From the NCBI RefSeq assembly GCF_017654485.1, contig NZ_CP061091.1, forward strand, positions 1,253,501 to 1,317,500: a DNA stretch of 64,000 bases. Direction: 5' to 3'. A model generated the notes under the pieces. The model was not told the origin of the DNA, ran no database searches, and saw only the letters and a program-made list of their open reading frames with translations. Shown one piece after another: positions 1 to 64,000 of the stretch. A program made the position numbers and the translations under genes. Origin of the DNA: Roseomonas marmotae (GTDB lineage Bacteria > Pseudomonadota > Alphaproteobacteria > Acetobacterales > Acetobacteraceae). Position 1 is the stretch's first letter. The number at the start of each line of letters is the position of its first letter.

Positions 1-1250
1 AGGTCGATGATGGCCAGGCTCAGCTCCGTGCCCTGCCGCTGGGCCTGCTCCAGCTCCAGCGCCAGCCTTTCCTTGAAGCGGGCATGGTTCAGCAGGCCGG
101 TGAGGCTGTCGCTCTCCATCACCGCGCGGAGCGAGCGCGCGCGCTCCGCCCGCAGCCGCACCAGCGTCACGAGGCGGTCGAGGTCGACCGGCTTGGGGAT
201 GAAGTCGTCACCCCCCAGGCGGCGTGCCAGCAGCTGCCGCGTCCGGTCCTGCTCGGCCGAGAGGAAGACGATGGGGAGCGAGAGGTAGCGCCGGGTCTGG
301 CGGATGACGCGCGCCAGCTCGATCCCGTCCACCTCCGGCATCTGCACATCCATCAGGATCAGGTCGGGATGCAGGGCGGAGAGGGTTTCCATCGTCTCGC
401 GCGGGTCATTGACCGCCGTCACCCGCATGCCGGCACGGCCCAGGGCCAGGGCATAGGCCTGGGCCAGCAGCGGGTCGTCATCCACCACCAGGATGGAATA
501 GCCCGCCTCCACTCCCTGCGCCGCGAAATGGTCCAGCCAATCCGCGAGCTCATTCACCTCCAGCGGCCTGGCCATCACGGCGGAGACGCCGGCGCGGGCG
601 GCGGCCAGGCGGGTGGAGAAATCGCCCTCTTCCGCCAGCAGGATCACCGGATACTGCCCCGACAGCCGGCGGCAGGCCTCCAGCGCCCCTGGCACGGCCT
701 CGTCCACCAGGGCGGTGGTCAGGGCGCGGGGGCTGGCGGGCAGCTCCTCCAGCGTCCCCGCCTGTTCCACCGGATAGCCGAGATTGCCGATGACATGGGC
801 CAGTTCCGTCCGCTGCTCCGGCGGCACGAAGAGGAGGACGGCATCGGCCGTGCGGTCGGCGGCGGCCGGGCCAGCCTCGATCCCGAGCGGAAGCGCCTCC
901 AGCGGCCCGGCCTTCCAGGCGTCGCGCAGAGCCTCGACCAGTTGCGCCGTCTGGCCGCGCTGCTCGGCCGATGCCGCCGGATTCCCGGCCAGGCCCAGCA
1001 GCATCACCTCCAGCGGCGCGGCGGCGGCCGAGATGGCGGGGAAGCCGAAGGTGCCGCCGGCACCGGCCAGGCGATGCGCGGCCGCGGCCAGCATGCGCGC
1101 CTCCTGCCGCGCCTCCTCGTCCCAGGACGGACGGCCCGCCAGGCTGGACCAGCCGGCAGCGACTTCCTCGACCCGCTCGCCCAGGCGCTGCACGCCCTCG
1201 GCCCGCAGGCGGCGCAGGGGGTCGCGGAGATCCTCCATCTCGTCAGCCAT
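1..1250 (-). CDS. Hpt / degenerate receiver / receiver / GGDEF signalling protein (3' end outside window)
   Basis: Reading on the minus strand from ATG at 1250, the frame stays open to the window edge (416 codons). An Hpt domain comes first, with the phosphotransfer motif [12 protein letters not shown] (His59). Residues about 130-241 resemble a receiver that has lost its N-terminal acidic pair. A normal receiver follows at about 248-365 ([23 protein letters not shown]). Then comes the start of a diguanylate cyclase domain ([16 protein letters not shown], about 376 on), cut off before the GGDEF loop. It overlaps the upstream receiver gene by 8 nt, so it is probably the output of the kinase operon and makes c-di-GMP. 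Cyclase activity cannot be judged because the active-site loop lies outside the window. Confidence 0.85.
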
Positions 1251-1635
1251 GCCGGCGGTCCCAGATCCCGCGCAGCGTGGCGGAGAGCGTCATGGGGTCG
1301 AAGGGCTTCGAGATCACCTCCAGGCTGCCGAGGCCGCGATAGCGCGCGACCTCCTGCGGTTGCACCTTGGCGGTCATGAAGACCGCCGGCATATCGGCGA
1401 TCCCGGGCAATGCGCGCAGCCGCGCCAGGGTGGTCGGCCCATCCATGCCCGGCATCATCACGTCCAGCAGCAGCAGCTGCGGCGCGAAGCCTTCCGCCTT
1501 CTCCAGCGCCTCCTGGCCCGAGGCGCAGGCCTCCACCGTGAACTTGCCCACCATCTTCAGCGCGAAGGCAGCGAGTTTTCGCACATCGTCATCGTCCTCG
1601 ACATAGAGGATGCGGCTGAGAGGAATATCGCTCAT
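1243..1635 (-). CDS. single-domain response regulator (CheY-like receiver)
   Basis: A stand-alone receiver of 130 residues. The acidic cluster is E13-D16, the phospho-acceptor is D58 in LLLLDVMMPGMDG, the switch Thr is T88 and the conserved Lys is K110 in VISKPF. There is no output domain, so it probably shuttles phosphate. Its start overlaps the end of the hybrid kinase gene by 4 nt and its end overlaps the Hpt-GGDEF gene by 8 nt. This tight coupling suggests a phosphorelay of kinase, receiver and Hpt protein. The assignment as a receiver is firm; its partners are inferred from gene order. Confidence 0.93.
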   Translation of the reverse strand: MSDIPLSRILYVEDDDDVRKLAAFALKMVGKFTVEACASGQEALEKAEGFAPQLLLLDVMMPGMDGPTTLARLRALPGIADMPAVFMTAKVQPQEVARYRGLGSLEVISKPFDPMTLSATLRGIWDRRHG

Positions 1636-4136
1636 GACTGGGATTCCGGATGAGGTGCCGGCGGCAGGTTCTCGATCAGGTGGCGGATCGTCTCGTGCAG
1701 TTCCTGATTTTCCGTCCGGCTCTTGACCAGCGAGGCCGTGACATGCCGCGCGGTGCCGGCGTCGTAATCGCTGGCGGAGAAGATCAGCACCGGCGGCGGT
1801 TTCGGCAGCTGGCGCAGCTCGGTCAGCAGGTCCAGCCCGTTGCCGTCCGGCAGGCCGACATCGATGATGACCAGCGCGAAGGCATCGTCCCGCGCCAGCA
1901 CCGCCCGCGCCTCGGCCAGGCTGCGCGCGGCCAGCATCTCCGCCTCGTCGCCCATCACGGCGGAGACGATGCGCAGAATATCCTGGTCATCCTCCACATG
2001 CAGGATGCGCGCGGGGCGGTCGCTGGCATGCAGGGCCTGGCGCAGGGCCTGACGCAGGCGGGACTGGTCGATCGGCTTGTCCAGCCAGTCCACCACCCCC
2101 ACCGCATCGCCATTCAGCGCCGCCCTGCCGGCCTCGGCGACGGCGGAGATGACGATGACGGGCAGGGCCCGCCCATCCGCGCGCTGGCGCAGGCGGCGGA
2201 AGAGGGAGAGGCCATCCTCGCCCGGCAGCATCAGGTCCAGCGTCAGCGCGTCGAAATGCGTGCGGTCCAGGCTCTCGAAGGCTTCGTCGGCGCTGCGCGC
2301 CACCTCGCTGTCCCAGCCCTGCTGGCCCAGCAGGCGGGTCAGCAGCAGCGCGACATCCGCATTGTCCTCCACCACCAGGGCGCGGCGGCGAGCCTGCCCC
2401 AGTGCCGGAACCTCGGACTGCGGGAGGCGCGCCAGCGGATCGGCCAGGCGGGGCAGGGTGAACCAGAAACGGGTGCCGCCACCCTCGGCATCCTCGAAGC
2501 CGATGCTGCCGCCATGATGCTCGATGATGGCCTTGCTGATCGAGAGCCCCAGCCCGGTGCCGCCCTTCTGCCGCACATCGGAGGAATCGGCCTGGGCGAA
2601 ACGCTGGAAGATGCGGGAGCGGAACTCCTGCGGGATTCCCTTGCCGTGGTCGCGCACGCTGAAGGTGACATTCCCCGCATCCGCCGTCAGCGCCACATCC
2701 ACCGCGCCGCCCTTCGGGGAGAATTTGGCGGCGTTGGAGAGCAGATTGGCCAGCACCTGCTGGATGCGCGCCGCATCGGCGAAGACGGCGGCATCTTCCG
2801 CCGCCTCCAGGCCGAGGGTGACGCCGAATTGCCCGCCATAGGCGCGGTTGGCCTCCACCGCCTGTTCCAGCAGCCGGCGCGCCGACTGCCGGTCGCGCCG
2901 GAACTCCAGGCGTCCGCTCTCGATCTTCTCCATGTCCAGGATGTCGTTGACCAGCAGCACCAGCCTCTCGCTGTTGTTGTGCGCGATCTCCAGAAGTTCC
3001 CGGACCTCCTCCGGCACCTCGCCCGCGACGCCGCCCACCACCAGACCCAGGGAGGCGCGGATGGAGGTCAGCGGGGTGCGCAGCTCATGGCTGACGGTGG
3101 AGACGAATTCGCTCTTGAGCTGCTCCAGCCGCCGCCGCTCCGTGACGTCCCGCAGCACGCAGACCGAGGCGGTGCCATCCCCGTCCTCGTATTGGCCCAC
3201 GGAGATCTCGGCGGGGAAGCTGCTGCCATCAGGGCGCAGGCCCTGCACCTCGCCCGAGCGTTTGCCATAGGCCGGCACAACAGCGTGGATCGGGCGGCCC
3301 ACCAGGGCGGTGGCGGGCAGGCGGAACTGTTCCGCGGCGGCCGTGTTGGCGGCGGCGATCCGGCCCCGCGCATCCACCAGCAGGATGGGGTCGCGCGCAT
3401 GGTCGAGGATGGATTGCAGCCGCTGCTGGCTCCGCGCCAGGGCCGCATTGGCGGCCTCGGTCTGTCGTTGCGAGCGTTCCAATGCGGCGTAACGCTCGGC
3501 GCCACTGCGGAGATGGCGGTCGAGCGCCAGCAGGCAGAGGCCGCCGGAGATGACGCCGAAGGCCAGCAGCGCACCGAAGAGCCAGACGAGGCGGCCGGCG
3601 GTGCGGTCGGAATCCTCCAGCCGCGCGGCCAGCAGCAGGCGTTCCTCGGCCATCATGGCCGTGCTCATCTGCATCAGGCGGCGGCGCCCGGCACCGGCTT
3701 CGCGCAGCAGCATCAGCAGGTTCTGCGGCTCGCCCCGCCAGTACCGCAGCAGGCTGTTCCGCAGCTCGATGGTGAACTGGCCGAGGGCCTCGTCCAGCGC
3801 GGCAGCGCGCCGTGCCTGCACCGGATTGTCCTGCATCAGCCGGCCCAGCGAGGCCACCAGCCTGCGCGTGTGTTCTAGCGCGGCGTTCATGGCCTCTTCC
3901 TGCCGGCGGTCGTCGCTGCTCAGCGCCTGATTGCGCAAAGCCATTGATTCCAGCAGGCTTGTTTCGGCTTCGAGCAGGGTTTCGATGACGCTGCGCGTGT
4001 GGTTGACGATGTTGCGCTGGTGGATGCCGTCACGGATGACCCACCAGCCGGCGGCAACGCCGCTGATCAGCATCAGCAGCAGAACCACGGCACCGGCCAA
4101 TGTCGCGGTGCGGATGCCGGAATTCTGGCTCGCCAT
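1632..4136 (-). CDS. membrane hybrid sensor histidine kinase (PAS-HisKA-HATPase-REC-REC)
   Basis: 834 residues. Two transmembrane segments (about 12-34 and 182-206) flank an alpha-helical periplasmic sensor of about 145 residues. A coiled linker and a PAS domain (about 237-335) follow. The HisKA H-box is SHELRTPL with phospho-His350. The HATPase domain shows the N-box NLLSNAAKFSP, DHGKG and GTGLGL. Two C-terminal receivers have acceptors D634 (LTLDLMLPGEDG) and D759 (VIIDVGLPDGNG). It is the first gene of a three-gene signalling operon with 4-nt overlap to the next gene. The signal is unknown; the helical periplasmic region resembles CHASE3-like or four-helix sensors, which is an inference. 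Confidence 0.93.
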   Translation of the reverse strand: MASQNSGIRTATLAGAVVLLLMLISGVAAGWWVIRDGIHQRNIVNHTRSVIETLLEAETSLLESMALRNQALSSDDRRQEEAMNAALEHTRRLVASLGRLMQDNPVQARRAAALDEALGQFTIELRNSLLRYWRGEPQNLLMLLREAGAGRRRLMQMSTAMMAEERLLLAARLEDSDRTAGRLVWLFGALLAFGVISGGLCLLALDRHLRSGAERYAALERSQRQTEAANAALARSQQRLQSILDHARDPILLVDARGRIAAANTAAAEQFRLPATALVGRPIHAVVPAYGKRSGEVQGLRPDGSSFPAEISVGQYEDGDGTASVCVLRDVTERRRLEQLKSEFVSTVSHELRTPLTSIRASLGLVVGGVAGEVPEEVRELLEIAHNNSERLVLLVNDILDMEKIESGRLEFRRDRQSARRLLEQAVEANRAYGGQFGVTLGLEAAEDAAVFADAARIQQVLANLLSNAAKFSPKGGAVDVALTADAGNVTFSVRDHGKGIPQEFRSRIFQRFAQADSSDVRQKGGTGLGLSISKAIIEHHGGSIGFEDAEGGGTRFWFTLPRLADPLARLPQSEVPALGQARRRALVVEDNADVALLLTRLLGQQGWDSEVARSADEAFESLDRTHFDALTLDLMLPGEDGLSLFRRLRQRADGRALPVIVISAVAEAGRAALNGDAVGVVDWLDKPIDQSRLRQALRQALHASDRPARILHVEDDQDILRIVSAVMGDEAEMLAARSLAEARAVLARDDAFALVIIDVGLPDGNGLDLLTELRQLPKPPPVLIFSASDYDAGTARHVTASLVKSRTENQELHETIRHLIENLPPAPHPESQS

Positions 4137-4171
4137 CGCCGGACCTCCCCCGCGTTGGCCGCCTGAATAGC

Positions 4172-4187
4172 GTTATGCGGTTATGCG
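4172..4187. repeat. tandem 8-bp repeat in kinase operon leader
   Basis: The octamer gttatgcg occurs twice head to tail, about 40 bp upstream of the hybrid kinase start codon. Its place in the promoter or leader suggests a possible regulator site, but the repeat is short and could be chance. Confidence 0.35.
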
Positions 4188-4269
4188 GCGGACTATGCAC
4201 AGGTACTCTGGCGGCGCAACCGAGGCAGCCGCCGTTACGCCCGGCGACAGGCCGATTTTTCTCAATTTT

Positions 4270-4303
4270 GGTTCAGAAGAGACGCCGGTGGTTCAGAAGA
4301 GAC
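4270..4303. repeat. pair of 14-bp direct repeats, 20-bp period
   Basis: The sequence ggttcagaagagac is present at 4270-4283 and again, identically, at 4290-4303. The 20-bp period is close to two helical turns. The pair lies between the transglycosylase terminator and the kinase operon start, about 135-165 bp upstream of the kinase ATG. This is the usual geometry of a tandem response-regulator or activator site. The protein that binds is unknown. Confidence 0.45.
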
Positions 4304-4305
4304 AC

Positions 4306-4332
4306 AGGGGCCCGCCGGCGTGGCGGGCCCCT
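4306..4332 (-). terminator. strong stem-loop terminator after lytic transglycosylase
   Basis: A perfect 11-bp inverted repeat (aggggcccgcc / ggcgggcccct) with a 5-nt loop starts 7 bp past the transglycosylase stop codon on the minus strand. The following minus-strand sequence is pyrimidine-rich (tgtgtctcttct) instead of a pure T run. Confidence 0.7.
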
Positions 4333-4338
4333 ACCGGT

Positions 4339-6186
4339 TCAGCGCGCGGCGGCGCGGCGGAAGCCGGGCGGGTCGGTGCGGCCGGCCATGAGGCTCGAGC
4401 CGAATTCCTTCCCATGCGGGTCGAAGCGCGGGAAGGCTCCGCTGGCCAGCGCATCCAGGCTGGGGGCGGTCAGGCCCAGGCGGCTGGCATAGATCCAGGA
4501 ATAGGCCAGCACGCGCTGTACATAGGCCCGGGTCTCACCCACCGGGATCGCCTCGATGAAGAGGAAGGGATCGTCCCGGTGCGCCGCCGCCGGCGACCAG
4601 CGCGACAGGTTTCCCGGGCCGTTGTTATAGGCCGCGAGCATGCGGATCAGGTCGCCATCCACCACGTCCAGCGAGACCAGGTGGTGCAGATAGCGCTGCG
4701 CCACGTCCAGCGAGAAGGAGGGATCGTTCAGCCGGCCCACGCCCCGTCCGCGCAGGCTGGAATCGCCGACGATATAGGCGGCCGTCGCGGGCATGATCTG
4801 CATGAGGCCGCGCGCCCCGGCCGGCGAGACGGCCTTGGCATCGAAGCGCGATTCCTGCAGTGCCAGCGCATAGACCAGCGCCGGGTCGACGCTGAAGCCG
4901 CGCGAGGGCTGCAGCTTCGGCATCGGAAACCGGTCGTAGTCGCGCGGCCGGCCGTCATTGGTCTGGGCCAGCGCCGCCACCTGGGCGGCGAGGTCCGTCA
5001 TGCCGGCATCCCGCGCCACCGCCAGCATGGCGCCGGAGAGGCCGGGATTGTTCTGCGCGATGGGCCAGAGGCGGCGCAGCTCGGCCTCCGCCTTGTCCCG
5101 CTGGCCGATCTGCAGCAACGCCAGGGAGCGCCAGCCGGAAGCCGTCTCGGCCAGGGCGATGCCCTCGGCTTCACCGGCCACTTCCCGCTCCCAGGCGAAG
5201 CCGGGGGCGAGGCCCAGCACGCGCCGGGCGATCAGGCCATAGAAGGTGCGCGGCTCCTGCGCCGCCTGCAGCATCCACGGCACATAGAGCTGCGGCCGGC
5301 GGGTGCGGACGGCCGCGCGGGCGGTCCAGAAGGCGGCCGCCGCGCGCAGGGCGGGCGGGCCGATCTCGGCACGGGCCGCGGCCTCGAAGAGCGGCAGGGC
5401 GCGCTCCGGGTGGCCCATGCCCCAGGCCGCCAATCCCGCCACAAAGGCGGGATGCGCGACATTGGGGTTCAGCTTCGCCACCTCGGCGGCGATGCGGAAG
5501 GCTTCCTCGTCCCGGGCCTTGTGGAAGAGCGCCAGCGCGACCTCGCCCTGCAGCAGGGCGGCATAGGTGCCGCTGGCGCCGCGGCTGATGGCGGAGAGCG
5601 CGCCATCCACATCGCCATCCGAGGCGCGGCTGCGCACCAGACGGTCCAGGCGGGAATCGCGTTGCACGGTGCGGCTGGGGGGATCGCGTTCCTCCGGCAC
5701 CGTCTCAGTGTCAGCGGCCAGCGAATCATCAGGTGGCGCTGGGGGCTGCGGCGCCCCCTGCGGCAACCGACGACGCAGCATCTCATGGACCCGGGTGGCT
5801 TGGGGATGGTCGGAATACTCAGCCATCCAGGCATGGAGTTCAGGCAGGCTCGGTTCCGGCGCGCCCGGGCGCATCCAGCGGTCGGCCAGGATATGGCCCG
5901 TGAGGCGGCGGTCATCCAGCCGCTCGGCCTCACGGATTGCAGTTGTCAGGTCTCCCCGCGCCTGAGCCTCGAAAATCCGCGCCAGTCGCGCGGCATCCGA
6001 GGGGGCCAGAACCTGCGGCAGACCGGCCATCCCATGGGGAAGGCTCGGCTTGGGCAGGCTCATTGCCCGTTCGACGGGGGCGGTCTCTCCGGCCCCTTTC
6101 GCCACAGCCGGCGCCTGAACGCCGAAAGTGGTCGTCGTCACCACCCCGAGGCCCAGAAGGGCCAGAAGGGAGTGACGCAGGGCCAT
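4339..6186 (-). CDS. soluble lytic murein transglycosylase (Slt family)
   Basis: 615 residues from the ATG at 6186, which gives a normal signal peptide (MALRHSLLALLGLGVV). A TTG at 6261 and an ATG at 6204 are in-frame alternatives, and none has a clear ribosome site. The N-terminal two thirds are helical and repeat-like, as in the superhelical U/L domains of Slt70. The C-terminal SLT domain has the catalytic Glu (about residue 445) in ALQESRFDAKAVSP, then GLMQIMPATA and MLAAYNNGPGN. It should cleave peptidoglycan glycan strands in the periplasm to 1,6-anhydro products. A Pro- and acid-rich segment around residues 150-185 looks like a flexible linker. The gene is followed at once by a strong terminator. 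Confidence 0.92.
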   Translation of the reverse strand: MALRHSLLALLGLGVVTTTTFGVQAPAVAKGAGETAPVERAMSLPKPSLPHGMAGLPQVLAPSDAARLARIFEAQARGDLTTAIREAERLDDRRLTGHILADRWMRPGAPEPSLPELHAWMAEYSDHPQATRVHEMLRRRLPQGAPQPPAPPDDSLAADTETVPEERDPPSRTVQRDSRLDRLVRSRASDGDVDGALSAISRGASGTYAALLQGEVALALFHKARDEEAFRIAAEVAKLNPNVAHPAFVAGLAAWGMGHPERALPLFEAAARAEIGPPALRAAAAFWTARAAVRTRRPQLYVPWMLQAAQEPRTFYGLIARRVLGLAPGFAWEREVAGEAEGIALAETASGWRSLALLQIGQRDKAEAELRRLWPIAQNNPGLSGAMLAVARDAGMTDLAAQVAALAQTNDGRPRDYDRFPMPKLQPSRGFSVDPALVYALALQESRFDAKAVSPAGARGLMQIMPATAAYIVGDSSLRGRGVGRLNDPSFSLDVAQRYLHHLVSLDVVDGDLIRMLAAYNNGPGNLSRWSPAAAHRDDPFLFIEAIPVGETRAYVQRVLAYSWIYASRLGLTAPSLDALASGAFPRFDPHGKEFGSSLMAGRTDPPGFRRAAAR

Positions 6187-6329
6187 GGGGTAGATCGCTT
6201 GCATGGCACGGAAGGCGATAACGGCCTTCCGCGAGCTCGGCAATTTCGATTGCCGAGGCAAATCCCACCGGGCGAGATGTCAAGGAGGCTTAACAGCGTC
6301 TTAAAGGGCGAAGTTCCATCACAGATTCG

Positions 6330-7208
6330 TCACTGTGGCGATACCGGAACATCTTTTTCTGCTTCGATACTGCGTCGCAACAAGATCAGGTCGGCCCAGG
6401 ATTCCCGCTTGGCGGCCGGATTCCGCAGCAGATAGGCCGGGTGCCAAGTGGGCAGCGCGGGCAGGGGGCCGGACTCGGTCGGCAGCTCATGCCAGCGGCC
6501 GCGGAGGCGGGTGATGCCATCCCGCGCCCGCAGCAGCGACTTGGCCGCGACACCTCCCAGCAGCACCAGCCGCTTCGGCCGCGCCAGGGCGATGTGGCGC
6601 AGCACGAAGGGCAGGAAGAGCGTGATCTCGGCATCCGTCGGCGTGCGGTTGCCGGGGGGGCGCCAGGGCAGGATGTTGCTGATGTAGAAACTGTTATGCG
6701 CGTCCTCGCCATGGCGGTCGAGGCCGATGCTGGCCAGCATGCGGTCCAGCAACTGGCCGGACTGGCCGACAAAGGGCTTGCCCTGGCGGTCCTCGTCGGC
6801 GCCGGGGGCCTCGCCGAGCAGCATCAGCGGCGCGCCGGGGCGGCCATCGGCGAAGACCAGATTGGTGGCGGTCTCCCGCAGGGGGGTATCCACCTGCGCC
6901 ATGGCCTCCCGCAACGCCTCCAGGCTCTGCGCGCCGGCGGCCAGACTGGCGGCGGCGGCCAGGGGCAGCGGGACGGCCACGGCCGGCGCGCGGCGCGGGC
7001 GGGCGGCTGGCGGAGGCGGGGGTTGTGGCGCCTGGGGCGCCGCGGGGTCTGCCTCCACAGGGCGGGGCGGCGGGGCGGCCAGCCGGTCCAGCGGCGCTTC
7101 GGCCAGGGCCTCATCGGCGCCCCAGTCCAGCTGCAGCCGCAGCGCGGCCAGCAGGGCGGCGGTTTCGGCTTCCGCTGGCTCGGGCGGGGCGGGGGTCATG
7201 GGTGGCAT
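6330..7208 (-). CDS. uracil-DNA glycosylase, family 4/5-like, cysteine-free
   Basis: 292 residues from ATG 7208, which has GAGG upstream; ATG 7199 and TTG 7235 are alternatives. The first 110 residues are an Ala/Pro-rich, probably disordered extension. The glycosylase core follows: [20 protein letters not shown] (about 128-147), then [29 protein letters not shown] and the late motif [12 protein letters not shown]. These match the motifs that bind and cleave uracil in family 4 enzymes. Oddly, the predicted protein has no cysteine at all, whereas family 4 enzymes normally use four to hold a 4Fe-4S cluster. The role in uracil repair is well supported by motifs; cofactor status is not. Confidence 0.85.
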
Positions 7209-7291
7209 ATCGGCCCGCCTCAGGGTTCCGCGCAACCCATGATCGGGTTAAGGCGATCAGACGGGATAAAGACTATGGAAGGGGACAGTGG

Positions 7292-8917
7292 ATGAGTGAC
7301 CGGGAGAGTATGGAATTCGACGTCCTGATCGTGGGCGCCGGGCCGGCTGGCCTGGCGGCGGCGATCCGGCTGAAGCAGGTCTCCCCGGACAGCACTGTCT
7401 GCGTGGTCGAGAAAGGCAGTGAGGTCGGTGCCCATATCCTCTCCGGCGCGGTGCTGGAGCCGCGCGCGCTGGACGAGCTGATCCCCGACTGGCGCGATGA
7501 CCCGCCGGCGCTGGCCACCCCCGCCGGCGAGGACAGCTTCCTCTATCTGACGGAGACGAAGGCCTACAAGCTGCCGACGCCGCCGCAGATGCACAACCAC
7601 GGCAACTACATCGTCTCCCTTGGCAATGTCTGCCGCTGGCTCGGCGCGAAGGCCGAGGCGCTGGGCGTCGAGATCTATCCGGGCTTCGCGGCCTCCGAGA
7701 CCATCATCGAGGACGGGCAGGTGCGGGGCGTCGTCGCCGGCGTGATGGGCATCACGAAGGAGGGCGAGGAAGGGCCGAACTACCAGCCGGGCATGGAGCT
7801 GCGCGCCACCTATACCCTCTTCGCGGAGGGCTGCCGGGGCTCGCTGACCAAGAAGCTGGCGGAACGCTACAACCTGCGCGAGGGCGCGCAGCCGCAGACC
7901 TACGGCCTCGGCATCAAGGAGCTTTGGGAGATCCCGAAGGAGAAGCACACCGCCGGCAAGGTGTGGCACTCCGTCGGCTGGCCGCTGAAGTCCGACACCT
8001 ATGGCGGCGCCTGGCTCTACATGTTCGGCGAGAACCTGGTCTCCATCGGCTTCGTCGTGGGGCTGGACTATCCCAATACCTGGCTCTCCCCCTTCGACGA
8101 GTTCCAGCGCTTCAAGACGCATCCGGAGGTGCGGAAGATGCTGGAGGGCGGCAAGCGCGTCGCCTATGGCGCCCGCGCGCTGAACGAGGGCGGCTTCCAG
8201 TCCATCCCCAAGCTGGTCTTCCCCGGCGGCGCGCTGATCGGCGATACGGCGGGCTTCCTGAACGTGCCGAAGATCAAGGGCACGCATACCGCCATGAAGT
8301 CCGGCATGCTGGCGGCCGAGGCCATCGCCGCCGCGCTGGCGGGTGGCGAGCCGCCGGCGGTGCTGGAGAGCTACCCGGCCGCCCTGAAGGCCAGCTGGGT
8401 GTGGCCGGAGCTGGAAGGCGTCCGCAACATCCGCCCGGGCTTCGCCAAATGGGGCCTGTGGGGCGGGATGCTGAACGCGGCCGCCGAGACCTACCTGTTC
8501 CGCGGCAAGGCGCCCTGGACCCTGGCGCATCATGCCGACCACAGCGCCACGAAGCCGGCCGGCCAGTGCCCGAAGATCGTCTATCCCAAGCCGGACGGGG
8601 TGCTGACCTTCGACCGCCTCTCCTCGGTGTTCCTCTCGAACACCAATCATGAGGAGGACCAGCCGGCGCATCTGAAGCTGCGCGACCCCGACCTCTGGAA
8701 GCCGGTGAACTGGGACCAGTATCGCGCCCCGGAAAGCCGCTATTGCCCGGCCGGCGTCTATGAGGCCGTGGGCGTGGAGGAAGGCCAGCCGCGCCTGGTG
8801 ATCAACGCGCAGAACTGCGTCCACTGCAAGACCTGCGACATCAAGGACCCCCGGCAGAATATCGACTGGTGCACGCCGGAGGGCGCGGGCGGCCCGAACT
8901 ATATCGGCGGGATGTAG
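7292..8917 (+). CDS. electron transfer flavoprotein-ubiquinone oxidoreductase
   Basis: 541 residues, starting at the ATG preceded by ggaagggga; an upstream in-frame extension is non-coding. The FAD-binding motif GAGPAGLAAAIRL is near residue 15. The C-terminal 4Fe-4S ligands are Cys485 (RYCPAGVYE) and Cys509, Cys512 and Cys515 in NCVHCKTC, followed by the family signature DIKDPRQNI. The enzyme is membrane-associated and passes electrons from ETF, reduced by acyl-CoA and other dehydrogenases, to ubiquinone. The etfAB genes are not in the window. Length and motifs are typical. Its 3' end overlaps the convergent secreted-protein gene by 19 nt. Confidence 0.96.
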   Translation: MSDRESMEFDVLIVGAGPAGLAAAIRLKQVSPDSTVCVVEKGSEVGAHILSGAVLEPRALDELIPDWRDDPPALATPAGEDSFLYLTETKAYKLPTPPQMHNHGNYIVSLGNVCRWLGAKAEALGVEIYPGFAASETIIEDGQVRGVVAGVMGITKEGEEGPNYQPGMELRATYTLFAEGCRGSLTKKLAERYNLREGAQPQTYGLGIKELWEIPKEKHTAGKVWHSVGWPLKSDTYGGAWLYMFGENLVSIGFVVGLDYPNTWLSPFDEFQRFKTHPEVRKMLEGGKRVAYGARALNEGGFQSIPKLVFPGGALIGDTAGFLNVPKIKGTHTAMKSGMLAAEAIAAALAGGEPPAVLESYPAALKASWVWPELEGVRNIRPGFAKWGLWGGMLNAAAETYLFRGKAPWTLAHHADHSATKPAGQCPKIVYPKPDGVLTFDRLSSVFLSNTNHEEDQPAHLKLRDPDLWKPVNWDQYRAPESRYCPAGVYEAVGVEEGQPRLVINAQNCVHCKTCDIKDPRQNIDWCTPEGAGGPNYIGGM

Positions 8918-9273
8918 CCCACCAGGGCGGGGGAGGGGAGCGCGGCGCGGCCCGCCGGATTGGTGAAGACGATCCGGTTGGTCCGGCAGGCATTCACCTC
9001 CATCTTCTCCTCCTCCTGCCCGCTTTCGTATTCCACCTTCACATCCAGTTCGCAGTCGTCGGCGGAGGGGCTGACGCGCACCTGCTGCCCCGGCGTCAGC
9101 CGGGTGCCTTCCAGGATGTCGTGGCCCCAGTCCGAGAGGCGGGAGGGCGAGACATAGGCGCGCTCGATCGTCAGGCCGGATTCGTTCACCAGCCAGAAGC
9201 GGTTCTGCGCCTGGGCCGGCGCGGCGCCGGCCCAGGCGGCCAGCAGCACCAGGGCGGTCAGGACGGGACGCAT
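8899..9273 (-). CDS. small secreted protein of unknown function
   Basis: 124 residues with a clear signal peptide (MRPVLTALVLLAAWAGAAPAQA, cleavage after AQA). An excellent ribosome site (aaggaggag) lies 5 nt before the ATG. The mature part is about 100 residues with two cysteines (DDCELDV and NACRTN), which could form a disulfide, and a short acidic stretch (YESGQEEEKMEV). I do not recognise a named family. The coding end overlaps the ETF-QO end by 19 nt on the opposite strand. A periplasmic location is likely; function is unknown. Confidence 0.75.
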   Translation of the reverse strand: MRPVLTALVLLAAWAGAAPAQAQNRFWLVNESGLTIERAYVSPSRLSDWGHDILEGTRLTPGQQVRVSPSADDCELDVKVEYESGQEEEKMEVNACRTNRIVFTNPAGRAALPSPALVGYIPPI

Positions 9274-9475
9274 CGCACTCCTCCTTCGCCGGGCGGCCCG
9301 GGGACAGGCGCCCGGCCGCGAGGATCGCCGTGATGGCGGAGTATCACAATGTTTCCAGTCCGGTTCCGATCGGGGTGGGGGTGGTCACCTCTGCGCGACC
9401 CCGCCGGCTCTTTCCGCCGGCCCGCCCCGCGCGGGGCGTTCCCAGGCGGCGGGAAAAGGCTCTAACCTGACGGCC

Positions 9476-11170
9476 ATGGTTGCCCTCATCCTCCCCCGTC
9501 GCGTCGCGCTGCTTTCGTTGGCCCTGATGGCGGGTATCGCCACCAGCGGGCTATCTGGCCGCGCGCCTGCTTCCGCCACCGACATCCGGCCGCGCCTGAC
9601 GGCCAGCGGCGCCTATCTCGCCGGCAGCCTCGCCGCCCGTGAGACCGACACCGCGGCGGCCGCCGACCTGCTGCTGGAAGCGCTGCGGCTGGCGCCGAAC
9701 CAGCCGGAGGTGATCCGCCGCGCCTTCCTGGCCGCCATACTCGACGGCCGGCCGGAGGCGGTGAGGGTGGCGCGCCGGATGCCCGAGAATGAGCTGGCCG
9801 CCATGGTGCTGGCCGGCGCCGATGGCATGGCCGGGCGCTGGGAGCGCGCCGAGGCGCGGCTGCGCGCCATGCCGCGCCAGGCTGCGGGGCAGATCCTGCA
9901 GCCGGTGCTGCTGGCCTGGACGCAGGCCGGCCGCGGGCAGACCGATGCCGCCCTGGCCACCCTGAAGCCGCAGATCGAATCCTCGCGCCTCAGCGGCCTG
10001 GCCGCGCTGCACGGCGCCATGATCGCCGACCTCGGCAAGCGTCCCAAGGAGGCCGAGCGGCTGATCCGCACCGCCCTGGCCAATTCGCCCGAGGTGAATC
10101 TGCGGCTCGTGCAGATCGCCGCCGGCATCCTCGGCCGCGCCGGCAAGGAGACGGAGGCGATGAAGCTGGTCGAGAGCATCTCGACCGGCGGTGACGACCT
10201 GGCGATGCTCGGCACGCCGGAAGTGCGGCGGCGTATCCTGCAGGAGCGTGCGGTCACTTCCGCCGTGGAGGGTATGGCCGAGGCCCAGCTGGCACTGGCC
10301 GCCGCGCTGCGCGGGCAGGGCGGGCCGGAACTCTCCATGCTGCTGGCGCGGCTCTCGCTGCGGCTGCGGCCGGATTTCGTGCCGGCCATGCTGGTGGCCT
10401 CCGAGGCCCTGGCCGAGGAGCAGCACCCGGAGAGGGCGCTGGCCCTGTTGCAGAGGGTGTCGCAGGACGACCCGCTGCTGCCGGTGGTGATGATGCGCCG
10501 CGCCACGCTGCTGGACCGCCTGGACCGGCCGGACGAGGCGATTGCCACCCTGCGCGTCCTGGCCGAGGCTCGGCCCGAGGCGCCACAGCCCTTCGCCCGG
10601 CTGGGGGACCTGATGCGCTCCCGCAAGCGCTATGCCGAAGCTGTCGAAGCCTACGACACTGCCATCGCTCGCGTGGGGGAGGCGGGTCCGAACAGCTGGT
10701 CGCTGCTTTATGCCCGCGGGATCTCGCTGGAGCGTTCCGACCAGTGGCCGCGGGCCGAGGCGGATTTCAAGGCCGCGCTGAAGCTGGCGCCCGAGCAGCC
10801 CTATATCCTCAACTATCTCGGCTATACCTGGGTGGAGCGGGGCGAGAACCTGGCCGAGGCGCGGGAGATGCTGGAGCGCGCCATGGCGCTGCGCCCGCAG
10901 GATGGCAATATCGCCGACAGCCTGGGCTGGGCGCTGTTCAAGCTGGGCGACATGCCCAATGCCACCAAATGGCTGGAGCGCGCGGTGGAGCTGGAATCCC
11001 GCAACGCCACCATCAACGACCATCTGGGGGATGTCTACTGGGCCACAGGGCGGGAGGCGGAGGCGGTCTACCAGTGGCGCCGCGCCCTGATCTCGGACCC
11101 CGAGCCGGATGAAACGCCGCGCATCGAGGCCAAGCTGCGCGAGCGGCAGCCCAGCTCCGCCGCGCGTTGA
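9476..11170 (+). CDS. tetratricopeptide-repeat protein, exported
   Basis: 564 residues. A signal-peptide-like N-terminus (LLSLALMAGIATSGLSG) is followed by TPR units throughout. The clearest are at the C-terminal half: PFARLGDLMRSRKRYAEAVE, PYILNYLGYTWVERGENLAE, NIADSLGWALFKLGDMPNA and INDHLGDVYWATGREAEAV. The NYLGY and DSLGWA forms are typical of large alphaproteobacterial periplasmic TPR proteins. It probably scaffolds envelope proteins, but partners are unknown. Its TGA stop overlaps the TTG start of ispE, so the two are translationally coupled. Confidence 0.88.
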   Translation: MVALILPRRVALLSLALMAGIATSGLSGRAPASATDIRPRLTASGAYLAGSLAARETDTAAAADLLLEALRLAPNQPEVIRRAFLAAILDGRPEAVRVARRMPENELAAMVLAGADGMAGRWERAEARLRAMPRQAAGQILQPVLLAWTQAGRGQTDAALATLKPQIESSRLSGLAALHGAMIADLGKRPKEAERLIRTALANSPEVNLRLVQIAAGILGRAGKETEAMKLVESISTGGDDLAMLGTPEVRRRILQERAVTSAVEGMAEAQLALAAALRGQGGPELSMLLARLSLRLRPDFVPAMLVASEALAEEQHPERALALLQRVSQDDPLLPVVMMRRATLLDRLDRPDEAIATLRVLAEARPEAPQPFARLGDLMRSRKRYAEAVEAYDTAIARVGEAGPNSWSLLYARGISLERSDQWPRAEADFKAALKLAPEQPYILNYLGYTWVERGENLAEAREMLERAMALRPQDGNIADSLGWALFKLGDMPNATKWLERAVELESRNATINDHLGDVYWATGREAEAVYQWRRALISDPEPDETPRIEAKLRERQPSSAAR

Positions 11171-12072
11171 GCGGCGCGGCTGCGGCGGGGGCGGAGGAAG
11201 CCGCGCCCGCCAAGGTGAATCTGCACCTGCATGTCACGGGGCGGCGGGCGGATGGCTATCACCTGCTCGATTCCCTGGTGGTCTTCGCGGGGGCCGGCGA
11301 CAGGCTGCGGCTGGAGCCGGCACCCGGCCTCTCCCTGGTGCTGGAAGGGCCGGAAGGCGCGGCCCTGGCCGCCGAACCCGACAACCTCGTGCTACGGTCC
11401 GCGAGGCTGCTGGCGGAGCATGCCGGCATCCGGCCCCATGGCCGGCTGCGGCTGGAGAAGAACCTGCCGGTGGCTTCCGGCATCGGCGGCGGCTCGGCCG
11501 ATGCGGCGGCGGCGCTGCGGCTGCTGGACCACGCCTGGGGGCTGCGGCTGGAACCGCCGGCCCTGGCGGCCCTGGCGGCCCGGCTGGGGGCGGATGTGCC
11601 GGTCTGCCTGGAGAACCGCCCGAGGCGGATGCAAGGGGTGGGAGAGGTGCTCTCCGACGCGCCGGCCCTGCCGGACTGCGGCATGGTGCTGGCCAATCCG
11701 CGCCTGGCCCTGCCGACCCCCGCCGTCTTCCGCGCGCGCCGGGGCGACGGCACGCCGCCGGCCACTCTGCCAGCAGGCTGGGCCGATGCCAGAGCCATGG
11801 CGCGCGATCTCCTGGCCTGCCGCAACGACCTTGAGGAAGCGGCCATCGGCCTCTGCCCGGCGGTGGCGGAAGTGCTGACGGCTCTGCGGGCACTGCCGGG
11901 GTGCCTGCTGGCGCGGATGAGCGGCTCCGGCGCCACCTGCTTCGGCCTTTTTCCCTCAGCGTCCCAGGCCGCCCATGCCGCGGAGTTGCTGCCGAAGGCG
12001 TGGTGGCGGTGGGGAGGGGGGCTTTACGACCCAGGCCGGGCCGCTTATTCAGCGCAGGCCGGTGGGGCGTAG
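11167..12072 (+). CDS. ispE: 4-diphosphocytidyl-2-C-methyl-D-erythritol kinase
   Basis: 301 residues starting at TTG 11167, inside the TTGA that also ends the TPR gene. The N-terminal motif APAKVNLHLHVTGRRADGYH is diagnostic. The GHMP-kinase ATP loop is PVASGIGGGSADAAAALRLL. GADVPVCLENR with RMQGVGE carries the substrate and catalytic region. The enzyme phosphorylates CDP-methylerythritol in the MEP pathway, which feeds the isoprenoid units used by the carotenoid cluster near 53-61 kb. The last four codons (GGT GGG GCG TAG) lie within the 5' part of the downstream tRNA gene. Confidence 0.95.
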   Translation: MSGAAAAGAEEAAPAKVNLHLHVTGRRADGYHLLDSLVVFAGAGDRLRLEPAPGLSLVLEGPEGAALAAEPDNLVLRSARLLAEHAGIRPHGRLRLEKNLPVASGIGGGSADAAAALRLLDHAWGLRLEPPALAALAARLGADVPVCLENRPRRMQGVGEVLSDAPALPDCGMVLANPRLALPTPAVFRARRGDGTPPATLPAGWADARAMARDLLACRNDLEEAAIGLCPAVAEVLTALRALPGCLLARMSGSGATCFGLFPSASQAAHAAELLPKAWWRWGGGLYDPGRAAYSAQAGGA

Positions 12073-12137
12073 CCAAGCGGTAAGGCAGCGGTTTTTGGTA
12101 CCGCCATTCCCAGGTTCGAATCCTGGCGCCCCAACCA
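12063..12137 (+). tRNA. tRNA-Gln (anticodon UUG), CCA encoded
   Basis: The acceptor stem TGGGGCG (12063-12069) pairs perfectly with CGCCCCA (12127-12133). The anticodon loop is tttttggta with anticodon TTG, and the T arm contains caggttcgaatcctg. The discriminator A and genomic CCA end at 12137. The first ten bases overlap the end of ispE: bases 8-10 of the tRNA are the ispE stop codon TAG. Confidence 0.96.
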
Positions 12138-12163
12138 GCTCCCCCCCTCTGCCGTCGCTGGCC

Positions 12164-13198
12164 TCAGCCCTGCAATTCGTGCCGCACGATGGCAGCCCCT
12201 TCCGCCATGGCGCGCAGCTTGCCGAAGGCACGGGGTCGGGGCAGGTATTTCATGCCGCAATCCGGTGCGACCACCAGCCGCTCCGCTGGCAGGTGCCGCA
12301 GCCCTGCGCGGATGCGTTCCGCCACCACCTCCGGCGCCTCCACCTCCGGGCTGCCGAGGTCGATGACCCCCAGCATGATCTTCTTGCCAGGCAGGCCGTC
12401 GAGCACCGCAAGGTCGAGCCGCGGCTGCGCCGCCTCGATGGAAATGGTGCCGGCGGTGCAATCGGCCAGTTGCGACAGGAAGGAATAGCCGGAGGGCTTG
12501 TCCTTCACGACGGCCGCATAGCCGAAGCAGACATGCACCACCGTCTCGCCCGCAAGCCCCTCCAGCGCGCGGTTCAGCGCCTTCACGCCGAAGCGCGCCG
12601 CACCTTCCGGCCGCGCCTGCATCCAGGGTTCGTCGAACTGGATGACACCGACACCGGCGGCCAGAAGGTCCTTCGCTTCCTCGTTGACGGCGGCGGCATA
12701 GTCCATCGCCATGGCTTCCTCGTCCCGGTAGTACTCGTCCGAGGCCTGTTGCGAGAGCGTGAAGGGGCCGGGCAGGGTGATCTTGGTCCTGCGCTCGGTA
12801 TTGGCGACGAGGAATTCCACATCCCGCACCTCTACCGGCCGGTTGCGGCGGATCCTGCCCACCACGCGCGGCACCAGCGTCTCCTTGCCGGCGCGGCCCA
12901 TGGTGCGGGCGGGGTTGTCCACGTCCACGCCATCCAGCGCCAGGGCGAAGCGGTTGGAATAGCTCTCCCGCCGGATCTCGCCATCGGTGATGATGTCGAG
13001 CCCCGCGCGCTCCATGTCGCGGATGGCGATCAGCGTGGCATCATCCTGCGCCTGCTCCAGCGCATCCTCGGCCACGCGCCACATCTGCTTCATCCGCACG
13101 CGCGGCACCAGGTTCTGCGCCAGCACATTGCGGTCCACCAGCCAGTCCGGCTGCGGGTAGCTGCCGACGACGGTGGTGGGCAAAAGCGTGTTGGTCAT
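12164..13198 (-). CDS. short MetE-like (cobalamin-independent methionine synthase family) protein
   Basis: 344 residues, the length of the C-terminal barrel of MetE alone. The start TTVVGSYPQP is family-typical, and the zinc site appears intact: His222 and Cys224 (VHVCFG), Glu255 (SIEAAQPR) and Cys314 (PDCGMKYL). Such short proteins are often annotated as methyltetrahydropteroyl-homocysteine methyltransferases. Relatives include epoxyalkane:coenzyme M transferase, so thiol alkylation of another substrate is also possible. It is the last gene of the 12-gene minus-strand run, 3 nt after a SnoaL-like gene, which favours a role in the catabolic pathway over housekeeping methionine synthesis. The specific reaction is not assigned. 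Confidence 0.85.
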   Translation of the reverse strand: MTNTLLPTTVVGSYPQPDWLVDRNVLAQNLVPRVRMKQMWRVAEDALEQAQDDATLIAIRDMERAGLDIITDGEIRRESYSNRFALALDGVDVDNPARTMGRAGKETLVPRVVGRIRRNRPVEVRDVEFLVANTERRTKITLPGPFTLSQQASDEYYRDEEAMAMDYAAAVNEEAKDLLAAGVGVIQFDEPWMQARPEGAARFGVKALNRALEGLAGETVVHVCFGYAAVVKDKPSGYSFLSQLADCTAGTISIEAAQPRLDLAVLDGLPGKKIMLGVIDLGSPEVEAPEVVAERIRAGLRHLPAERLVVAPDCGMKYLPRPRAFGKLRAMAEGAAIVRHELQG

Positions 13199-13201
13199 GT
13201 G

Positions 13202-13570
13202 TCAGGCCTTCATGGCGGTGGGCTGGTAGGCGAGGAGGCGCCATTCGCCGCCCTCCCGCGCCCAGACGGCGAGGGTGAGGCTGGCGATGCGCTTCTCCGC
13301 GCCATCGCGGATGATGGTGGCGTTCATGCGGCCCAGCGCGGCGGCGGCATCCGGCCCGGCTTCCAGCACCATCTCCGTGCTGTAGCCCACTTCCAGATAG
13401 CGCAGGCTGCCGGTGGAAAGGCTGGCGAGGTATTCCGCCTTGCTGTCCCGCGTCGCGTCGGAATGGGCATAGACGGCGCGCTCGGAGAGCAGCGCGGCCA
13501 GGGCATCGACATCGCCGCGCAGCATGGCGTCATAGCGCCGTGCTTCCAGGGCGCGGATCTCATCCTGCAT
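13202..13570 (-). CDS. SnoaL / NTF2-like protein
   Basis: 122 residues with the alpha+beta cone pattern of small SnoaL/DUF4440-type proteins: an N-terminal helix (EIRALEARRYDAMLRGD), then AALLSERAVYAHSDATRDSKAEYL and a C-terminal strand pair ending in WRLLAYQPTAMKA. Members act as isomerases, hydrolases or pockets for small polar substrates. It sits between the beta-hydroxyacid dehydrogenase and the MetE-like gene with only a few nt on each side. The H..S.....D..SK..YL pattern suggests a nuclear-transport-factor-2-like ligand pocket. No substrate can be named. Confidence 0.8.
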   Translation of the reverse strand: MQDEIRALEARRYDAMLRGDVDALAALLSERAVYAHSDATRDSKAEYLASLSTGSLRYLEVGYSTEMVLEAGPDAAAALGRMNATIIRDGAEKRIASLTLAVWAREGGEWRLLAYQPTAMKA

Positions 13571-13577
13571 GGATACC

Positions 13578-14477
13578 TCAGCGGGGATTGGGCGCGAGCA
13601 ACCGCTCGGGCCAGGTGGCGAGACGAAAGAAATCCAGCTCGCCCTCGCCGCTGGCCTGATAGGCGGCGGCGAATTGCCGGGCGAGGGCGGAAAGCGGCAT
13701 CGGCGCGCCCTCCCGCAGCCCGACGGCCAGGGCGAGGTCCAGATCCTTGGCGATGAGGTCGAGATCGGCGGTGGGCGTCCAGTCCCGCGCCTTCAGCATC
13801 TCGGCCTTGTAGGCGAGCAGGGGAGAGGCCACGACGCTTTTGGACAGCGCCTCCACCATCGCCTCCCAGTCCAGGCCGAGGCGGCCACCGAAGGCCAGGG
13901 CCTCGCCAATGATGGCAGGGGTGAGGGCGACGACGAGGTTGACCATCAGCTTCACGGCGCGGGCTTCCTCGGCCGTGCCGCAACGCATCGTCTCCTTGCC
14001 CAGCACGCCGAGCAGCGGCGCGCAGCGGTCCAGTGCCGCCTCGGGGCCGGAGGCGAAGATGGTCAGCGCCCCCGATGCCGCCGTGCTGGTGCTGCCGGAG
14101 ACCGGGCAGCGCAGGTAATCCGCGCCCCGCGCCGCCATGGCCTCCGCTACTTGCGCGGAAGTGGCGGGGGAGACGGTGCTGAGGTCGATGAAGACCTGCC
14201 CCGGACGGATCTCCTCCACCAGCCCGCCGGGGCCGAGCGTCACCGCCAGCAGCGCCGCGTCATTCGGCACCATGGAGAGGATGATCTCCGTCTGCTCCGC
14301 CAGCCCCGCCGCCGTCATGGCGGCGTGCAACCCCTCATTCGCCAGCGCAGCGATACGGGTATGGTCGGGATCCGTGGCGGTGACCTCCGCCCCGGCCTCC
14401 AGCAACCGGCGGCAGAGCGGCGTGCCCATGCGGCCGACGCCAATCCAGCCCAGCTTCCAGCCATCCAGCGCGCCCAT
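13578..14477 (-). CDS. NAD(P)-dependent beta-hydroxyacid dehydrogenase (3-hydroxyisobutyrate dehydrogenase family)
   Basis: 299 residues from the ATG at 14477, chosen because AAGGAG lies 6 nt upstream. A GTG at 14492 overlapping the livF stop is the alternative. The Rossmann motif GWIGVGRMG is at the N-terminus, the substrate loop is CPVSGSTSTAASGALTIFA and the catalytic lysine is K176 in ARAVKLMVN. It would oxidise a short beta-hydroxyacid or reduce a semialdehyde in the cytoplasm. Its place in the operon, after a Liv transporter and ring-cleavage genes, suggests it handles a breakdown intermediate. Another family member lies at 37641-38522. Confidence 0.9.
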   Translation of the reverse strand: MGALDGWKLGWIGVGRMGTPLCRRLLEAGAEVTATDPDHTRIAALANEGLHAAMTAAGLAEQTEIILSMVPNDAALLAVTLGPGGLVEEIRPGQVFIDLSTVSPATSAQVAEAMAARGADYLRCPVSGSTSTAASGALTIFASGPEAALDRCAPLLGVLGKETMRCGTAEEARAVKLMVNLVVALTPAIIGEALAFGGRLGLDWEAMVEALSKSVVASPLLAYKAEMLKARDWTPTADLDLIAKDLDLALAVGLREGAPMPLSALARQFAAAYQASGEGELDFFRLATWPERLLAPNPR

Positions 14478-14483
14478 GTTAAG

Positions 14484-14489
14484 CTCCTT
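14484..14489 (-). promoter_or_regulatory. ribosome binding site deciding the dehydrogenase start
   Basis: AAGGAG on the minus strand, 6 nt before ATG 14477. It overlaps the end of livF and favours this ATG over the GTG at 14492. Confidence 0.6.
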
Positions 14490-15220
14490 CACAGGCCGAG
14501 ATAGAATTTGCGGACCAACTCACTGTCGCCCAGTGCCGCCGGGGAATCGCCCTGGAAGGCCACCTGCCCATGCACCAGCACATAGCCACGGTCGGCGATG
14601 CGGATGGCCTGGTGGAAATTCTGCTCGGCCATCAGCACCGTCAGGCCCAGCTTTTCCTTCATCTCGCCGATCTTCTCGATCGTGCGGGCCACCAGGATGG
14701 GCGCGAGGCCCACCGAAGGCTCATCCACCAGCAAAATCTTCGGCGCGCACATCACGGCGCGTCCCAGCGCCACCATCTGCTGCTCGCCGCCGCTCATGCT
14801 GCCCACGGGCTGGGAGCGGCGTTCCTTCAGGCGCGGGAAGGCGTCGTAGCAGAATTCGAGGTTGCGCCCCATCTCCACGCGCGCGGCGCGGCGATAGGCG
14901 CCGAGCAGCAGGTTCTCCTCCACCGAAAGGCGCGGAAACAGCCGCCGCCCTTCCGGCACCAGGGAAATGCCCAGATTGACGATCTCCTCGGGTGAACGAC
15001 CGACGAGGTCATGCTGTTGCCCGTCGATGGTGGCCAGGATGCGCCCGCGCGTCGGCCGCAGCAGGCCAAGGATGCAGCGCATCAGCGTGGTCTTGCCATT
15101 GCCGTTGGTGCCGAGCAGCGCCACCGTCTCCCCCGCCGCCACGGAAAGCGAGACGCCATCCAGCGCCCGCACGGCGCCATAGCCAGCGTCCAGGTCCTCG
15201 ATCAGCAGGCTAGCGGCCAA
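14489..15220 (-). CDS. branched-chain-amino-acid-type ABC transporter ATPase (LivF family)
   Basis: 243 residues from TTG 15220, which overlaps the livG stop by 11 nt. An upstream ATG at 15271 would give 260 residues but adds a tail not seen in the family. Walker A is GTNGNGKTT (37-45), the signature is SGGEQQMVALGRA and Walker B is KILLVDEPSVGL. The C-terminal H-loop region is AEQNFHQAIRIADRGYVL. With LivG it powers uptake through LivHM. The operon setting suggests that the cargo is an aromatic or small carboxylic acid, not necessarily an amino acid. Confidence 0.93.
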   Translation of the reverse strand: MAASLLIEDLDAGYGAVRALDGVSLSVAAGETVALLGTNGNGKTTLMRCILGLLRPTRGRILATIDGQQHDLVGRSPEEIVNLGISLVPEGRRLFPRLSVEENLLLGAYRRAARVEMGRNLEFCYDAFPRLKERRSQPVGSMSGGEQQMVALGRAVMCAPKILLVDEPSVGLAPILVARTIEKIGEMKEKLGLTVLMAEQNFHQAIRIADRGYVLVHGQVAFQGDSPAALGDSELVRKFYLGL

Positions 15221-15923
15221 GATAGGCCTCCTCCACTTCCGGCAATGCAAGCACGGTGCGCGGCTCTCCATCCGCCACCTTGCGCCCGGCCACCAGCACC
15301 GCGAGGCGCTGGGAGAATTGCGTGACGGCGCGCATCACATGCTCGATCATGATGATGGTGGTGCCGCCGGCATTCAGCCGGAAGAGCAGCGCCAGGATCT
15401 GGTCCACTTCGGAATCCGAAAGGCCGGCCATGGCTTCATCGGCAATCAGCAATTCCGGCCGCAGCGCCGTGGCGCGGGCCAGTTCCAGCCGCCGCAGTTC
15501 CACCTGTGTCAGCTCCTTCGGCATCCGGTGCGCCTTGCCGGCGAGTTCCACCGTTTCCAGGCATTCCATCGCCCGCGCCTCGGTGGCCGCGTCCCGCCCG
15601 GCATAGGCGAGGGGGACGCGGATATTCTCGATCACCGTCAGGCCCTTGAAGGGGCGTGGAAGCTGGAAGGTGCGGGCCAGCCCGCGCCGCGCGCGCTGAT
15701 GCGGCTTCAGCCGGCCGAGCTTCTCACCCTTGAAGGTGAAGGCGCCATCATGGCTGGCGAAGGCCCCGGCGAGGCAATTTGTAAAAGTGCTTTTGCCCGA
15801 GCCATTGGGGCCGATCAGCCCCAGCCTTTCCCCGGCGCGCACTTCCAGGTCGATGCCGGAAAGCGCGGTGAAGCCGCCGAACCGCTTGCCGACTCCCTCG
15901 GCCCTCAGGACGATCTCGCTCAT
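15210..15923 (-). CDS. branched-chain-amino-acid-type ABC transporter ATPase (LivG family)
   Basis: 237 residues. Walker A is GPNGSGKST (38-46) and Walker B is ELLIADEAMAGL, followed by the family-typical MIEHVMRAV switch region. The ABC signature is atypical, LTQVELRRLELARA in place of LSGGQ, a deviation seen in some LivG-like subgroups. Start and stop overlap livM (4 nt) and livF (11 nt). It forms the ATPase heterodimer with LivF on the inner side of the membrane. Confidence 0.93.
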   Translation of the reverse strand: MSEIVLRAEGVGKRFGGFTALSGIDLEVRAGERLGLIGPNGSGKSTFTNCLAGAFASHDGAFTFKGEKLGRLKPHQRARRGLARTFQLPRPFKGLTVIENIRVPLAYAGRDAATEARAMECLETVELAGKAHRMPKELTQVELRRLELARATALRPELLIADEAMAGLSDSEVDQILALLFRLNAGGTTIIMIEHVMRAVTQFSQRLAVLVAGRKVADGEPRTVLALPEVEEAYLGR

Positions 15924-16900
15924 CGCCGCCCCCGGAACAGCCCGATGATGCCGTGTGGTGCCGCGCAGACGAAGACTACCAGCACCACGCCCACGATCAT
16001 CAGGTTGGCGGCGGAGGAAATGGTCACCGTCGCCGCCTGTTGCAGCGAGGCCAACAGCACCGCGCCGATCAGCGGCCCCGCCCAGCTTGCCGTGCCACCG
16101 ATCAGTGGCATGGCGATGGCATTCACCGCATAGGCCAGCCCGAAGGCCGAGTTCGGCTCCACATAGGAACCGAGATAGGGCAGGGGAGCACCGGCCACCG
16201 CCATCATGGCGCCGCTGATCGTCGTCGCGATCAGCTTCAGCCGCAGCGTCGGCACGCCCGAGGCTTCCGCCGCCGCTTCATCGTCGCGCAGCGCGGCGAG
16301 GCCGAGGCCAAGGCGGGATTTCTCGATGGTGCGGGCAATGGCCACGGCAGCCGCCGCCAGCACCACCACCACGGCGCAGAGAAAGCCGCTGTAGCTGTCG
16401 AAACCGAAAGGCACCTCGCGCGGGCGCAGCACATAGGCGCCGCGCGAGCCGCCGACATAGCTCCAGTTCACCACGATGGTTTGCAGCACTACGGAAAGGC
16501 AAAGCGTGGCGATGGCGAAATAGGCGCCGCGCAGCCGCAGCGTCAGGATGCCGGTGCCGAGGCCCAGTGCCCCGCCCACCACCGCCGCGAAGCCGATGCA
16601 GGGCAGCAGCCCCAGGCCCAGCGCCTTGCCGATGGCCACCGTGGTATAGGCCCCGGTGGCGAAGAAGGCGGCGGCGCCGAAATTCACATAGCCCGCGTAG
16701 CCGCCGAGGATATTCCAGGCGGTGGCCAGCACCACGTATTGCAGCACGAAGGTGGCGGCGAAATAGGCGTATTCGCTGCCGAAGCCGCGCAGCGCCAGGA
16801 TCAGCGCCAGTGCCGCCACGGCGGAAGCCAGCCAGAAGCCGGCATGGCCCAGCCGGCGCGGCGCCGGCAGCGGCAGGGCGGGCAGGGCGGTGCCGCTCAT
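15920..16900 (-). CDS. branched-chain-amino-acid-type ABC transporter permease (LivM family)
   Basis: 326 residues with about nine hydrophobic segments. The LivM signature region reads AWNILGGYAGYVNFGAAAFFATGAY, followed by LRLRGAYFAIATLCLS and the EAA-like loop SRLGLGLAALRDDEAAAEASG that contacts the ATPases. It overlaps livH upstream and livG downstream by 4 nt each. It pairs with LivH to form the membrane channel for the binding protein encoded at 17778-19043. Confidence 0.94.
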   Translation of the reverse strand: MSGTALPALPLPAPRRLGHAGFWLASAVAALALILALRGFGSEYAYFAATFVLQYVVLATAWNILGGYAGYVNFGAAAFFATGAYTTVAIGKALGLGLLPCIGFAAVVGGALGLGTGILTLRLRGAYFAIATLCLSVVLQTIVVNWSYVGGSRGAYVLRPREVPFGFDSYSGFLCAVVVVLAAAAVAIARTIEKSRLGLGLAALRDDEAAAEASGVPTLRLKLIATTISGAMMAVAGAPLPYLGSYVEPNSAFGLAYAVNAIAMPLIGGTASWAGPLIGAVLLASLQQAATVTISSAANLMIVGVVLVVFVCAAPHGIIGLFRGRR

Positions 16901-17778
16901 GCCGCCCGCCCGAAGAGGCCCTGGGGCCGGATGGCCAGCACCAGCAGCAGGCAGCCGAAGGCCACGGCCGGCGACCAGGATGGGCCGTAGAAGGTGGCGG
17001 TGACATTCTCCACCACGCCGAAGGCCAGCGCCGCCAGCACGCAGCCGCCCAGCGAGGCCAGCCCGCCCATGATGACGATGGCGAAGACGCGGCCGATGAA
17101 GATATGCCCGGACCAGGCATCCACCGGCTGCACCACCACCAGCGCGCCACCCGCCAGCGCCGCCATGGCGACGGAGATGCCGAAGGCAAGGCGCTTGATC
17201 CGCACGGGATCGATGGCCAGCAGCCGCAGCGCCTCCCGGTCCTGCGCCACGGCGGCGATGGCGCGGCCGGTGAAGGAGCGGCGCAGGAACAACGCCAGCG
17301 CCCCGATGGCCGCCAGCGCGACCGCCGCCGGCACCAGCATCCGCAGCGGCAGGTCGATCTCGCCGATGCGCCAGGTCGTGTTGGCATAGGCGGCATCGGC
17401 GAAGTGCTGTTCCGGCCCCAGCGTCATCACCAGCCCGACCTCGATGATGAACATGATGCCGAAGAAGAAGGCGAGGCCCTGGATGGCCTCATCCCCGCGC
17501 CGCTCGAAGAAATGGTGGTAGGCGACGTAGATCAGCGCCCCCAGCGCCCAGAAGGCTGGCGCCAGCAGCAGCGAGAGCAGCAGCGGGTCCAGCCCCGTCA
17601 TGCCCCAGAGCAGGGCGACCAGCAGCGCGCCCAGCACCATAAAGGCGGGGTGGGCGATATTGACCACGTCCAGCATTCCGAAGGAGACGGAAAGCCCCGC
17701 CGCCGCCGCGGCATAAAGCCCGCCCAGCAGCAGGCCCGAGACCACCCCGTTCAGGAGAAGGGCGAGGTCCGGGTCCAT
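16897..17778 (-). CDS. branched-chain-amino-acid-type ABC transporter permease (LivH family)
   Basis: 293 residues with eight or so membrane segments. Typical LivH features are GLLLGGLYAAAAAGLSVSFGMLDVVNIAHPAFMVLGA near the start and the coupling loop FTGRAIAAVAQDREALRLLAIDPVRIKRLAFGIS. The ATG overlaps the stop codon of the upstream binding-protein gene by one base (TGATG), so translation is coupled. It forms the transmembrane pair with LivM. Confidence 0.94.
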   Translation of the reverse strand: MDPDLALLLNGVVSGLLLGGLYAAAAAGLSVSFGMLDVVNIAHPAFMVLGALLVALLWGMTGLDPLLLSLLLAPAFWALGALIYVAYHHFFERRGDEAIQGLAFFFGIMFIIEVGLVMTLGPEQHFADAAYANTTWRIGEIDLPLRMLVPAAVALAAIGALALFLRRSFTGRAIAAVAQDREALRLLAIDPVRIKRLAFGISVAMAALAGGALVVVQPVDAWSGHIFIGRVFAIVIMGGLASLGGCVLAALAFGVVENVTATFYGPSWSPAVAFGCLLLVLAIRPQGLFGRAA

Positions 17779-19043
17779 CAGGCACCGGCCGTATAGGGCT
17801 TGCGCAACTCGCCGGACTTGTAGCGCTGCGGATAGAGGATCACCTGCGTGCCCGGCTTGCGGAACTGCTCGATGTCATTGCCCTGCACGCCCTGGTACTG
17901 GGTGTAGAGGTTCCGCTCCTCCGTCCATTCGCCCATGGCATCGAAGCGCAGCGGGCCGATGACGGTGTCGAACTGGTTCTTGTGCATATCCGCCGCCAGC
18001 GCCGCCTGATCCAGGCTGCCGACGCGCTTCACTGCCTGTTCCAGCACCTGCATCTGCGTATAAGCCAGCGGCGGCACGTAATGGCCGAGCGCGTCGGCAT
18101 TCTCCTTGGCCGCCAGCGGCTGGTAGCGTTCGATCAGCGCCTGGGTGCCGGGGAATTGCAGCGTGGGCTCCGGCGCATAGACATCCCAGACCACCAGGTT
18201 GTTCAGGATGGGGCCGAGCTGCAGCTTCTGCGCAGTGATATGCGGCCCGATCATCGGTCCGCCGAAAAGCTGGAAATTCACCCGCAGCTCGCTGGCCGCG
18301 CGCAGCAGCCCGGCGGTATCCGGCGGGTAGGAGCCGATATAGACAATATCCGGCCGCGCCGCCTGCACCGAGCGCAGGATGGGCGTGAAATCCACCGTGC
18401 TGGGCGGATAGGCACGGTCATAGACCACACGCAGCTTGTGCTGCCCGGCGAGGTAACGCGCGCTTTCGGCGGTGCGCTGGTGGAAGTCGCTGTCCAGGTT
18501 CACCAGCGCGATGCTGCGCGGCTTCGGGTCCATCGCCATGGCGATGTCGAAGAAGCCCTTGGCGAATGTCTCCTTCACGTCGGAGCCGGCGGGGTTGATG
18601 GAGAAATACCGGTCGTACTTGAAGTCAGAATTCACCCCCGTGCCGAAGAGCGACACGAAGGTCATGTTCCGCTGCATCACCACCGGCATGGCGGGCGCGA
18701 TGATGGCCGTGGCATAGCCGGAGACGACGAGATCGACCTTATCGACATCGATCAGCTTGGTGTAGATGCCCGGCACCTGCGCGCCGGTGCTCTGGTCGTC
18801 GTAATGTACCAGTTCCACCGGGCGGCCGAGCAGCCCGCCCTTGGCGTTCACATCCTCCGCCCAGATGCGGTGCGCCAGCAGCGCCGGGCGGCCATTGCCC
18901 GCCAGCCCGCCCGAGAGCGACATGGAATAGCCGATGCGGATCGGTGGCCCGGAGGGTGCTGTCTGCGCCCGCGCCGTGGCCGGTACCGTGGCGGCAGCCG
19001 CCAGGGCAAGCCGGCCGAGATCCCGCCTGCTGAAGTCTTTCAT
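17778..19043 (-). CDS. periplasmic amino-acid/aromatic-acid binding protein of Liv-type ABC transporter
   Basis: 421 residues from ATG 19043; the open frame upstream belongs to other genes. The N-terminus MKDFSRRDLGRLALAAAATVPATARAQ has a twin-arginine motif and AxA cleavage site, suggesting Tat export. The mature protein begins PIRIGYSMSLSGGLAGNGRPA, as in type I periplasmic binding proteins, and continues with GGLLGRPVELVHYDDQS. It captures the substrate for LivHMGF, whose genes follow without gaps. Neighbouring ring-cleavage and FAH-family genes point to an aromatic or cyclic carboxylate as ligand, an inference only. Confidence 0.92.
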   Translation of the reverse strand: MKDFSRRDLGRLALAAAATVPATARAQTAPSGPPIRIGYSMSLSGGLAGNGRPALLAHRIWAEDVNAKGGLLGRPVELVHYDDQSTGAQVPGIYTKLIDVDKVDLVVSGYATAIIAPAMPVVMQRNMTFVSLFGTGVNSDFKYDRYFSINPAGSDVKETFAKGFFDIAMAMDPKPRSIALVNLDSDFHQRTAESARYLAGQHKLRVVYDRAYPPSTVDFTPILRSVQAARPDIVYIGSYPPDTAGLLRAASELRVNFQLFGGPMIGPHITAQKLQLGPILNNLVVWDVYAPEPTLQFPGTQALIERYQPLAAKENADALGHYVPPLAYTQMQVLEQAVKRVGSLDQAALAADMHKNQFDTVIGPLRFDAMGEWTEERNLYTQYQGVQGNDIEQFRKPGTQVILYPQRYKSGELRKPYTAGA

Positions 19044-19105
19044 GGAACCTCCTCCTGCGGCCCGGTTTCTGTTGCCCGTGGCTCGCCATGACGTTCGGGT
19101 GGCGG

Positions 19106-20011
19106 CTACTCCGCCGCGACTTTCGAGGGATCGGCGCCCACGCGGCCGGAGGTGTCGCCCTCGGCCTGGCGCGCGATGCGGAAGTCGTAATGCACGCTCG
19201 GCATGTCGGGCGCGGGCGAGCCTTCGAGGCCCTTCTGCGGCCGTACGACAAGGGATTCCGAAACGCCGAAGACGGTGTCGGAATCGATATGCGGGTCGTC
19301 GCCGAGATAGAGCGCCGTCACCAGTTCCCGGTATCCCTCGGCGCCGATCAGCATATGGATATGCGCGGGGCGGAAGCCGTGGCGGTTCTGCTGCCGCACC
19401 AGCTCGCCCACCGGCCCATCCATCGGGATGGAATAGCCCAGCGGGATCAGCGTGCGGATGGCGTAGCGGCCCTCGGCATCGGTGCGGAACTGGCCACGCA
19501 TGTCCATGACGCCGGGGTCGTTGGTCTGCAGGTCGTAGGCGCCATCGGCATCGGTCTGCCAGACTTCGACGATGGCATTGGGCACGCCCTCGCCGGCCTC
19601 GTTCAGCACCTGGCCAAACAGCATCATCTCCGGCCCCGTGGCATGGGCGGCGATGCTCCCGCCATAGCCATACTGTGGCGAGGCCTCGCGGTAGAAGGGG
19701 CCGAGCAGGCTGGTCTCGGTGGCTTCGCCCACGCGGTTGGCCTGGTCGTCCAGCAGGTTCACGAGGCGCGAGAGACCGAGCGTATCGGAGAGCAGGATGA
19801 ATTCCTGCCGGATCGGCGTGCAGGTCTGGCCGGTGCGGGTGAGGAAGCCGATGGCGGCCAGCCATTCGGCGGGCGTCAGCTTCACCTCCCGCGCGAAGTC
19901 ATGCAGGTGCCGGACAAGGCTTTCCATCACCTCCCGCAGACGCGGGTCAGTGGTGGAGGCCATCTGCGCGATCACGGCATCCGTGACGGTATTCTGGTCC
20001 AGGTCAGCCAT
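19106..20011 (-). CDS. intradiol ring-cleavage dioxygenase, hydroxyquinol 1,2-dioxygenase-like
   Basis: 301 residues from ATG 20011. The N-terminal helical dimerisation domain (about 20-90) is the one found in catechol and hydroxyquinol dioxygenases. The beta-sandwich carries the Fe(III) ligands: one Tyr in GPFYREASP, one Tyr in PLGYSIP, and His217 and His219 in RPAHIHMLI. The stretch DGPVGEL, RPAHIH and DSDTVFGV resembles hydroxyquinol enzymes more than catechol 1,2-dioxygenases. It would open the ring of a dihydroxy or trihydroxybenzene to a muconate-type acid. The gene lies between a Bug receptor and the Liv transporter. The exact substrate is uncertain. Confidence 0.9.
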   Translation of the reverse strand: MADLDQNTVTDAVIAQMASTTDPRLREVMESLVRHLHDFAREVKLTPAEWLAAIGFLTRTGQTCTPIRQEFILLSDTLGLSRLVNLLDDQANRVGEATETSLLGPFYREASPQYGYGGSIAAHATGPEMMLFGQVLNEAGEGVPNAIVEVWQTDADGAYDLQTNDPGVMDMRGQFRTDAEGRYAIRTLIPLGYSIPMDGPVGELVRQQNRHGFRPAHIHMLIGAEGYRELVTALYLGDDPHIDSDTVFGVSESLVVRPQKGLEGSPAPDMPSVHYDFRIARQAEGDTSGRVGADPSKVAAE

Positions 20012-20091
20012 TTCTTGTGTCCTCCATCGGGGGCGGCATCTCGCGGGCCTGCCCTCGGTCGTCGCACGTCGTGGCGGGCGCGGCGGCGCCC

Positions 20092-21066
20092 CTAGTCCGG
20101 TCGTATCCTGGCAGCAACGATCACCGGCTGCCACTTCGCAATCTCTTCCCGCGTCATGGCGGCGAGCTGCTCGGGCGAGCCGCCCGTCGGCTCCACCCCC
20201 TGCGCGCGCAGGTTCGCCAGGGCGGCGGGGTCGGCCAGCAGGGCATTGGTGGCGCGGTTCAGCCGGGCCACGATGGCGGGCGGCAGGCCCGCCGGGCCGA
20301 AGAGCGACCAGAGCCCCTCGACGACGAAATCCTGCACCCCCGCTTCCTGGATGGTCGGCACATCCGGCAGGATGCCGACGCGCTTGCCGGAGGTCACGGC
20401 CAGGGCCTTCAGCTTGCCGCTGTCCAGATGCGGCTTGAGGCCCAGCGGGTGGTAGAACATGGCATCCACCCGTCCCGCCAGCAGGTCGGTCACCGCCTGG
20501 CTGGCACTGCGGTAGGGCACGTGCTGCGTCTCCAGCCCCGCCCGCAGGTTCAGCAGCGCCTGGGAGAGATGTCCCGTGGTGCCATTCCCCGCCGAGGCGA
20601 AGGAGAGCGGCCGCGACTTCGCCAGCGCCACCAGCTCCATCACCGAATTGGCGGGGAGGGAGACCGGCACGCCCAGCACCGTCGGCGTGGTGACGAAGGG
20701 GGCGATGGGAGTGAAATCCTTCACCGCATCGAAGCCCAGCTCGGGAAACAGGCTGGAATTGATGCCATGCGTCCCGTTGGTGCCCAGCAGCAGCGTATAG
20801 CCATCGCCCGCTGCCTGGGCCACGCTCTGGGCGCCGACATTGCCGCCGGCGCCGGCACGGTTCTCCACCACCACCGGCTGTCCCGCTTCCTTCCCCAGGG
20901 CATCGGCCAGGATGCGGCCCAGCGCATCGGTGGTGGTGCCGGCGGCGAAGGGTACTACGAGACGGATGGGCCGCTCCGGCCATGCCGCCTGGGCGAAGCT
21001 CCGGCGGGCCAGCAGCGGCGTGGCGGCAAGGGTGCCCAGCAGGGCTCGACGTGTGGCTCGGGTCAT
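20092..21066 (-). CDS. Bug/TctC family periplasmic solute receptor
   Basis: 324 residues. The signal region TRATRRALLGTLAATPLLARRSFAQA has a twin-arginine-like start and an AQA cleavage site. Typical family blocks follow: WPERPIRLVVPFAAGTTTD, VVVENRAGAGGNVG, HVPYRSASQAVTDLLAGRVD and LPDVPTIQEAG. These two-lobed proteins bind small carboxylates or aromatics for tripartite tricarboxylate transporters or for signalling. No TctA or TctB gene is present in the window. The gene overlaps the upstream deacetylase-like gene by 4 nt and precedes the dioxygenase by 80 nt. Confidence 0.93.
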   Translation of the reverse strand: MTRATRRALLGTLAATPLLARRSFAQAAWPERPIRLVVPFAAGTTTDALGRILADALGKEAGQPVVVENRAGAGGNVGAQSVAQAAGDGYTLLLGTNGTHGINSSLFPELGFDAVKDFTPIAPFVTTPTVLGVPVSLPANSVMELVALAKSRPLSFASAGNGTTGHLSQALLNLRAGLETQHVPYRSASQAVTDLLAGRVDAMFYHPLGLKPHLDSGKLKALAVTSGKRVGILPDVPTIQEAGVQDFVVEGLWSLFGPAGLPPAIVARLNRATNALLADPAALANLRAQGVEPTGGSPEQLAAMTREEIAKWQPVIVAARIRPD

Positions 21067-21725
21067 GCGGCAGCCCCCCTGTGAGGCGTGACGTAATCCG
21101 CGACCCGCCCGGATGGCTGGCCACGGCGCAGCGGCACGCAGGCCGCCGGGAAATCCTGGGTGAAGCGGGCGCCCCGGTCGGCCAGGGTGCCAAGGAAGCG
21201 GTCCAGGTGCCGCATGGCGCCATTCGGCAGGTCATGCAGCACCAGAGTCACGGGCTCCGGCCCCTGGCAGAGATCCAGGGCGCGGTCCACCCAACCCTCC
21301 GGGTCGCGGAAATCGCCCGGCACGGCATTCCAGAGGACGCAGGTGAAATGCCCGCGCACCAGCAGATCCAGCGCCGCGTGGCTCAGCAGGTGGCGGCCCA
21401 GCGCACCGCCGCCGCCCTGGGGGCGGAACAGCCTGTCGGGGTGCGAGAGCGCACCGATCTCCTCCTGGGTGCGGGCGATCTCCGTCTCGGCCACCGCATC
21501 CGATGCATGGCCCAGCGGGCCCGCATGGCTCCAGGTGTGGTTGCCGATCCAGTGGCCCTCGGCATGGGCCCGCTCGGCCAGGGCGCGATGCGCCGCCAGC
21601 TTGTGGCCCAGCACGAAGAAGGTGGCCCGCAGGCCGCGTGCGCGCAGCGCCTCCAGCACGCCCGGCGTCACCTCCGGCTCAGGGCCGTTGTCGAAGGACA
21701 GGGTGACGCGGGGCGCGGTGGTCAT
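21063..21725 (-). CDS. polysaccharide-deacetylase-fold (NodB/CE4-like) protein
   Basis: 220 residues from ATG 21725; the open frame upstream overlaps the FAH-family gene. The NodB homology begins VTLSFDNGPEPEVTPGVLEAL, where the usual Asp-Asp of motif 1 is Asp-Asn. Motif 2 is HWIGNHTWSH with both zinc histidines, and motif 3 is FRPQGGGGALG. It has no signal peptide and sits inside a catabolic operon. It may therefore be a cytoplasmic C-N hydrolase of the PuuE or cyclic-imide type, not a cell-wall enzyme. Substrate unknown. Confidence 0.87.
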   Translation of the reverse strand: MTTAPRVTLSFDNGPEPEVTPGVLEALRARGLRATFFVLGHKLAAHRALAERAHAEGHWIGNHTWSHAGPLGHASDAVAETEIARTQEEIGALSHPDRLFRPQGGGGALGRHLLSHAALDLLVRGHFTCVLWNAVPGDFRDPEGWVDRALDLCQGPEPVTLVLHDLPNGAMRHLDRFLGTLADRGARFTQDFPAACVPLRRGQPSGRVADYVTPHRGAAA

Positions 21726-21762
21726 GACACGCCGTGGCTTTCCGGCGCGCGGCGCATCGGCT

Positions 21763-22626
21763 TCAGGCCTCGTCCCGCACGGGGTTGGAGAGGATGCCGA
21801 TGTCCTCGATCTCGATCTCGACGGTATCGCCATCCTTCATGAAGACCGGCGGCTTGCGGGCATAGCCGACGCCGCTGGGCGTGCCGGTGGCGATCACATC
21901 GCCCGGTTCCAGCGTCATCACCTCCGAGAGGATCGCCAGGATACGCGGCACAGTGAAGATCATGTCGGAGGTATGGCTGTCCTGCATCACCTCGCCATTG
22001 AGGCGGGAGGTGATGCGCAGCGCATTCGGGCCCTGCGGCAGTTCGTCGGGCGTGACGATCTCGGGGCCGAGGCCGCCGGTGCGGTCGAAGTTCTTGCCCA
22101 TGGTCCACTGCGCCGACTTGCGCTGGTAGTCGCGGACCGAGCCCTCGTTCATGCAGGTGTAGCCGGCGACGCAGCCCAGGGCCTCGGCCTCCGTCAGGTG
22201 CCGTGCCCGCTTGCCGATGACGATGGCCAATTCGGCCTCGTAGTCGAACTTGTCGGAGACCTTCGGGCGCAGCAGCGGCTCGCCGGGCGCGGCCAGCGAG
22301 GTGGGGCCGCGGAAGAAGACCGCCGGGTAATCCGGGATGGGATTGCCGCCTTCCTTGGCATGCAGCGCGTAGTTCAGGCCGATGCAGATGACCTTGCCCG
22401 GGCGCGGCACCGCCGGCAGCAGCGTCAGGCCCTTCAGCGGGCGGCGCGGCGCGTCGGCGAGCTTCGCCGCCAGGGCGCGCGCGCCCTCCGGCAGGTTCAG
22501 GGCGGCCAGGGCCTCGGTGGGGTCCTGCGGCAGGCCCGGCACCACATCGGCCAGGGCCACGACATCATCGCCCAGGCGGGCACCAAGGGCCGCCCGGCCC
22601 TCATGCTGGAACGCGATCAGGCGCAC
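21763..22626 (-). CDS. fumarylacetoacetate hydrolase family protein
   Basis: 287 residues from GTG 22626, chosen because AGGAGG stands 9 nt upstream; there is no such site for upstream starts. The N-terminal beta domain is MRLIAFQHEGRAALGARLGDD. The FAH core starts KVICIGLNYALHAKE and holds metal ligands in SDKFDYEAELAIVIGK, followed by ITSRLNGEVMQD and PGDVIATGTPSGVGYARKP. Family members hydrolyse or isomerise C-C bonds of ring-cleavage products, or decarboxylate oxaloacetate. It is the first gene of the 12-gene run, divergent from a GntR regulator, and probably acts on the ring-cleavage product. Confidence 0.92.
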   Translation of the reverse strand: MRLIAFQHEGRAALGARLGDDVVALADVVPGLPQDPTEALAALNLPEGARALAAKLADAPRRPLKGLTLLPAVPRPGKVICIGLNYALHAKEGGNPIPDYPAVFFRGPTSLAAPGEPLLRPKVSDKFDYEAELAIVIGKRARHLTEAEALGCVAGYTCMNEGSVRDYQRKSAQWTMGKNFDRTGGLGPEIVTPDELPQGPNALRITSRLNGEVMQDSHTSDMIFTVPRILAILSEVMTLEPGDVIATGTPSGVGYARKPPVFMKDGDTVEIEIEDIGILSNPVRDEA

Positions 22627-22635
22627 GCGCCGTAT

Positions 22636-22641
22636 CCTCCT
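22636..22641 (-). promoter_or_regulatory. strong ribosome binding site for the FAH-family gene
   Basis: AGGAGG on the minus strand, 9 nt before the GTG at 22626. It fixes the start of the first operon gene. Confidence 0.75.
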
Positions 22642-22694
22642 TTGATTCTCGGTTCGAGGTTTTATCGAAATTCCTGGGTCGTCAAGAAAGATTT

Positions 22695-22710
22695 CCGCAA
22701 AAGCTTGCGG
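22695..22710. promoter_or_regulatory. candidate operator in divergent FAH/gntR promoter region
   Basis: A perfect 6-bp inverted repeat, CCGCAA and TTGCGG, is separated by AAGC. It lies in the 115-bp region between the divergent FAH-family and gntR starts, 31 bp before the gntR ATG. This is a plausible site for the adjacent GntR protein. There is no experimental support, and the sequence is not a canonical FadR-type box. Confidence 0.4.
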
Positions 22711-22741
22711 GTTAGCGCCGGGAAAACGATGATGTAGCGCC

Positions 22742-23437
22742 ATGTCTCAGGCAGACCCCATCGCGGAAGCGCGCGACCTGACTCTTGCGACCGTCGTCCA
22801 CCGGCGGCTGCGCGAGGACATCCTGTCCGGCCGCCTGCCACCAGGGCAGAAGTTGAAGCTGCGCGACCTGGCCGAGAGCTATGGGGCCGGCGCCTCACCG
22901 ATGCGGGAGGCCCTGTCCAAGCTGGCGGCCGAGGGGCTGGCGGAACGGCTGGAGCATCGGGGCTTCCGTGTGGCGGCAGCGGCGCCAGGGCAGCTGGACG
23001 GGCTGATCCGCAGCCGGGTGCTGGCAGAATGCGCGGCGCTGCGCGAATCCATCCGGCACGGCGATGCCGCCTGGGAAGAGGCGCTGGTCCTGGCCGAGCA
23101 CCGGCTGAAGCGGGCGGCCCGGTCTCTCGACCCGCACCGCTTCGTCGCCAATCCGGAATGGGAAGCCTGCCATCTGCGCTTCCACCAGGCGCTGCTGGCG
23201 GCCTGCGGCGCGCCGCCCCTGCTGGCCTTCTGCGACCGGCTGCGGGAGGAGGCGCAGCGCTACCGCGCGCTGTCCAATACCCTGGCCTATCCGGGCCGCG
23301 ACGTGGCGGCCGAACATGCCGCCATCGCTCGCGCCACGCTGGACCGCGACGCGGAAAAGGCCGCCGCCCTGCTGACGCAGCATTACGAGCGGACAGGCGC
23401 CTTTATCGGCGCCGATCTGGGCAGCGAGGCCGGGTGA
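22742..23437 (+). CDS. GntR family transcriptional regulator, FCD-type
   Basis: 231 residues. The winged helix-turn-helix spans about 15-80, with VVHRRLREDILSGRLPPGQKLKLRDLAESYGAGASPMREALSKLAAEGL showing the standard GntR layout. The C-terminal FCD ligand domain holds possible metal ligands in RFHQALLAAC and AEHAAIARATLDRD. It is divergent from the 12-gene catabolic operon and is its obvious candidate local regulator. Most FCD regulators repress until a pathway acid binds; the effector here is unknown. Confidence 0.92.
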   Translation: MSQADPIAEARDLTLATVVHRRLREDILSGRLPPGQKLKLRDLAESYGAGASPMREALSKLAAEGLAERLEHRGFRVAAAAPGQLDGLIRSRVLAECAALRESIRHGDAAWEEALVLAEHRLKRAARSLDPHRFVANPEWEACHLRFHQALLAACGAPPLLAFCDRLREEAQRYRALSNTLAYPGRDVAAEHAAIARATLDRDAEKAAALLTQHYERTGAFIGADLGSEAG

Positions 23438-23478
23438 TCCTGACGAAGAGGCGGCGGCGGCGATGCGGCCGCCGTCCA

Positions 23479-23509
23479 AGGGGTTCCTGCCCGTTTCGCC
23501 AGAACCCCT
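23479..23509. terminator. possible bidirectional stem-loop between convergent genes
   Basis: An 8-bp inverted repeat, aggggttc and gaacccct, with a 15-nt loop lies between the gntR stop (23437) and the stop of the convergent lyase-family gene (23543). There is no T run on either side, so intrinsic termination is only possible. Confidence 0.4.
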
Positions 23510-23542
23510 GAAGATGCGGCAATCCTGCCGGGGCTAGCCAGA

Positions 23543-24415
23543 CTACGGCCCGCCGGCCTGCATGAAGCGCTTGCGCCATTCCTCATAGGCCGACTGACGC
23601 GTGACGCGGCCGATCAAGGCGCCCGAGGCCTGCCCCGGCACAGCCCTGGCCGGGCTGCCCGCGCGCATGGCGCTGAGGGCGTCGTGCACGGCCTGCACGG
23701 CGGCCATAATCGGCGCATGGCCGGGCAGCATGACGCGCACCCGCGACGCCGCCAGATCTCCCGCATCCGCCAGTTCCGGGCCGACACCACCGAGGATCAA
23801 TGGCAACCGCGTCCCGGCGGCCACGGCCTCAAGCTCGGCGCGTGTCCGCAGGCCCACCACCATCAGGGCATCCGCCCCCGCCGCCTCATAGGCGCGGAGC
23901 CGGGTGATCGCATCCTCCAGCGAAGACAGCAGCGGCGCGCTGGTGCGGCCAACGATCACCAGGCCTTCGTCGCGCCGGGCCGAGAGCGCGGCGCCGATCT
24001 TGCCAACGCCTTCCTCCAGGGACACCAGCCCGCTCTTGCCCGCATCTGCGCCAAAGGGGAGGGGAAGCAGCGTGTCCTCGATCGTCAGGCCGGCCACGCC
24101 CGCACTCTCCAGGCCCTGCACGGTATGGATGACGTTCAGCGCGTTTCCGAAACCGTGGTCCGCATCCAGCAGGATCGGCAGACCGGCCGCGTGGCAGATG
24201 CGCCGGGCCTGATCCGTCACCTCCGTCGCTGTCACCAGGATCATGTCGGGCGCCGCGAGCAGGGCGAGCGCGAGGCTGGAACCGCCGACGAGCCCCAGTT
24301 CAAAGCCGAGATCCTCGGCGATGCGGACCGAGATCGGGTCGAAGACCGAGGCCGGCACCACGCAGTCCTGCCCCTGGAGCACCCGGCGCAGAGCCTGCCG
24401 CTGTGGTTGAAACAT
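23543..24415 (-). CDS. isocitrate lyase/PEP mutase superfamily enzyme, oxaloacetate decarboxylase-like
   Basis: 290 residues from ATG 24415, which has ggaaggaagg just upstream. The barrel begins RRVLQGQDCVVPASVFDPIS, and the Mg-binding and catalytic stretch is LLDADHGFGNALNVI followed by LTIEDT. This is the pattern of the PA4872-type oxaloacetate decarboxylases within the PEP-mutase/isocitrate lyase superfamily. The isocitrate-lyase catalytic motif KKCGH is absent. It probably cleaves a C-C bond in a small 2-oxo- or hydroxy-acid. The gene diverges from a deacetylase-like gene across 290 bp. Confidence 0.88.
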   Translation of the reverse strand: MFQPQRQALRRVLQGQDCVVPASVFDPISVRIAEDLGFELGLVGGSSLALALLAAPDMILVTATEVTDQARRICHAAGLPILLDADHGFGNALNVIHTVQGLESAGVAGLTIEDTLLPLPFGADAGKSGLVSLEEGVGKIGAALSARRDEGLVIVGRTSAPLLSSLEDAITRLRAYEAAGADALMVVGLRTRAELEAVAAGTRLPLILGGVGPELADAGDLAASRVRVMLPGHAPIMAAVQAVHDALSAMRAGSPARAVPGQASGALIGRVTRQSAYEEWRKRFMQAGGP

Positions 24416-24705
24416 CCTTCCTTCCTCCCCTGGATCGGTTCCTGGCTGGCCTTTGTGCCTCTGCGCGGGAGGCCTGAAAACCTGTTGACGGAAGATCAGC
24501 ATTAATCATTAATAATCTCAAGCCCGGCACGAAAGCCGGGCGGGACGCGACGCTAGGAACCGCCGCGCCAGGAGGAGACGATTCATGCCCCGGAGCGTGC
24601 AAGCCCCCTGGCGTGGCTTCCTCCCGGCCACGCCGTCCCGTCCTGAGACGATGCTGCTGCCGACGCGCCTTTTCGCCCGTCCATGACAGAAAGGATTTGA
24701 CCGGA
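24416..24705. promoter_or_regulatory. divergent intergenic region with AT-rich repeat and hairpin
   Basis: About 290 bp lie between divergent starts. It contains an AT-rich block with two copies of the self-complementary hexamer ATTAAT separated by one base (24501-24513). A 7-bp hairpin follows (gcccggc, acgaaa, gccgggc; 24522-24541). The AT-rich block stands out in this very G+C-rich sequence and probably marks promoter and operator elements. I see no convincing gene in the interval. Confidence 0.5.
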
Positions 24706-25557
24706 ATGCCGAAGTTTGAGGCCTGGCCCAATGGGGCGCGGATCGCCGTGGCCGTGACCGTGATGTACGAGACCTGGTCGGAGGGGAAGGCGCCCAGCTA
24801 TTCCGTGCAGGCGACCCATCTGAAGCCCGGCGCTGAGGATCTGGCCGGCGCCGCCTGGGCAACCTATGGCGGCCGCGTGGGCGTCTGGCGCATCATCCGC
24901 ACGCTCGACCGCCTGGGCGTGCCGGCGACCTTCTTCACCAATGCCCGCTGCGCCGAGTTGTATCCGGAGAGCGTGAAGCAGATCACCCGCTCCGGCCACG
25001 ATATCGGCGGACATGCCTATTACCAGGACCAGCTCCTGGCCTACATGTCGCCGGAGGAAGAGCGCTCCACGATCCGGCGCTGCATCGACATCCTGGGCGA
25101 GCATTCCGGCCAGCAGCCCACCGGCTGGCTCAGCCCCGTCCTGGCCTTCACGCGCAACACGCCGGACTTCCTGGCGGAGGCCGGCCTGAAGTGGCACGCG
25201 GATGTCACCTATATCGACCTGCCGCACCGCATCCAGACGAAGCACGGCGTGCTCGCGGCCGTGCCGAACAGCGACTTCACGGATAACCGTGTCCTGCGCT
25301 CCAGCACGCTCGACCTCTATGACGTGCACAAGACCACCTTCGACTACATGTATCAGAACGAGCCCATGGGCCTGCTGGCGCTGACGCTGCATTGCCAGTT
25401 CGGCGGCCGTCCGATGGTGATCGCGGCCTTCGAGAAGTTGATCCGCTACATCTCTCAGTTCCCCGGCGTCTGGTTCGCGCGTCATGGCGAGCTGGCCCAA
25501 TGGGCCCTCGATGCCGAGCTCGACGAGCACAGCTATGCAAGCCGCTTCTTCTCCTGA
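24706..25557 (+). CDS. PuuE-like polysaccharide deacetylase family protein
   Basis: 283 residues from ATG 24706, following agaaagga. The early motif AVAVTVMYETWSEG replaces the usual DDGP block, as in allantoinase PuuE and related peptide or ureide hydrolases. GVPATFFTNARCAELYPE and HDIGGHAYYQD carry the fold and the metal histidines. The C-terminal QFPGVWFARHGELAQW is typical of this group. There is no signal peptide, so it is cytoplasmic. The likely chemistry is hydrolysis of a C-N amide or ureide bond; the substrate is unknown. It begins a plus-strand series with GntR, SnoaL, cupin and Bug genes. Confidence 0.87.
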   Translation: MPKFEAWPNGARIAVAVTVMYETWSEGKAPSYSVQATHLKPGAEDLAGAAWATYGGRVGVWRIIRTLDRLGVPATFFTNARCAELYPESVKQITRSGHDIGGHAYYQDQLLAYMSPEEERSTIRRCIDILGEHSGQQPTGWLSPVLAFTRNTPDFLAEAGLKWHADVTYIDLPHRIQTKHGVLAAVPNSDFTDNRVLRSSTLDLYDVHKTTFDYMYQNEPMGLLALTLHCQFGGRPMVIAAFEKLIRYISQFPGVWFARHGELAQWALDAELDEHSYASRFFS

Positions 25558-25669
25558 CGGGCATGTGGCGTGCATCGGGCAGCCTGTGTCACAGGCAGGC
25601 GTGGCGCGGCTCATCCCCCTTCGCGGGTTGGGCCGGCCGCGTGAGGCCTGCGGATCCAGGAGCTTAGCG

Positions 25670-26392
25670 ATGGCACGACGTTCCAATACCCGACCGGGGG
25701 AAGCCGAAGGCGGCGCCCAGCCCGCGCTGCCCGGCAAGCCCGACACGGCCCGCCCGACCTTCTCCAGGGCCGAATGGACCGCCGACATCCTGCGCGAGCG
25801 CATCCTGCAGGGCACCTATCCACCCGGCGAGCGGATCCGGGAAGCGGAGCTGCAGGCGGAATTCGGCTTCTCCAACGGACCGATCCGGGAGGCCTTGCAG
25901 ATGCTGGTCGCCCAGGGCCTGGCGGAGCGGAATCCCTTCCAGGGCGTGCGCGTCGTGGAGTTGAGCGACCAGCAGCTCCTGGAACTCTTCGAGGTCCGTC
26001 TGGCGGTGCTGCAATACGCGGCTGAACTCGCCGCCTGCCATGCCAGCGACGAAGTGCTCGCGACCGGGGAGGCCCTGCGCGCCCGGCTCGCGGCCGCCTT
26101 CGATGCCGCGCAGACCTCGGGGCAGCGGCTCTCCTTCACCGGGGAACTGTCCCACTGGCTGCTGGAGGCCGCGGGCAACGACACCATGCGCCGGATCTGG
26201 GACCAGACGGTCGCGCAGTCGCAGATCTATGTGAATGCCTCCATGCGGCGCGGTGCCGGCGGGGATAACCGGCGCCTGGTCGATGCGCTGATCGTCGCGG
26301 TGATGAAGCGGGACGTGGAAGCCGCGCGCGCGGTAGCGCGTGACCTGACGCGGCGGACCCTCGCCGATCTCGGGTTGAAGGGAAGGATCTGA
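25670..26392 (+). CDS. GntR family transcriptional regulator, FCD-type
   Basis: 240 residues from ATG 25670 with ccaggagc upstream. After a 30-residue low-complexity N-terminus, the wHTH reads DILRERILQGTYPPGERIREAELQAEFGFSNGPIREALQMLVAQGL. The C-terminal helical ligand domain is short. It lies 112 bp after the PuuE-like gene and 8 nt before a SnoaL-like gene, so it probably regulates this catabolic group and perhaps the divergent lyase-family gene. Confidence 0.9.
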   Translation: MARRSNTRPGEAEGGAQPALPGKPDTARPTFSRAEWTADILRERILQGTYPPGERIREAELQAEFGFSNGPIREALQMLVAQGLAERNPFQGVRVVELSDQQLLELFEVRLAVLQYAAELAACHASDEVLATGEALRARLAAAFDAAQTSGQRLSFTGELSHWLLEAAGNDTMRRIWDQTVAQSQIYVNASMRRGAGGDNRRLVDALIVAVMKRDVEAARAVARDLTRRTLADLGLKGRI

Positions 26393-26400
26393 GGCACGCC

Positions 26401-26871
26401 ATGACAGAGATCGAAGAACTCCGGCTGATCGCCTCCCTCTCCCGGTTGCAGGCGGATTACTGGTACGAAGTCGACCGCAACTGGGGGCGCCGCGCGGCAG
26501 AATACTATCTTGAAGACGGGGTCTTCGAGATCGGCGAGAGCCGCATGGAGGGGCGCGCCGCGATCGCGCATTTCTACAGCTGGCGAGAGGGGCGCGGGGA
26601 ACGCACGGCCCGCCACCTCGTCACGAACTGCCGGCTTCGCAGCGTGAATGCGACGGGCGATGAGGCAGTCTTCGAATGCATCATGAGCCTCCATGCAGCG
26701 GATGGGCCGCCGGTGCTGGAATCCCGGCCGCCCATCATGATCGCGGATGTGGTGGACCATTGCGTCCGCGTCAGCGGGGTCTGGCGCTACCGCTCGCATG
26801 TCCTGCGCCCCGTCTTCATGGGCGGCGTGGCGCCCACCGTATTGCCCGGAAACGACCAGACCACCCGATGA
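26401..26871 (+). CDS. SnoaL-like (NTF2 fold) protein
   Basis: 156 residues. The opening helix and strand (LIASLSRLQADYWYEVDRNWGRRAAEYYLEDGVFEIGESRMEGRAAI) are typical of the SnoaL_4 type, with the helix, acidic Asp and beta bulge seen in aromatic-ring dehydratases and small-subunit-like proteins. ARHLVTNCRLRSVN and RYRSHVLRPVF form later strands. It starts 8 nt after the gntR stop, so they are co-transcribed. It probably binds or isomerises the pathway substrate; no precise reaction can be given. Confidence 0.83.
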   Translation: MTEIEELRLIASLSRLQADYWYEVDRNWGRRAAEYYLEDGVFEIGESRMEGRAAIAHFYSWREGRGERTARHLVTNCRLRSVNATGDEAVFECIMSLHAADGPPVLESRPPIMIADVVDHCVRVSGVWRYRSHVLRPVFMGGVAPTVLPGNDQTTR

Positions 26872-26912
26872 TCTGACCGTGACTGAAAAAACCACAACAG
26901 GAGGGAGGTTCG

Positions 26913-27254
26913 ATGACACAGATTCATGCCGTGGACTGGAGCGCCATGGAGTGGACTCCGGTCCGCCCGGGCGTCGAGCGCAAGGCCTTCACGGGCGATG
27001 GCGCGACGCTCGCCCTGCACCGGATCATGCCTGGGCATGACGTGCTGCCGCATTCCCACTCGAATGAGCAGGTCGTCTATATCCTCAGCGGAACAGCGGA
27101 TTTCCATATCGGGGAGCAGGTGGTGCGGCTGGGGCCCGGGGGCCTCGCGCTGGTGCCGCCCGATACCGTCCATCACATCAAGGTCGTGGGCACCGAGCCC
27201 GTGCTGAACCTTGATGTCTTCACGCCAGCACGGCCGGAATACGTCCAGGCCTGA
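26913..27254 (+). CDS. cupin-domain protein
   Basis: 113 residues forming one conserved cupin barrel. Motif 1 is HDVLPHSHSNEQVVYILSG, giving three metal-ligand candidates (two His and one Glu). Motif 2 is LVPPDTVHHIKV with the fourth His. The ribosome site aggaggga lies just before the ATG. Such single-domain cupins act as metal-dependent isomerases, dioxygenases or sensors. It lies between a SnoaL-like gene and a Bug receptor gene. Confidence 0.88.
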   Translation: MTQIHAVDWSAMEWTPVRPGVERKAFTGDGATLALHRIMPGHDVLPHSHSNEQVVYILSGTADFHIGEQVVRLGPGGLALVPPDTVHHIKVVGTEPVLNLDVFTPARPEYVQA

Positions 27255-27358
27255 CCGGCTGACTACCGAAAGAGAAGGGGGAACGGCTTCGCATGGCGCG
27301 GCCGTAACCCCGCCGCTCGTCCTGATTCTGGCCATAATGATAAAAACAGGAGGATTCA

Positions 27359-28345
27359 GTGTCCATATTCTCAAAGAGCCTGAAAGCCTTGCTCGCTCTC
27401 GGCGGGTTGCTCGCGGCCGCCTTTCCGGCCCCGACCCGGGCCGCTGATGACGTCTTTCCATCCCGCCCCGTCCGCATCGTCGTCCCCTATGCTCCGGCCG
27501 GAGTCACGGATGTCATGGCGCGCGTGGTCGCGGACCAGATGTCGAAAAGCCTCGGCCAACCCTTCGTGGTTGAGAATAAAGCTGGCGCGGGCGGCGTTGT
27601 CGGGATGGAGTCCGTCTATCGTAGCCCGCATGATGGCTACACCATCGTGATGATGCCGGCGAACCTCACGATCCTGAAGGTGCTGTACAACCGGATTTCC
27701 TTCGACCCGATCGAGGATTTCGTGCCTATTGCCAATGTAGGGGCATCGCCGGTCGGTATCGCCGTTCACCCGTCTCTGCCTGTACGAAGCGTGCCGGAGC
27801 TGGTGCGGTATGTCCGCGCCAATCCAGGGCTCGGCTACGCCTCCTGCGGCATCGCCTCACCACAGCACCTCGCCGCCGAGTATCTGGCCAATGTCGCGCA
27901 GATCGAGCTGAACCACATTCCCTACAAGGGCTGTGGCGAAGCGGTGGCGGATGTGCTGGCCGGGCGGGTGAAGCTGTTCTTCGCCAGCATCCCGCATCTC
28001 ATTCCCTATCGCGCCACGGACCAGCTTTTTGCCGTCGGCGTGACGGGGGCCAGCGAGAGCGGCCTGGTTCCCGGCGTGGCCACCGTCGCCGCGGCCGGCT
28101 ATCCCGGCTTCAATATCGAAGCCTGGTTCGGCCTGCTGGCGCCCAAGGGCACGCCGCCCGAGGTGGTGAAGCGGCTGAATGCCGAGGTGAACAAGGCGCT
28201 GCAAAGCCCGGCGGTGCTGGAGCGGATGAAGCAGCAGAATTTCGCGCCCGTCGGCGGCACGGCCGAAAGCTTCGGGGCCACCATCGCGGCGGATGTCGAG
28301 CGCCTGGGCGGCATCGCCCGCAAGGCCGGCATCACGGCGGAATAG
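27359..28345 (+). CDS. Bug/TctC family periplasmic solute receptor
   Basis: 328 residues starting at GTG 27359, preceded by aggagga at 7 nt spacing. The Sec signal peptide is SIFSKSLKALLALGGLLAAAFPAPTRA. Family blocks are PSRPVRIVVPYAPAGVTDVM, FVVENKAGAGGVVGM, HIPYKGCGEAVADVLAGRV and VPGVATVAAAGYPGF. Two cysteines (YASCGIAS and YKGCGE) sit near the binding cleft, unlike most other Bug proteins here. It closes the plus-strand catabolic series. No membrane subunits are nearby. Confidence 0.93.
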   Translation: MSIFSKSLKALLALGGLLAAAFPAPTRAADDVFPSRPVRIVVPYAPAGVTDVMARVVADQMSKSLGQPFVVENKAGAGGVVGMESVYRSPHDGYTIVMMPANLTILKVLYNRISFDPIEDFVPIANVGASPVGIAVHPSLPVRSVPELVRYVRANPGLGYASCGIASPQHLAAEYLANVAQIELNHIPYKGCGEAVADVLAGRVKLFFASIPHLIPYRATDQLFAVGVTGASESGLVPGVATVAAAGYPGFNIEAWFGLLAPKGTPPEVVKRLNAEVNKALQSPAVLERMKQQNFAPVGGTAESFGATIAADVERLGGIARKAGITAE

Positions 28346-28398
28346 GAGACGGGCGCCGCCGGGGGCTGCATGCCATCAGCCTTCGGACGGCGCTACGG

Positions 28399-29877
28399 CT
28401 ACAGCAGGGCGCGCCGCAGGGCATCGGCCCAGCCGTCGATCATCTGCCGCCGCCGGCCGGCCTTCATGCGCGGGGTGAACCGCCGCTCCAGCGTCCAGGT
28501 GCTGCCCAGGGCTTCTAACCCTGGCCAGATGCCGGTGGCGAGACCCGCCAGGAAGGCCGCGCCCAGCGCCGTCGTCTCCAGCACCACGGGTCGTTCCACC
28601 GGTACCTGCACCATGTCCGCCAGGAACTGGCAGAACCAGTCATTGGCCGACATGCCGCCATCGATCCGCAGGGACTGCAACGGGCCGGCACCGTCCTTTC
28701 CCATCGCTTCCATCAGGTCCAGCGTCTGGTAGGCGACGGATTCCAGCGCCGCGCGGGCGATATGGGCCGCCGTGGCATCCAGCGTCAGGCCGCAGATCAG
28801 CCCACGCGCGTGGGGGGCCCAGTGCGGCGCGCCCAGGCCGACGAAGCCCGGGACCATGTAGACGCCATGGCTGTCGGGAATGCGTGTGGCCATGTCATCG
28901 GTCTGCGAGGCATGGGTGATCAGCCCCATCCCATCCCGCAGCCATTTGATCGCGGCGCCGGCGACGAAGATGGCGCCCTCCGTCGCATAGGCCGGCTGGC
29001 CGCCGAGCCGGTAGGCGGTGGTCGTCAGCAACCGGTGACGGGATTGCAGCGGCGTCGTGCCGGTATTCATCAGCGCGAAGCAGCCGGTGCCATAGGTCGC
29101 CTTGGCCATGCCGGGTTCGCCGCAGACCTGGCCGAGCAGCGCCGCCTGCTGGTCCCCGGCCATGCCGGCGATGGGAAGGGCGGTGCCAAAGAGGGCGGCG
29201 TCGGTCTCGCCGAACAGGTGGCTGTTGTCATGGACCGCCGGCAGCAGGGGGGCGGGGATGCGGAAGAGCCGCAGGAGGTCCTCGTCCCAGCATTGCCGGT
29301 GGATGTCGAAGAGCAGGGTGCGGGAGGCATTGGTCGCGTCCGTCGCATGCACCCTGCCGCCGGTGAGGCGCCAGAGGAGAAAGCTGTCGATCGTCCCGAA
29401 GGCCAGCTTCCCCTGTTCCGCGCGCTGGCGTGCGCCGGGCACATGATCCAGAATCCAGGCGAGTTTCGTCGCGGAGAAATAGGGGTCGAGCAGCAGGCCC
29501 GTACGGCCCTGCACCAGGGACTCCGTGCCCTCCCGGCGCAGCCGGGCGCAGTCATCGGCGGTGCGCCGGTCCTGCCAGACGATGGCGGGGTGGATGGGTT
29601 GCCCTGTGGCGCGGTCCCAGACAACCACGGTCTCCCGCTGGTTGGTGATGCCGATGGCCGCGACGGGGCGCCCGGCCCTGTCCAGCGCCTCCCGCGCTGT
29701 GGCCAGGGTATCGCGCCAGATATCCTCGGGGTCGTGCTCCACCCAGCCCTGGTCCGGGTAGTGCTGCGTAAGCTCCCGCCGGGCCACCGCCACCTCGCGC
29801 GCCGCGGCATCGAAGACGATGCTGCGGGTGGAGGTCGTGCCCTGGTCGATGGCCAGGATGCAGCGAGGTTCAGCCAT
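28399..29877 (-). CDS. glpK: glycerol kinase
   Basis: 492 residues, slightly shorter than the usual 500. The N-terminus [18 protein letters not shown] is the FGGY phosphate-1 loop. The glycerol-binding and signature regions are [30 protein letters not shown] and [11 protein letters not shown]. The adenosine and phosphate motif is [21 protein letters not shown]. It makes glycerol 3-phosphate from glycerol and ATP. No glpF or glpD is adjacent. It is transcribed in the same direction as the quinate-pathway genes, 177 bp downstream of them. Confidence 0.96.
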
Positions 29878-30054
29878 GGGCGCGGGCCGCTGCGGGGGGC
29901 ATCACCGTCTCTCCTGCCATCGCGCGTCTTCCTCCCCCTCCTGCCGGCTTGCCGGCACAGGCCCGGCCTGAAGCGGGCGACAGCTTACCGGGGCCGTATC
30001 GGGCAGGCCACAGACATCATCAGTTGGGCCGGGAGTGCGAAGCCCCTGCAGGGG

Positions 30055-31914
30055 TCAGCGCGCCTGCGCCGCCATTCGCACGGCGGCATTGGCAGCGCCG
30101 AAGCCGGTGGCGCCACGCCGCTCGATGATCTCGAAGAAGAAGCGGCTTTCGAAGGTGCGCGAATAGACGTGGAACAGCTCGCCGCCCGCATCCCGGTCGT
30201 AGAGCACGTCGTGCCGGTGCAGCTCCTCCAGCAGGGCATCGTCCAGCCCCCAGCGCGCGGCGAGGTCGTCGTAGTAGTTCGGCGGAATCGGCAGGCTGGC
30301 GAAGCCGCTCTCCCGCAATTGGCGCACGGCCGCGAAAATGTCGGAAACCTCGAAGGCCACATGATGCACCCCTGCGCCGGCGAAGGCGGTCAGGAAGCGG
30401 CCCGTGCTGGTATTGCGGCTCTCGGAGATGTTCAGCGGCAGCCGCAGCGCGCCATCGGCGCTGACCATGGCGCGGCTGCGGATCAGCCCTTGCGGATCGG
30501 CGATCTCCAGCACCGGCTGCGGCTCCAGCCCGAAGACGCCGCGCCAGAACAGCACGAAGCTGTCCATGTTGCCGGTGGGCAGCGCATGCGCCACGTGGTC
30601 CACCCGGGTCAGCGGCCCTTCCGCGCCATGCGGCAGCGGCAGGAAATCATCCTCCCAGGAGGTGGTGGCCTCGGCATCGTCGATCAGCAGCACCAACGTG
30701 CCATCCGCGGCCCGGATGCCCGCCAGAGGCCATTCATCCTCCCGCCGCCGTTCCTGCCATTCGGAGCAGAAGAGGGCGCGCGCCCGCGCCAGGGCGCGGC
30801 CGGCGTCATCCACTTTCACGGCCATGGCGCAGACGGAGGGGCCGTGCATCTGGAAGTGCTCGGCGGCGGCGCTGTCCTGCTCGCTGTTCAGCACCAGGCT
30901 GATATCGCCCTGGCGGTAGAGCAGCACGTCCTTGCTGCGGTGCCGCCCTTCCAGGCGGAAGCCCAGGGATTCCAGGAAGGTGCCGAGCTTGGCCCGCGCC
31001 GGCAGGTCCACCGCGAATTCCAGGAAGGCGAAGCCGCTGCTGCGCGGCGGCGCCGGCAGGTCCAGCACCCCGGCCTGTGCCTCCGCCAGCACCAGGGAGC
31101 GAAGCCCGTCACGCGCGTTCAGCCGCGCTGGCGCGGAGCGGAATTCGTCGTTGAACACTTCCAGAGAGATGGGGCCGCGATAGCCGGAGCGCGTCACCGC
31201 GCCGAGGAAGCCGCCGACATCCAGCTCGCCCTGGCCAGGAAAGTTGCGGAAATGACGGCTCCAGGACAGCACGTCCATGCTCAGGCGCGGCGCATCCGCC
31301 AGTTGCACGAAGAACAGCTTCTCCGCCGGGACATCCGCGATGCCGACGGGATCGTCCCCGATGGCCAGCGTATGGAAACTGTCCACGATCAGCCCCAGCG
31401 AATCATGCCCCGCCTGCCGCACGATCTTCCAGGCATGGCCCCAGCGGCGCACATGCTGCCCCCAGGCCAGGGCCTCATAGCCGACGCGCAGGCCGCGGCG
31501 CGCGGCGCGCCCGGCCATTTCCGCCAGATCCGCCGCCGCGCGGGCATCATCGTCGATGGCAGCGGGCTGCGTGTTGCTGCAGACCAGCACGAGGTCGGTG
31601 CCCAGGGCCTGCATCACATCGAACTTCCGCTCGGCGCGATCCATGTTGCGGGCGCGCGGCGGCTCCGGCATGGCCTCGAAATCGCGGAAGGGCTGGAAGA
31701 GGGTGATGGCGAGGCCCAGCCCTTCCGCCACCCGCCGGACATCGGCGGGGGAACCATCGAAGGTCAGCAGGTCGCTCTCGAAGATCTCCACCCCGTCGAA
31801 GCCCGCCGCGGCAGCGGCTTCCAGCTTGTCCAACAGGGTGCCGCTGAGGCAGACCGTGGCGATGGAGCGGGGGAAGCGGCGCGCGGCGTTCGGCATCGGG
31901 GCGGTCCTGCTCAC
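30055..31914 (-). CDS. 3-dehydroshikimate dehydratase fused to an HPPD-like VOC domain
   Basis: 619 residues. The N-terminal half (about 1-280) is a sugar-isomerase/AP-endonuclease-2 barrel: SIATVCLSGTLLDKLEAAAAAGFDGVEIFE, with metal ligands in VGYEALAW, LIVDSFHT and ISLEVFNDEF. The C-terminal half is a two-module VOC fold like 4-hydroxyphenylpyruvate dioxygenase: RVDHVAHAL, HHVAFEVSD and FFFEIIERRG. The same architecture is known in bacterial QuiC1 enzymes, which convert 3-dehydroshikimate to protocatechuate. It overlaps the shikimate dehydrogenase gene by 4 nt, supporting quinate/shikimate catabolism. The catalytic role of the VOC half is uncertain. Confidence 0.92.
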   Translation of the reverse strand: MSRTAPMPNAARRFPRSIATVCLSGTLLDKLEAAAAAGFDGVEIFESDLLTFDGSPADVRRVAEGLGLAITLFQPFRDFEAMPEPPRARNMDRAERKFDVMQALGTDLVLVCSNTQPAAIDDDARAAADLAEMAGRAARRGLRVGYEALAWGQHVRRWGHAWKIVRQAGHDSLGLIVDSFHTLAIGDDPVGIADVPAEKLFFVQLADAPRLSMDVLSWSRHFRNFPGQGELDVGGFLGAVTRSGYRGPISLEVFNDEFRSAPARLNARDGLRSLVLAEAQAGVLDLPAPPRSSGFAFLEFAVDLPARAKLGTFLESLGFRLEGRHRSKDVLLYRQGDISLVLNSEQDSAAAEHFQMHGPSVCAMAVKVDDAGRALARARALFCSEWQERRREDEWPLAGIRAADGTLVLLIDDAEATTSWEDDFLPLPHGAEGPLTRVDHVAHALPTGNMDSFVLFWRGVFGLEPQPVLEIADPQGLIRSRAMVSADGALRLPLNISESRNTSTGRFLTAFAGAGVHHVAFEVSDIFAAVRQLRESGFASLPIPPNYYDDLAARWGLDDALLEELHRHDVLYDRDAGGELFHVYSRTFESRFFFEIIERRGATGFGAANAAVRMAAQAR

Positions 31915-32804
31915 GGGTCGAAGGAGAGGAAGGTCTCGGTCATGCGGGCCGCGTCGGGCGCGCGGCCGGTGAAGTGGCGGAAGGCTTCCACCGCCTGGAA
32001 CACCGCCATGCCGCCGCCGTGGGCGGTGCGGCAGCCCAGCGCCCGGGCGGCGCGCAGCAGCGGCGTCTCCAGCGGGAAATAGACGATCTCGGCGATCCAG
32101 TGGGACGGGCGCAGCAGCCCGGCGGGCAGGGGAAGGCCGGGATGCGCGGCGGTGCCGGTGGGCGTGGCATGGATCAGCCCGTCGGCCGCCGCGAGCGCGC
32201 CGTCCAGCGCGCCCCCGGCCACGGCCCGCCCGGCGCCGAAGCGCGCGCAGAGGCTGGCTGCCAGGCTTTCGGCCCGGGCTGGGTCCTGGTCGAAGAGATG
32301 CAGCTGCCCGACCCCCAGGGTCATCGCCGCATGGGCCACGGCCGAGCCGGCGCCGCCCGCGCCAAGCTGTACCGCGCGGGCGAGCGGGATCCCTGGCAGC
32401 TGCCGCCGGAAGCTTTCCGCGAAGCCGAAGGCATCGGTGTTGTGGCCGATGCGGCGGCCATCCCGCAGCACCACGGTATTCACCGCGCCCAGCTCGCGCG
32501 CCTCGGGGGACAGTTCATGCAGATGCGGGATCACCGCCTGCTTGCAGGGATAGGTGATGTTCAGGCCGGCGAAGCCCATCCGCTCGGCCGCGGTCAGCAA
32601 CTCCGGCAGCGCTTCCGGGCCCAGCCGCAGCAGGTCGAGGTCGATCATCCGGTATAGCGTGTTGAAGCCCTGCGCCGCGCCTTCCGCCTCATGCATGGCG
32701 GGGGTGCGGGAGAGCTGGATGCCGGCGCCGATCAGCCCCAGCAGGAGCTGGGGGCGGGCGGCCGGCGCCGCGGCAGGGGAGGGCTGGTGGCTGGGGACTG
32801 GCAC
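31911..32804 (-). CDS. shikimate (quinate) dehydrogenase
   Basis: 297 residues from GTG 32804; a longer frame upstream runs into the intergenic region. The substrate half has IGAGIQLSRTPAMHEAEG and NITYPCKQAVIPHL with the catalytic Lys. The cofactor half has LGAGGAGSAVAHA and a C-terminal AVFQAVEAFRHFTG. Its coupling to the dehydratase gene indicates oxidative use of quinate or shikimate, making 3-dehydroshikimate, not the biosynthetic AroE role. Cofactor preference (NAD or NADP) cannot be read with confidence. Confidence 0.9.
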   Translation of the reverse strand: MPVPSHQPSPAAAPAARPQLLLGLIGAGIQLSRTPAMHEAEGAAQGFNTLYRMIDLDLLRLGPEALPELLTAAERMGFAGLNITYPCKQAVIPHLHELSPEARELGAVNTVVLRDGRRIGHNTDAFGFAESFRRQLPGIPLARAVQLGAGGAGSAVAHAAMTLGVGQLHLFDQDPARAESLAASLCARFGAGRAVAGGALDGALAAADGLIHATPTGTAAHPGLPLPAGLLRPSHWIAEIVYFPLETPLLRAARALGCRTAHGGGMAVFQAVEAFRHFTGRAPDAARMTETFLSFDP

Positions 32805-32835
32805 AGCAGAACGTATCCGATTTTCTCGCTTGCCT

Positions 32836-32849
32836 AATTCATGAACTAA
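32836..32849. promoter_or_regulatory. imperfect palindrome in divergent quinate-operon/Bug promoter
   Basis: aattcatgaactaa centres on the perfect 8-mer TTCATGAA. It sits between the shikimate dehydrogenase start (32804) and the divergent Bug gene start (32938). Its position fits an operator shared by both directions. The binding protein is unknown; the TetR at 33966 is a candidate. Confidence 0.3.
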
Positions 32850-32937
32850 CCGGTACGTTCCAGTCAACGCGATTGAAGCATCGCGACGGAATACGGACCA
32901 TGACCGTATGACCGGCAAAAACAGAGGAACCGTTCTT

Positions 32938-33933
32938 ATGAAGCGACGTCAGCTTGGCGGTGCTGCCCTGGCCACCCTTGCCGCCTCCACGGGCCTTCTG
33001 CCGCGCGGTGCGGCGCGGGCGCAGGGGGCCGATACCTATCCCGACCGTGTCGTCACCATCGTGGTGTCCTGGGCCCCCGGCGGCTCCACCGATTTCGTCG
33101 GCCGCCTGCTGGCGCAACAGATGTCCAAGGAACTCGGCCAGCAGGTGGTGGTGGAGAACCGCGCCGGCGCCTCCGGCACCATCGGCCACCTCCACGTCGC
33201 CCGCGCGCGGCCGGATGGCCATACGCTGCTGATGGGCGTCAACAGCACCTATGCCATGGCGACGCACCTCTTCCCCAACAAGGGCTATGACGACGCCAAG
33301 AGCTTCACGCCGGTCGGCCGCATCGCCGAGACGCCGATCTTCCTCTGCGTCCGGCCCCAACTGGGTATCAAGACGGTCCAGGAGCTGGTTGCCCGCGCCA
33401 AGGCGGAGCCGGGCAAGCTGAGCTATGCCTCCTCCGGCGCCGGCTCCTCCGCCCATCTCGCCACCGAGCTGTTTCTGAAGATGGCCGACATCGATGTGAT
33501 GAACGTCACCTATCGCGGCGGTGCGCCGGCGGTGCAGGCGCTGCTGGCCGGCGACGTGCAGATGGCCTTCGTGGACGCGGTGACGGCGCTGCCGCTGATC
33601 CAGTCCAAGGAAGCCACCGCCATCGGCGTCAGCAGCCTTCAGCGCAACCCGCTGGTGCCGGAGATCCCCACCATCGCGGAATCCGGTCTGCCGGGCTTCG
33701 AATGCTCCTCGCAATTCGCGCTGCTGGCGCCCGCGGGCACGCCGGAGCCGATCATCCGCAAGCTGCACGCGGCCCTGACCGCCGCGATGAAGGATGAAGG
33801 GGTGCTGGGCCGCCTGCGCCAGGCCTCGAACTTCCCGACGCCCAGCGCGCCGGAGGACTTCCCGGCCTATCTGGCGGCCGAGAGCGCCAAGTGGGGCGAG
33901 GTCATCCGCACCCGCGGCATCACCGCGGAGTAG
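32938..33933 (+). CDS. Bug/TctC family periplasmic solute receptor
   Basis: 331 residues from ATG 32938, preceded by acagagga; ATG 32908 is an in-frame alternative. The signal peptide KRRQLGGAALATLAASTGLLPRGAARAQ is cleaved near ARA or AQG. Blocks are YPDRVVTIVVSWAPGGSTDFVG, VVVENRAGASGTIG, NVTYRGGAPAVQALLAGDVQ and VPEIPTIAESG. It is divergent from the quinate/shikimate genes, which suggests a ligand such as quinate, shikimate or a related hydroxyaromatic acid. That ligand is inferred from position only. Confidence 0.93.
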   Translation: MKRRQLGGAALATLAASTGLLPRGAARAQGADTYPDRVVTIVVSWAPGGSTDFVGRLLAQQMSKELGQQVVVENRAGASGTIGHLHVARARPDGHTLLMGVNSTYAMATHLFPNKGYDDAKSFTPVGRIAETPIFLCVRPQLGIKTVQELVARAKAEPGKLSYASSGAGSSAHLATELFLKMADIDVMNVTYRGGAPAVQALLAGDVQMAFVDAVTALPLIQSKEATAIGVSSLQRNPLVPEIPTIAESGLPGFECSSQFALLAPAGTPEPIIRKLHAALTAAMKDEGVLGRLRQASNFPTPSAPEDFPAYLAAESAKWGEVIRTRGITAE

Positions 33934-33965
33934 CGGGGATGGCGGCGCGACATCGCCCGCCGGAG

Positions 33966-34676
33966 ATGGTATCCTGCGGCGCAGTGCCCGCCGCAGGATA
34001 CCAGGACTTGCCGCAGACTCAGGATAACGCTCTTCCTCCCCGTTCACGCAAACTGGATGCGGAGCGCACGCGGCAGGAGATCCTCGCCGTGGCGCGCGAG
34101 GAGTTCGCGGAGCATGGGCTGAGTGGCGCGCGGGTGGATGCCATCGCCGCTCGCACGCAGACCTCCAAGCGCATGATCTATTATTATTTCGGCAGCAAGG
34201 AAGGCCTGTATCTGGAAGTGCTCGGGCAGGCTTATGCCGAGATCCGCGCGCTGGAGCGGAACCTGGACCTGCAATCGCTCTCGCCCCTGGACGCCATCCG
34301 GCGCATCGCCGAATTCACGCTCGACTATCATGATGAGCATCCGGACTTCGTCCGCCTCGTCTGCATCGAGAATATCCATCACGGCCGCTACATCGCGCAG
34401 TCCGAGATCATCCGGAACCTGAACAGCACGGTCATCGAGGTGCTCGGCGGCATCCTGCGCCGTGGGGAGCGGGACGGCCTGTTCAAGCCGGGGATCGACC
34501 CGGTGGATGTGCATCTGATGATGAGCGCGGTGAGCTTCTACCGCGTCTCCAACCGCCACACCTTCGGCCGCCTCTTCCGTCGCGACCTGGAGGATGCGGG
34601 GCTGAAGCAGCGCCACAGGCAGATGCTCGGCGATGCGGTCCTGGGATATATCCGCCGCCCTGACGCCGGGGCATGA
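33966..34676 (+). CDS. TetR family transcriptional regulator
   Basis: 236 residues if the ATG at 33966 is used; ATG 33939 would give 245, and neither has a good ribosome site. The DNA-binding domain is RTRQEILAVAREEFAEHGLSGARVDAIAARTQTSKRMIYYYFGSKEGLYLEV. The ligand domain is about 150 residues and resembles the TetR_C type seen near aromatic-degradation genes. It follows the Bug gene by 32 nt and a 13-bp hairpin overlaps its start. It probably controls the Bug gene and the divergent quinate operon. Confidence 0.88.
   Translation: MVSCGAVPAAGYQDLPQTQDNALPPRSRKLDAERTRQEILAVAREEFAEHGLSGARVDAIAARTQTSKRMIYYYFGSKEGLYLEVLGQAYAEIRALERNLDLQSLSPLDAIRRIAEFTLDYHDEHPDFVRLVCIENIHHGRYIAQSEIIRNLNSTVIEVLGGILRRGERDGLFKPGIDPVDVHLMMSAVSFYRVSNRHTFGRLFRRDLEDAGLKQRHRQMLGDAVLGYIRRPDAGA
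33968..34002. promoter_or_regulatory. 13-bp perfect inverted repeat overlapping tetR start
   Basis: ggtatcctgcggc (33968-33980) pairs exactly with gccgcaggatacc (33990-34002) around a 9-nt loop. It lies 34 bp after the Bug stop and across the start of the TetR gene. There is no T run. It could be an attenuating hairpin, an operator for TetR, or both. Confidence 0.55.
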
Positions 34677-34684
34677 ACCGGATT

Positions 34685-34720
34685 GCCGGGACCATGCCGG
34701 CCTCTCCGGCATATCCCGGC
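34685..34720 (+). terminator. two-part stem-loop after tetR
   Basis: Outer arms gccggga and tcccggc enclose inner arms atgccgg and ccggcat with a 5-nt loop (cctct). The hairpin begins 8 bp after the tetR stop codon. There is no following T run, so it may rely on Rho or act by structure alone. Confidence 0.5.
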
Positions 34721-34912
34721 CTGCGCGGCGGTCAGGGCTGGTGCGGGCGCTCGGACAGCGCCGCCGCGATGTGCCCGTCATCATGCTGGGCCGCGATCAG
34801 GCTTTCGGACTATTCCGCCACGTCGCGGAAGCGTTGGCCAATCTCCTGACGTTCCGCGCTGCCTCCGGCACCGTGGGCGAGGGGTGCCGGCAAGCTCACG
34901 GCGAGGCCGCGC
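34721..34912. other. intergenic stretch with possible decayed reading frame
   Basis: About 190 bp between the tetR hairpin and the end of the convergent secreted gene. On the minus strand a GTG at 34899 begins a protein-like frame (ERQEIGQRFRDVAE) that is broken by a TAG, and the same frame continues SESLIAAQHDDGHIAAALS to a TGA. This could be the remnant of a gene that once followed the secreted protein, or chance. Confidence 0.25.
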
Positions 34913-35437
34913 CTAACGGACGGTCAGGCGCGCGACCTGCCAGACCGAACGGGTATAGAAAGGCTCCGTCTGAAGTTCCGTGTTCCGGTCGTAGGGATAG
35001 GCGATGAACAAGGGGCCCTTGTCGTCTGCGGGCATGTAGGCGCCATCCAGTTTCAGGGCGAGCAGGGTGCCGTGCTCGGCAAAGTCCGACATCGGTATGT
35101 CAGTCTCATAACCGTCCAGGGCCAACGCGGTCACCATCGTGCCACGTGCGCTGACAGCGGCCATCAGCTTCAGCATCGGCACGCCTTCGAAGGTAACGGG
35201 CTTGTCGTACCAAGGGGTTTCAGTGGTGAAGGAGGTCATCCCCAGGGATTCGAGCATGTCCCGGTCGAACTCAGCCACGTCCGCCCGGTTGGTGAGGCCT
35301 CCGTGACCGGCGATGGTCAGGATCACTTCACCCTTCGGCTGCGCGAGGGCAGCACCGCGCGCGAGCGCCGATGGCACCACCGGCCATTGGGACAGGGCGA
35401 GAATGCCGAGAAGACGCCTGGAAACCCGAGCCACCAT
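34913..35437 (-). CDS. small secreted molybdopterin-binding-domain-like protein
   Basis: 174 residues with a signal peptide (RRLLGILALSQWPVVPSALARG). The mature region resembles the oxidoreductase molybdopterin-binding fold in miniature: GEVILTIAGHGG, the aromatic block TSFTTETPWYDKPVTFEGVPMLKLM, ALDGYETDIPMSDF, then LFIAYPYD and the final SVWQVARLTVR. It has no cysteine, so the Mo-ligating Cys of sulfite oxidases is missing and catalysis is unlikely. Such proteins often sit next to sensor or cyclase genes and may be sensory. No such partner is intact here. Confidence 0.8.
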   Translation of the reverse strand: MVARVSRRLLGILALSQWPVVPSALARGAALAQPKGEVILTIAGHGGLTNRADVAEFDRDMLESLGMTSFTTETPWYDKPVTFEGVPMLKLMAAVSARGTMVTALALDGYETDIPMSDFAEHGTLLALKLDGAYMPADDKGPLFIAYPYDRNTELQTEPFYTRSVWQVARLTVR

Positions 35438-35533
35438 GATGTTCTGCTGCCTTTAAGGACGTATGTCCGAGTATCTATGCGACGCATTGCGAGGTGGCAA
35501 ATACCGGTGCTGCGGTGCTTTCCCACTCCATCC

Positions 35534-35562
35534 TTGACATTGCTTAAGACGGTCTGATCATG
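35534..35562 (+). promoter_or_regulatory. candidate sigma-70-type promoter for the Bug/amidohydrolase operon
   Basis: A perfect -35 hexamer TTGACA (35534-35539) is followed 17 bp later by ATCATG, a weak -10. It lies about 120 bp before the Bug start at 35679 in a region otherwise free of genes. Only the -35 is convincing. Confidence 0.3.
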
Positions 35563-35678
35563 ACCGGGACAACGTCCATAATGCCAGAAATCCGGCGCCC
35601 TTCTCACGCAGCCGGAAGGTGTCATGCATCACGGCCTCCGCAGTGAGCAGGAACACCCGGCAACAGGAAGGAAGCGCG

Positions 35679-36650
35679 ATGATCTCCAGAAGAGTGGTGC
35701 TGGCCACATCCGGGTTGACCCTGGCCATGCCGTCGCTGGCGCTCGGCCAGTCCTGGCCCGGCCGTCCCGTGACGGTCGTGGTGCCCTGGGCGGCAGGCGG
35801 CGGGGCGGATACGGTGACCCGGATCCTGACCTCCGGCCTCGAGCTTGAACTGAAGGTTCCGGTCAATGTCGTGAACCGCACGGGCGGCAATGGCGTCGTC
35901 GGTCATACCGCTATCCTGTCTTCCCGGCCGGATGGCTACACGCTGGGGCTGGCCACGTCGGAGATTTCGTATTTCCGCACGCTGGGCATGGCGGATATCG
36001 CGCCGGACAGCTTCGACATCCTGTCCCGTGTGGCCACCATACCCGCTGGCGTCACGGTGCGGAGCGCCAGCCCCTGGCGGAACATCCAGGACTTCCTGAC
36101 GGCGGTGCGGTCGGAGCCGAAAGGCCATTTCACCGCCTCCGGCGCCGGGCTCGGTGCATCCTGGCACATCGCGCTCGCCGGTATGTTGCGCGCGGTGGGG
36201 CTGGAGGCGGACCGGGTGCGCTGGGTCCCTTCCCAGGGCGGCGCGCCAGCCATGCAGGAGGTGGCAGCAGGCGGCATCACCATCGCGACCTGTTCGCCGG
36301 TCGAGGGCAAGGCGCTGATCGATGCGGGGCAGGCCCGTTGCCTTGCGGTGATGGGCACGCAGCGCCTCTCCATCTTCCCTGATGTTCCGACCCTGAAGGA
36401 AAGCGGGACCGACTACGCCTTCGAGAACTGGTTCGCGCTGGTCGGCCCGCGTGGCCTGCCCGAGGCCGTGCATGGCCGGCTGCTGGAAACCGCGGCGCGC
36501 GCCCATGCGCGGCCGGAGGTGCAGGATATGCTGAAGCAGCGCGGCATCGTTCCGGTCTGGGAAACGCCGCAGGCGGCCGAGGCCTTCGCGCGGAACTACG
36601 CGACGACCGCGGCGGATCTGCTCGGCGCCCTCGGCCTCGCGAAGGGCTGA
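35679..36650 (+). CDS. Bug/TctC family periplasmic solute receptor (divergent member)
   Basis: 323 residues from ATG 35679, preceded by aggaagga. The signal peptide is ISRRVVLATSGLTLAMPSLALG. The first block WPGRPVTVVVPWAAGGGADTV is standard, but the conserved VENRxGAxG element reads VVNRTGGNGVVG. The later block is IFPDVPTLKESG. The changed element lies at the ligand pocket and may mean an unusual substrate. It heads a three-gene operon with an amidohydrolase and a beta-hydroxyacid dehydrogenase. Confidence 0.92.
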   Translation: MISRRVVLATSGLTLAMPSLALGQSWPGRPVTVVVPWAAGGGADTVTRILTSGLELELKVPVNVVNRTGGNGVVGHTAILSSRPDGYTLGLATSEISYFRTLGMADIAPDSFDILSRVATIPAGVTVRSASPWRNIQDFLTAVRSEPKGHFTASGAGLGASWHIALAGMLRAVGLEADRVRWVPSQGGAPAMQEVAAGGITIATCSPVEGKALIDAGQARCLAVMGTQRLSIFPDVPTLKESGTDYAFENWFALVGPRGLPEAVHGRLLETAARAHARPEVQDMLKQRGIVPVWETPQAAEAFARNYATTAADLLGALGLAKG

Positions 36651-36678
36651 AGGCTCGGGGGCCCGGCGCAGCAGCGAC

Positions 36679-37644
36679 ATGGAAGCAGAATCGACGGCGG
36701 GATGGCGCGGCCCCATCCTGGATGCCCATCAGCATTTCTGGGATCCTTTCGCCAATCCGCATCCCTGGCTGGCCCCCGGCGCGGCCATTCCCTTCCGCTA
36801 TGGCGACTACGCCGCGCTGAAGCGGCGCTACCTGCCGGAGGACTACCGCCGGGACACCGCCGGCCACGACGTGCGGGAGAGCGTCTATATCGAGGCGGAA
36901 TGGAGCCCGGAGGACCCGCTGGGCGAGACCCGCTACGTCGCCGGGCTGGCGGCGCGGCATGGCCTGCCCAATGCCATCGTGGCACAGGCCTGGCTGGACC
37001 ACCCGGATGTGGCGGAGGTGCTGGCGCATCAGGCTGCCTTTCCCCTGGTGCGGGCGGTACGGCACAAGCCGGGTGGCCCGGCCAGCCCGGCGGAACTCGG
37101 CACCGGCCGCACGCTGATGTCATCCGGGAACTGGCGGCGCGGCTATGAACTGCTGGCACGGCACGGCCTGCATTTCGAGTTGCAGACACCCTGGTGGAAC
37201 CTGCCCGAGGCTGTGGACCTGGCCCGGACGTTTCCCACCATTCCCCTGGTGCTGAACCATGCGGGCCTGCCCGCGGACCGCAGCGAGGCCGGACTGCGCG
37301 GCTGGCGCGCTGCCATGGTGGCTTTCGCGGAATGCCCGAATGCGCGCGTGAAGATCTCCGGCCTCGGCCGGCCCGGCCGCCCCTGGACGGTGGAGGACAA
37401 CCGCTGGATCGTGCGGGAGATCATCGCGATCTTCGGCCCCGGACGCGCGATGTTCGCCAGCAATTTCCCCGTCGATGGCCTCTGCGCCTCCTTCGACACC
37501 ATCTATTCCGGCTTCAAGGCCATGGTGGCCGACCTGCCCGAGCCCGCGCAGGCCATGCTGTTCCATGACACCGCGCGCCAGATCTACCGCCCCCAGCGGC
37601 TGGCGCCCGGACCCATGGTGGAAGAAGGAGACCTGGCGCCATGA
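36679..37644 (+). CDS. amidohydrolase family (TIM-barrel) hydrolase
   Basis: 321 residues. The metal-binding N-terminal motif is LDAHQHFWDP. Later barrel motifs are FPTIPLVLNHAGLP, VKISGL and FASNFPVDGLCASF, the layout of the amidohydrolase_2 group that includes lactonases such as L-fuconolactone, rhamnonolactone and 2-pyrone-4,6-dicarboxylate hydrolases. It would open a lactone or similar ring. The stop overlaps the start of the next dehydrogenase by 4 nt, so the products of the two enzymes are probably linked. Confidence 0.9.
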   Translation: MEAESTAGWRGPILDAHQHFWDPFANPHPWLAPGAAIPFRYGDYAALKRRYLPEDYRRDTAGHDVRESVYIEAEWSPEDPLGETRYVAGLAARHGLPNAIVAQAWLDHPDVAEVLAHQAAFPLVRAVRHKPGGPASPAELGTGRTLMSSGNWRRGYELLARHGLHFELQTPWWNLPEAVDLARTFPTIPLVLNHAGLPADRSEAGLRGWRAAMVAFAECPNARVKISGLGRPGRPWTVEDNRWIVREIIAIFGPGRAMFASNFPVDGLCASFDTIYSGFKAMVADLPEPAQAMLFHDTARQIYRPQRLAPGPMVEEGDLAP

Positions 37645-38522
37645 GCAATCCGCGGATCGGCTTCATCGGCATCGGCATCATGGGCACGGCCATGGTCGGT
37701 CGGCTGCTGCATCGCGGCTTTCCCGTCACCGTCTGGAACAGGGAACCGGAGGCGCTGCCGGCCGTGGTGTCGGAAGGCGCTGTCGCGGCGGCCTCGCCCG
37801 CCGCGGTGGCGGAAGCCAGCGATATCGTCCTGCTCTGCGTGCTCGACACCAAGGCGGTGCGGGAGGTGGTCTTCGGGCCGCAGGGAGTGGCCGGGGCCGC
37901 CACGGGCCGCCTGCTGGTAGACCATTCCACCGCCGAGCCGGACGCCACCCGGGAGATGGCCGCAGAGCTGCTGCAACGGAGCGGGGCAGGCTGGGTGGAT
38001 GCGCCGGTCTCCGGCGGGCCGCAGGCGGCGCGCGATGGCCTGCTGACCATCATGGCGGGCGGGGAGGGCGCGGACATCGCACGGGCGGAGCCGGTGATGC
38101 GGGCGCTCGGCGCGCATGTCACGCATATCGGGCCGGTGGGCGCGGGGCAGGCCGCGAAGATGATTAACCAGGCCATCGTCGGCACCGGCTATGTGCTGAT
38201 GGCGGAGGCGCTGGCCCTGGCGGAGGCCAGCGGCCTCGATGCCGCAGCCCTGCCGGCCTGTCTTGCCGGTGGCCATGCGGATGGCTCCCTGTTGCAGCGG
38301 ATTTTCCCGCAGATGCAGCGGCGCGCCTTCGACCCGCCTTCCGGATATGCCCGGCAATTGCTGAAGGATCTGGAGGCCGTCCATGCGGCGGCCGGGCGGC
38401 TGGGCACGGAGCTGCCGGTGGTGGATGCCGCGCGGCAGAGGTACAGGCGGTATGTGGAGGACGGGAACGGCATGCGGGACAGTGCCTCCATCCTCCGCTT
38501 GTACCGCCCCGACGCAGGTTGA
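37641..38522 (+). CDS. beta-hydroxyacid dehydrogenase (HIBADH / tartronate semialdehyde reductase family)
   Basis: 293 residues. The Rossmann motif is IGFIGIGIMGTAM, followed by DHSTAEPDATREMAAELL, the substrate loop DAPVSGGPQAARDGLLTIMAGG and the catalytic Lys in GAGQAAKMINQAIVG. The pattern is closest to 2-hydroxy-3-oxopropionate reductases. It is coupled to the amidohydrolase by an ATGA overlap, suggesting lactone opening followed by oxidation or reduction of a short hydroxyacid. Substrate unknown. Confidence 0.92.
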   Translation: MSNPRIGFIGIGIMGTAMVGRLLHRGFPVTVWNREPEALPAVVSEGAVAAASPAAVAEASDIVLLCVLDTKAVREVVFGPQGVAGAATGRLLVDHSTAEPDATREMAAELLQRSGAGWVDAPVSGGPQAARDGLLTIMAGGEGADIARAEPVMRALGAHVTHIGPVGAGQAAKMINQAIVGTGYVLMAEALALAEASGLDAAALPACLAGGHADGSLLQRIFPQMQRRAFDPPSGYARQLLKDLEAVHAAAGRLGTELPVVDAARQRYRRYVEDGNGMRDSASILRLYRPDAG

Positions 38523-38569
38523 TGGCATCCGGTGCCGTGGACCCGGTCGTGACCGGCTCCCCGGCGCCG

Positions 38570-40843
38570 TTACCCGCTGCCGATATCGAAGCCGATCTGC
38601 CGCCGCCGCATAGGACCTTGCTGCTTCAGGTTCTTGCGCAGCTCCTCGTACTGCTGCTCCATCTCCGGCGTGACAGAAGCCCTCGTCTCGGCCAGCGCCT
38701 TCTCGAACTCGGCGAGGCCGATCACTGACGCGCCGAGATCCTGACGGAGGGCAGAAAGACCGGCACGGCGGACGATGTCGCCCAGATCCGCGCCGGTATA
38801 GCCCTGGGTGCGGCGCGCGATCTCCGCGAGGTCCACATCATCGGCCAGCGGCATGCCTTGCGTCTGGATGCGCAGGATCTGCGCCCGGCCTTCCTCGTCC
38901 GGCACGGGGACATAAACCAGCTCGTCGAAGCGCCCGGGCCGCAGCAGCGCCGGGTCCAGCAGGTTCGGGCGATTGGTGGCGCCGATCACCACCACGCCCT
39001 GAAGCTCCTCCAACCCGTCCATCTCGGCGAGGATGGTATTCACCACCCGCTCCGTCACCTGCGGCTCGCCCAGTCCGCCGCCGCGTGCCGGTACCAGGCT
39101 GTCGATCTCATCGATGAAGATCACGGTCGGCGCCACCTGCCGGGCGCGCGCGAAGAGGCGGGTGACCTGCTGCTCCGACTCCCCGTACCACTTCGACAGC
39201 AGGTCCGACGATTTGGTGGCGATGAAATTGGCATTCGCCTCGCGCGCCACGGCCTTGGCCATCAGCGTCTTTCCCGTGCCGGGCGGCCCGAAAAGCAGGA
39301 AGCCCTTGGCCGGGCGGATGCCGAGGCGCCGGAAGGAATCCGGATGCCGCAGGGGCAGTTCGACACCCTCGCGCAGCTGCTCGCGCGCCGCGCCGACGCC
39401 GCCGATATCGTTCCAGCCGACATTCGGAATCTGGATCATGATCTCGCGCAGCGCGGAAGGCTGGATGCGCTTCAGCGCATTCTCGAAATCCGCGCGGCAG
39501 ACACGCATGCCCGCCAGCACTTCCGGCGGGATGCCATCGCGCAGATTGATCTGCGGCAGGGCGCGGCGCACCGTGTCCATGGCGGCCTCCCGCGCCAGGG
39601 CCGAAAGATCGGCGCCGACGAAGCCGTAGCTCATGCGCGCCAGGGCATCGAGATCGACATCCTCGCCCAGCGGCATACCGCGGGTATGGATGGCCAGCAC
39701 CTGCCGCCGCCCGTCCTGGTCCGGCACGCCGATGACGATCTCGCGGTCGAAGCGGCCGGGCCGGCGCAGTGCCTCATCGATGGCGTCGACTCGGTTGGTG
39801 GCGGCGATGACCACCACGTTCTGGCGCGGCTCCAGCCCGTCCATCAGCGTCAGCAGCTGCGCGACGATGCGGCGTTCCACCTCGCCCCTGGCCTCCTCCC
39901 GCTTCGGGGCGATGCTGTCGATCTCGTCGATGAAGATGATGGAGGGCGCCCGCTTGCCGGCATCCTGGAAGATGTCGCGCAGACGTTGCTCGGATTCGCC
40001 GTAATGGCTGCCCATGATCTCCGGGCCGGCGATGCTGAAGAAGGAGGCTTCGGATTCATTGGCGACCGCCTTGGCCAGCAGCGTCTTGCCAGTGCCCGGC
40101 GGGCCATGCAGGATGACACCCTTCGGCGGGTCGATGCCAAGGCGCTGGAACAGCTCGGGATGCCGCAGCGGCAGCTCCACCATCTCCCGCACCTGGTCGA
40201 CGGCGGAGCCGAGGCCGCCGATGTCGTCATAGGTGACATCCGCCCGGCGGGTCTCCTTCGGCTCCACATATTGCGGCAGTAGCTCGATCTCGGTCCCCGG
40301 CTCGATCCGCACGATGCCCTTGGGCGAGGTGCCGACGACGCTCAGCCGGATCTCCTGCAAGGCATAAGCCTGGCGATCGTGGAACTGGCGGAAGAACTCA
40401 TCCGGCATCCCGCCCGCGCTGCTCCGCTGGTAGGCGGAGGTGGAGATGACATCGCCCGACACCATCGGCCGGCCCATGAAGGTCCGCCGCAGGGCGTCGC
40501 CGGAGCCGGAGAGGCGCAGGTTCTTCTGCGCCGGGGCTAGGGTCACGCGCGTCGCCGGCTTGATCTGCGCCTGCCGCACCTCGATGCGCTCGCCGGCCGT
40601 GGCGCCGGCATTGGCGCGTTGCAGGCCGTCGAGGCGGATGATCTCGAGATCCTCGTCCTCGGGATAAGGATTGATCGCGATGGCCGCCGTGTGGCGCTGG
40701 CCGATCACTTCCAGGATCCCGCCGGGCTGCAGGCCCAGAGTCTGCATCACGCGGCGGCTGACGCGCGCGACGCCTGTTCCCACATCCTCCGGCCGCGCAT
40801 TGGCGACCTGGACCTGGGCTCCTTTGGGTTCGGTATCGGCCAT
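38570..40843 (-). CDS. Cdc48/p97-type AAA+ ATPase with two ATPase modules
   Basis: 757 residues from ATG 40843. The N domain (about 1-190) has the double-psi-barrel start [22 protein letters not shown]1 has GPPGTGKT and [17 protein letters not shown]2 has GPPGTGKT and [16 protein letters not shown], with pore-loop [10 protein letters not shown]. Both modules look complete. The protein is an unfoldase that threads substrates through a hexamer. The C-terminus ([12 protein letters not shown]) lacks the hydrophobic-Tyr-X tail that docks archaeal relatives onto proteasomes. Genes of this kind are archaeal or eukaryotic in character but occur in some alphaproteobacteria. Adaptor and protease partners are not seen. 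Confidence 0.95.
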
Positions 40844-41111
40844 GTGCTGAGCACCACCTTCTGGCATCGCAGGCCGCGTATTCCGCCCGCACAGCGACAG
40901 AGTTTCGTAGGGCTCAAACAGGCGCCTCAGTGGTTGGTTGCCCGGAACGAACCGATTGTCCGAAAACAGCGCCGCACCCGTTGCGTCAGCACTGCCATAT
41001 TAGAGGGGCCGAGGCGGAGGCGCGGCCGTCATAGGACGCGCGCTCCGCACGCGCGGTATGCGTCAGGTTTCCGGCGCCAAACTCCTGCGGAGGGCAGGTG
41101 TTGATGGCCGC

Positions 41112-41744
41112 ATGATCGATCTTGATCTTATGCTTTCCACGATCGTCACCTTGCTCGTGACGGTGGACCCTGTCGGTCTGGCCCCGATCTTCCTGTCGCT
41201 CACCCATGGCATGAGCGGCGGGGAGCGCCGTGGCGTCGCGCTGCGGGCCACGCTGATCGCGACGGGCATCCTCATCTTCTTCGCCATCGCCGGCCGGCAG
41301 CTTCTCGACTGGCTTGAAATCGGCCTTCCGGCCTTCCGGATCGGCGGCGGCCTGCTACTTTTCTGGATCGCGTTTGAGATGGTCTTCGAGCGGCGGACGG
41401 AGCGCAAGCAGGAGACGGCGGATGCCGCCATCGACGAGCATGCCCGTAGCATTGCCGCCTTTCCGCTGGCCATTCCGCTCATGGCCGGGCCGGGCGCCAT
41501 CACGGCGCTCATCCTGCTCTCCTCCCGTACCGATGGAAATGCCCTGGCGCTTCTCGCGCTGCTCCTCCTGCTCTGCTTCGTCATGGCCTTGTGTTTCCTG
41601 GCCTTCCTGGTGGCGGGCCGGATCGTCGGGCTGCTCGGCAGAACCGGCAGCCTGGTGATGACGCGCCTGCTCGGCATCCTCCTGACGGCCCTGGCCGTGC
41701 AGTTCGTCATCGATGGCATCCGCCCGCTGATGGAGGGCCACTAG
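41112..41744 (+). CDS. MarC family integral membrane protein
   Basis: 210 residues from ATG 41112, the usual MarC length; a frame opening at 41058 adds an unlikely tail. Six hydrophobic segments are visible. The first is STIVTLLVTVDPVGLAPIFLSLT, and the family Pro-Gly stretch IPLMAGPGAITALILLSS is near the middle. Function of the family is unknown despite the historical antibiotic-resistance name. It is divergent from the Cdc48 gene across 268 bp and is followed by a strong stem-loop. Confidence 0.92.
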   Translation: MIDLDLMLSTIVTLLVTVDPVGLAPIFLSLTHGMSGGERRGVALRATLIATGILIFFAIAGRQLLDWLEIGLPAFRIGGGLLLFWIAFEMVFERRTERKQETADAAIDEHARSIAAFPLAIPLMAGPGAITALILLSSRTDGNALALLALLLLLCFVMALCFLAFLVAGRIVGLLGRTGSLVMTRLLGILLTALAVQFVIDGIRPLMEGH

Positions 41745-41747
41745 TCC

Positions 41748-41778
41748 GGGAGCAGCCCCATGGCGGGAGGCTGCTCCC
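41748..41778. terminator. bidirectional stem-loop between marC and the lyase gene
   Basis: A perfect 10-bp inverted repeat, gggagcagcc and ggctgctccc, with an 11-nt loop lies 3 bp after the marC stop and 12 bp after the stop of the convergent lyase gene. It can serve both directions. Confidence 0.65.
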
Positions 41779-41790
41779 CGGTATCCGCGC

Positions 41791-42687
41791 TCAGCCGCAG
41801 CCACCCGTCATCGCCGCCCTGACGCGCCCGCCGGCCGAGGCGCCCGGCAGCGCCGCCGCGCGGCCGGCCAGCCGCACCAGGGCCTCCAGGTCCACGCCGG
41901 TCTCCACGCCCATGCGGTGGAACATCCAGACCACATCCTCGGTCGCGGTATTGCCGGTGGCGCCGGGGGCGAAGGGGCAGCCGCCCAGGCCGCCGAAGGC
42001 CGCGTCGAAGGCCCGGATACCGGCGCGCCAGGCCGCCATCACATTGGCCAGCCCCAGGCCATAGGTGTCATGGCCATGGAAGACCCAGCGCGTCGGCGCC
42101 CCCCGGCGTTCCAGGCAGGCGGCGGCGAGGGAGAAGACATGTTCGGGATCGGCGCGTCCGGTGGTGTCGCAGAGCCCCACCTCCACATCCGGCCGATGCG
42201 CCAGGATGCGCTCCAGCCGGTCCAGCACCAGCGCCTGGTCCATCCGCCCGTCGAAGGGGCAGTCGAAGGCGGTGGCGAGGTTCAGCCGCAGCCGGATGCC
42301 CGGCGGCAGGCCTGCCACCACATCCCCATATTCGCGGATCGAGGTCTCCACGTCGCGCCGGACATTGGCGCGGTTATGCGCCTCGGAGGCCGAGATGACA
42401 TAGACGAGGTGCCGCGCCCCGGCTTCCAGCGCCAGGGCCACGCCGCGCGCGTTCGGCACCAGCACCTGCGCGTCCAGCCCATCCAGATGCGCGGTCTGGC
42501 GCAGCACCTCGGCGGTGTCGCGGAGCTGGGGGATGGCGGCGGGATTGACGAAGGAGCCCACCTCGATCCGCCGCAGCCCGGCGGCATGGGCGGCCGCGAT
42601 GAAGGAGGCCTTCTCCTCCGTCGGGATGAAGGGGCCGATGGGCTGGAAGCCGTCGCGCGGCGCGACCTCGATCAGCGCCGCCTTCAC
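41791..42687 (-). CDS. HMG-CoA lyase-like enzyme
   Basis: 298 residues of the pyruvate-carboxylase/HMGL barrel. VAPRDGFQPIG opens the metal site, ISASEAHNRANVRRD follows, and the metal histidines are in FHGHDTYGLGLANV. The C-terminal loop Cys, GGLGGCPFAPGATGNTATEDVVWM, is present. Family members split HMG-CoA, citramalyl-CoA or similar hydroxyacyl-CoAs. Here the gene overlaps a CaiB-type CoA-transferase gene by 4 nt, a pairing that suggests a dicarboxylic acid is first activated and then cleaved. Confidence 0.93.
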   Translation of the reverse strand: MKAALIEVAPRDGFQPIGPFIPTEEKASFIAAAHAAGLRRIEVGSFVNPAAIPQLRDTAEVLRQTAHLDGLDAQVLVPNARGVALALEAGARHLVYVISASEAHNRANVRRDVETSIREYGDVVAGLPPGIRLRLNLATAFDCPFDGRMDQALVLDRLERILAHRPDVEVGLCDTTGRADPEHVFSLAAACLERRGAPTRWVFHGHDTYGLGLANVMAAWRAGIRAFDAAFGGLGGCPFAPGATGNTATEDVVWMFHRMGVETGVDLEALVRLAGRAAALPGASAGGRVRAAMTGGCG

Positions 42688-43934
42688 AGCACGCCACCCT
42701 CGCGCAGCGCCGCGATGCGCTGGCCGTCATAGCCCAGCAGCCCGCCCAGCACGGCATCGTTGTCGGTGCCCACGGCCGGGCCGGTGCTGCGCGGCGTGGC
42801 GGGGGTATCGTCGATGCGCGGCACGACGCCGGGATGCAGGGTGGGGCCGATCAGCGGGTCCTGCACCTCCTGCACCATGCCGCGGTGGCGGAACTGCGGG
42901 TCGGCGGCGATATCGGCCATGGTATAGACGCGGGTAGAGGGAATATCGGCCTCCACCAGCGCCGCCTCCAGCGCATCGGCATCCAGGCCGGCGGCCCAGG
43001 CGCCGATCAGCGCATCCAGTTCCCGGCTATGGGCCACGCGGGCCTGGTTGCCCTTGAAGCGCGGGTCCTCCGACAGGCCTGGCTGCCCCATCACCGCCGA
43101 GAGCTTGCGGAAGAGCGGGTCGGAATTGGCCGCGATCAGCATCCAGACGCCATCCCGGGCGCGATAGGCATTGCTGGGCGCGGCGGTGGCGATGCCGCCG
43201 CCGCCGGGCTGGCGGATGGTGCCCATGGTGCCGTATTCCGGCAGCCCGCCTTCCAGCAGGCTCAGCACGGCCTCGGTCAGCGCCACATCCACATCGCCGC
43301 CGCGCTGCTGGCCGCCCTGGGCCGCCACGCGCTCCCGCCGCCACAGCGCCGCCACCACGCCCAGCGCGGCATAGATGCCGGCCACCGAATCCCCCAGGCT
43401 GACGCCCACGCGAACCGGCGGCAGATCGGAGGTGCCGGGCGGATGGTCCGTCAGGTGGCGGATGCCGCCGATCGCCTCGCCGATCACGCCGAAGGCGGCG
43501 CGGTCCCGGTAGGGGCCGTCCTGCCCGTAGCCGGAGATGCGGGCGATGATCAGGTCCGGCCGGATGCCGCGCAGCACCTCCTCGCCCAGTCCCATCCGGG
43601 CCAGCTGCCCCGGGCGGAAATTCTCCACCACCGCGTCGCAATGCCGCACGAGGTCCAGCACCACCTGCCGCGCCTCGGGCTTCTTCAGGTCCAGGCTGAT
43701 GCAGCGCTTGTTGCGGGCATGCACGCTCCACCAGGGGGCATGGCCATTCACCTTGGCGCCCCATTGCCGCACGGGGTCGCCGCCCGGCGGCTCCACCTTG
43801 ATGATCTCGGCGCCCAGGTCGGCCAGCAGGCGGGTGGCGAAGGGGGCGGCCACGAAATGCCCGAGTTCCAGCACCCGCAGCCCCGCCAGGGGGCCGCCCT
43901 CCGTCCGCTGCGTGCCGGCCGCCGGTTCGATCAT
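42684..43934 (-). CDS. family III CoA-transferase (CaiB/BaiF)
   Basis: 416 residues from the ATG at 43934, chosen because ggagggg lies about 6 nt upstream. ATG 43940 and ATG 43949 are near alternatives. The N-terminus LAGLRVLELGHFVAAPFATRLLADLGAEIIKVEPP is diagnostic, and the catalytic Asp is expected in the YAALGVVAALWRRE to VALTEA region. It transfers CoA between carboxylic acids. It lies between a Bug receptor gene and the HMG-CoA-lyase-like gene, forming a compact uptake, activation and cleavage module. Confidence 0.93.
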   Translation of the reverse strand: MIEPAAGTQRTEGGPLAGLRVLELGHFVAAPFATRLLADLGAEIIKVEPPGGDPVRQWGAKVNGHAPWWSVHARNKRCISLDLKKPEARQVVLDLVRHCDAVVENFRPGQLARMGLGEEVLRGIRPDLIIARISGYGQDGPYRDRAAFGVIGEAIGGIRHLTDHPPGTSDLPPVRVGVSLGDSVAGIYAALGVVAALWRRERVAAQGGQQRGGDVDVALTEAVLSLLEGGLPEYGTMGTIRQPGGGGIATAAPSNAYRARDGVWMLIAANSDPLFRKLSAVMGQPGLSEDPRFKGNQARVAHSRELDALIGAWAAGLDADALEAALVEADIPSTRVYTMADIAADPQFRHRGMVQEVQDPLIGPTLHPGVVPRIDDTPATPRSTGPAVGTDNDAVLGGLLGYDGQRIAALREGGVL

Positions 43935-43954
43935 GCCCATCCCCTCCATCTCCC

Positions 43955-44938
43955 TCACTCCGCCTGAATGCCGGCCGAGCGCACCACGCGCGTCCATTCG
44001 TCCAGCTCTGCCACGACGCGCCGGCCCAGATCGGCCGGGGACATGGGCCGGATCACCGCGCCCTGTTCCTCCGCCTTGCGGCGGAACTCCGGCGTGGCGA
44101 CGACCTTGTCGATGGCCTGGGTCAGCCGCGCCAGCACGGGGGCCGGGGTGGCGGCGGGCGCGAAGACGGCGAACCAGGCGATGATCGTCAGGTCCGGCAG
44201 GCCGGATTCTGCCAGGGTCGGCACATCCGGCAGGGCGGGATGCCGCTCGGCGGAGGTGATGGCCAGGGCCCGCAGCGAGCCATCGCGCACGAAGGGCATC
44301 AGCGGCGGCGGCGTGGTCATGAACAGCTCCACGCGCCCGGCCAGCAGGTCCTGCGTCACTGGCCCGGTGCCGCGATAGGGCACATGCACGAGGTCGATAC
44401 CCGCGCGCTGCTTCAGCAGCTCCGTGCCCAGATGCTGCATCGAGCCATTGCCGGAGGACGCGTAGTTCAGCTTGCCCGGATTGGCCTTGGCATGGGCGAT
44501 CAGCTCGGCCAGGGTCTTCGCCGGCAGGCGCGGATTGCAGAAGACCACCTGCGGGCTGTCCATCAGCAGCGCCATGGGGGCGAAGTCCCGCTTCACGTCA
44601 TAGCCGAGATTGGGCACCACGGCCGGAGAGCCGACATGGTAGCCGGAATACTGCACCAGCAGGGTCAGCCCATCCGGCCTGGCGCGGGCGACATGGCCGG
44701 TGCCCAGCGCGCCATTGGCCCCGGCGCGGTTTTCCACCACGACCGTCTGGCCGAGTTCCTGGGTCAGCGGTTCCGCCAGCAGCCGCGCCGCGAAATCGGT
44801 GGTGCCGGCGGGGGCGGTGGGGACGATCAGGGTGATGGTGCCGGCAGCGCCGGGCGCCTGCGCGCGGGCGGGGCCGGGCAGGGCGGCTGCCAGCGGCAGG
44901 GAAAGGGCGGCAAGGGCATGGCGCCGGGTCAAGGGCAT
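43955..44938 (-). CDS. Bug/TctC family periplasmic solute receptor
   Basis: 327 residues from ATG 44938, preceded by cggagga. The signal peptide is PLTRRHALAALSLPLAAALPGPARAQ. Blocks are ITLIVPTAPAGTTDFAARLL, VVVENRAGANGALG, HVPYRGTGPVTQDLLAGRVELF and LPDVPTLAESG. It is immediately upstream of the CoA-transferase and HMG-CoA-lyase-like genes. It may therefore bind a branched or hydroxy dicarboxylate such as a citramalate- or itaconate-like acid, an inference from context. Confidence 0.93.
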   Translation of the reverse strand: MPLTRRHALAALSLPLAAALPGPARAQAPGAAGTITLIVPTAPAGTTDFAARLLAEPLTQELGQTVVVENRAGANGALGTGHVARARPDGLTLLVQYSGYHVGSPAVVPNLGYDVKRDFAPMALLMDSPQVVFCNPRLPAKTLAELIAHAKANPGKLNYASSGNGSMQHLGTELLKQRAGIDLVHVPYRGTGPVTQDLLAGRVELFMTTPPPLMPFVRDGSLRALAITSAERHPALPDVPTLAESGLPDLTIIAWFAVFAPAATPAPVLARLTQAIDKVVATPEFRRKAEEQGAVIRPMSPADLGRRVVAELDEWTRVVRSAGIQAE

Positions 44939-45030
44939 GGACGGTCCTCCGGGTTTTTCTTTGGGGCGGAGGATGCCCTTGGGCCGGTCCGGAGGCCATG
45001 CCTCTTTCGGCAAGGCAGGTTTCGCGCCGC

Positions 45031-45936
45031 TCAGCCGGGCGCCGGGCGGGTCAGATGCGCCACCAGCAGCCGCGCGGCGGCGGAGAGGGTGCGCGGGTCG
45101 CGGGTGCAGAGCACCAGCGGGCGCTCGGCCCAGTCCTCGGCCAGCGGGCGCAGGGCGAGGCGCATGGCCGCCGCATAGGGCAGGGCGGCGGTGGCCGGCA
45201 GGATGGCCAGGCCCAGCCCCGCCTGCACCATCCGCCGCACCCCGTCGAAGCCCGAGACATTCACCCGCTCGTTCAGCTCGATCCCCGCCGCGGCGGCGCG
45301 CTGGCGATAGAGTTTCTGCAAGGCTGTCTCGGCCGGCTGGCCGACGAAGGGCACGCCATCCAGGTCGGCGATGGTCAGCGCCTCCCGCGCCAGCAGCGGG
45401 TGCTCCTCGGGCAGCACCACCATCAGCCGGTCCTCCCGCCAGGGCAGGCGGTGCAGGCCCGGCGTCGGCACGGTGCCGGAGAGCAGGCCGATATCGGCCA
45501 CGCCGGTCTGCACGGCATGGCGGATCTCCTCGCTGTAGCGCTCCTCCAGCGTCAGGCGGATGCGGGGGTGGGCGGGCATGAAGCCGGCCAGGGCCTCCGG
45601 CAGGAAGCCGGAGACGGCGGACATGTTGACCTGCAGCCGCACATGCCCCCGCGCGCCGGAGGCGAAGGCATCCATATCCGCGCCGATGCGGTCGAAGAGG
45701 TCGAAGAGCGTGCCGAGATGCGTCATCAGCGCCTCGCCCGCCGCGGTGGGCGTGACGCCGCGGTCGTGCCGGCGCAGCAGCACCGTGCCCAGCCGCGCCT
45801 CCAGCTCGGCGATACGGCGGCTGGCGGCGGAGAGGGCGATGCATTCCCGCTCGGCCGCCTGGGCCAGGCTGCGTTCGTCCACCGCCGCGCGGAAGAGGCG
45901 CAGGCTGACCGGGTCGAGGCGCCGGTCGGGGTGCAT
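45031..45936 (-). CDS. LysR family transcriptional regulator
   Basis: 301 residues. The N-terminal winged helix reads RLFRAAVDERSLAQAAERECIALSAASRRIAELEARLGTVLLRR, with the HTH in the normal place. The C-terminal co-inducer domain includes HVRLQVNMSAVSGFLPEAL and ADIGLLSGTVPTPGL. The start overlaps the stop of the EamA gene (TGATG). It is oriented with the Bug, CoA-transferase and lyase genes instead of divergently, which is less common for LysR proteins but still suggests local control. Confidence 0.92.
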   Translation of the reverse strand: MHPDRRLDPVSLRLFRAAVDERSLAQAAERECIALSAASRRIAELEARLGTVLLRRHDRGVTPTAAGEALMTHLGTLFDLFDRIGADMDAFASGARGHVRLQVNMSAVSGFLPEALAGFMPAHPRIRLTLEERYSEEIRHAVQTGVADIGLLSGTVPTPGLHRLPWREDRLMVVLPEEHPLLAREALTIADLDGVPFVGQPAETALQKLYRQRAAAAGIELNERVNVSGFDGVRRMVQAGLGLAILPATAALPYAAAMRLALRPLAEDWAERPLVLCTRDPRTLSAAARLLVAHLTRPAPG

Positions 45937-46832
45937 CAGGAGTCGGCCGGCTGGGCCGCGCGCCGGCGCAGCGGCAGCGTCACCACCCCGCCGGCGATGA
46001 CCAGGGCGGTGCCCGCCACCGTGGTCCAGGCCAGATGCTCGCCGAAGATGATGATGCCCATGGCGGAGGCGAAAATCAGCTGGAAATAGGCCAGCGGCTG
46101 CACCGTGTTGGCCTCGGCGAGGTCATAGACCCGGATCAGCATGTAGTGGCCGAGCGCGCCGGTGACGCAGAGCAGCGCCATCCAGAACCAGTCGGCACCG
46201 GCCAGCGGCTGCCAGTAGAAGGGGGCGAGCAGGGTGAAGATGACGGCGGGGATGGTGCCGAGATAGAAGAAGCTGGTTTCCGGCGGGTCGTGCCGCGCCG
46301 CCAGCCGGGTCAGCAGCGAATAGAGAGCGAAGATGACCGCCGCCGCCAGCACCAGCAGGGAGGCGGGGCTGAAGACCCCGGAGCCCGGCCGCAGGATGAC
46401 CAGCACGCCGAGCGCGCCGATGCCGATGGCCAGCCAGCGCCGCGCCGTCACCCGCTCCCCCAGCAGCGGGCCAGCGAGGCCGGCGATCATCAGCGGGTAG
46501 CAGGCGAAGACGGCATGGGTCTCCACCAGCCCGCCATGAACGAAGGCCTGGATGATCAGGACGAGCTGCACCGTGAGCGCCAGCCCGCGTGCCAATTGGA
46601 CCATCGGCCGGCGGCTGGTGGCGACGCGCCGGATGCCGCCGCGCGCCTGCATGGCCATGACGGCCACGAACAGCGCGAAGAACCAGAAGCGCAGCACCAG
46701 GATCAGGATGATGTTGTAGTGCCCGGCCAGATGGCGCGAGAGCGCGTCCTGGCAGCCGAAGACGAACATGGCGAGCACCATCAGCACGATGCCGAGTCGC
46801 GCATTCTCCGTGCCGGAACGCTGAAGAGGCAT
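45936..46832 (-). CDS. EamA/DMT family membrane transporter
   Basis: 298 residues with ten hydrophobic segments arranged as two five-helix EamA repeats: GIVLMVLAMFVFGCQDALSRHL at the start and YSLLTRLAARHDPPETSFFYLG at the junction. The region ending in AEANTVQPLAYFQLIFASAMGIIIFGE is the typical end of the second repeat. Family members move amino acids, nucleotides or metabolites, often outward. It heads the minus-strand series leading to LysR and the CoA-dependent module. Substrate unknown. Confidence 0.9.
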   Translation of the reverse strand: MPLQRSGTENARLGIVLMVLAMFVFGCQDALSRHLAGHYNIILILVLRFWFFALFVAVMAMQARGGIRRVATSRRPMVQLARGLALTVQLVLIIQAFVHGGLVETHAVFACYPLMIAGLAGPLLGERVTARRWLAIGIGALGVLVILRPGSGVFSPASLLVLAAAVIFALYSLLTRLAARHDPPETSFFYLGTIPAVIFTLLAPFYWQPLAGADWFWMALLCVTGALGHYMLIRVYDLAEANTVQPLAYFQLIFASAMGIIIFGEHLAWTTVAGTALVIAGGVVTLPLRRRAAQPADS

Positions 46833-46963
46833 GGTGTCCGAGGCATCCCCCTGGTGGCTGCGCCGCCGTCCGGCGGCGCAGGCCGGCCCCGGGGGGCGGC
46901 ATGTCCAAGCCTAGCGCCGCGGCGCGCCGGGCGTCGAGTTGCCCCGGCGCGCCAGCCCGCCGG

Positions 46964-48763
46964 TCAGCCGCCTTTGCCCAGGGAGCCCGGCAGGACGGAG
47001 GCCAGCACCTCCCGCGCCGTGTTGCGGAGCACGCCGCCCAGTTCCGGCTCGCCGAACATGGAGGAGGCGAAGGCGCGGGCCTGCTTCAGCGTGATATGCG
47101 GCGGCAGCGGCGGCACATTGGGGTCGGTGAAGGCTTCCAGCACCACCGGCCGGTCGGCGGCGAAGGCGGCCTCCCAGGCTCCGGCCACATCGTCGGGGTT
47201 GTCGACGAAGATGCCCTTCAGGCCGATCAGCTCGGCGAATTTATGGTAGGGCACGTCGGGCAGGCTCTGCGATCCCAGGAATTTCGGGTCGCCGCCCATC
47301 ACGCGCTGCTCCCAGGTCACCTGGTTCAGGTCGCGGTTGTTGAGCACCAGCACCACCAGCCGCGGATCGGCCCATTCCTTCCAGTATTTGGCGACCGTGA
47401 TCAGCTCCGCCATGCCGTTCATCTGCATGGCGCCATCGCCGCAGATGGCCAGCACGGGGCGGTCGGGATAGGCGAATTTGGCGCCGATGGCATAGGGCAC
47501 GCCGGAGCCCATGGTCGCCAGCCCGCCGGAGAGGGTGGCCTTCATGCCGCGCCGGATCTTCACGTCCCGCGCATACCAGTTGGTGTGGGAGCCGCTGTCG
47601 CCGGCGATGATGCAACGGTCCGGCAGGCGTGGCGAAAGGTCCCAGAAGACGCGCTGCGGGTTCAGCGGCTCGGCCGCGTGCATGGCGCGCGCTTCCAGCG
47701 TCTTCCACCACTCCGCGACATTCTTCTCGATCTTCTGGCGCCAGGAGAGGTCGGTCTTCTGCTTCAGCAGCGGCAGCAGGGCTTCCAGCGTGGCGCGGCT
47801 GTCACCCTGGAGATTCACCTCCATCGGGTAACGCAGGCTCAGCATGTCGCCCTTCAGGTCGATCTGCACGCCGCGCGCCTGGCCTTCCTTCGGCAGGAAC
47901 TCGGAATAGGGGAAGCCGCTGCCGACCATCAGCAGCGTGTCGCATTCCATCATCATGTCCCAACTGGGCTTGGTGCCCAGCAGGCCGATGGAGCCCGTCA
48001 CCCAGGGCAGGTCATCCGGCACCGCCGCCTTGCCCAGCAGCGCCTTGGCGACACCCGCCCCCAGCCGGTCGGCCACCGAGATCACCTCGTCGGTCGCCTC
48101 CAGCGCGCCGGCGCCTACCAGCATGGCCACCTTGCCGCCGGCATTCAGCACCTCCGCCGCGCGCTGCAACTGCGACTGCGCTGGCAGAATCAGCGGTTTT
48201 TCATAACCCACGCCGGAATGGATGGTGCCGTGCTGATGCGGCGGCACGGGCACCGCGTCCAGCTCCTGCAAGTCATTGGGCAGGATGATGCAGGCGATGC
48301 GGCGTTCCGCCATGGCCGTGCGCATGGCGCGGTCGATCAGGTGGCGCACCTGTTCCGGCACGCTGGCCTGCTGCACGAAGGCGCCGGCCACATCCTTGAA
48401 GAGGCTCAGCAGGTCCACTTCCTGCTGGTAATGTCCGCCCAGCGCTGCGCGCGCCTGCTGGCCGACGATGGCCAGCACGGGCATGTGGTCGAGCCGCGCG
48501 TCATAAAGCCCGTTCAGCAGATGGATGGCACCGGGGCCGGAGGTGGCGAGGCAGACGCCAACCTCGCCCGTGTATTTGGCATGGGCGCCGGCCATGAAGG
48601 CGGCCATTTCCTCATGTCTCGCCTGGATGAAATGGATCTTGTCCTGCGCCCGGTCCAGCGCGCCGATCAGCCCGTTGATGCCGTCGCCGGGATAGCCATA
48701 GACGCGCTCCACGCCCCATTCGGACAGGCGCTGCCAGACGAAATCGCTCACCGTGGTCGCCAT
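46964..48763 (-). CDS. thiamine pyrophosphate-dependent pyruvate oxidase/dehydrogenase-like enzyme
   Basis: 599 residues with the three-domain TPP fold. The N-terminal PYR domain has YGYPGDGINGLIGAL and the proton-relay Glu in IQARHEEMAAFMA. A central FAD/nucleotide-type domain follows, and the PP domain has the Mg-TPP motif ICGDGAMQMNGMAELITVAKY ending NNRDL. The ribosome site aggagggtgag lies directly before the ATG. It is closest in pattern to PoxB-type pyruvate:quinone oxidoreductases; the C-terminal residues here (LASVLPGSLGKGG) may replace the PoxB membrane-binding tail. Substrate choice within the family is uncertain. Confidence 0.92.
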   Translation of the reverse strand: MATTVSDFVWQRLSEWGVERVYGYPGDGINGLIGALDRAQDKIHFIQARHEEMAAFMAGAHAKYTGEVGVCLATSGPGAIHLLNGLYDARLDHMPVLAIVGQQARAALGGHYQQEVDLLSLFKDVAGAFVQQASVPEQVRHLIDRAMRTAMAERRIACIILPNDLQELDAVPVPPHQHGTIHSGVGYEKPLILPAQSQLQRAAEVLNAGGKVAMLVGAGALEATDEVISVADRLGAGVAKALLGKAAVPDDLPWVTGSIGLLGTKPSWDMMMECDTLLMVGSGFPYSEFLPKEGQARGVQIDLKGDMLSLRYPMEVNLQGDSRATLEALLPLLKQKTDLSWRQKIEKNVAEWWKTLEARAMHAAEPLNPQRVFWDLSPRLPDRCIIAGDSGSHTNWYARDVKIRRGMKATLSGGLATMGSGVPYAIGAKFAYPDRPVLAICGDGAMQMNGMAELITVAKYWKEWADPRLVVLVLNNRDLNQVTWEQRVMGGDPKFLGSQSLPDVPYHKFAELIGLKGIFVDNPDDVAGAWEAAFAADRPVVLEAFTDPNVPPLPPHITLKQARAFASSMFGEPELGGVLRNTAREVLASVLPGSLGKGG

Positions 48764-48884
48764 CTCACCCTCCTGCTCGGCTGCCGGGCCAGGTGGCTTG
48801 GCCCGGCGGGTCCTGGGGCGCGAACGCCTGAGGACAGGGGGTGTTGCAGAGCGGGCGGGCGATTCCGGCCCGCCGCGCCGCGCG

Positions 48885-49208
48885 TCAGTCAGTGATCGCC
48901 ACCGGCGGCGGCATCTGCGGTCCCGGTGGCGAGATGGTGGGCGCCTCCGTCGGGATCTCTCCGGGCGACACTTCCGGCAGCGTGGGCGCGATTTCCGGCG
49001 CCTCCCGCGGCGGGGTGTCCGGCGTCAGGGGCGGCAGGCCCGGCAGTTCAGGCCCGGGGCCGGGCGGCGGAGCGGGCGTCGGCGCAAGGGGTTCGGCGGG
49101 CTCGGGGTTGGAAGGCGGCAGGCCCGGCAGTTCGGGCACCGGCTCCGGGCGCGGCGGGTCCGAGAGGTGGGGCGAGGCAGGGTCTTTCATCATGCGGTTG
49201 GAACGCAT
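48885..49208 (-). CDS. small proline-rich protein
   Basis: 107 residues from ATG 49208. After MRSNRMMKDPASPHLSDPP the chain is mostly Pro, Glu, Gly and Leu and should be unstructured. The motif PELPGLPP occurs twice, and PTLPEV and PTISPP repeat the theme. There are no cysteines or membrane segments. Codon pattern and the intact frame suggest a real gene, but no family is recognised. It lies between the flavin monooxygenase and the TPP enzyme genes. Confidence 0.55.
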   Translation of the reverse strand: MRSNRMMKDPASPHLSDPPRPEPVPELPGLPPSNPEPAEPLAPTPAPPPGPGPELPGLPPLTPDTPPREAPEIAPTLPEVSPGEIPTEAPTISPPGPQMPPPVAITD

Positions 49209-49244
49209 GGTGGAGGGTCCTGTTGCAGCCCCGCCCATGGTGCC

Positions 49245-50600
49245 TTAGACGAAGCGGTGCTCTACTGCCGGGTGCGGCGCCGCCAGACGCGGCCCGGTGC
49301 CGAACAGCTTCTCCCGCCAGGTGCCGGGGGCATAGGCATGCTTGTAGACGCCGCGTTCCTGCAAGGCCGGCACCAGCAGGTCCACCACATCCTCCAGGCA
49401 TTCCGGCAGCACGGTGCGGGAGAGATTGAAGCCGTCCACATCGGCGTCCTCCACCCAGCCGATCAGCGCCTCCGCCACCTGCTCCACCGAGCCGACGATG
49501 GGCGGCTGCCGGCTGCCGAGGATGAAGCGGTCGATCAGCCCGCGCTTGGTGAAGACCGGGCCGGCGGCGCGCTTCATTGCCTCGACATTGGACTGGATGG
49601 CCTGGGTGGGGCCGGTCTCGATCGGCTCGTCCATGCCGTAGCGGGCGAAGTCGATGCCCAGTGAGGCCGAGGCATGCGCCAGCGCGCCTTCCGCGCTGGC
49701 ATGGCGGCGGTAATCCTCCAGCTTGTCGCGTGCCTCGGCCTCGGTGCGGCCGATGACCAGCGTGGCGCCCACCAGCACCTTCAACGGGCGCGGGGTGGCG
49801 CGGGCGCGCAGGTCGGCGACCAGCCCGGCCACCGCCGCTTTGGCGCCGCCATTGACGAAGACGCATTCGGCATGCCGCGCCGCGAATTGCCGCCCGCGGT
49901 CGGAAGCCCCGGCCTGGAAGAGCAGCGGCGTGCGCTGGGGGGAGGGTTCCGCGAGGTGGATAGCATCCAGCCGGTACTGCGCGCCGTGGTGATGCACGGG
50001 GCGCACCCGGCCGGGGTCGGCATAGGCGCCCATGGCGGCGCCGCGCGCGCGGGCATCCTCGGCCCAGCTGCCTTCCCAGAGCGCATAGACGAGGTCCATG
50101 TACTCGTCGGCAAGGTCGTAGCGGTCGTCATGCGCCATCTGGTGCTGCAGCCCCATGGCCCGCGCCGCGCTGTCCAGATAGCCGGTGACGATGTTCCAGC
50201 CGGCGCGGCCGCCGGTCAGGTGGTCCAGTGTGGAGACGCGGCGGGCGAAGAGGTAGGGCGTCTCATAGGCCAGGTTGCAGGTGATGCCGAAGCCGAGATG
50301 CTGCGTCGCCGCCGCCATGGCCGGCACCAGCAGCATCGGGTCCAGCAGCGGCACCTGCACCGCCTCGCGCAGCGCCGCATCCGGGCTGCCGCCGTAGACG
50401 TCGTAGATGCCCAGCACATCCGCCAGGAACAGCCCGTCGAACAGCCCCCGCTCCAGCGTGCGGGCCATGCCGGTCCAGTGGTCCAGCCTGGTGTAATCGG
50501 TGGCGCGGTCGCGTGGGTGGCGCCAGAGGCCCTGCTGGATATGGCCGACACAGGCCATGTCGAAGGCGTTGAGGACGATCTCGCGGCGGGGCTGCGTCAC
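49245..50600 (-). CDS. LLM-class flavin-dependent monooxygenase (NtaA/SnaA/DszA type)
   Basis: 451 residues starting at GTG 50600. The pattern LNAFDMACVGHIQQGLWRHP, then DHWTGMARTLERGLFDGLFLADVLG, is typical of NtaA-like enzymes. FMN and substrate regions include TLDHLTGGRAGWNIVTGYLDSAARAMG, AVQYRLDAIHL-like spacing and LLFQAGASDRGRQFAARHAECVF. These two-component monooxygenases use FMNH2 from a partner reductase to oxidise chelators, sulfur compounds or similar molecules. No reductase gene is adjacent. Its GTGA start overlaps the stop of a 79-codon gene. Confidence 0.92.
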   Translation of the reverse strand: MTQPRREIVLNAFDMACVGHIQQGLWRHPRDRATDYTRLDHWTGMARTLERGLFDGLFLADVLGIYDVYGGSPDAALREAVQVPLLDPMLLVPAMAAATQHLGFGITCNLAYETPYLFARRVSTLDHLTGGRAGWNIVTGYLDSAARAMGLQHQMAHDDRYDLADEYMDLVYALWEGSWAEDARARGAAMGAYADPGRVRPVHHHGAQYRLDAIHLAEPSPQRTPLLFQAGASDRGRQFAARHAECVFVNGGAKAAVAGLVADLRARATPRPLKVLVGATLVIGRTEAEARDKLEDYRRHASAEGALAHASASLGIDFARYGMDEPIETGPTQAIQSNVEAMKRAAGPVFTKRGLIDRFILGSRQPPIVGSVEQVAEALIGWVEDADVDGFNLSRTVLPECLEDVVDLLVPALQERGVYKHAYAPGTWREKLFGTGPRLAAPHPAVEHRFV

Positions 50601-50836
50601 AGGTAGCGGCCCCTCTCCAGGATCTCCAGCGTGTATTCCTTGTAGGTCATGCCCAGTTCCTCTGCCCGCGCAAGCCGGCGCAGGGCGATTTCACGTGGTG
50701 GGGTCTTCCAGGCCTTCTTGTGCGCCCGCCGCCAGACATACCGGCCCCAGGTGGTGGCATGTTCCGGCTCCTCCTCCAGCGGCGGTCCCCCATTGTGGCC
50801 GATGCGGGGCGAAGCGGATGCAGGCCGGTCCGTCAC
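50597..50836 (-). CDS. small conserved RIGHNGGPPL protein
   Basis: 79 residues. The N-terminal RIGHNGGPPLEEE motif and the end YTLEILERGRYL match a small protein seen widely in alphaproteobacteria. In between is a basic helix (RRAHKKAWKTPPREIALRRLARAEELGMTYKEY) that could bind nucleic acid. The coding end overlaps the start of the flavin monooxygenase (GTGA). It has no annotated function. The shared promoter gap with the divergent XRE regulator is only 59 bp. Confidence 0.83.
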   Translation of the reverse strand: MTDRPASASPRIGHNGGPPLEEEPEHATTWGRYVWRRAHKKAWKTPPREIALRRLARAEELGMTYKEYTLEILERGRYL

Positions 50837-50895
50837 GGGCGAGACTCCTGGGCGGAGAGATGATAGAAGATCAGACTGACCACTATGTTGGATGA

Positions 50896-51480
50896 ATGAA
50901 CACTATACAAGACGATGATGCGCCTGACCTGACCATTCCCCTGGCCGCCCGCCTGCGGGCGGAGCGGGAGGAGCGAGGTTGGTCCATCGCCGAGCTGGCG
51001 GAGCGTTCCGGCGTCTCCCGCGCCATGATCAGCAAGGTGGAGCGCGCGGAGGCCAGCCCCACGGCGGCGCTGCTGGGCCGTCTGGCGGGCGCGCTGGGAC
51101 TGACGCTGTCCACGCTGCTGGCGCGGGCGGAAGGCGATGCGGGGCAGGGGGGGCGCCTGGCCCGTGCCGCCGCGCAGCCGGTCTGGCGCGACCCGGAAAC
51201 CGGGTACTTGCGCCGCGCGGTCACGCCGCCGGGCGCGCAGCCGGAACTGGTGCGGGTGGAACTGCCGCCGGGGGCCAGGGTCAGCTACCCGGCCGCCTCC
51301 TATCGCGACTGGTCGCATGCCATCTGGGTGCTGGAAGGCGAGCTGCTCTTCCATGAAGGCAGCATCCGGCACCAGCTGGCGGCCGGAGACTGCCTGGTGC
51401 TGGGCCCGCCGCTGGACTGCGCATTCGAGAATGCCTCCGGCCGGCCCTGCGCCTATCTGGTGGTGCTGGCGGGGCGCTGA
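50896..51480 (+). CDS. XRE-family transcriptional regulator with C-terminal cupin domain
   Basis: 194 residues. The HTH (about 14-68) reads LRAEREERGWSIAELAERSGVSRAMISKVERAEASPTAALLGRLAGAL. A cupin ligand domain follows with HAIWVLEGELLFHEGSIRHQLAAGDCLVLGPPLDCAFENASG. This two-domain type senses small molecules and commonly controls the adjacent genes. It is divergent from the small RIGHNGGPPL gene and the monooxygenase, and is probably their regulator. The intergenic gap contains the direct repeat cactat at 50881-50886 and 50901-50906. Confidence 0.9.
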   Translation: MNTIQDDDAPDLTIPLAARLRAEREERGWSIAELAERSGVSRAMISKVERAEASPTAALLGRLAGALGLTLSTLLARAEGDAGQGGRLARAAAQPVWRDPETGYLRRAVTPPGAQPELVRVELPPGARVSYPAASYRDWSHAIWVLEGELLFHEGSIRHQLAAGDCLVLGPPLDCAFENASGRPCAYLVVLAGR

Positions 51481-51492
51481 GGCGCCCGCGCC

Positions 51493-53340
51493 TCAGCCGA
51501 CCGCCGCGAGCTCCCGGCTTCGTACCGCCAGGGCCAGCATGCGCGAGAGGGCCGCTTCCAGTTCGCCCTGCCGCAGCGGCTTGTGCAGCATCATGCTCGG
51601 GCCAGCGGGGGGGCGCCAGTCCGGCAGGTCCCCATAACCGGTGGCGAAGACCACCGGCACGCCGCGCCGGGCCAGCAGATCCGCGACGGGGAAGGAAGCC
51701 TGCCCCCCCAGGTTGACGTCGAGCACCGCAAGATCGATCGCGCTGGTCTCGGCCAGACGCATGGCCTGCTCCACCGTCGCGGCCGGGCCCAGCACGCAGC
51801 AGCCGGCGGACCGCAGCACGGCCCCGATCTCGGCGGCGATCAGCGCCTCATCCTCCACCACCAGCACGCGACGGCCGGCCAGCGGCGGGGTCTCGGGCGT
51901 GGCGGCGCCGGTGCCCTGCTCCATCTCCATGCTGGCGCTGGTCCCCTGGGGCAGCAGGTGCTCCAGGCCCAGCGTCACCTCGCAGCGCAGGCCCTCCTCT
52001 TCCCAGAAGTAGCCGATCTCGCCACCCAGCTGTCCCTGGACCGTGGCCTCGATCAGGTTGGAGCCGAAGCCGCGCCGGCTGGGCGGCGCCAGCAGCCGCG
52101 GACCGCCGCGTTCCAGCCAGCGCAACTCGAAGCTCTCGGCGGCCAGGTTGATCTGCCAGGAAACCGTCACCCGCCCTTCCGGGGTGGAGAAGGCGCCATA
52201 GCGCGTGGCATTGGTGGCCAGCTCATGCAGCACCAGGGAAAGCGGCTGCACCGTGCTGGGCACCAGCCGGAGTGAGGCGCCATGCAGATCGGCCCGGCCG
52301 GCGGCGAGGTGGTGGGTCAGTTCCGCCTGCACCACCTGGCGCAGCTCGGCGCCGCTCCAGCCCTCGGCGGCCAGCAGGCTATGCGCGTTGGCCAGCGCCG
52401 CGACGCGGCCTTCGACCGCCTTGGCGAAGTGGCGGGGGTCCTCGGCGCGGGTCAGCCGCACCAGGGAGAGGGCGACGGCCAGCACGTTCTTGGCGCGGTG
52501 GTCCACCTCGCGCATCAGCAGCCGCTGGCGCTCCTCCGCCAGCTTCCGGCCCGTGAAGTCACGGGCGATGGCCAGCTGCGCGAAGCGCCCGTCGGGCATC
52601 TGCAACGGGGTGGCATGGACCTCCATCCGCCGGCGCGTGCCGCGCAGGCCGATGATGTCGAATTCCCATTGCAGCGCCTCGCCCCGGCAGACCCGTTCAT
52701 GATGGGCATGCCATTCGGCCCGGTGCTCCGGGGCGATCAGCAGGCCGATCTGCACGCCATGCACCGCGGCGCCCGAATCGGCCTCGATCATCTGCAGCCC
52801 GGCCGGGTTGATCTGCAGCAGCCGGCCATCGGGGCCGACCAGGGTGATGCATTCCGGCGTCGTCTCGAACAGCGCGCGCAGCCGCGCCTCGCTATTGGCC
52901 GAGGTCGCCTCCGCCGCCTTGCGGTCGGAGATATCGATCAACAGGTTGACGGCGCCGATGAGCCGGCCTGCCGGGTCCCGCAACGGCGCTGGATAGGAGG
53001 CGAAGGGAATCCGCATGCCGTCCGGGCGCAGCATGACGGCTTCCAGCCCATGGATGGCGCGCCCCTCCCGCAACGCCAGGGCCATCGGGCACTGGTCATG
53101 AGGCATCGGTTCCCCGTCCGGCCGCAGCAATTGCCAGGAGCCGCACCAGCGGTCCTCCTCCAGCGCCGGGCGGCGTCCCCAGAGCTGGGCTGCCGCCTCG
53201 TTATAGCCCGACAGGAAGCCTTGCGCGTCCGTCGTATAGGCAGCGATGCCGATGGCTTCCAGGAAGCCTGGGGATGCGGCATCGCTTACCGGCGCCGCAG
53301 CATCATGCCGGGAGGAATAGCGAGTGAAGGCCAGAGGCAT
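51493..53340 (-). CDS. HWE/HisKA_2-type sensor histidine kinase with PAS domains and C-terminal receiver
   Basis: 615 residues from ATG 53340, which has aggaaaac upstream; the open frame further up is non-coding. Two PAS domains (about 22-140 and 150-268) precede the HWE-type H-box REVDHRAKNVLAVALSL (His281). The ATPase domain has LVLHELATNATRYGAFS and GFGSNLIE. A receiver at about 489-600 has acceptor D541 (LAVLDVNLGG). It is cytoplasmic, with no membrane segment. The PAS domains lack the LOV cysteine motif, so blue-light sensing by FMN adduct is not predicted. It lies downstream of crtW on the same strand. Confidence 0.92.
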   Translation of the reverse strand: MPLAFTRYSSRHDAAAPVSDAASPGFLEAIGIAAYTTDAQGFLSGYNEAAAQLWGRRPALEEDRWCGSWQLLRPDGEPMPHDQCPMALALREGRAIHGLEAVMLRPDGMRIPFASYPAPLRDPAGRLIGAVNLLIDISDRKAAEATSANSEARLRALFETTPECITLVGPDGRLLQINPAGLQMIEADSGAAVHGVQIGLLIAPEHRAEWHAHHERVCRGEALQWEFDIIGLRGTRRRMEVHATPLQMPDGRFAQLAIARDFTGRKLAEERQRLLMREVDHRAKNVLAVALSLVRLTRAEDPRHFAKAVEGRVAALANAHSLLAAEGWSGAELRQVVQAELTHHLAAGRADLHGASLRLVPSTVQPLSLVLHELATNATRYGAFSTPEGRVTVSWQINLAAESFELRWLERGGPRLLAPPSRRGFGSNLIEATVQGQLGGEIGYFWEEEGLRCEVTLGLEHLLPQGTSASMEMEQGTGAATPETPPLAGRRVLVVEDEALIAAEIGAVLRSAGCCVLGPAATVEQAMRLAETSAIDLAVLDVNLGGQASFPVADLLARRGVPVVFATGYGDLPDWRPPAGPSMMLHKPLRQGELEAALSRMLALAVRSRELAAVG

Positions 53341-53478
53341 TGTTTTCCTACGCTGACAGCGCCTGTGCGAGGAATGAAAATGGAGGGCGGGGAGCTTGCC
53401 TGCCACGTTAATGCTATACATGGCAAGACAAGGCACCGCGACCGGCTTCCGTCAGAACCCTTTGCACCCGCCGGATGG

Positions 53479-54246
53479 TCAGCGGCTCTGCAGGTCCGGC
53501 AGGCGCCACCAGGGAAGCTCGGGATACAGGTGATGCTCGTGGTGCCGCCCGAAGTGGAAGCAGGTCAGCAGGGATAGCAGCGGGCCAAAGCCGTTCGAGC
53601 GGGCGTTGTGGCTGTCCTCGAAGCCGGGCTCTCCATGCCGGTGCGGCAGCCAGGTGCCGAAGAAGAACAACTGGAAGGCGGAGAGCAGCGCCGGCAGGGC
53701 CCAGAATACCAGCAGGTTGGGCAGGGCCGCGCCCAGCATGAGCGCCCCCGCCACCCAGAGGGTCAGTACCGCGAGTTCCGCCCATCCGAAATAGGTGAGA
53801 AAGAAGCGGAAGAACCAGGGCCAGAGGCGGCGCGGCGCGCCGGGATGGAAGTCCGGGTCCCCCTCCGTGCCGGAGGCGGCGTGGTGGCGGTGATGGCTGG
53901 AAGCCAGCCGCCTGTAGCGGAAGCCCGCATAGAGGCCGACGCAGAGCTGCCCCATCGCCTTGTTCAGCCCACGCCACCCCGGGGCCAGCGAGCCATGGAT
54001 GGCGTCATGGGCGATGATGAAGAGCCCGACCGAAAGCCAGGTCTGCACCGCCACCAGCACCGGGGCCAGGGCCCAGCCCCAGCCCTGCCAGCGGTGGAAA
54101 TAGACGCCATGAACATGCAGGCCCAGCCAGAGCGACAGGATGAGCGCGGCCAGCGACAGCCCGATCGCCGCCTGCCCGGGGATGATGGCGGGCGGGCGGA
54201 ACCGGGCCGCCGGGGCGAGGGGCAGGGCGGTGCTGTCACGAGGCAT
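53479..54246 (-). CDS. crtW: beta-carotene ketolase (CrtW-type)
   Basis: 255 residues, a membrane fatty-acid-hydroxylase-like di-iron protein. The His boxes are IIAHDAIHG, SSHHRHHAASGTEGDPDFH, and the C-terminal FHFGRHHEHHLYPELPWWRLP, which is diagnostic of CrtW. It adds keto groups at C4 and C4' of beta-ionone rings, giving canthaxanthin or, with CrtZ, astaxanthin-type products. It is divergent from crtY with a 47-bp gap, so both probably share control. Confidence 0.95.
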   Translation of the reverse strand: MPRDSTALPLAPAARFRPPAIIPGQAAIGLSLAALILSLWLGLHVHGVYFHRWQGWGWALAPVLVAVQTWLSVGLFIIAHDAIHGSLAPGWRGLNKAMGQLCVGLYAGFRYRRLASSHHRHHAASGTEGDPDFHPGAPRRLWPWFFRFFLTYFGWAELAVLTLWVAGALMLGAALPNLLVFWALPALLSAFQLFFFGTWLPHRHGEPGFEDSHNARSNGFGPLLSLLTCFHFGRHHEHHLYPELPWWRLPDLQSR

Positions 54247-54263
54247 GGTCGGAATATAGGCTT

Positions 54264-54287
54264 GGCGGGCGTGATTGCAGGCCCGCC
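54264..54287. promoter_or_regulatory. 7-bp inverted repeat in crtW/crtY gap
   Basis: ggcgggc and gcccgcc with a 10-nt loop lie in the 47-bp divergent region, 6 bp before the crtY ATG. It may be a 5'-leader hairpin on the crtY transcript or an operator. Confidence 0.35.
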
Positions 54288-54293
54288 GTCACC

Positions 54294-55484
54294 ATGCCAG
54301 CTTCCGGCATGGCCGCCCGACCCTTGCCTCTTGACGAGATCGACCTGCTGCTGGTGGGGGGCGGACTGGCCAATGGCCTGATCGCCCTGCGGCTGCGGCA
54401 GCGGCATCCGGGACTGCGCCTGGCTCTGGTCGAGGCCGGCGCGACGCTGGGGGGCATCCATACCTGGTCCTTCTTCGAGCAGGACCTGACGCCGGCGCAG
54501 CGGGCCTGGATCGCGCCGCTGGTGGCGCATCGCTGGGACGGATACGAGGTGCGCTTCCCCGCCCGCCGGCGGCAGCTCTCCAGCGGCTATGCCAGCATCA
54601 CCAGCGCGCGGTTCCACGACCAGTTGATGGCCAGCCTGCCGGGGATGGTGCGGCTGGAGGCGCCGGTGGCGCGGCTGGCCGCCGACCATGCCGAGCTGGC
54701 GGACGGCACCATCCTGCACGCCCGGGCGGTAATCGACGGCAGGGGGCCGGCCCCGGCGCCGGAACTCGCGCTCGGCTACCAGAAGTTCCTGGGACAGGAA
54801 GTTGTGCTGGCGGCGCCGCATGGGCTGATGCGGCCCATCGTCATGGATGCGACGGTGGCGCAGATCGACGGCTACCGGTTCCTCTACGTGCTGCCCTTCA
54901 GCGAGCGGAGCCTGCTGATCGAGGATACCCGCTACGCCGATGGCCCGGCGCTGGAACCGCCCGCCCTGCGCGCGGCCATCGCCGAATACGCGGCAAGCCA
55001 GGGCTGGCGCATCCGTGAGGTGCTGCGGGAGGAGGAGGGGGTGCTGCCGGTGGCGCTGGATGGCGATATCGCCGCCTTCTGGCGGTCCCGTGCCGCCATA
55101 CCCCAGGCGGGGCTGCGGGCGGCGCTGTTCCACCCGACCACCGGCTATTCCCTGCCCGACGCCGTGCGTCTGGCCGAGGCCATCGCCGCCGTGCCGCGCC
55201 TGGACGCCGCATCCCTCAATGCTCTGGTGCGGAGCCATTCCACGGCACTCTGGCGGCAGCGCAGCTTCTTCCGCCGCCTCAACCGCATGCTGTTCCGCGC
55301 CGCGCGGCCGGAGCGCCGCTACCGCGTGCTGGAGCGGTTTTACGGATTGCCGCAGCCGTTGATCGAGCGGTTCTACGCCGCCCGGCCGACCCTGATGGAC
55401 AAGCTTCGCATCCTCGCCGGGAAGCCCCCGGTGCCGCTGCGCGCGGCCTTGCCCTGCCTGATGGAGCGCGGGCGTCCGGATTAG
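54294..55484 (+). CDS. crtY: lycopene beta-cyclase
   Basis: 396 residues. The FAD/NAD Rossmann start is LLLVGGGLANGLIALRLRQRHP. The CrtY signatures are HTWSFF, GYQKFLGQEV and the block PIVMDATVAQIDGYRFLYVLPFS, followed by LIEDTRYAD and FHPTTGYSLPDAVRLAE. It closes both ends of lycopene to make beta-carotene. The direction is shared with the DUF2585-like and crtE genes that follow. Motifs are those of the classical bacterial CrtY type, not the CrtL or heterodimeric kinds. Confidence 0.96.
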   Translation: MPASGMAARPLPLDEIDLLLVGGGLANGLIALRLRQRHPGLRLALVEAGATLGGIHTWSFFEQDLTPAQRAWIAPLVAHRWDGYEVRFPARRRQLSSGYASITSARFHDQLMASLPGMVRLEAPVARLAADHAELADGTILHARAVIDGRGPAPAPELALGYQKFLGQEVVLAAPHGLMRPIVMDATVAQIDGYRFLYVLPFSERSLLIEDTRYADGPALEPPALRAAIAEYAASQGWRIREVLREEEGVLPVALDGDIAAFWRSRAAIPQAGLRAALFHPTTGYSLPDAVRLAEAIAAVPRLDAASLNALVRSHSTALWRQRSFFRRLNRMLFRAARPERRYRVLERFYGLPQPLIERFYAARPTLMDKLRILAGKPPVPLRAALPCLMERGRPD

Positions 55485-55563
55485 CCGGCAACCCCCGGCC
55501 GCGGCATTCCGTTGGTGCAGGCGGATACCGCGAAAGGCCAGCGCGCCAGGGCAGAGTTCATCC

Positions 55564-56223
55564 TTGCATCAACCTACCCAATTCCCGCCTTCCCCGGCCC
55601 AGGCTTCCGCTGCCTCGCGGATCACCCTGCTGGAACGGTGGCGCCGCCGCCGCCGCCCGGCGCCGCCACCTTGTTCCTGGCCCGTCTACCTCACGGCCAT
55701 GCTGCTGGTGATGGGCACGACCTGGGTGGTGATGCTCGCCATGGGCCGGCAGCCCCTGGCGCCGGACGGCAGCATCCGCCTCTGGGGCAGGCTCGGCCCC
55801 GGCAACTCGCAGCAGTTCCTGGACTGGTACTCGCTGCTGCACATCATCTACGGGATAGGATGGGCGGGAATCCTCTGGCTGACCTCCCGCCATTGGCCGC
55901 GGGGCTGGCTGCTCGTGGTGGCGCTGATGGCGGCGGCGGGGTGGGAGATGGCGGAGAACACGCCCTTCGTGATCCTCCGCTACGGCAGCACCGGCGCCGA
56001 TCCCGGCTATGCCGGCGACAGCCTCGTGAATGCCACCGGCGATATGCTCTGCGTCCTGGCCGGATTCCTACTGGCCACCCGGCTCGGGTTGTGGCGGGGG
56101 GTGCTGCTGGCCGTCGGCCTCGAACTGCTGGTGACCTTCATGATCCGCGACGGGCTGGTGCTGGGTTCCATCATGTTGCTGCACCCCGTGGAGGCGGTGC
56201 GGGCCTGGCATCTGAACGCGTGA
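55564..56223 (+). CDS. DUF2585 (UPF0314)-like membrane protein
   Basis: 219 residues from TTG 55564, the only start that gives the full N-terminus; ATG codons lie further in at the first membrane helix. Segments at about 42-60, 95-112 and 118-135 and two near the end are hydrophobic. Conserved-looking stretches are FLDWYSLLHIIYGIGWAGIL, GWEMAENTPFVI and YAGDSLVNATGDMLCVLAGF. These match a widespread alphaproteobacterial membrane family of unknown function. It lies between crtY and crtE on the same strand, so it may be co-transcribed with them. Confidence 0.8.
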   Translation: MHQPTQFPPSPAQASAASRITLLERWRRRRRPAPPPCSWPVYLTAMLLVMGTTWVVMLAMGRQPLAPDGSIRLWGRLGPGNSQQFLDWYSLLHIIYGIGWAGILWLTSRHWPRGWLLVVALMAAAGWEMAENTPFVILRYGSTGADPGYAGDSLVNATGDMLCVLAGFLLATRLGLWRGVLLAVGLELLVTFMIRDGLVLGSIMLLHPVEAVRAWHLNA

Positions 56224-56315
56224 TTTTCGTGTGACCGGACCTTACCAATTCCTGAACCAGCGCCAAGTCTCTGGGGAGGCCCGGCCAAGAGGACCAGCGA
56301 CATGCGGGACGCCAC

Positions 56316-57263
56316 GTGAGCATTGCTTCCACTGCCCGGCAGCCCGGGATCACCGCTGGTTTCGCGCCCCTGCGCGCCTTGATCGCGGCCCGGCTTCAGG
56401 TGTTGCTGCCAGGGGAGGAGGAAGCGCCCCGCCGTCTCCATGGGGCGATGCACCATGCGCTGATCGGGCCTGGCAAGCGGCTGCGGCCGATGCTGACCCT
56501 GCTCGCCGCCCACCGCTGCGGCGGGGACGAGGCCGCCGCGCTGGATGCCGGCTGCGCCGTGGAAATGGTGCATACGGCGTCGCTGGTGCTGGACGACCTG
56601 CCCTGCATGGACAATGCCACTCTGCGGCGCGGCAGGCCCGCGACCCATCGCGCCTTTGGCGAGGACACCGCCATCCTCTCCGCCATCGGGCTGCTGAACC
56701 AGGCCTATGGCGTGATGGCCACCCTGCCGGACGTGCCGGAAGCGCTGTGCCTGCGGCTGGTCCGGCTGCTGGTTCAGGCGGTGGGCAGCCGGGGGCTGGT
56801 GGGCGGCCAGGAATGCGACCTGCATCCCGATACCGTCGAGGCCGATGCGGCGGCGCTGGAGATGCTGCACCATCAGAAGACCGGCGTGCTCTTCGCCGTC
56901 GCGCTGGAAGCCGGTTCCCTGCTCAGCAACGCGCCGGAGGAAGAGGTCGCGGCGCTGCGCCGCTTCGGCCGCCATCTGGGGCTGGCCTTCCAGACCCTGG
57001 ACGATGTGCTGGACGCCACCGCCACGGTGGAGGCGGTGGGCAAGGATGTCCGCCAGGACGGGGGCAAGCCGAACCTCGTCTCGCTCTTCGGGCTGGAGGG
57101 CGCCCAACTGCGGGTGCAGGAGCATCTGCGGCTGGCGCGGCGGGAACTGGTCTGGCCGCACCGTCCCGGCTGCATGCTGGAAGCCCTGCTGGATGAGATT
57201 GTACTGGCGCTGCCCTTGCCCGCCGGTTCAGCCCTGTCCGGCCAGGGCCAGCAGCCGGGCTGA
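56316..57263 (+). CDS. crtE: geranylgeranyl diphosphate synthase
   Basis: 315 residues from GTG 56316. The first Asp-rich motif is VLDDLPCMDNATLRRGRP and the second is QTLDDVLDATAT. GKRLRPMLTLLAAHRCGGD and HQKTGVLFAVALEAGSLL are typical of CrtE-type synthases. It joins IPP and allylic diphosphates to make GGPP, the phytoene synthase substrate. The residue before the first Asp-rich block is consistent with a C20 product, but chain length is not proved. The last 36 nt overlap the convergent crtX gene. Confidence 0.94.
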   Translation: MSIASTARQPGITAGFAPLRALIAARLQVLLPGEEEAPRRLHGAMHHALIGPGKRLRPMLTLLAAHRCGGDEAAALDAGCAVEMVHTASLVLDDLPCMDNATLRRGRPATHRAFGEDTAILSAIGLLNQAYGVMATLPDVPEALCLRLVRLLVQAVGSRGLVGGQECDLHPDTVEADAAALEMLHHQKTGVLFAVALEAGSLLSNAPEEEVAALRRFGRHLGLAFQTLDDVLDATATVEAVGKDVRQDGGKPNLVSLFGLEGAQLRVQEHLRLARRELVWPHRPGCMLEALLDEIVLALPLPAGSALSGQGQQPG

Positions 57264-58493
57264 GGCCGCGGCACCGCCATCGGCCTCCCGCGCGATGGCC
57301 TGTCCCAGGCGCCGGGCATTCCGCGCGAATCCCGCCTCCCGCAGCAGGCGTTGCAGCGCCCGGCGGATGCGCCAGGCTGGCGCGCGGCCGGAGAGGGCGA
57401 TGCCGGCCCCGGCATGGGCCACCCGCGCGGCATTGTCGGCATTGTCCCGCCCCAGCGGCAGGCAGAGCAGCGGCACCCCGTGCAGCAGCGGCCGGATGAC
57501 GGAGCCGTGCCCGCCCTGCACGATGGCGGCGGCACAATGCGGGAGGATGGCGTCGTGGTCGGCGCCCCGCAGCAGCTCCACCTGCGGGCTGGCGGGCAGG
57601 CTGGCGGGGTCGACCGCCGGGCCCAGGGTCAGCACGCCGCGCAGGGGCAGCCCACGCAGTGCCGAGACGGAGCGGCGCAGCAGGCCGGTCTGGCCCATGA
57701 AGGTGGTGCTGGCGGAAATCAGCACATGCGGCAGGCCGGGCTCCCCGGGCCGCCAGTCGCCGGCCCAGGGCGGGCGTTCCAGCAGGGGGCCGGCATAGGC
57801 GAAGGGTTCCGGCACCGCCGGAATGCCGAAATCGAAGGCCTGGGCCGTGGCCAGCAGGGAGAGCCGCAACACGCGAAGCTGGTCCAGCACATGCGCTAGG
57901 GGCGGCAGGCCCAGCGCGGCACGGGCGGCATTCAGCGCCGGCAGGCCGGCATCATAGAGGCGGAAGGTCCAGTCGCGGGCGAAGGCGTCCCGCCGCGCCT
58001 GCCACTCCCTGCTGCCGGGACGAAAGCCGGGGCCGAAGGGCGGCAGGTCCGGCCGCGTGGGATAGGGCCAGATATTGGCGCTGAAGGAGGCGACGGGCAC
58101 GCCCGCGCGCTCCCCCGCCAGCATGGCGCCCAGCAGCAGCTCATTGGTGACGATGAGGTCCGCCGGCTCCTCCCGCAGCATGGCCAGCAGGTCCTCGGCA
58201 TAGGCGAGGGCGGGGGTGCAGATCACTTCCTGGCAGAGGTCGTGCACCAGGGCGGGGGGCCAGAGCGCGCGCAGATAGTCCCGCAGCGGCGCCGCCGCCT
58301 CGGCGCCCGGCTGCCGGTTCGGCGCCCGCCGCCAGGGCAGGAAGCGCAGGCCCGTGGCCGCCGCGCGGCTGGCCTCGTCGCTCACGAAGCGGATATCGGC
58401 GCCATCCGCCTGCAGCCGTCGGGCGAGCTGCGCGGCGGGGGTGACATGGCCGCCACCCTCGAAGGTGGCGAGAATGATGGAAGGCGGCATCAC
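57228..58493 (-). CDS. crtX: carotenoid glycosyltransferase (CrtX-like)
   Basis: 421 residues of GT-B fold. The N-terminal acceptor domain starts IILATFEGGGHVTPAAQLARRL. The UGT-type nucleotide-sugar motif is HCAAAIVQGGHGSVIRPLLHGVPLLCLPLGRDNADNAARV. It is placed among carotenoid genes, so the acceptor is probably a hydroxycarotenoid such as zeaxanthin or astaxanthin, giving a glycoside. The crtX name rests on context and motif. It is convergent with crtE and divergent from crtZ with a 50-bp gap. Confidence 0.87.
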   Translation of the reverse strand: MMPPSIILATFEGGGHVTPAAQLARRLQADGADIRFVSDEASRAAATGLRFLPWRRAPNRQPGAEAAAPLRDYLRALWPPALVHDLCQEVICTPALAYAEDLLAMLREEPADLIVTNELLLGAMLAGERAGVPVASFSANIWPYPTRPDLPPFGPGFRPGSREWQARRDAFARDWTFRLYDAGLPALNAARAALGLPPLAHVLDQLRVLRLSLLATAQAFDFGIPAVPEPFAYAGPLLERPPWAGDWRPGEPGLPHVLISASTTFMGQTGLLRRSVSALRGLPLRGVLTLGPAVDPASLPASPQVELLRGADHDAILPHCAAAIVQGGHGSVIRPLLHGVPLLCLPLGRDNADNAARVAHAGAGIALSGRAPAWRIRRALQRLLREAGFARNARRLGQAIAREADGGAAASARLLALAGQG

Positions 58494-58530
58494 GCGCCCC
58501 TATATGGCAGGAGACCGCGCCGGCTTTGCA

Positions 58531-58538
58531 GAAGGAGG
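58531..58538 (+). promoter_or_regulatory. ribosome binding site deciding the crtZ start
   Basis: GAAGGAGG ends 5 nt before TTG 58544. It lies inside the alternative, longer frame that starts at TTG 58526, so the shorter form is favoured. Confidence 0.65.
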
Positions 58539-58543
58539 CCCGC

Positions 58544-59098
58544 TTGGCCGAGGATTTCACCGCCATCGCGCTGCTGTGGCCCCTGGGCATCATCCTGGCG
58601 ACCGTGCTGGGCATGGAGCTGACCGCCTATCTTGCGCATCGCTACGTCATGCATGGTCCGGGCTGGGGCTGGCATCGCTCCCATCATGAGGAGCATGAGG
58701 GCTGGTGGGAAAAGAACGACCTCTATGCCCTGGTCTTCGTCGGCATTTCCCTCGCGCTGATGTGGCTGGACCCTGAGCACCACCTGCTGTTCTGGATCGG
58801 CACGGGCATGGCTGTCTATGGCCTGCTCTACGCCGTCGTGCATGACGGGCTGGTGCACCGGCGCTGGCCTTTCCGCTGGGTGCCCCGGCGCGGCTACCTG
58901 CAACGGCTCTACCAGGCCCACCGGCTGCACCATGCGGTGGAGGGGAAGCAAGGCGCCGTCTCCTTCGGCTTCCTGTACGCGCCGCCGGTGCGGGTGCTGA
59001 GGGAACAGCTGCGGCAGCAGCATGGCAAGGCGCCCGGCGATATCAGGGACGCCTCCACAGTTCCGGTGGACGTGGAGCTTCCGCGCGAGCGGCCGTGA
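58544..59098 (+). CDS. crtZ: beta-carotene hydroxylase
   Basis: 184 residues from TTG 58544, selected by the ribosome site GAAGGAGG. The di-iron histidine boxes are HRYVMHG, WHRSHHEEHEG, VHDGLVHRR and HRLHHAVEG, all in the spacing of CrtZ. Four hydrophobic segments surround them. It hydroxylates C3 and C3' of beta-rings, giving zeaxanthin or astaxanthin with CrtW. The final 56 nt overlap the convergent crtB gene. Confidence 0.95.
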   Translation: MAEDFTAIALLWPLGIILATVLGMELTAYLAHRYVMHGPGWGWHRSHHEEHEGWWEKNDLYALVFVGISLALMWLDPEHHLLFWIGTGMAVYGLLYAVVHDGLVHRRWPFRWVPRRGYLQRLYQAHRLHHAVEGKQGAVSFGFLYAPPVRVLREQLRQQHGKAPGDIRDASTVPVDVELPRERP

Positions 59099-59969
59099 CC
59101 GCCGCCATCCCGCCCGCGCCGATGTGCCAGAGCTTGCGGTGCCCCGGCACCACCACGCGCCGGTCCCAGCCCGCCGCCCCCTGCGCGCGCAGCCGGATGC
59201 CGATTTCCCGATAGACGCCGCGCGCCGTGGCCACCGCCCAGGCGGCGCGGCGCGGCAGGGCCGCCAGCCCGATGCCGGCCGAGGCATAATAGGGCTCCGC
59301 CGCATCCAGCAGCCGCGCCACCACTCCCGCCAGCGCGGCACGATGCGCGGGGGCGGCGACCTGCCCGGGCGGGATTCCGGCCTCGGCCAGCCAGTCCTCA
59401 GGCAGATAGACGCGGCCGATGGCGGCATCGTCCAGCACATCCCGCGCGATATTGGTCAGCTGGAAGCCGAGGCCGAGATCGCAGGCGCGGTCGAGGGTTT
59501 TCCCGTCCTCCGGCGGCACGCCCATCACCAGTGCCATCATGATGCCGACGACGCCCGCCACGTGGTAGCTGTAGCGCAGCGTGTCATCCAGGCTGCGGTA
59601 ACGCGCACCCTCCACATCCATGGCGAAGCCCTGCAACAGCTCCAGCGGATAGCGCTGCGGGATGCGGTGCCGCGCGGCGACGCGGGCGAAGCCGGTGAAG
59701 ACGGGGTTCTGCACCGGCGCGCCGGAAAGCGCGCGGCGCGTCTGGTCGAACAGCAGTTCCAGCCGTTCCTGCGGCGATGCCTGTGGCGCGCCGGGAGCGG
59801 CGAAGCCGGCGACCTGCCCATCCACCACATCGTCGCAGTGCCGGCACCAGGCATAGAGCATCCAGGCATCCTCCCGCATCGACCGGCCGAAGAGGCGCGA
59901 CGCGGCGGAGAAGCTCTTGGAGCCCTGGCGGATGGCGGTCTCGCCGCCGCGGACCACGGCATCGGTCAT
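59043..59969 (-). CDS. crtB: phytoene synthase
   Basis: 308 residues of the trans-isoprenyl diphosphate synthase head-to-head type. The Mg-binding Asp motifs are WCRHCDDVVDG and NIARDVLDDAAIGRVYLPED. YSYHVAGVVGIMMALVMGV sits between. It condenses two GGPP into phytoene. The start overlaps the end of crtI by 4 nt, so the two are translated together. The 3' end reaches 56 nt into crtZ on the other strand. Confidence 0.96.
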   Translation of the reverse strand: MTDAVVRGGETAIRQGSKSFSAASRLFGRSMREDAWMLYAWCRHCDDVVDGQVAGFAAPGAPQASPQERLELLFDQTRRALSGAPVQNPVFTGFARVAARHRIPQRYPLELLQGFAMDVEGARYRSLDDTLRYSYHVAGVVGIMMALVMGVPPEDGKTLDRACDLGLGFQLTNIARDVLDDAAIGRVYLPEDWLAEAGIPPGQVAAPAHRAALAGVVARLLDAAEPYYASAGIGLAALPRRAAWAVATARGVYREIGIRLRAQGAAGWDRRVVVPGHRKLWHIGAGGMAAVTAARAEAPRPPELWRRP

Positions 59970-61450
59970 GGCTCGCCCGTCAGCATCAGTTCCGCCGTCG
60001 CCTTGGCGGAGGCCACAACCCCCGGCACGCCCGCGCCGGGATGCGTGCCCGCGCCGACGAAATAGAGGTTGCGGATCACGTCGTCCCGGTTGTGCGTGCG
60101 GAAGAAGGCGCTTTGCGTCAGCACCGGTTCCAGCGAGAAGGCGGAGCCGTGATGGCTGTTCATATCGTCACGGAAATCGGCGGGGGTGAGGATGCGGCTG
60201 GTGACGAGGTCGCGCCGCAGGCCGGGCATGTAGCGCTGTTCCAGGTAATCCAGGATGCGGTCGCGGTAGCGCGGCCCTTCCACCGACCAGTCGATGGGCG
60301 CATTGCCCAGATGCGGCACGGGAGACAGCACGTAATAGGCGCTGTGCCCCGGCGGCGCGAGGGAGGGGTCCGTCACGCTGGGCGCGTGCAGGTAGAGGGA
60401 GAAATCCTCGGGCAGCGCGGTGCCGCGGAAGATCTCGCGGATCAGTTCGCGGTAGCGGGCGCCGAAAAGCACCATGTGGTGCCGCAGGTCGCGCCGCTCC
60501 CCCCGCAGCCCGAAATAGATCACGAACAGCGACATGGAATAGCGTTTGCGGGCCAGCTTGCGCGCCACCGCCTCGCCACGCGGCCTGCCTTGCAGCAACC
60601 GGGCGTAGCTGTGCATCACGTCGGCGTTGCTGGCGACATTGTCGAACTCGCCATGCCAGCCGTCGCCGCAGCGGATGCCGCTGGCGCGCTCGCCCTGCGT
60701 CTCGATCCGCACCACCTCCGCGCCGCAGCGCAGGGTGCCGCCCAGGCTCTCGAACAGCTTCACCAGCGCCTGGATCAACGCGCCGGTGCCGCCGCGCGGG
60801 AACCAGACGCCCCAGCGACGCTCCAGCGCATGGATCAGCGCGTAGATGGAGGAGGTGGAGAAAGGATCCCCGCCCACCAGCAGGGACTGGAAGGAAAAGG
60901 CCTGGCGCAGATGCTCGTCCCGGATGAAGCGGGAGACCATGCCATAGACGCTGCGGTCGGCGCGCAGGCGGATGAGCTGCGGCGCCACCCGCACCATGCT
61001 GCCGAAATCCAGGAAAGGCCTGGCGCCCAGGCGGATATAGCCTTCCTGCAGAAGTTCCTCGGAATATCGCAGGAAACGGCGATAGCCCTCGACATCCCCG
61101 GGCGATTTCGCGGCGATCTGCGCGTCCAGTGCCTGCTGGTCGTTCACGTAGTCGAAGCGGAAGCCATCCTCCCAGCAGAGCTGGTAGAAGGGGCTGACCG
61201 GCAGCATCTCCACGAAGTCCGACATGCGCCGGCCGGAGAGGGCGAACAGCTCCTCCAGGCAGCCGGGATCGGTGATGACGGTGGGGCCGCCATCGAATGT
61301 GAAGCCGTCCTGCCGGTAGACATAGGCGCGGCCGCCGGGCTGGTCGCGCTTCTCCAGCAGGGTGACGTCATGGCCGGCGGATTGCAGCCGGATGGCCAGT
61401 GCCAGCCCGCCGAAGCCGGAGCCGATGACCGCCGTGCGCGGCCGCCTCAC
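59966..61450 (-). CDS. crtI: phytoene desaturase
   Basis: 494 residues from GTG 61450 with gggag upstream; the open frame before that runs into the LysR gene. The FAD motif TAVIGSGFGGLALAIRLQSAGHDVTLLEKRD is at the N-terminus, followed by DGFTFDGGPTVITDP. The C-terminal FAD signature is LYFVGAGTHPGAGVPGVVASAKAT, as in CrtI enzymes. It makes lycopene from phytoene. crtB follows with a 4-nt overlap. Number of desaturation steps is assumed to be four. Confidence 0.96.
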   Translation of the reverse strand: MRRPRTAVIGSGFGGLALAIRLQSAGHDVTLLEKRDQPGGRAYVYRQDGFTFDGGPTVITDPGCLEELFALSGRRMSDFVEMLPVSPFYQLCWEDGFRFDYVNDQQALDAQIAAKSPGDVEGYRRFLRYSEELLQEGYIRLGARPFLDFGSMVRVAPQLIRLRADRSVYGMVSRFIRDEHLRQAFSFQSLLVGGDPFSTSSIYALIHALERRWGVWFPRGGTGALIQALVKLFESLGGTLRCGAEVVRIETQGERASGIRCGDGWHGEFDNVASNADVMHSYARLLQGRPRGEAVARKLARKRYSMSLFVIYFGLRGERRDLRHHMVLFGARYRELIREIFRGTALPEDFSLYLHAPSVTDPSLAPPGHSAYYVLSPVPHLGNAPIDWSVEGPRYRDRILDYLEQRYMPGLRRDLVTSRILTPADFRDDMNSHHGSAFSLEPVLTQSAFFRTHNRDDVIRNLYFVGAGTHPGAGVPGVVASAKATAELMLTGEP

Positions 61451-61514
61451 GCCACGCGGCTCCCATGCGGGGGCGGGGCGGCGGGGGCGTGGTGCGGGGG
61501 GCGGATCATTTCCC

Positions 61515-62438
61515 TCATATGGAGGGGGTGCCCGGACTGCCAAGTCGTGGCGCGGCGATGGTGGCGCGCAGGGCTTCCGCCAGGGCATCGGCCGCGGGGG
61601 AGAGGCTGCTGCCGTGCCGGCGCAGCAGCAGGATGCGGCGGCGCATGGCCGGTGCCGCGATGGGCCGCGTCTCCAGCACAGGCGCCAGGCGCAGGTCCAG
61701 CGCCGTGGCGGGCAGCACGCCGATGCCGAGCCCTGCCCGCACAAGCGCCACGGCGGTGCTCATATAGGTCGCCTCATAGGCCGGGCGCAGCACCAGCCCG
61801 GCCTCGGCGAAGGCGCGCTCGGCCAGCACGCGCAGGCTGCTGCCGGGGTCGGTCAGGATCAGCGGCTCCTCCGCCAGGATGGCGGGGGTGACCCGCATGG
61901 CCGCCGTCAGCGCATGGCCGGGCGGCAGCACCGCCACCAGTTCGTCCTCGAACAGCGGCTCGCCGTCCAGCTCGGCATCCGGGCCGGGCAGGGTGCCGAT
62001 GCCCAGTTCCGTCGCGCCGGCCTTCACCTGCTCGGCCACCCGGTGGGCCAGGGAATCCCGCACCAGCACGCGGATGCCCGGATGCGCCTGCCGCAGCCGC
62101 GCCAGCGCCTGCGGCAGCAGCGTGGCGGCCACCGAGGGCAGGACCGCCAGATGCACCGTGCCGGAGCGCCGCGCCGCCAGGTCCCGCGCCCCCGCCACGG
62201 TTCCGTCCAGCTCCTCCAGGATGCGGGCGAAGGAGCGGGCCAGGGCCAGCCCCGCCTCCGTCGGACGCACGCCACGCGCCGAGCGGTCGAAGAGCGTGAT
62301 GCCCAGCCTCTCCTCCAGCCCGCGGATCTGCACGGTCAGGGCGGGCTGAGTCACGTGCAGCCGGGTAGCAGCGCGGCCAAAGCTGCCGCTGTCCACCGCC
62401 ATCACCAGGGCCCGGAGCTGGCGCAGGGAAATGCTCAT
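61515..62438 (-). CDS. LysR family transcriptional regulator
   Basis: 307 residues. The DNA-binding domain is LRQLRALVMAVDSGSFGRAATRLHVTQPALTVQIRGLEERLGITLFDR. The ligand domain contains GTVHLAVLPSVAATLLPQALARLR and ATELGIGTLP. It lies 64 bp upstream of crtI on the same strand and diverges from a Bug receptor gene across 116 bp. Divergent placement makes the Bug gene its most probable target; control of crtI is not excluded. An inverted repeat overlapping its start codon suggests autoregulation. Confidence 0.93.
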   Translation of the reverse strand: MSISLRQLRALVMAVDSGSFGRAATRLHVTQPALTVQIRGLEERLGITLFDRSARGVRPTEAGLALARSFARILEELDGTVAGARDLAARRSGTVHLAVLPSVAATLLPQALARLRQAHPGIRVLVRDSLAHRVAEQVKAGATELGIGTLPGPDAELDGEPLFEDELVAVLPPGHALTAAMRVTPAILAEEPLILTDPGSSLRVLAERAFAEAGLVLRPAYEATYMSTAVALVRAGLGIGVLPATALDLRLAPVLETRPIAAPAMRRRILLLRRHGSSLSPAADALAEALRATIAAPRLGSPGTPSI

Positions 62439-62452
62439 AAATCCGGTTTATG
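62436..62452. promoter_or_regulatory. candidate LysR box at the regulator start codon
   Basis: CATAAA and TTTATG form an inverted repeat with a 5-bp spacer. The outer part fits the T-N11-A rule. It overlaps the LysR start codon, as expected of an autorepression site, and lies about 100 bp before the divergent Bug start. Confidence 0.5.
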
Positions 62453-62472
62453 GCTGGCCCTGAAACTTATCA

Positions 62473-62482
62473 ATTGCGCAAT
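62473..62482. promoter_or_regulatory. perfect 10-bp palindrome ATTGCGCAAT
   Basis: A self-complementary decamer in the middle of the LysR/Bug divergent gap, 20 bp from the first inverted repeat. It may be the activation site for the Bug gene. Confidence 0.4.
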
Positions 62483-62554
62483 GAGCCAATCCGCCGCTCC
62501 ATGCCCAGAAACGGGGTCGTGAAGGCCCGGAACGAACGGGTTCAGGAGACAGCC

Positions 62555-63538
62555 ATGCCACGCATCATGCCCTCGCGCCGCGCCCTTCTGGGCGGCGCCA
62601 TCGCCGCCACGCTGGCGCCGCCCGCCTTCGGGCAGGAGAAGTGGCCGGCGCGGCCGATCCGCATGATCGTGCCCTTCGGCGCCGGTACCAGCACCGATAT
62701 CGTCACGCGCCTCGCCACGCCCCGCATGTCGGAACTGCTGGGTCAGCCGATCGTGGTGGAGAACCGCGCGGGCGCGGGCGGCATCGTCGGCAGCGACGTC
62801 GTGGCGAAGGCGGAGCCGGATGGCTACACGCTCTGCATGGGCAGCATCGCCTCGCATTCCGTGAATGTCTCGCTGATGCCCTCCATACCCTATGACGTGC
62901 TGCGCGACTTCACCGCCATTTCCCTGGTGACGGAGGCGCCGAACCTGCTGGTGGTTTCCTCCTCCGTGCCCGCGAGGACGCTGCCGGAATTCATCGAATG
63001 GGCGAAGAAGCAGCGCGGCGGCGTCAGCTACGCCTCGGCCGGCAATGGCACCTCCAGCCATCTGGCGGGGGAGTTGATGAAGATGAAGACCGGTGCGCCG
63101 CTGGTGCATGTGCCCTATCGCAGCGGCGCCCAGGCGGTGACGGATGTCATCTCCGGCCAGGTGCCGATGACGATCTACCAGGTGACGGCCGTGCTGCCCT
63201 TCGTGCGCGACGGCAAGCTGAAGGCCCTGGCCACCACCTCCGCCAAGCGGCTGGAGATGGTGCCGGATGTACCCACCGCCATCGAGCAGGGCATCGAGGA
63301 TTTCGATGTCTCCGCCTGGCACGGGCTGTTCGCTCCCGCGAAGCTGCCGGTGGAGCGGCGGGACCGCATCCATGCTGCGCTGCGCGAGGCGCTCTTCGCG
63401 CCGGAGATGAAGGGGAAGCTGGAGGACCAGGGCCTGCTGCCGGTGGCCATGGCGCCGGACGAGTTCCGCCCCTGGCTGGAGCAGGATATCGCCAAGTGGC
63501 GGGAGGTCGTGCGGACCTCCGGCGCGCGGGCGGATTGA
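62555..63538 (+). CDS. Bug/TctC family periplasmic solute receptor
   Basis: 327 residues from ATG 62555, preceded by caggagac. The signal peptide is PRIMPSRRALLGGAIAATLAPPAFGQ with a twin-arginine-like start. Family blocks are WPARPIRMIVPFGAGTSTDIV, VVENRAGAGGIVG, HVPYRSGAQAVTDVISGQVP and VPDVPTAIEQG. It diverges from a LysR gene and is followed after 19 nt by an AtuA-family gene, so it probably captures the substrate of that pathway. Confidence 0.93.
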   Translation: MPRIMPSRRALLGGAIAATLAPPAFGQEKWPARPIRMIVPFGAGTSTDIVTRLATPRMSELLGQPIVVENRAGAGGIVGSDVVAKAEPDGYTLCMGSIASHSVNVSLMPSIPYDVLRDFTAISLVTEAPNLLVVSSSVPARTLPEFIEWAKKQRGGVSYASAGNGTSSHLAGELMKMKTGAPLVHVPYRSGAQAVTDVISGQVPMTIYQVTAVLPFVRDGKLKALATTSAKRLEMVPDVPTAIEQGIEDFDVSAWHGLFAPAKLPVERRDRIHAALREALFAPEMKGKLEDQGLLPVAMAPDEFRPWLEQDIAKWREVVRTSGARAD

Positions 63539-63557
63539 CGGGAGCGCCGGACCAGCC

Positions 63558-64000
63558 ATGGCCCTTGGTTCCGACCCTCGTGCCCTGCTGCGGATCGGCT
63601 GCGGCTCGGGCTTTTCCGGCGACCGGCTCGATGCGCCGGGGCCGGTGGTGGATGCGCTGGTGGCGGCCGGCGGCCCCGCCGCGCTGATGCTGGAAGTGCT
63701 GGGCGAGCGCACCCTGGCGCTGGCGCAGCGGGAGCGCCTGCACCGGCCGGACGCGGGCTACGAGCCCGCGCTGCTGGATCTGCTGCGCCCCATCCTGGCG
63801 CGCTGCCTGGCACATGGCATTCCCATCGTCACCAATGGCGGCGCCGCCAATCCGCGCGGCGCGGCGGCGGCGGTGCTGGGCATGGCGCGGGAGATGGGCC
63901 TGCCGGGGCTGCGCGTCGGTGTGGTGGAGGGCGACGATATCCGCGGCAGCGATGCCCTGGCCGATCTCGACCCCTGGGAAGGCGATGCCGGCGCGGTGCT
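63558..64000 (+). CDS. AtuA-family (DUF1446) acyl-CoA-related protein (5' part; runs off window)
   Basis: The frame is open from ATG 63558 to the window end (147 codons). It begins RIGCGSGFSGDRLDAPGPVVDAL, continues MLEVLGERTLALAQ and contains the glycine-rich IVTNGGAANPRGAA. These are typical of the AtuA N-terminal region found in acyclic terpene and isovalerate-type degradation operons. The biochemical role of AtuA is not established. It follows the Bug receptor gene by 19 nt. Confidence 0.85.
   Translation, partial: MALGSDPRALLRIGCGSGFSGDRLDAPGPVVDALVAAGGPAALMLEVLGERTLALAQRERLHRPDAGYEPALLDLLRPILARCLAHGIPIVTNGGAANPRGAAAAVLGMAREMGLPGLRVGVVEGDDIRGSDALADLDPWEGDAGAV

Follow-up and report, generated by a model that had tools for sequence, protein, structure and literature searches.

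A predicted twelve-gene operon in Roseomonas marmotae that may combine hydroxyquinol-type ring cleavage with methyl recycling into methionine

The window we analysed is a stretch of 64,000 nucleotides from Roseomonas marmotae, and it contains a run of twelve minus-strand genes (12164–22626) reaching from a FAH-family gene to a MetE-like gene, all of which were found where an earlier note on this DNA had placed them. The family names given there were also borne out by a Pfam scan, or for LivG, LivH and LivM, which the scan left out, by sequence and the annotation of plasmid orthologs. From the promoter-proximal end the genes encode a FAH-superfamily hydrolase/decarboxylase with a GTG start (21763–22626; PF01557, 245 bits), a CE4-fold amide/ester hydrolase with a [ST]FDNGP variant motif (21063–21725; PF01522), here called PDA for ‘polysaccharide deacetylase’, a Bug/TctC-type periplasmic solute receptor (20092–21066; PF03401, 228 bits), an intradiol ring-cleavage dioxygenase predicted to be of the hydroxyquinol type (19106–20011, 301 aa; PF04444, 105 bits, and PF00775, 129 bits), and a LivK-type ABC solute-binding protein (17778–19043; Peripla_BP_6, PF13458, 182 bits). 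These are followed by LivH-type (16897–17778; orthologs annotated as branched-chain amino acid ABC permease) and LivM-type (15920–16900) permeases, LivG-type (15210–15923) and LivF-type (14489–15220; PF00005) ATPases, a beta-hydroxyacid dehydrogenase of the HIBADH/tartronate semialdehyde reductase superfamily (13578–14477 or 14492; PF03446 and PF14833) for which no NCBIfam equivalog reaches its cut-off, a DUF4440/SnoaL-like protein (13202–13570; PF14534, 72.7 bits) and a MesD-like zinc/homocysteine methyltransferase consisting of the MetE catalytic domain alone (12164–13198; PF01717). A convergent tRNA-Gln gene (12063–12137, plus strand) lies after the run. The junctions are tight, as had been claimed, with eight of the eleven overlapping or leaving a gap of 11 nt or less and the other three measuring 37–80 nt (37, −4, 80, 62, −1, −4, −4, −11, 11, 7 and 3 nt from FAH to MetE). 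The LivF start, a TTG picked by eye, is preceded by a GGAGGAGG box and gives an 11-nt overlap with livG; the top NCBIfam match of the protein is LivF (217 bits, under the cut-off of 441). The host of this gene set is a soil-type bacterium.

A divergent GntR/FCD-family gene (22742–23437, plus strand; PF00392 and PF07729) encodes the predicted local regulator and is part of the operon unit. It is also found divergent beside FAH in six other loci (L034–L039), as well as in those named loci of the Roseomonas type where the operon is preserved. The 115-bp divergent promoter holds a candidate operator, TTTTATCGAAATTC (22660–22673, plus strand), which stands ahead of the whole twelve-gene run and occurs at the same place in orthologous intergenic regions. 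It should be noted that the window itself, together with its relatives, supplied the search pattern, which makes the exact match in the window one by construction; the expectation is 0.10 matches per window when up to two mismatches are allowed. There is no second exact copy anywhere in the genome, and the sole copy with one mismatch sits among phage genes.

The gene order, which the earlier note had suggested looking for in other genomes, recurs, and the arrangement is therefore more than chance. All twelve genes are kept in five of six close relatives, in 12 of 80 named PDA loci and on two plasmids, and they look like one catabolic unit, as first proposed. The dioxygenase, PDA, MetE-like, FAH and GntR genes adjoin one another in many genomes, and this core is thus not a set of genes conserved separately among unrelated neighbours. 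Among 249 Acetobacteraceae genomes, the dioxygenase (at least 55% identity) was found in 59 and the MetE-like protein in 65; the two occur together in 43 genomes (within 12 kb in 18 of these), the dioxygenase and PDA in 30 (12 within 12 kb), and PDA and the MetE-like protein in 30 (13 within 12 kb), where chance co-location at this distance is expected in about 0.5% per genome. The order of the three genes differs among these genomes. Within the genus of the window, four of six sampled genomes carry the dioxygenase, one (G239) has PDA only and one (G016) has none of the three at the cut-offs used, and more distant dioxygenases (41–42%) sit with PDA and the MetE-like gene in G019 and G110. One locus (L039) is without both the SnoaL-like protein and the beta-hydroxyacid dehydrogenase, so these two are dispensable.

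The description of the dioxygenase as hydroxyquinol-type held up against both its nearest solved sequences and its aligned key residues. The best matches are an intradiol dioxygenase without a substrate name (258 bits) and PnpC (251 bits), with two hydroxyquinol dioxygenases and one 6-chlorohydroxyquinol dioxygenase at 209–226 bits and the best catechol dioxygenase at 125 bits, and two Tyr residues and an HIH motif, which we take to provide the Tyr, Tyr, His and His iron ligands, are in register with the hydroxyquinol enzymes. The enzyme therefore shares its family, its iron ligands and several stretches of the pocket with the enzymes of hydroxyquinol 1,2-dioxygenase pathways (presumably those for p-nitrophenol in the case of PnpC, resorcinol for GraB and chlorophenols for TcpC/HadC), and from its sequence we predict activity on hydroxyquinol. 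In contrast to these pathways, neither the operon nor the genome has a maleylacetate reductase that we could find among the three places with a match to the Fe-ADH family (PF00465, E ≤ 0.001), the one enzyme family on whose scores this result is based: two are proteins of the alcohol-dehydrogenase type, matching methanol dehydrogenase at 243 and 231 bits but maleylacetate reductase at only 92 and 86, and the third place appears from its sequence to be a dehydroquinate-synthase fusion. The textbook hydroxyquinol route consequently does not fit, and we agree with the earlier view in that the operon matches no pathway known to us. To our knowledge, FAH, CE4 hydrolases and MetE-like proteins are not parts of known hydroxyquinol pathways.

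In the FAH protein, the H89–E92 dyad and E130/E132 are invariant in all five aligned relatives, and the third ligand is a Glu in two of these, the window protein and L084, and an Asp in the other three; we take the Glu-x-Glu plus Asp/Glu to be the metal site and assume that the His–Glu dyad has its customary role. These features are shared with the FAH superfamily (HpcE, FAHD1 and 2,4-diketo-3-deoxyrhamnonate hydrolase), but the protein scores under every listed NCBIfam cut-off. PDA has the CE4 NodB fold and keeps the His-x3-His metal motif (NH...H in 102/102 relatives called, some strains being counted twice), with [ST]FDNGP present in 100 of the 102, one TIDNGP and one truncated sequence making up the remainder. 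Unlike CE4 carbohydrate esterases, it has catabolic neighbours and does not conform to the TFDD motif, the metal-binding second Asp being Asn in nearly all relatives called. No secretion signal is visible by eye, and in plasmid records from Roseomonas, Pseudoroseomonas, Variovorax and Paraburkholderia the protein carries no label beyond ‘polysaccharide deacetylase family protein’. For uptake, the operon has a complete HAAT-type ABC transporter (binding protein, two permeases and two ATPases), with a LivK leader that is twin-arginine-like by eye, and the Bug receptor as its only Tct component, TctA and TctB being absent from the twelve genes.

The MetE-like protein is the only PF01717 match in the genome, and its nearest solved protein is 3rpd, a MesD (2e-56, 194.8 bits). 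With MetH encoded separately, housekeeping methionine synthesis does not have to fall to this gene. When aligned to 3rpd (chain index is residue number + 3), it keeps the Ser, Glu, Asp and Tyr homocysteine residues as well as His, Cys, Glu and Cys, which are presumably the zinc ligands, and in these residues and its single MetE-type catalytic domain it resembles the folate-independent methionine synthase MesD. In contrast to MesD, it scores low (262 bits, below the cut-off of 392, against NCBIfam PRK09121, which we assume stands for MesD), and it sits in a ring-cleavage operon with no MesX among the twelve genes. A search for MesX (PF08908) found no match in the genome, and none in any control genome either. 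The MesD account in PMC7857596 gives the homocysteine residues as Ser22, Glu73, Asp188 and Tyr226, with the Tyr specific to MesD, sets its MesD threshold against ACIAD3523, and states that MesD needs MesX and oxygen; it leaves open where the methyl group comes from and what the oxygen-dependent partner does.

The reading we tentatively prefer, at somewhat less than even confidence, is a GntR/FCD-controlled operon that degrades a small ring compound, probably an acidic one, with methyl transfer to homocysteine. Judging by their families, LivKHMGF and the Bug receptor would take up the substrate, and the dioxygenase, on the basis of its family and key residues, would open a ring of the 1,2,4-trihydroxybenzene type at the bond joining two hydroxylated carbons. 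We propose a hydrolytic lower pathway (PDA and FAH) for the ring-fission product because no maleylacetate reductase was found; here the CE4 enzyme may remove an ester, lactone or amide, and FAH may hydrolyse or decarboxylate the resulting keto acid. The MesD-like zinc enzyme, as its homocysteine-binding residues suggest, would move a methyl group from the substrate to homocysteine to give methionine, the likeliest methyl source being a methoxy group that ring opening would expose as a vinylogous ester, with the dehydrogenase and SnoaL-like protein as probable accessories. Our best single guess for the substrate is a lignin-type methoxylated hydroquinone or hydroxyquinol: ring opening of 6-methoxyhydroxyquinol, for example, would yield 2,4-dioxoadipate as its enol methyl ether, from which FAH would release pyruvate and malonate after demethylation. 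A flavin monooxygenase adjoins the dioxygenase or is one gene off in 7 of 40 fetched loci, and the MetE-like gene is in the stretch in 0/7 of these and 16/33 of the others (p 0.019, or 0.07 at the all-places rate of 18/60, relatedness being ignored in both), weakly as if demethylation replaced hydroxylation. It counts against this reading that we know of no case in which a methyl group passes directly from an ether to a zinc thiolate with neither corrinoid nor folate nor a partner involved, and that MesD itself needs MesX and oxygen.

We think it unlikely that the MesD-like protein goes as far as being a partner-free demethylase which, with the CE4-fold protein as a cytoplasmic lactone/amide hydrolase, serves one ring-catabolic route. 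The methyl group of a methoxylated or N-methylated ring-fission product would then pass straight to homocysteine, and ring degradation would feed methionine synthesis with no corrinoid, folate, Rieske or P450 chemistry. For the preferred reading there is a fungal parallel in Aspergillus niger MhdA/OmeA, where PMC8336404 describes a methoxylated ring being cleaved to a methyl ester that is later removed by an esterase, so that there too ring cleavage comes first and the methyl is removed afterwards. In that account, however, MhdA is annotated as a homogentisate dioxygenase, the methyl group is believed to be taken off by a carboxylesterase and not by a protein of the CE4 or MetE-like kind, and a reductase acts between them.

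An N-heterocyclic substrate is a serious rival, if a less probable one than our preferred reading. The dioxygenase would split a hydroxylated pyridine (e.g. 2,3,6-trihydroxypyridine or an N-/O-methylated relative) to a carbamate or amide losing CO2, and PDA would be an amidase releasing ammonia. Three related flavin monooxygenases, resembling 2,6-dihydroxypyridine hydroxylase, lie upstream of the dioxygenase (one gene off in L042 and L045, two in L050), pointing as well to a nitrogen ring; the best solved relative of the L050 protein is that hydroxylase itself (2vou, 2.6e-46), a weak match given the few members of the family in the PDB. Amide-type hydrolases near the dioxygenase in other genomes likewise count against the preferred reading: L040 has the order amidase–PDA–dioxygenase, and in 6/40 loci the dioxygenase is followed by a cyclase cluster (the L054 member is PF04199). 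In Pseudorhodoplanes-type loci PDA is beside genes that are CoxG- and molybdenum-hydroxylase-like by sequence. However, no such nitrogen-ring gene lies within the twelve-gene operon, the dioxygenase residues agree with the hydroxyquinol enzymes, and FAH would have no clear role. Both an N- or O-substituted aromatic and a heterocycle are compatible with the operon.

It is rather improbable, in our view, that the operon merges separable modules (dioxygenase–Liv, GntR–FAH–PDA and MetE-like) for several substrates of similar origin instead of encoding a single linear pathway. FAH–PDA, dioxygenase–Liv and the MetE-like gene are also met as separate modules: three Bradyrhizobium-type genomes hold dioxygenase–LivKHMGF and PDA–FAH–MetE-like in two places, L089, L092 and L103 have GntR, FAH and PDA without a dioxygenase or MetE-like gene within 10.5 kb by tblastn (as does L093, on a short contig), and 37 of the 80 named PDA loci lack the dioxygenase, FAH and MetE-like genes within the same distance. 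The last result also speaks against the preferred reading, as does G580, where GntR–ABC–PDA–FAH–MetE-like is present and the best dioxygenase is only 44% identical. Against a merger, different genomes join the same genes in different orders, and one candidate operator lies ahead of the whole run. Equally improbable is an ordinary hydroxyquinol pathway, in which the dioxygenase would make maleylacetate, an unlinked reductase or the in-operon beta-hydroxyacid dehydrogenase would convert it to 3-oxoadipate, and the other genes would serve side substrates: the dioxygenase type agrees with it, and 3-oxoadipate metabolism may exist because two more PF00775 genes lie in tandem on C4 (probably, at a guess, protocatechuate 3,4-dioxygenase), but the genome search turned up no Fe-ADH similar enough to maleylacetate reductase, the dehydrogenase is in just 6/40 fetched dioxygenase loci, and the MetE-like, PDA and FAH proteins are left unexplained.

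The operon probably serves to take up a small ring compound, open its ring and degrade the fragments along an unusual route, which may also return a methyl group to methionine. A MesD-like protein genetically tied to oxygen-dependent ring cleavage offers an experimental way into the question whether enzymes of this kind take methyl groups from small metabolites. Methyl removal from lignin-type aromatics is called a frequent bottleneck in PMC6021390, and if the demethylation reading is true, the operon would provide a cofactor-light route for stripping methyl groups from such compounds and a function for a CE4 subfamily to which the plasmid records give a deacetylase label only.

The gene calls and open reading frames of the window bear out the claim of the earlier note that twelve genes run together on the minus strand (12164–22626). 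From 5' to 3' they encode an FAH protein, a polysaccharide deacetylase family protein with the CE4 fold (PDA), a Bug receptor, an intradiol dioxygenase, LivK, LivH, LivM, LivG, LivF, a beta-hydroxyacid dehydrogenase, a DUF4440/SnoaL-like protein and a MetE-like protein resembling the methyltransferase MesD, with gaps in the same order of 37, −4, 80, 62, −1, −4, −4, −11, 11, 7 and 3 nt. Each part comes from a family already described, and together the genes make up a predicted ring-cleavage catabolic operon. A divergent GntR/FCD regulator (22742–23437, plus strand), which we count as part of the unit, starts 115 bases upstream, and a tRNA-Gln gene lies on the opposite strand 26 bases downstream. 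Scans returned no sigma-70 sites (1.1 expected) and five terminator-like sites (3.9 expected), and of the two proteins compared with PHROGs the MetE-like protein matched one family of unknown function and the dioxygenase none. It should be noted that genes were called with a simple codon-usage script, with the window calls inspected by eye, and that the dioxygenase (loci L041 and L044), PDA (L048 and L084) and SnoaL (L038) genes which it missed or mis-started were recovered by tblastn or from the ORF list.

Beyond the regulator, a PEP mutase/isocitrate lyase-like gene (23543–24382, minus strand) adjoins GntR in the window and was dropped as a member of the unit, as the relatives shown have no such gene beside GntR. 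The window also encodes a polysaccharide deacetylase distinct from PDA (24697–25557, plus strand; PF01522, 61.6 bits), some 2 kb past the GntR-side end of the operon. Further along, an AP_endonuc_2 and HPPD-like fusion (30055–31914, minus strand), which we take to resemble a QuiC-type dehydroshikimate dehydratase, adjoins an FGGY carbohydrate kinase (28399–29877, minus strand), and a bacterial CDC48-type AAA ATPase with a CDC48_N domain is encoded at 38570–40843 (minus strand).

The genome holding the window comprises 4.83 Mb in 10 contigs, and the best dioxygenase homologs with species names come from Roseomonas and its kin. Dioxygenase matches at E ≤ 1e-40 were found in 109 of 249 Acetobacteraceae genomes, and at least 55% identity in 59 of them (60 places); four of the six sampled genomes of the window's own genus have the dioxygenase, and the unit is therefore not universal even there. 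The six closest loci (L034–L039) retain both the divergent GntR and the run, with the SnoaL gene of L038 detected by tblastn alone and L039 without the dehydrogenase and SnoaL-like gene. All twelve genes are also carried in unchanged order by two annotated plasmids, P. cervicalis pL11-D and R. haemaphysalidis p546-1. In more distant genomes the operon genes are reshuffled yet still neighbours: MetE-like, PDA, dioxygenase, LivKHMGF and dehydrogenase genes stand together in L047, MetE-like, Bug and dioxygenase in L048, L070 and L071, GntR, FAH, PDA and dioxygenase in L053, dioxygenase and LivKHMGF in four loci (L042, L045, L050, L051), and dioxygenase and MetE-like in three (L043, L055, L061).

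The dioxygenase (59 genomes) and the MetE-like protein (65) are found together in 43 of the 249 Acetobacteraceae genomes (Fisher 5.6e-19, relatedness ignored), and lie no more than 12 kb apart in 18 of these 43. The corresponding figures are 12 of 30 genomes for the dioxygenase with PDA, and 13 of 30 for PDA with the MetE-like protein. When 40 of the 60 dioxygenase places were fetched with their flanks, tblastn located MetE-like genes in 16, PDA in 11, FAH in 9, GntR in 9, LivK in 17, the dehydrogenase in 6 and SnoaL in 5; this set is enriched for MetE-like genes, because they occur near the dioxygenase in 16 of the 40 fetched places and only two of the 20 others, one of those two being the window itself.

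The PDA subfamily is rare, with matches at E ≤ 1e-30 in seven of 398 genomes of the phylum sample (the window's genome included) and in 48 of the 249 Acetobacteraceae genomes. Among the best 80 of 144 relatives, fetched from a scan of genomes with species names, 12 loci have all twelve genes and GntR within 10.5 kb of PDA by tblastn (13 without the requirement for a dehydrogenase and SnoaL), and these 12 are in part the same strains as L034–L039; more generally, the 80 loci (L087–L166) and the loci of our sampled genomes overlap in part (e.g. L095 and L034) and are not independent. In Bradyrhizobium loci (L118, L130, L132, L152) GntR is followed by ABC transporter genes, whose binding protein is of the NMT1 type (Pfam scan on L118 only), and then in turn by PDA, FAH and MetE-like genes, and L136 has the order of L118 with one gene unassigned. 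PDA, FAH and MetE-like genes also stand together in all four genomes taken as Bradyrhizobium-like (L081–L083, L086), accompanied by GntR and ABC genes in the first three. Three of these four genomes (G464, G447, G534) have a dioxygenase of 57–59% identity with LivKHMGF at a separate place, followed in two by an acetoacetate-decarboxylase-like gene (PF06314 for L191), and G580 has dioxygenase relatives at 44% only. The order is GntR, PDA, cupin, FAH, FMN reductase, Bug and SnoaL-fold protein (PF13577) in L084, from a genome outside the class, and GntR, PDA, FAH and cupin in Caballeronia glathei (L160). Counting against the reading set out below, 37 of the 80 PDA loci have none of the dioxygenase, FAH or MetE-like genes within 10.5 kb (tblastn), so PDA alone has a wider use.

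Two further arrangements were seen, with names assigned by sequence (mostly so in the first). Five Rhizobium-type loci (L142, L146, L147, L154, L161) contain Bug, thiolase-like, DUF35-like, FAH, CaiB-like, TctB, TctA and PDA genes, four of them with an Iso_dh-family dehydrogenase (Pfam on L146 only). In six others (L119, L124, L134, L138, L150, L158) PDA is divergent from pcaBDC-like genes and is followed by CoxG- and molybdenum-hydroxylase-like genes, the L150 stretch stopping at PDA.

What is established covers which genes are present, their order and conservation, how they co-occur, and the folds and active-site residues of their products. Beyond this we infer that the twelve products all act on one compound, with a ring probably of the 1,2,4-trihydroxy type. 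The ring-fission product would be handled by hydrolysis (PDA, FAH) and not by reduction, and the substrate would serve as methyl donor to the MesD-like enzyme. The dioxygenase, PDA, FAH and MesD-like enzymes would all be explained by a methoxylated hydroxyquinol. Intradiol cleavage of such a compound would convert its methoxy group into a vinylogous ester, which on chemical reasoning should give up its methyl more readily than an aryl ether. Demethylation would then yield 2,4-dioxoadipate, an acylpyruvate such as FAH enzymes hydrolyse, and the substrate of PDA may be a lactone or ester form. A flavin monooxygenase, which would supply the trihydroxy ring via hydroxylation, is found at the dioxygenase in seven of the 40 loci, and MetE-like genes occur in none of these seven stretches, two of which are shorter than 10 kb, compared with 16 among the remaining 33 (p 0.019; p 0.07 when the rate is taken from all 60 places; neither value allows for relatedness). 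The seven were hand-picked (gene clusters 19 and 25 plus one further gene, one member each Pfam-scanned), and the exclusion fits weakly with a methoxylated hydroxyquinol.

The main rival is that the substrate is a nitrogen ring: CE4 enzymes commonly cleave amides, which counts for it, and a 2,6-dihydroxypyridine-hydroxylase-like enzyme, a PF04199 cyclase and an amidase are found at the dioxygenase in other genomes. The window's operon has none of these genes. Molybdenum-hydroxylase-like genes beside GntR in several Roseomonas-type loci (clusters 12, 21 and 22) were set aside as evidence for such a ring, as they resemble aldehyde oxidoreductase in sequence. A housekeeping methionine synthase role for the MetE-like protein was dropped, given a MetH match in the genome (carrying one in-frame TGA) and the embedding of the gene in the operon in relatives. 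Elsewhere, three loci guessed to be sphingomonad-like (L182, L183, L185) have MetE-like homologs of 60–62% adjoining a second MetE-catalytic-domain protein (Pfam on L182 only), beside a VOC-like protein and a CaiB-like CoA transferase recognised by sequence, a context which hints that MetE-like proteins may work in catabolism.

The divergent FAH/GntR promoter contains a 14-base candidate operator, TTTTATCGAAATTC (22660–22673), with counterparts at the corresponding position of orthologous regions. A TTT[AG]TCGAAA core is present in 12 of 19 manually arranged rows (the window and 18 of 31 orthologous regions), and the other seven, where GntR is more distant, have only a [TC]CGA centre and A/T-rich flanks in common. 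Since these rows supplied the pattern, it necessarily matches the window exactly; if two or fewer mismatches are allowed, the number of matches expected per window is 0.10. The genome has no second exact copy, and 22 more at two mismatches, with a reversed control pattern giving nine matches against 24. Judged on the exact and one-mismatch copies, a regulon beyond the operon was dropped, as the sole one-mismatch copy sits among phage genes. Contig C4 of this genome has a prophage-like run at 145–163 kb (L224) with terminase, portal and baseplate-like genes, judged by eye.

Among open-licence papers, judged partly by title and the start of the abstract, we found no description of the operon or of the tie between the dioxygenase and the MesD-like protein. 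It is this tie, of an intradiol dioxygenase to a MesD-like methyltransferase, that is the surprising and testable point.
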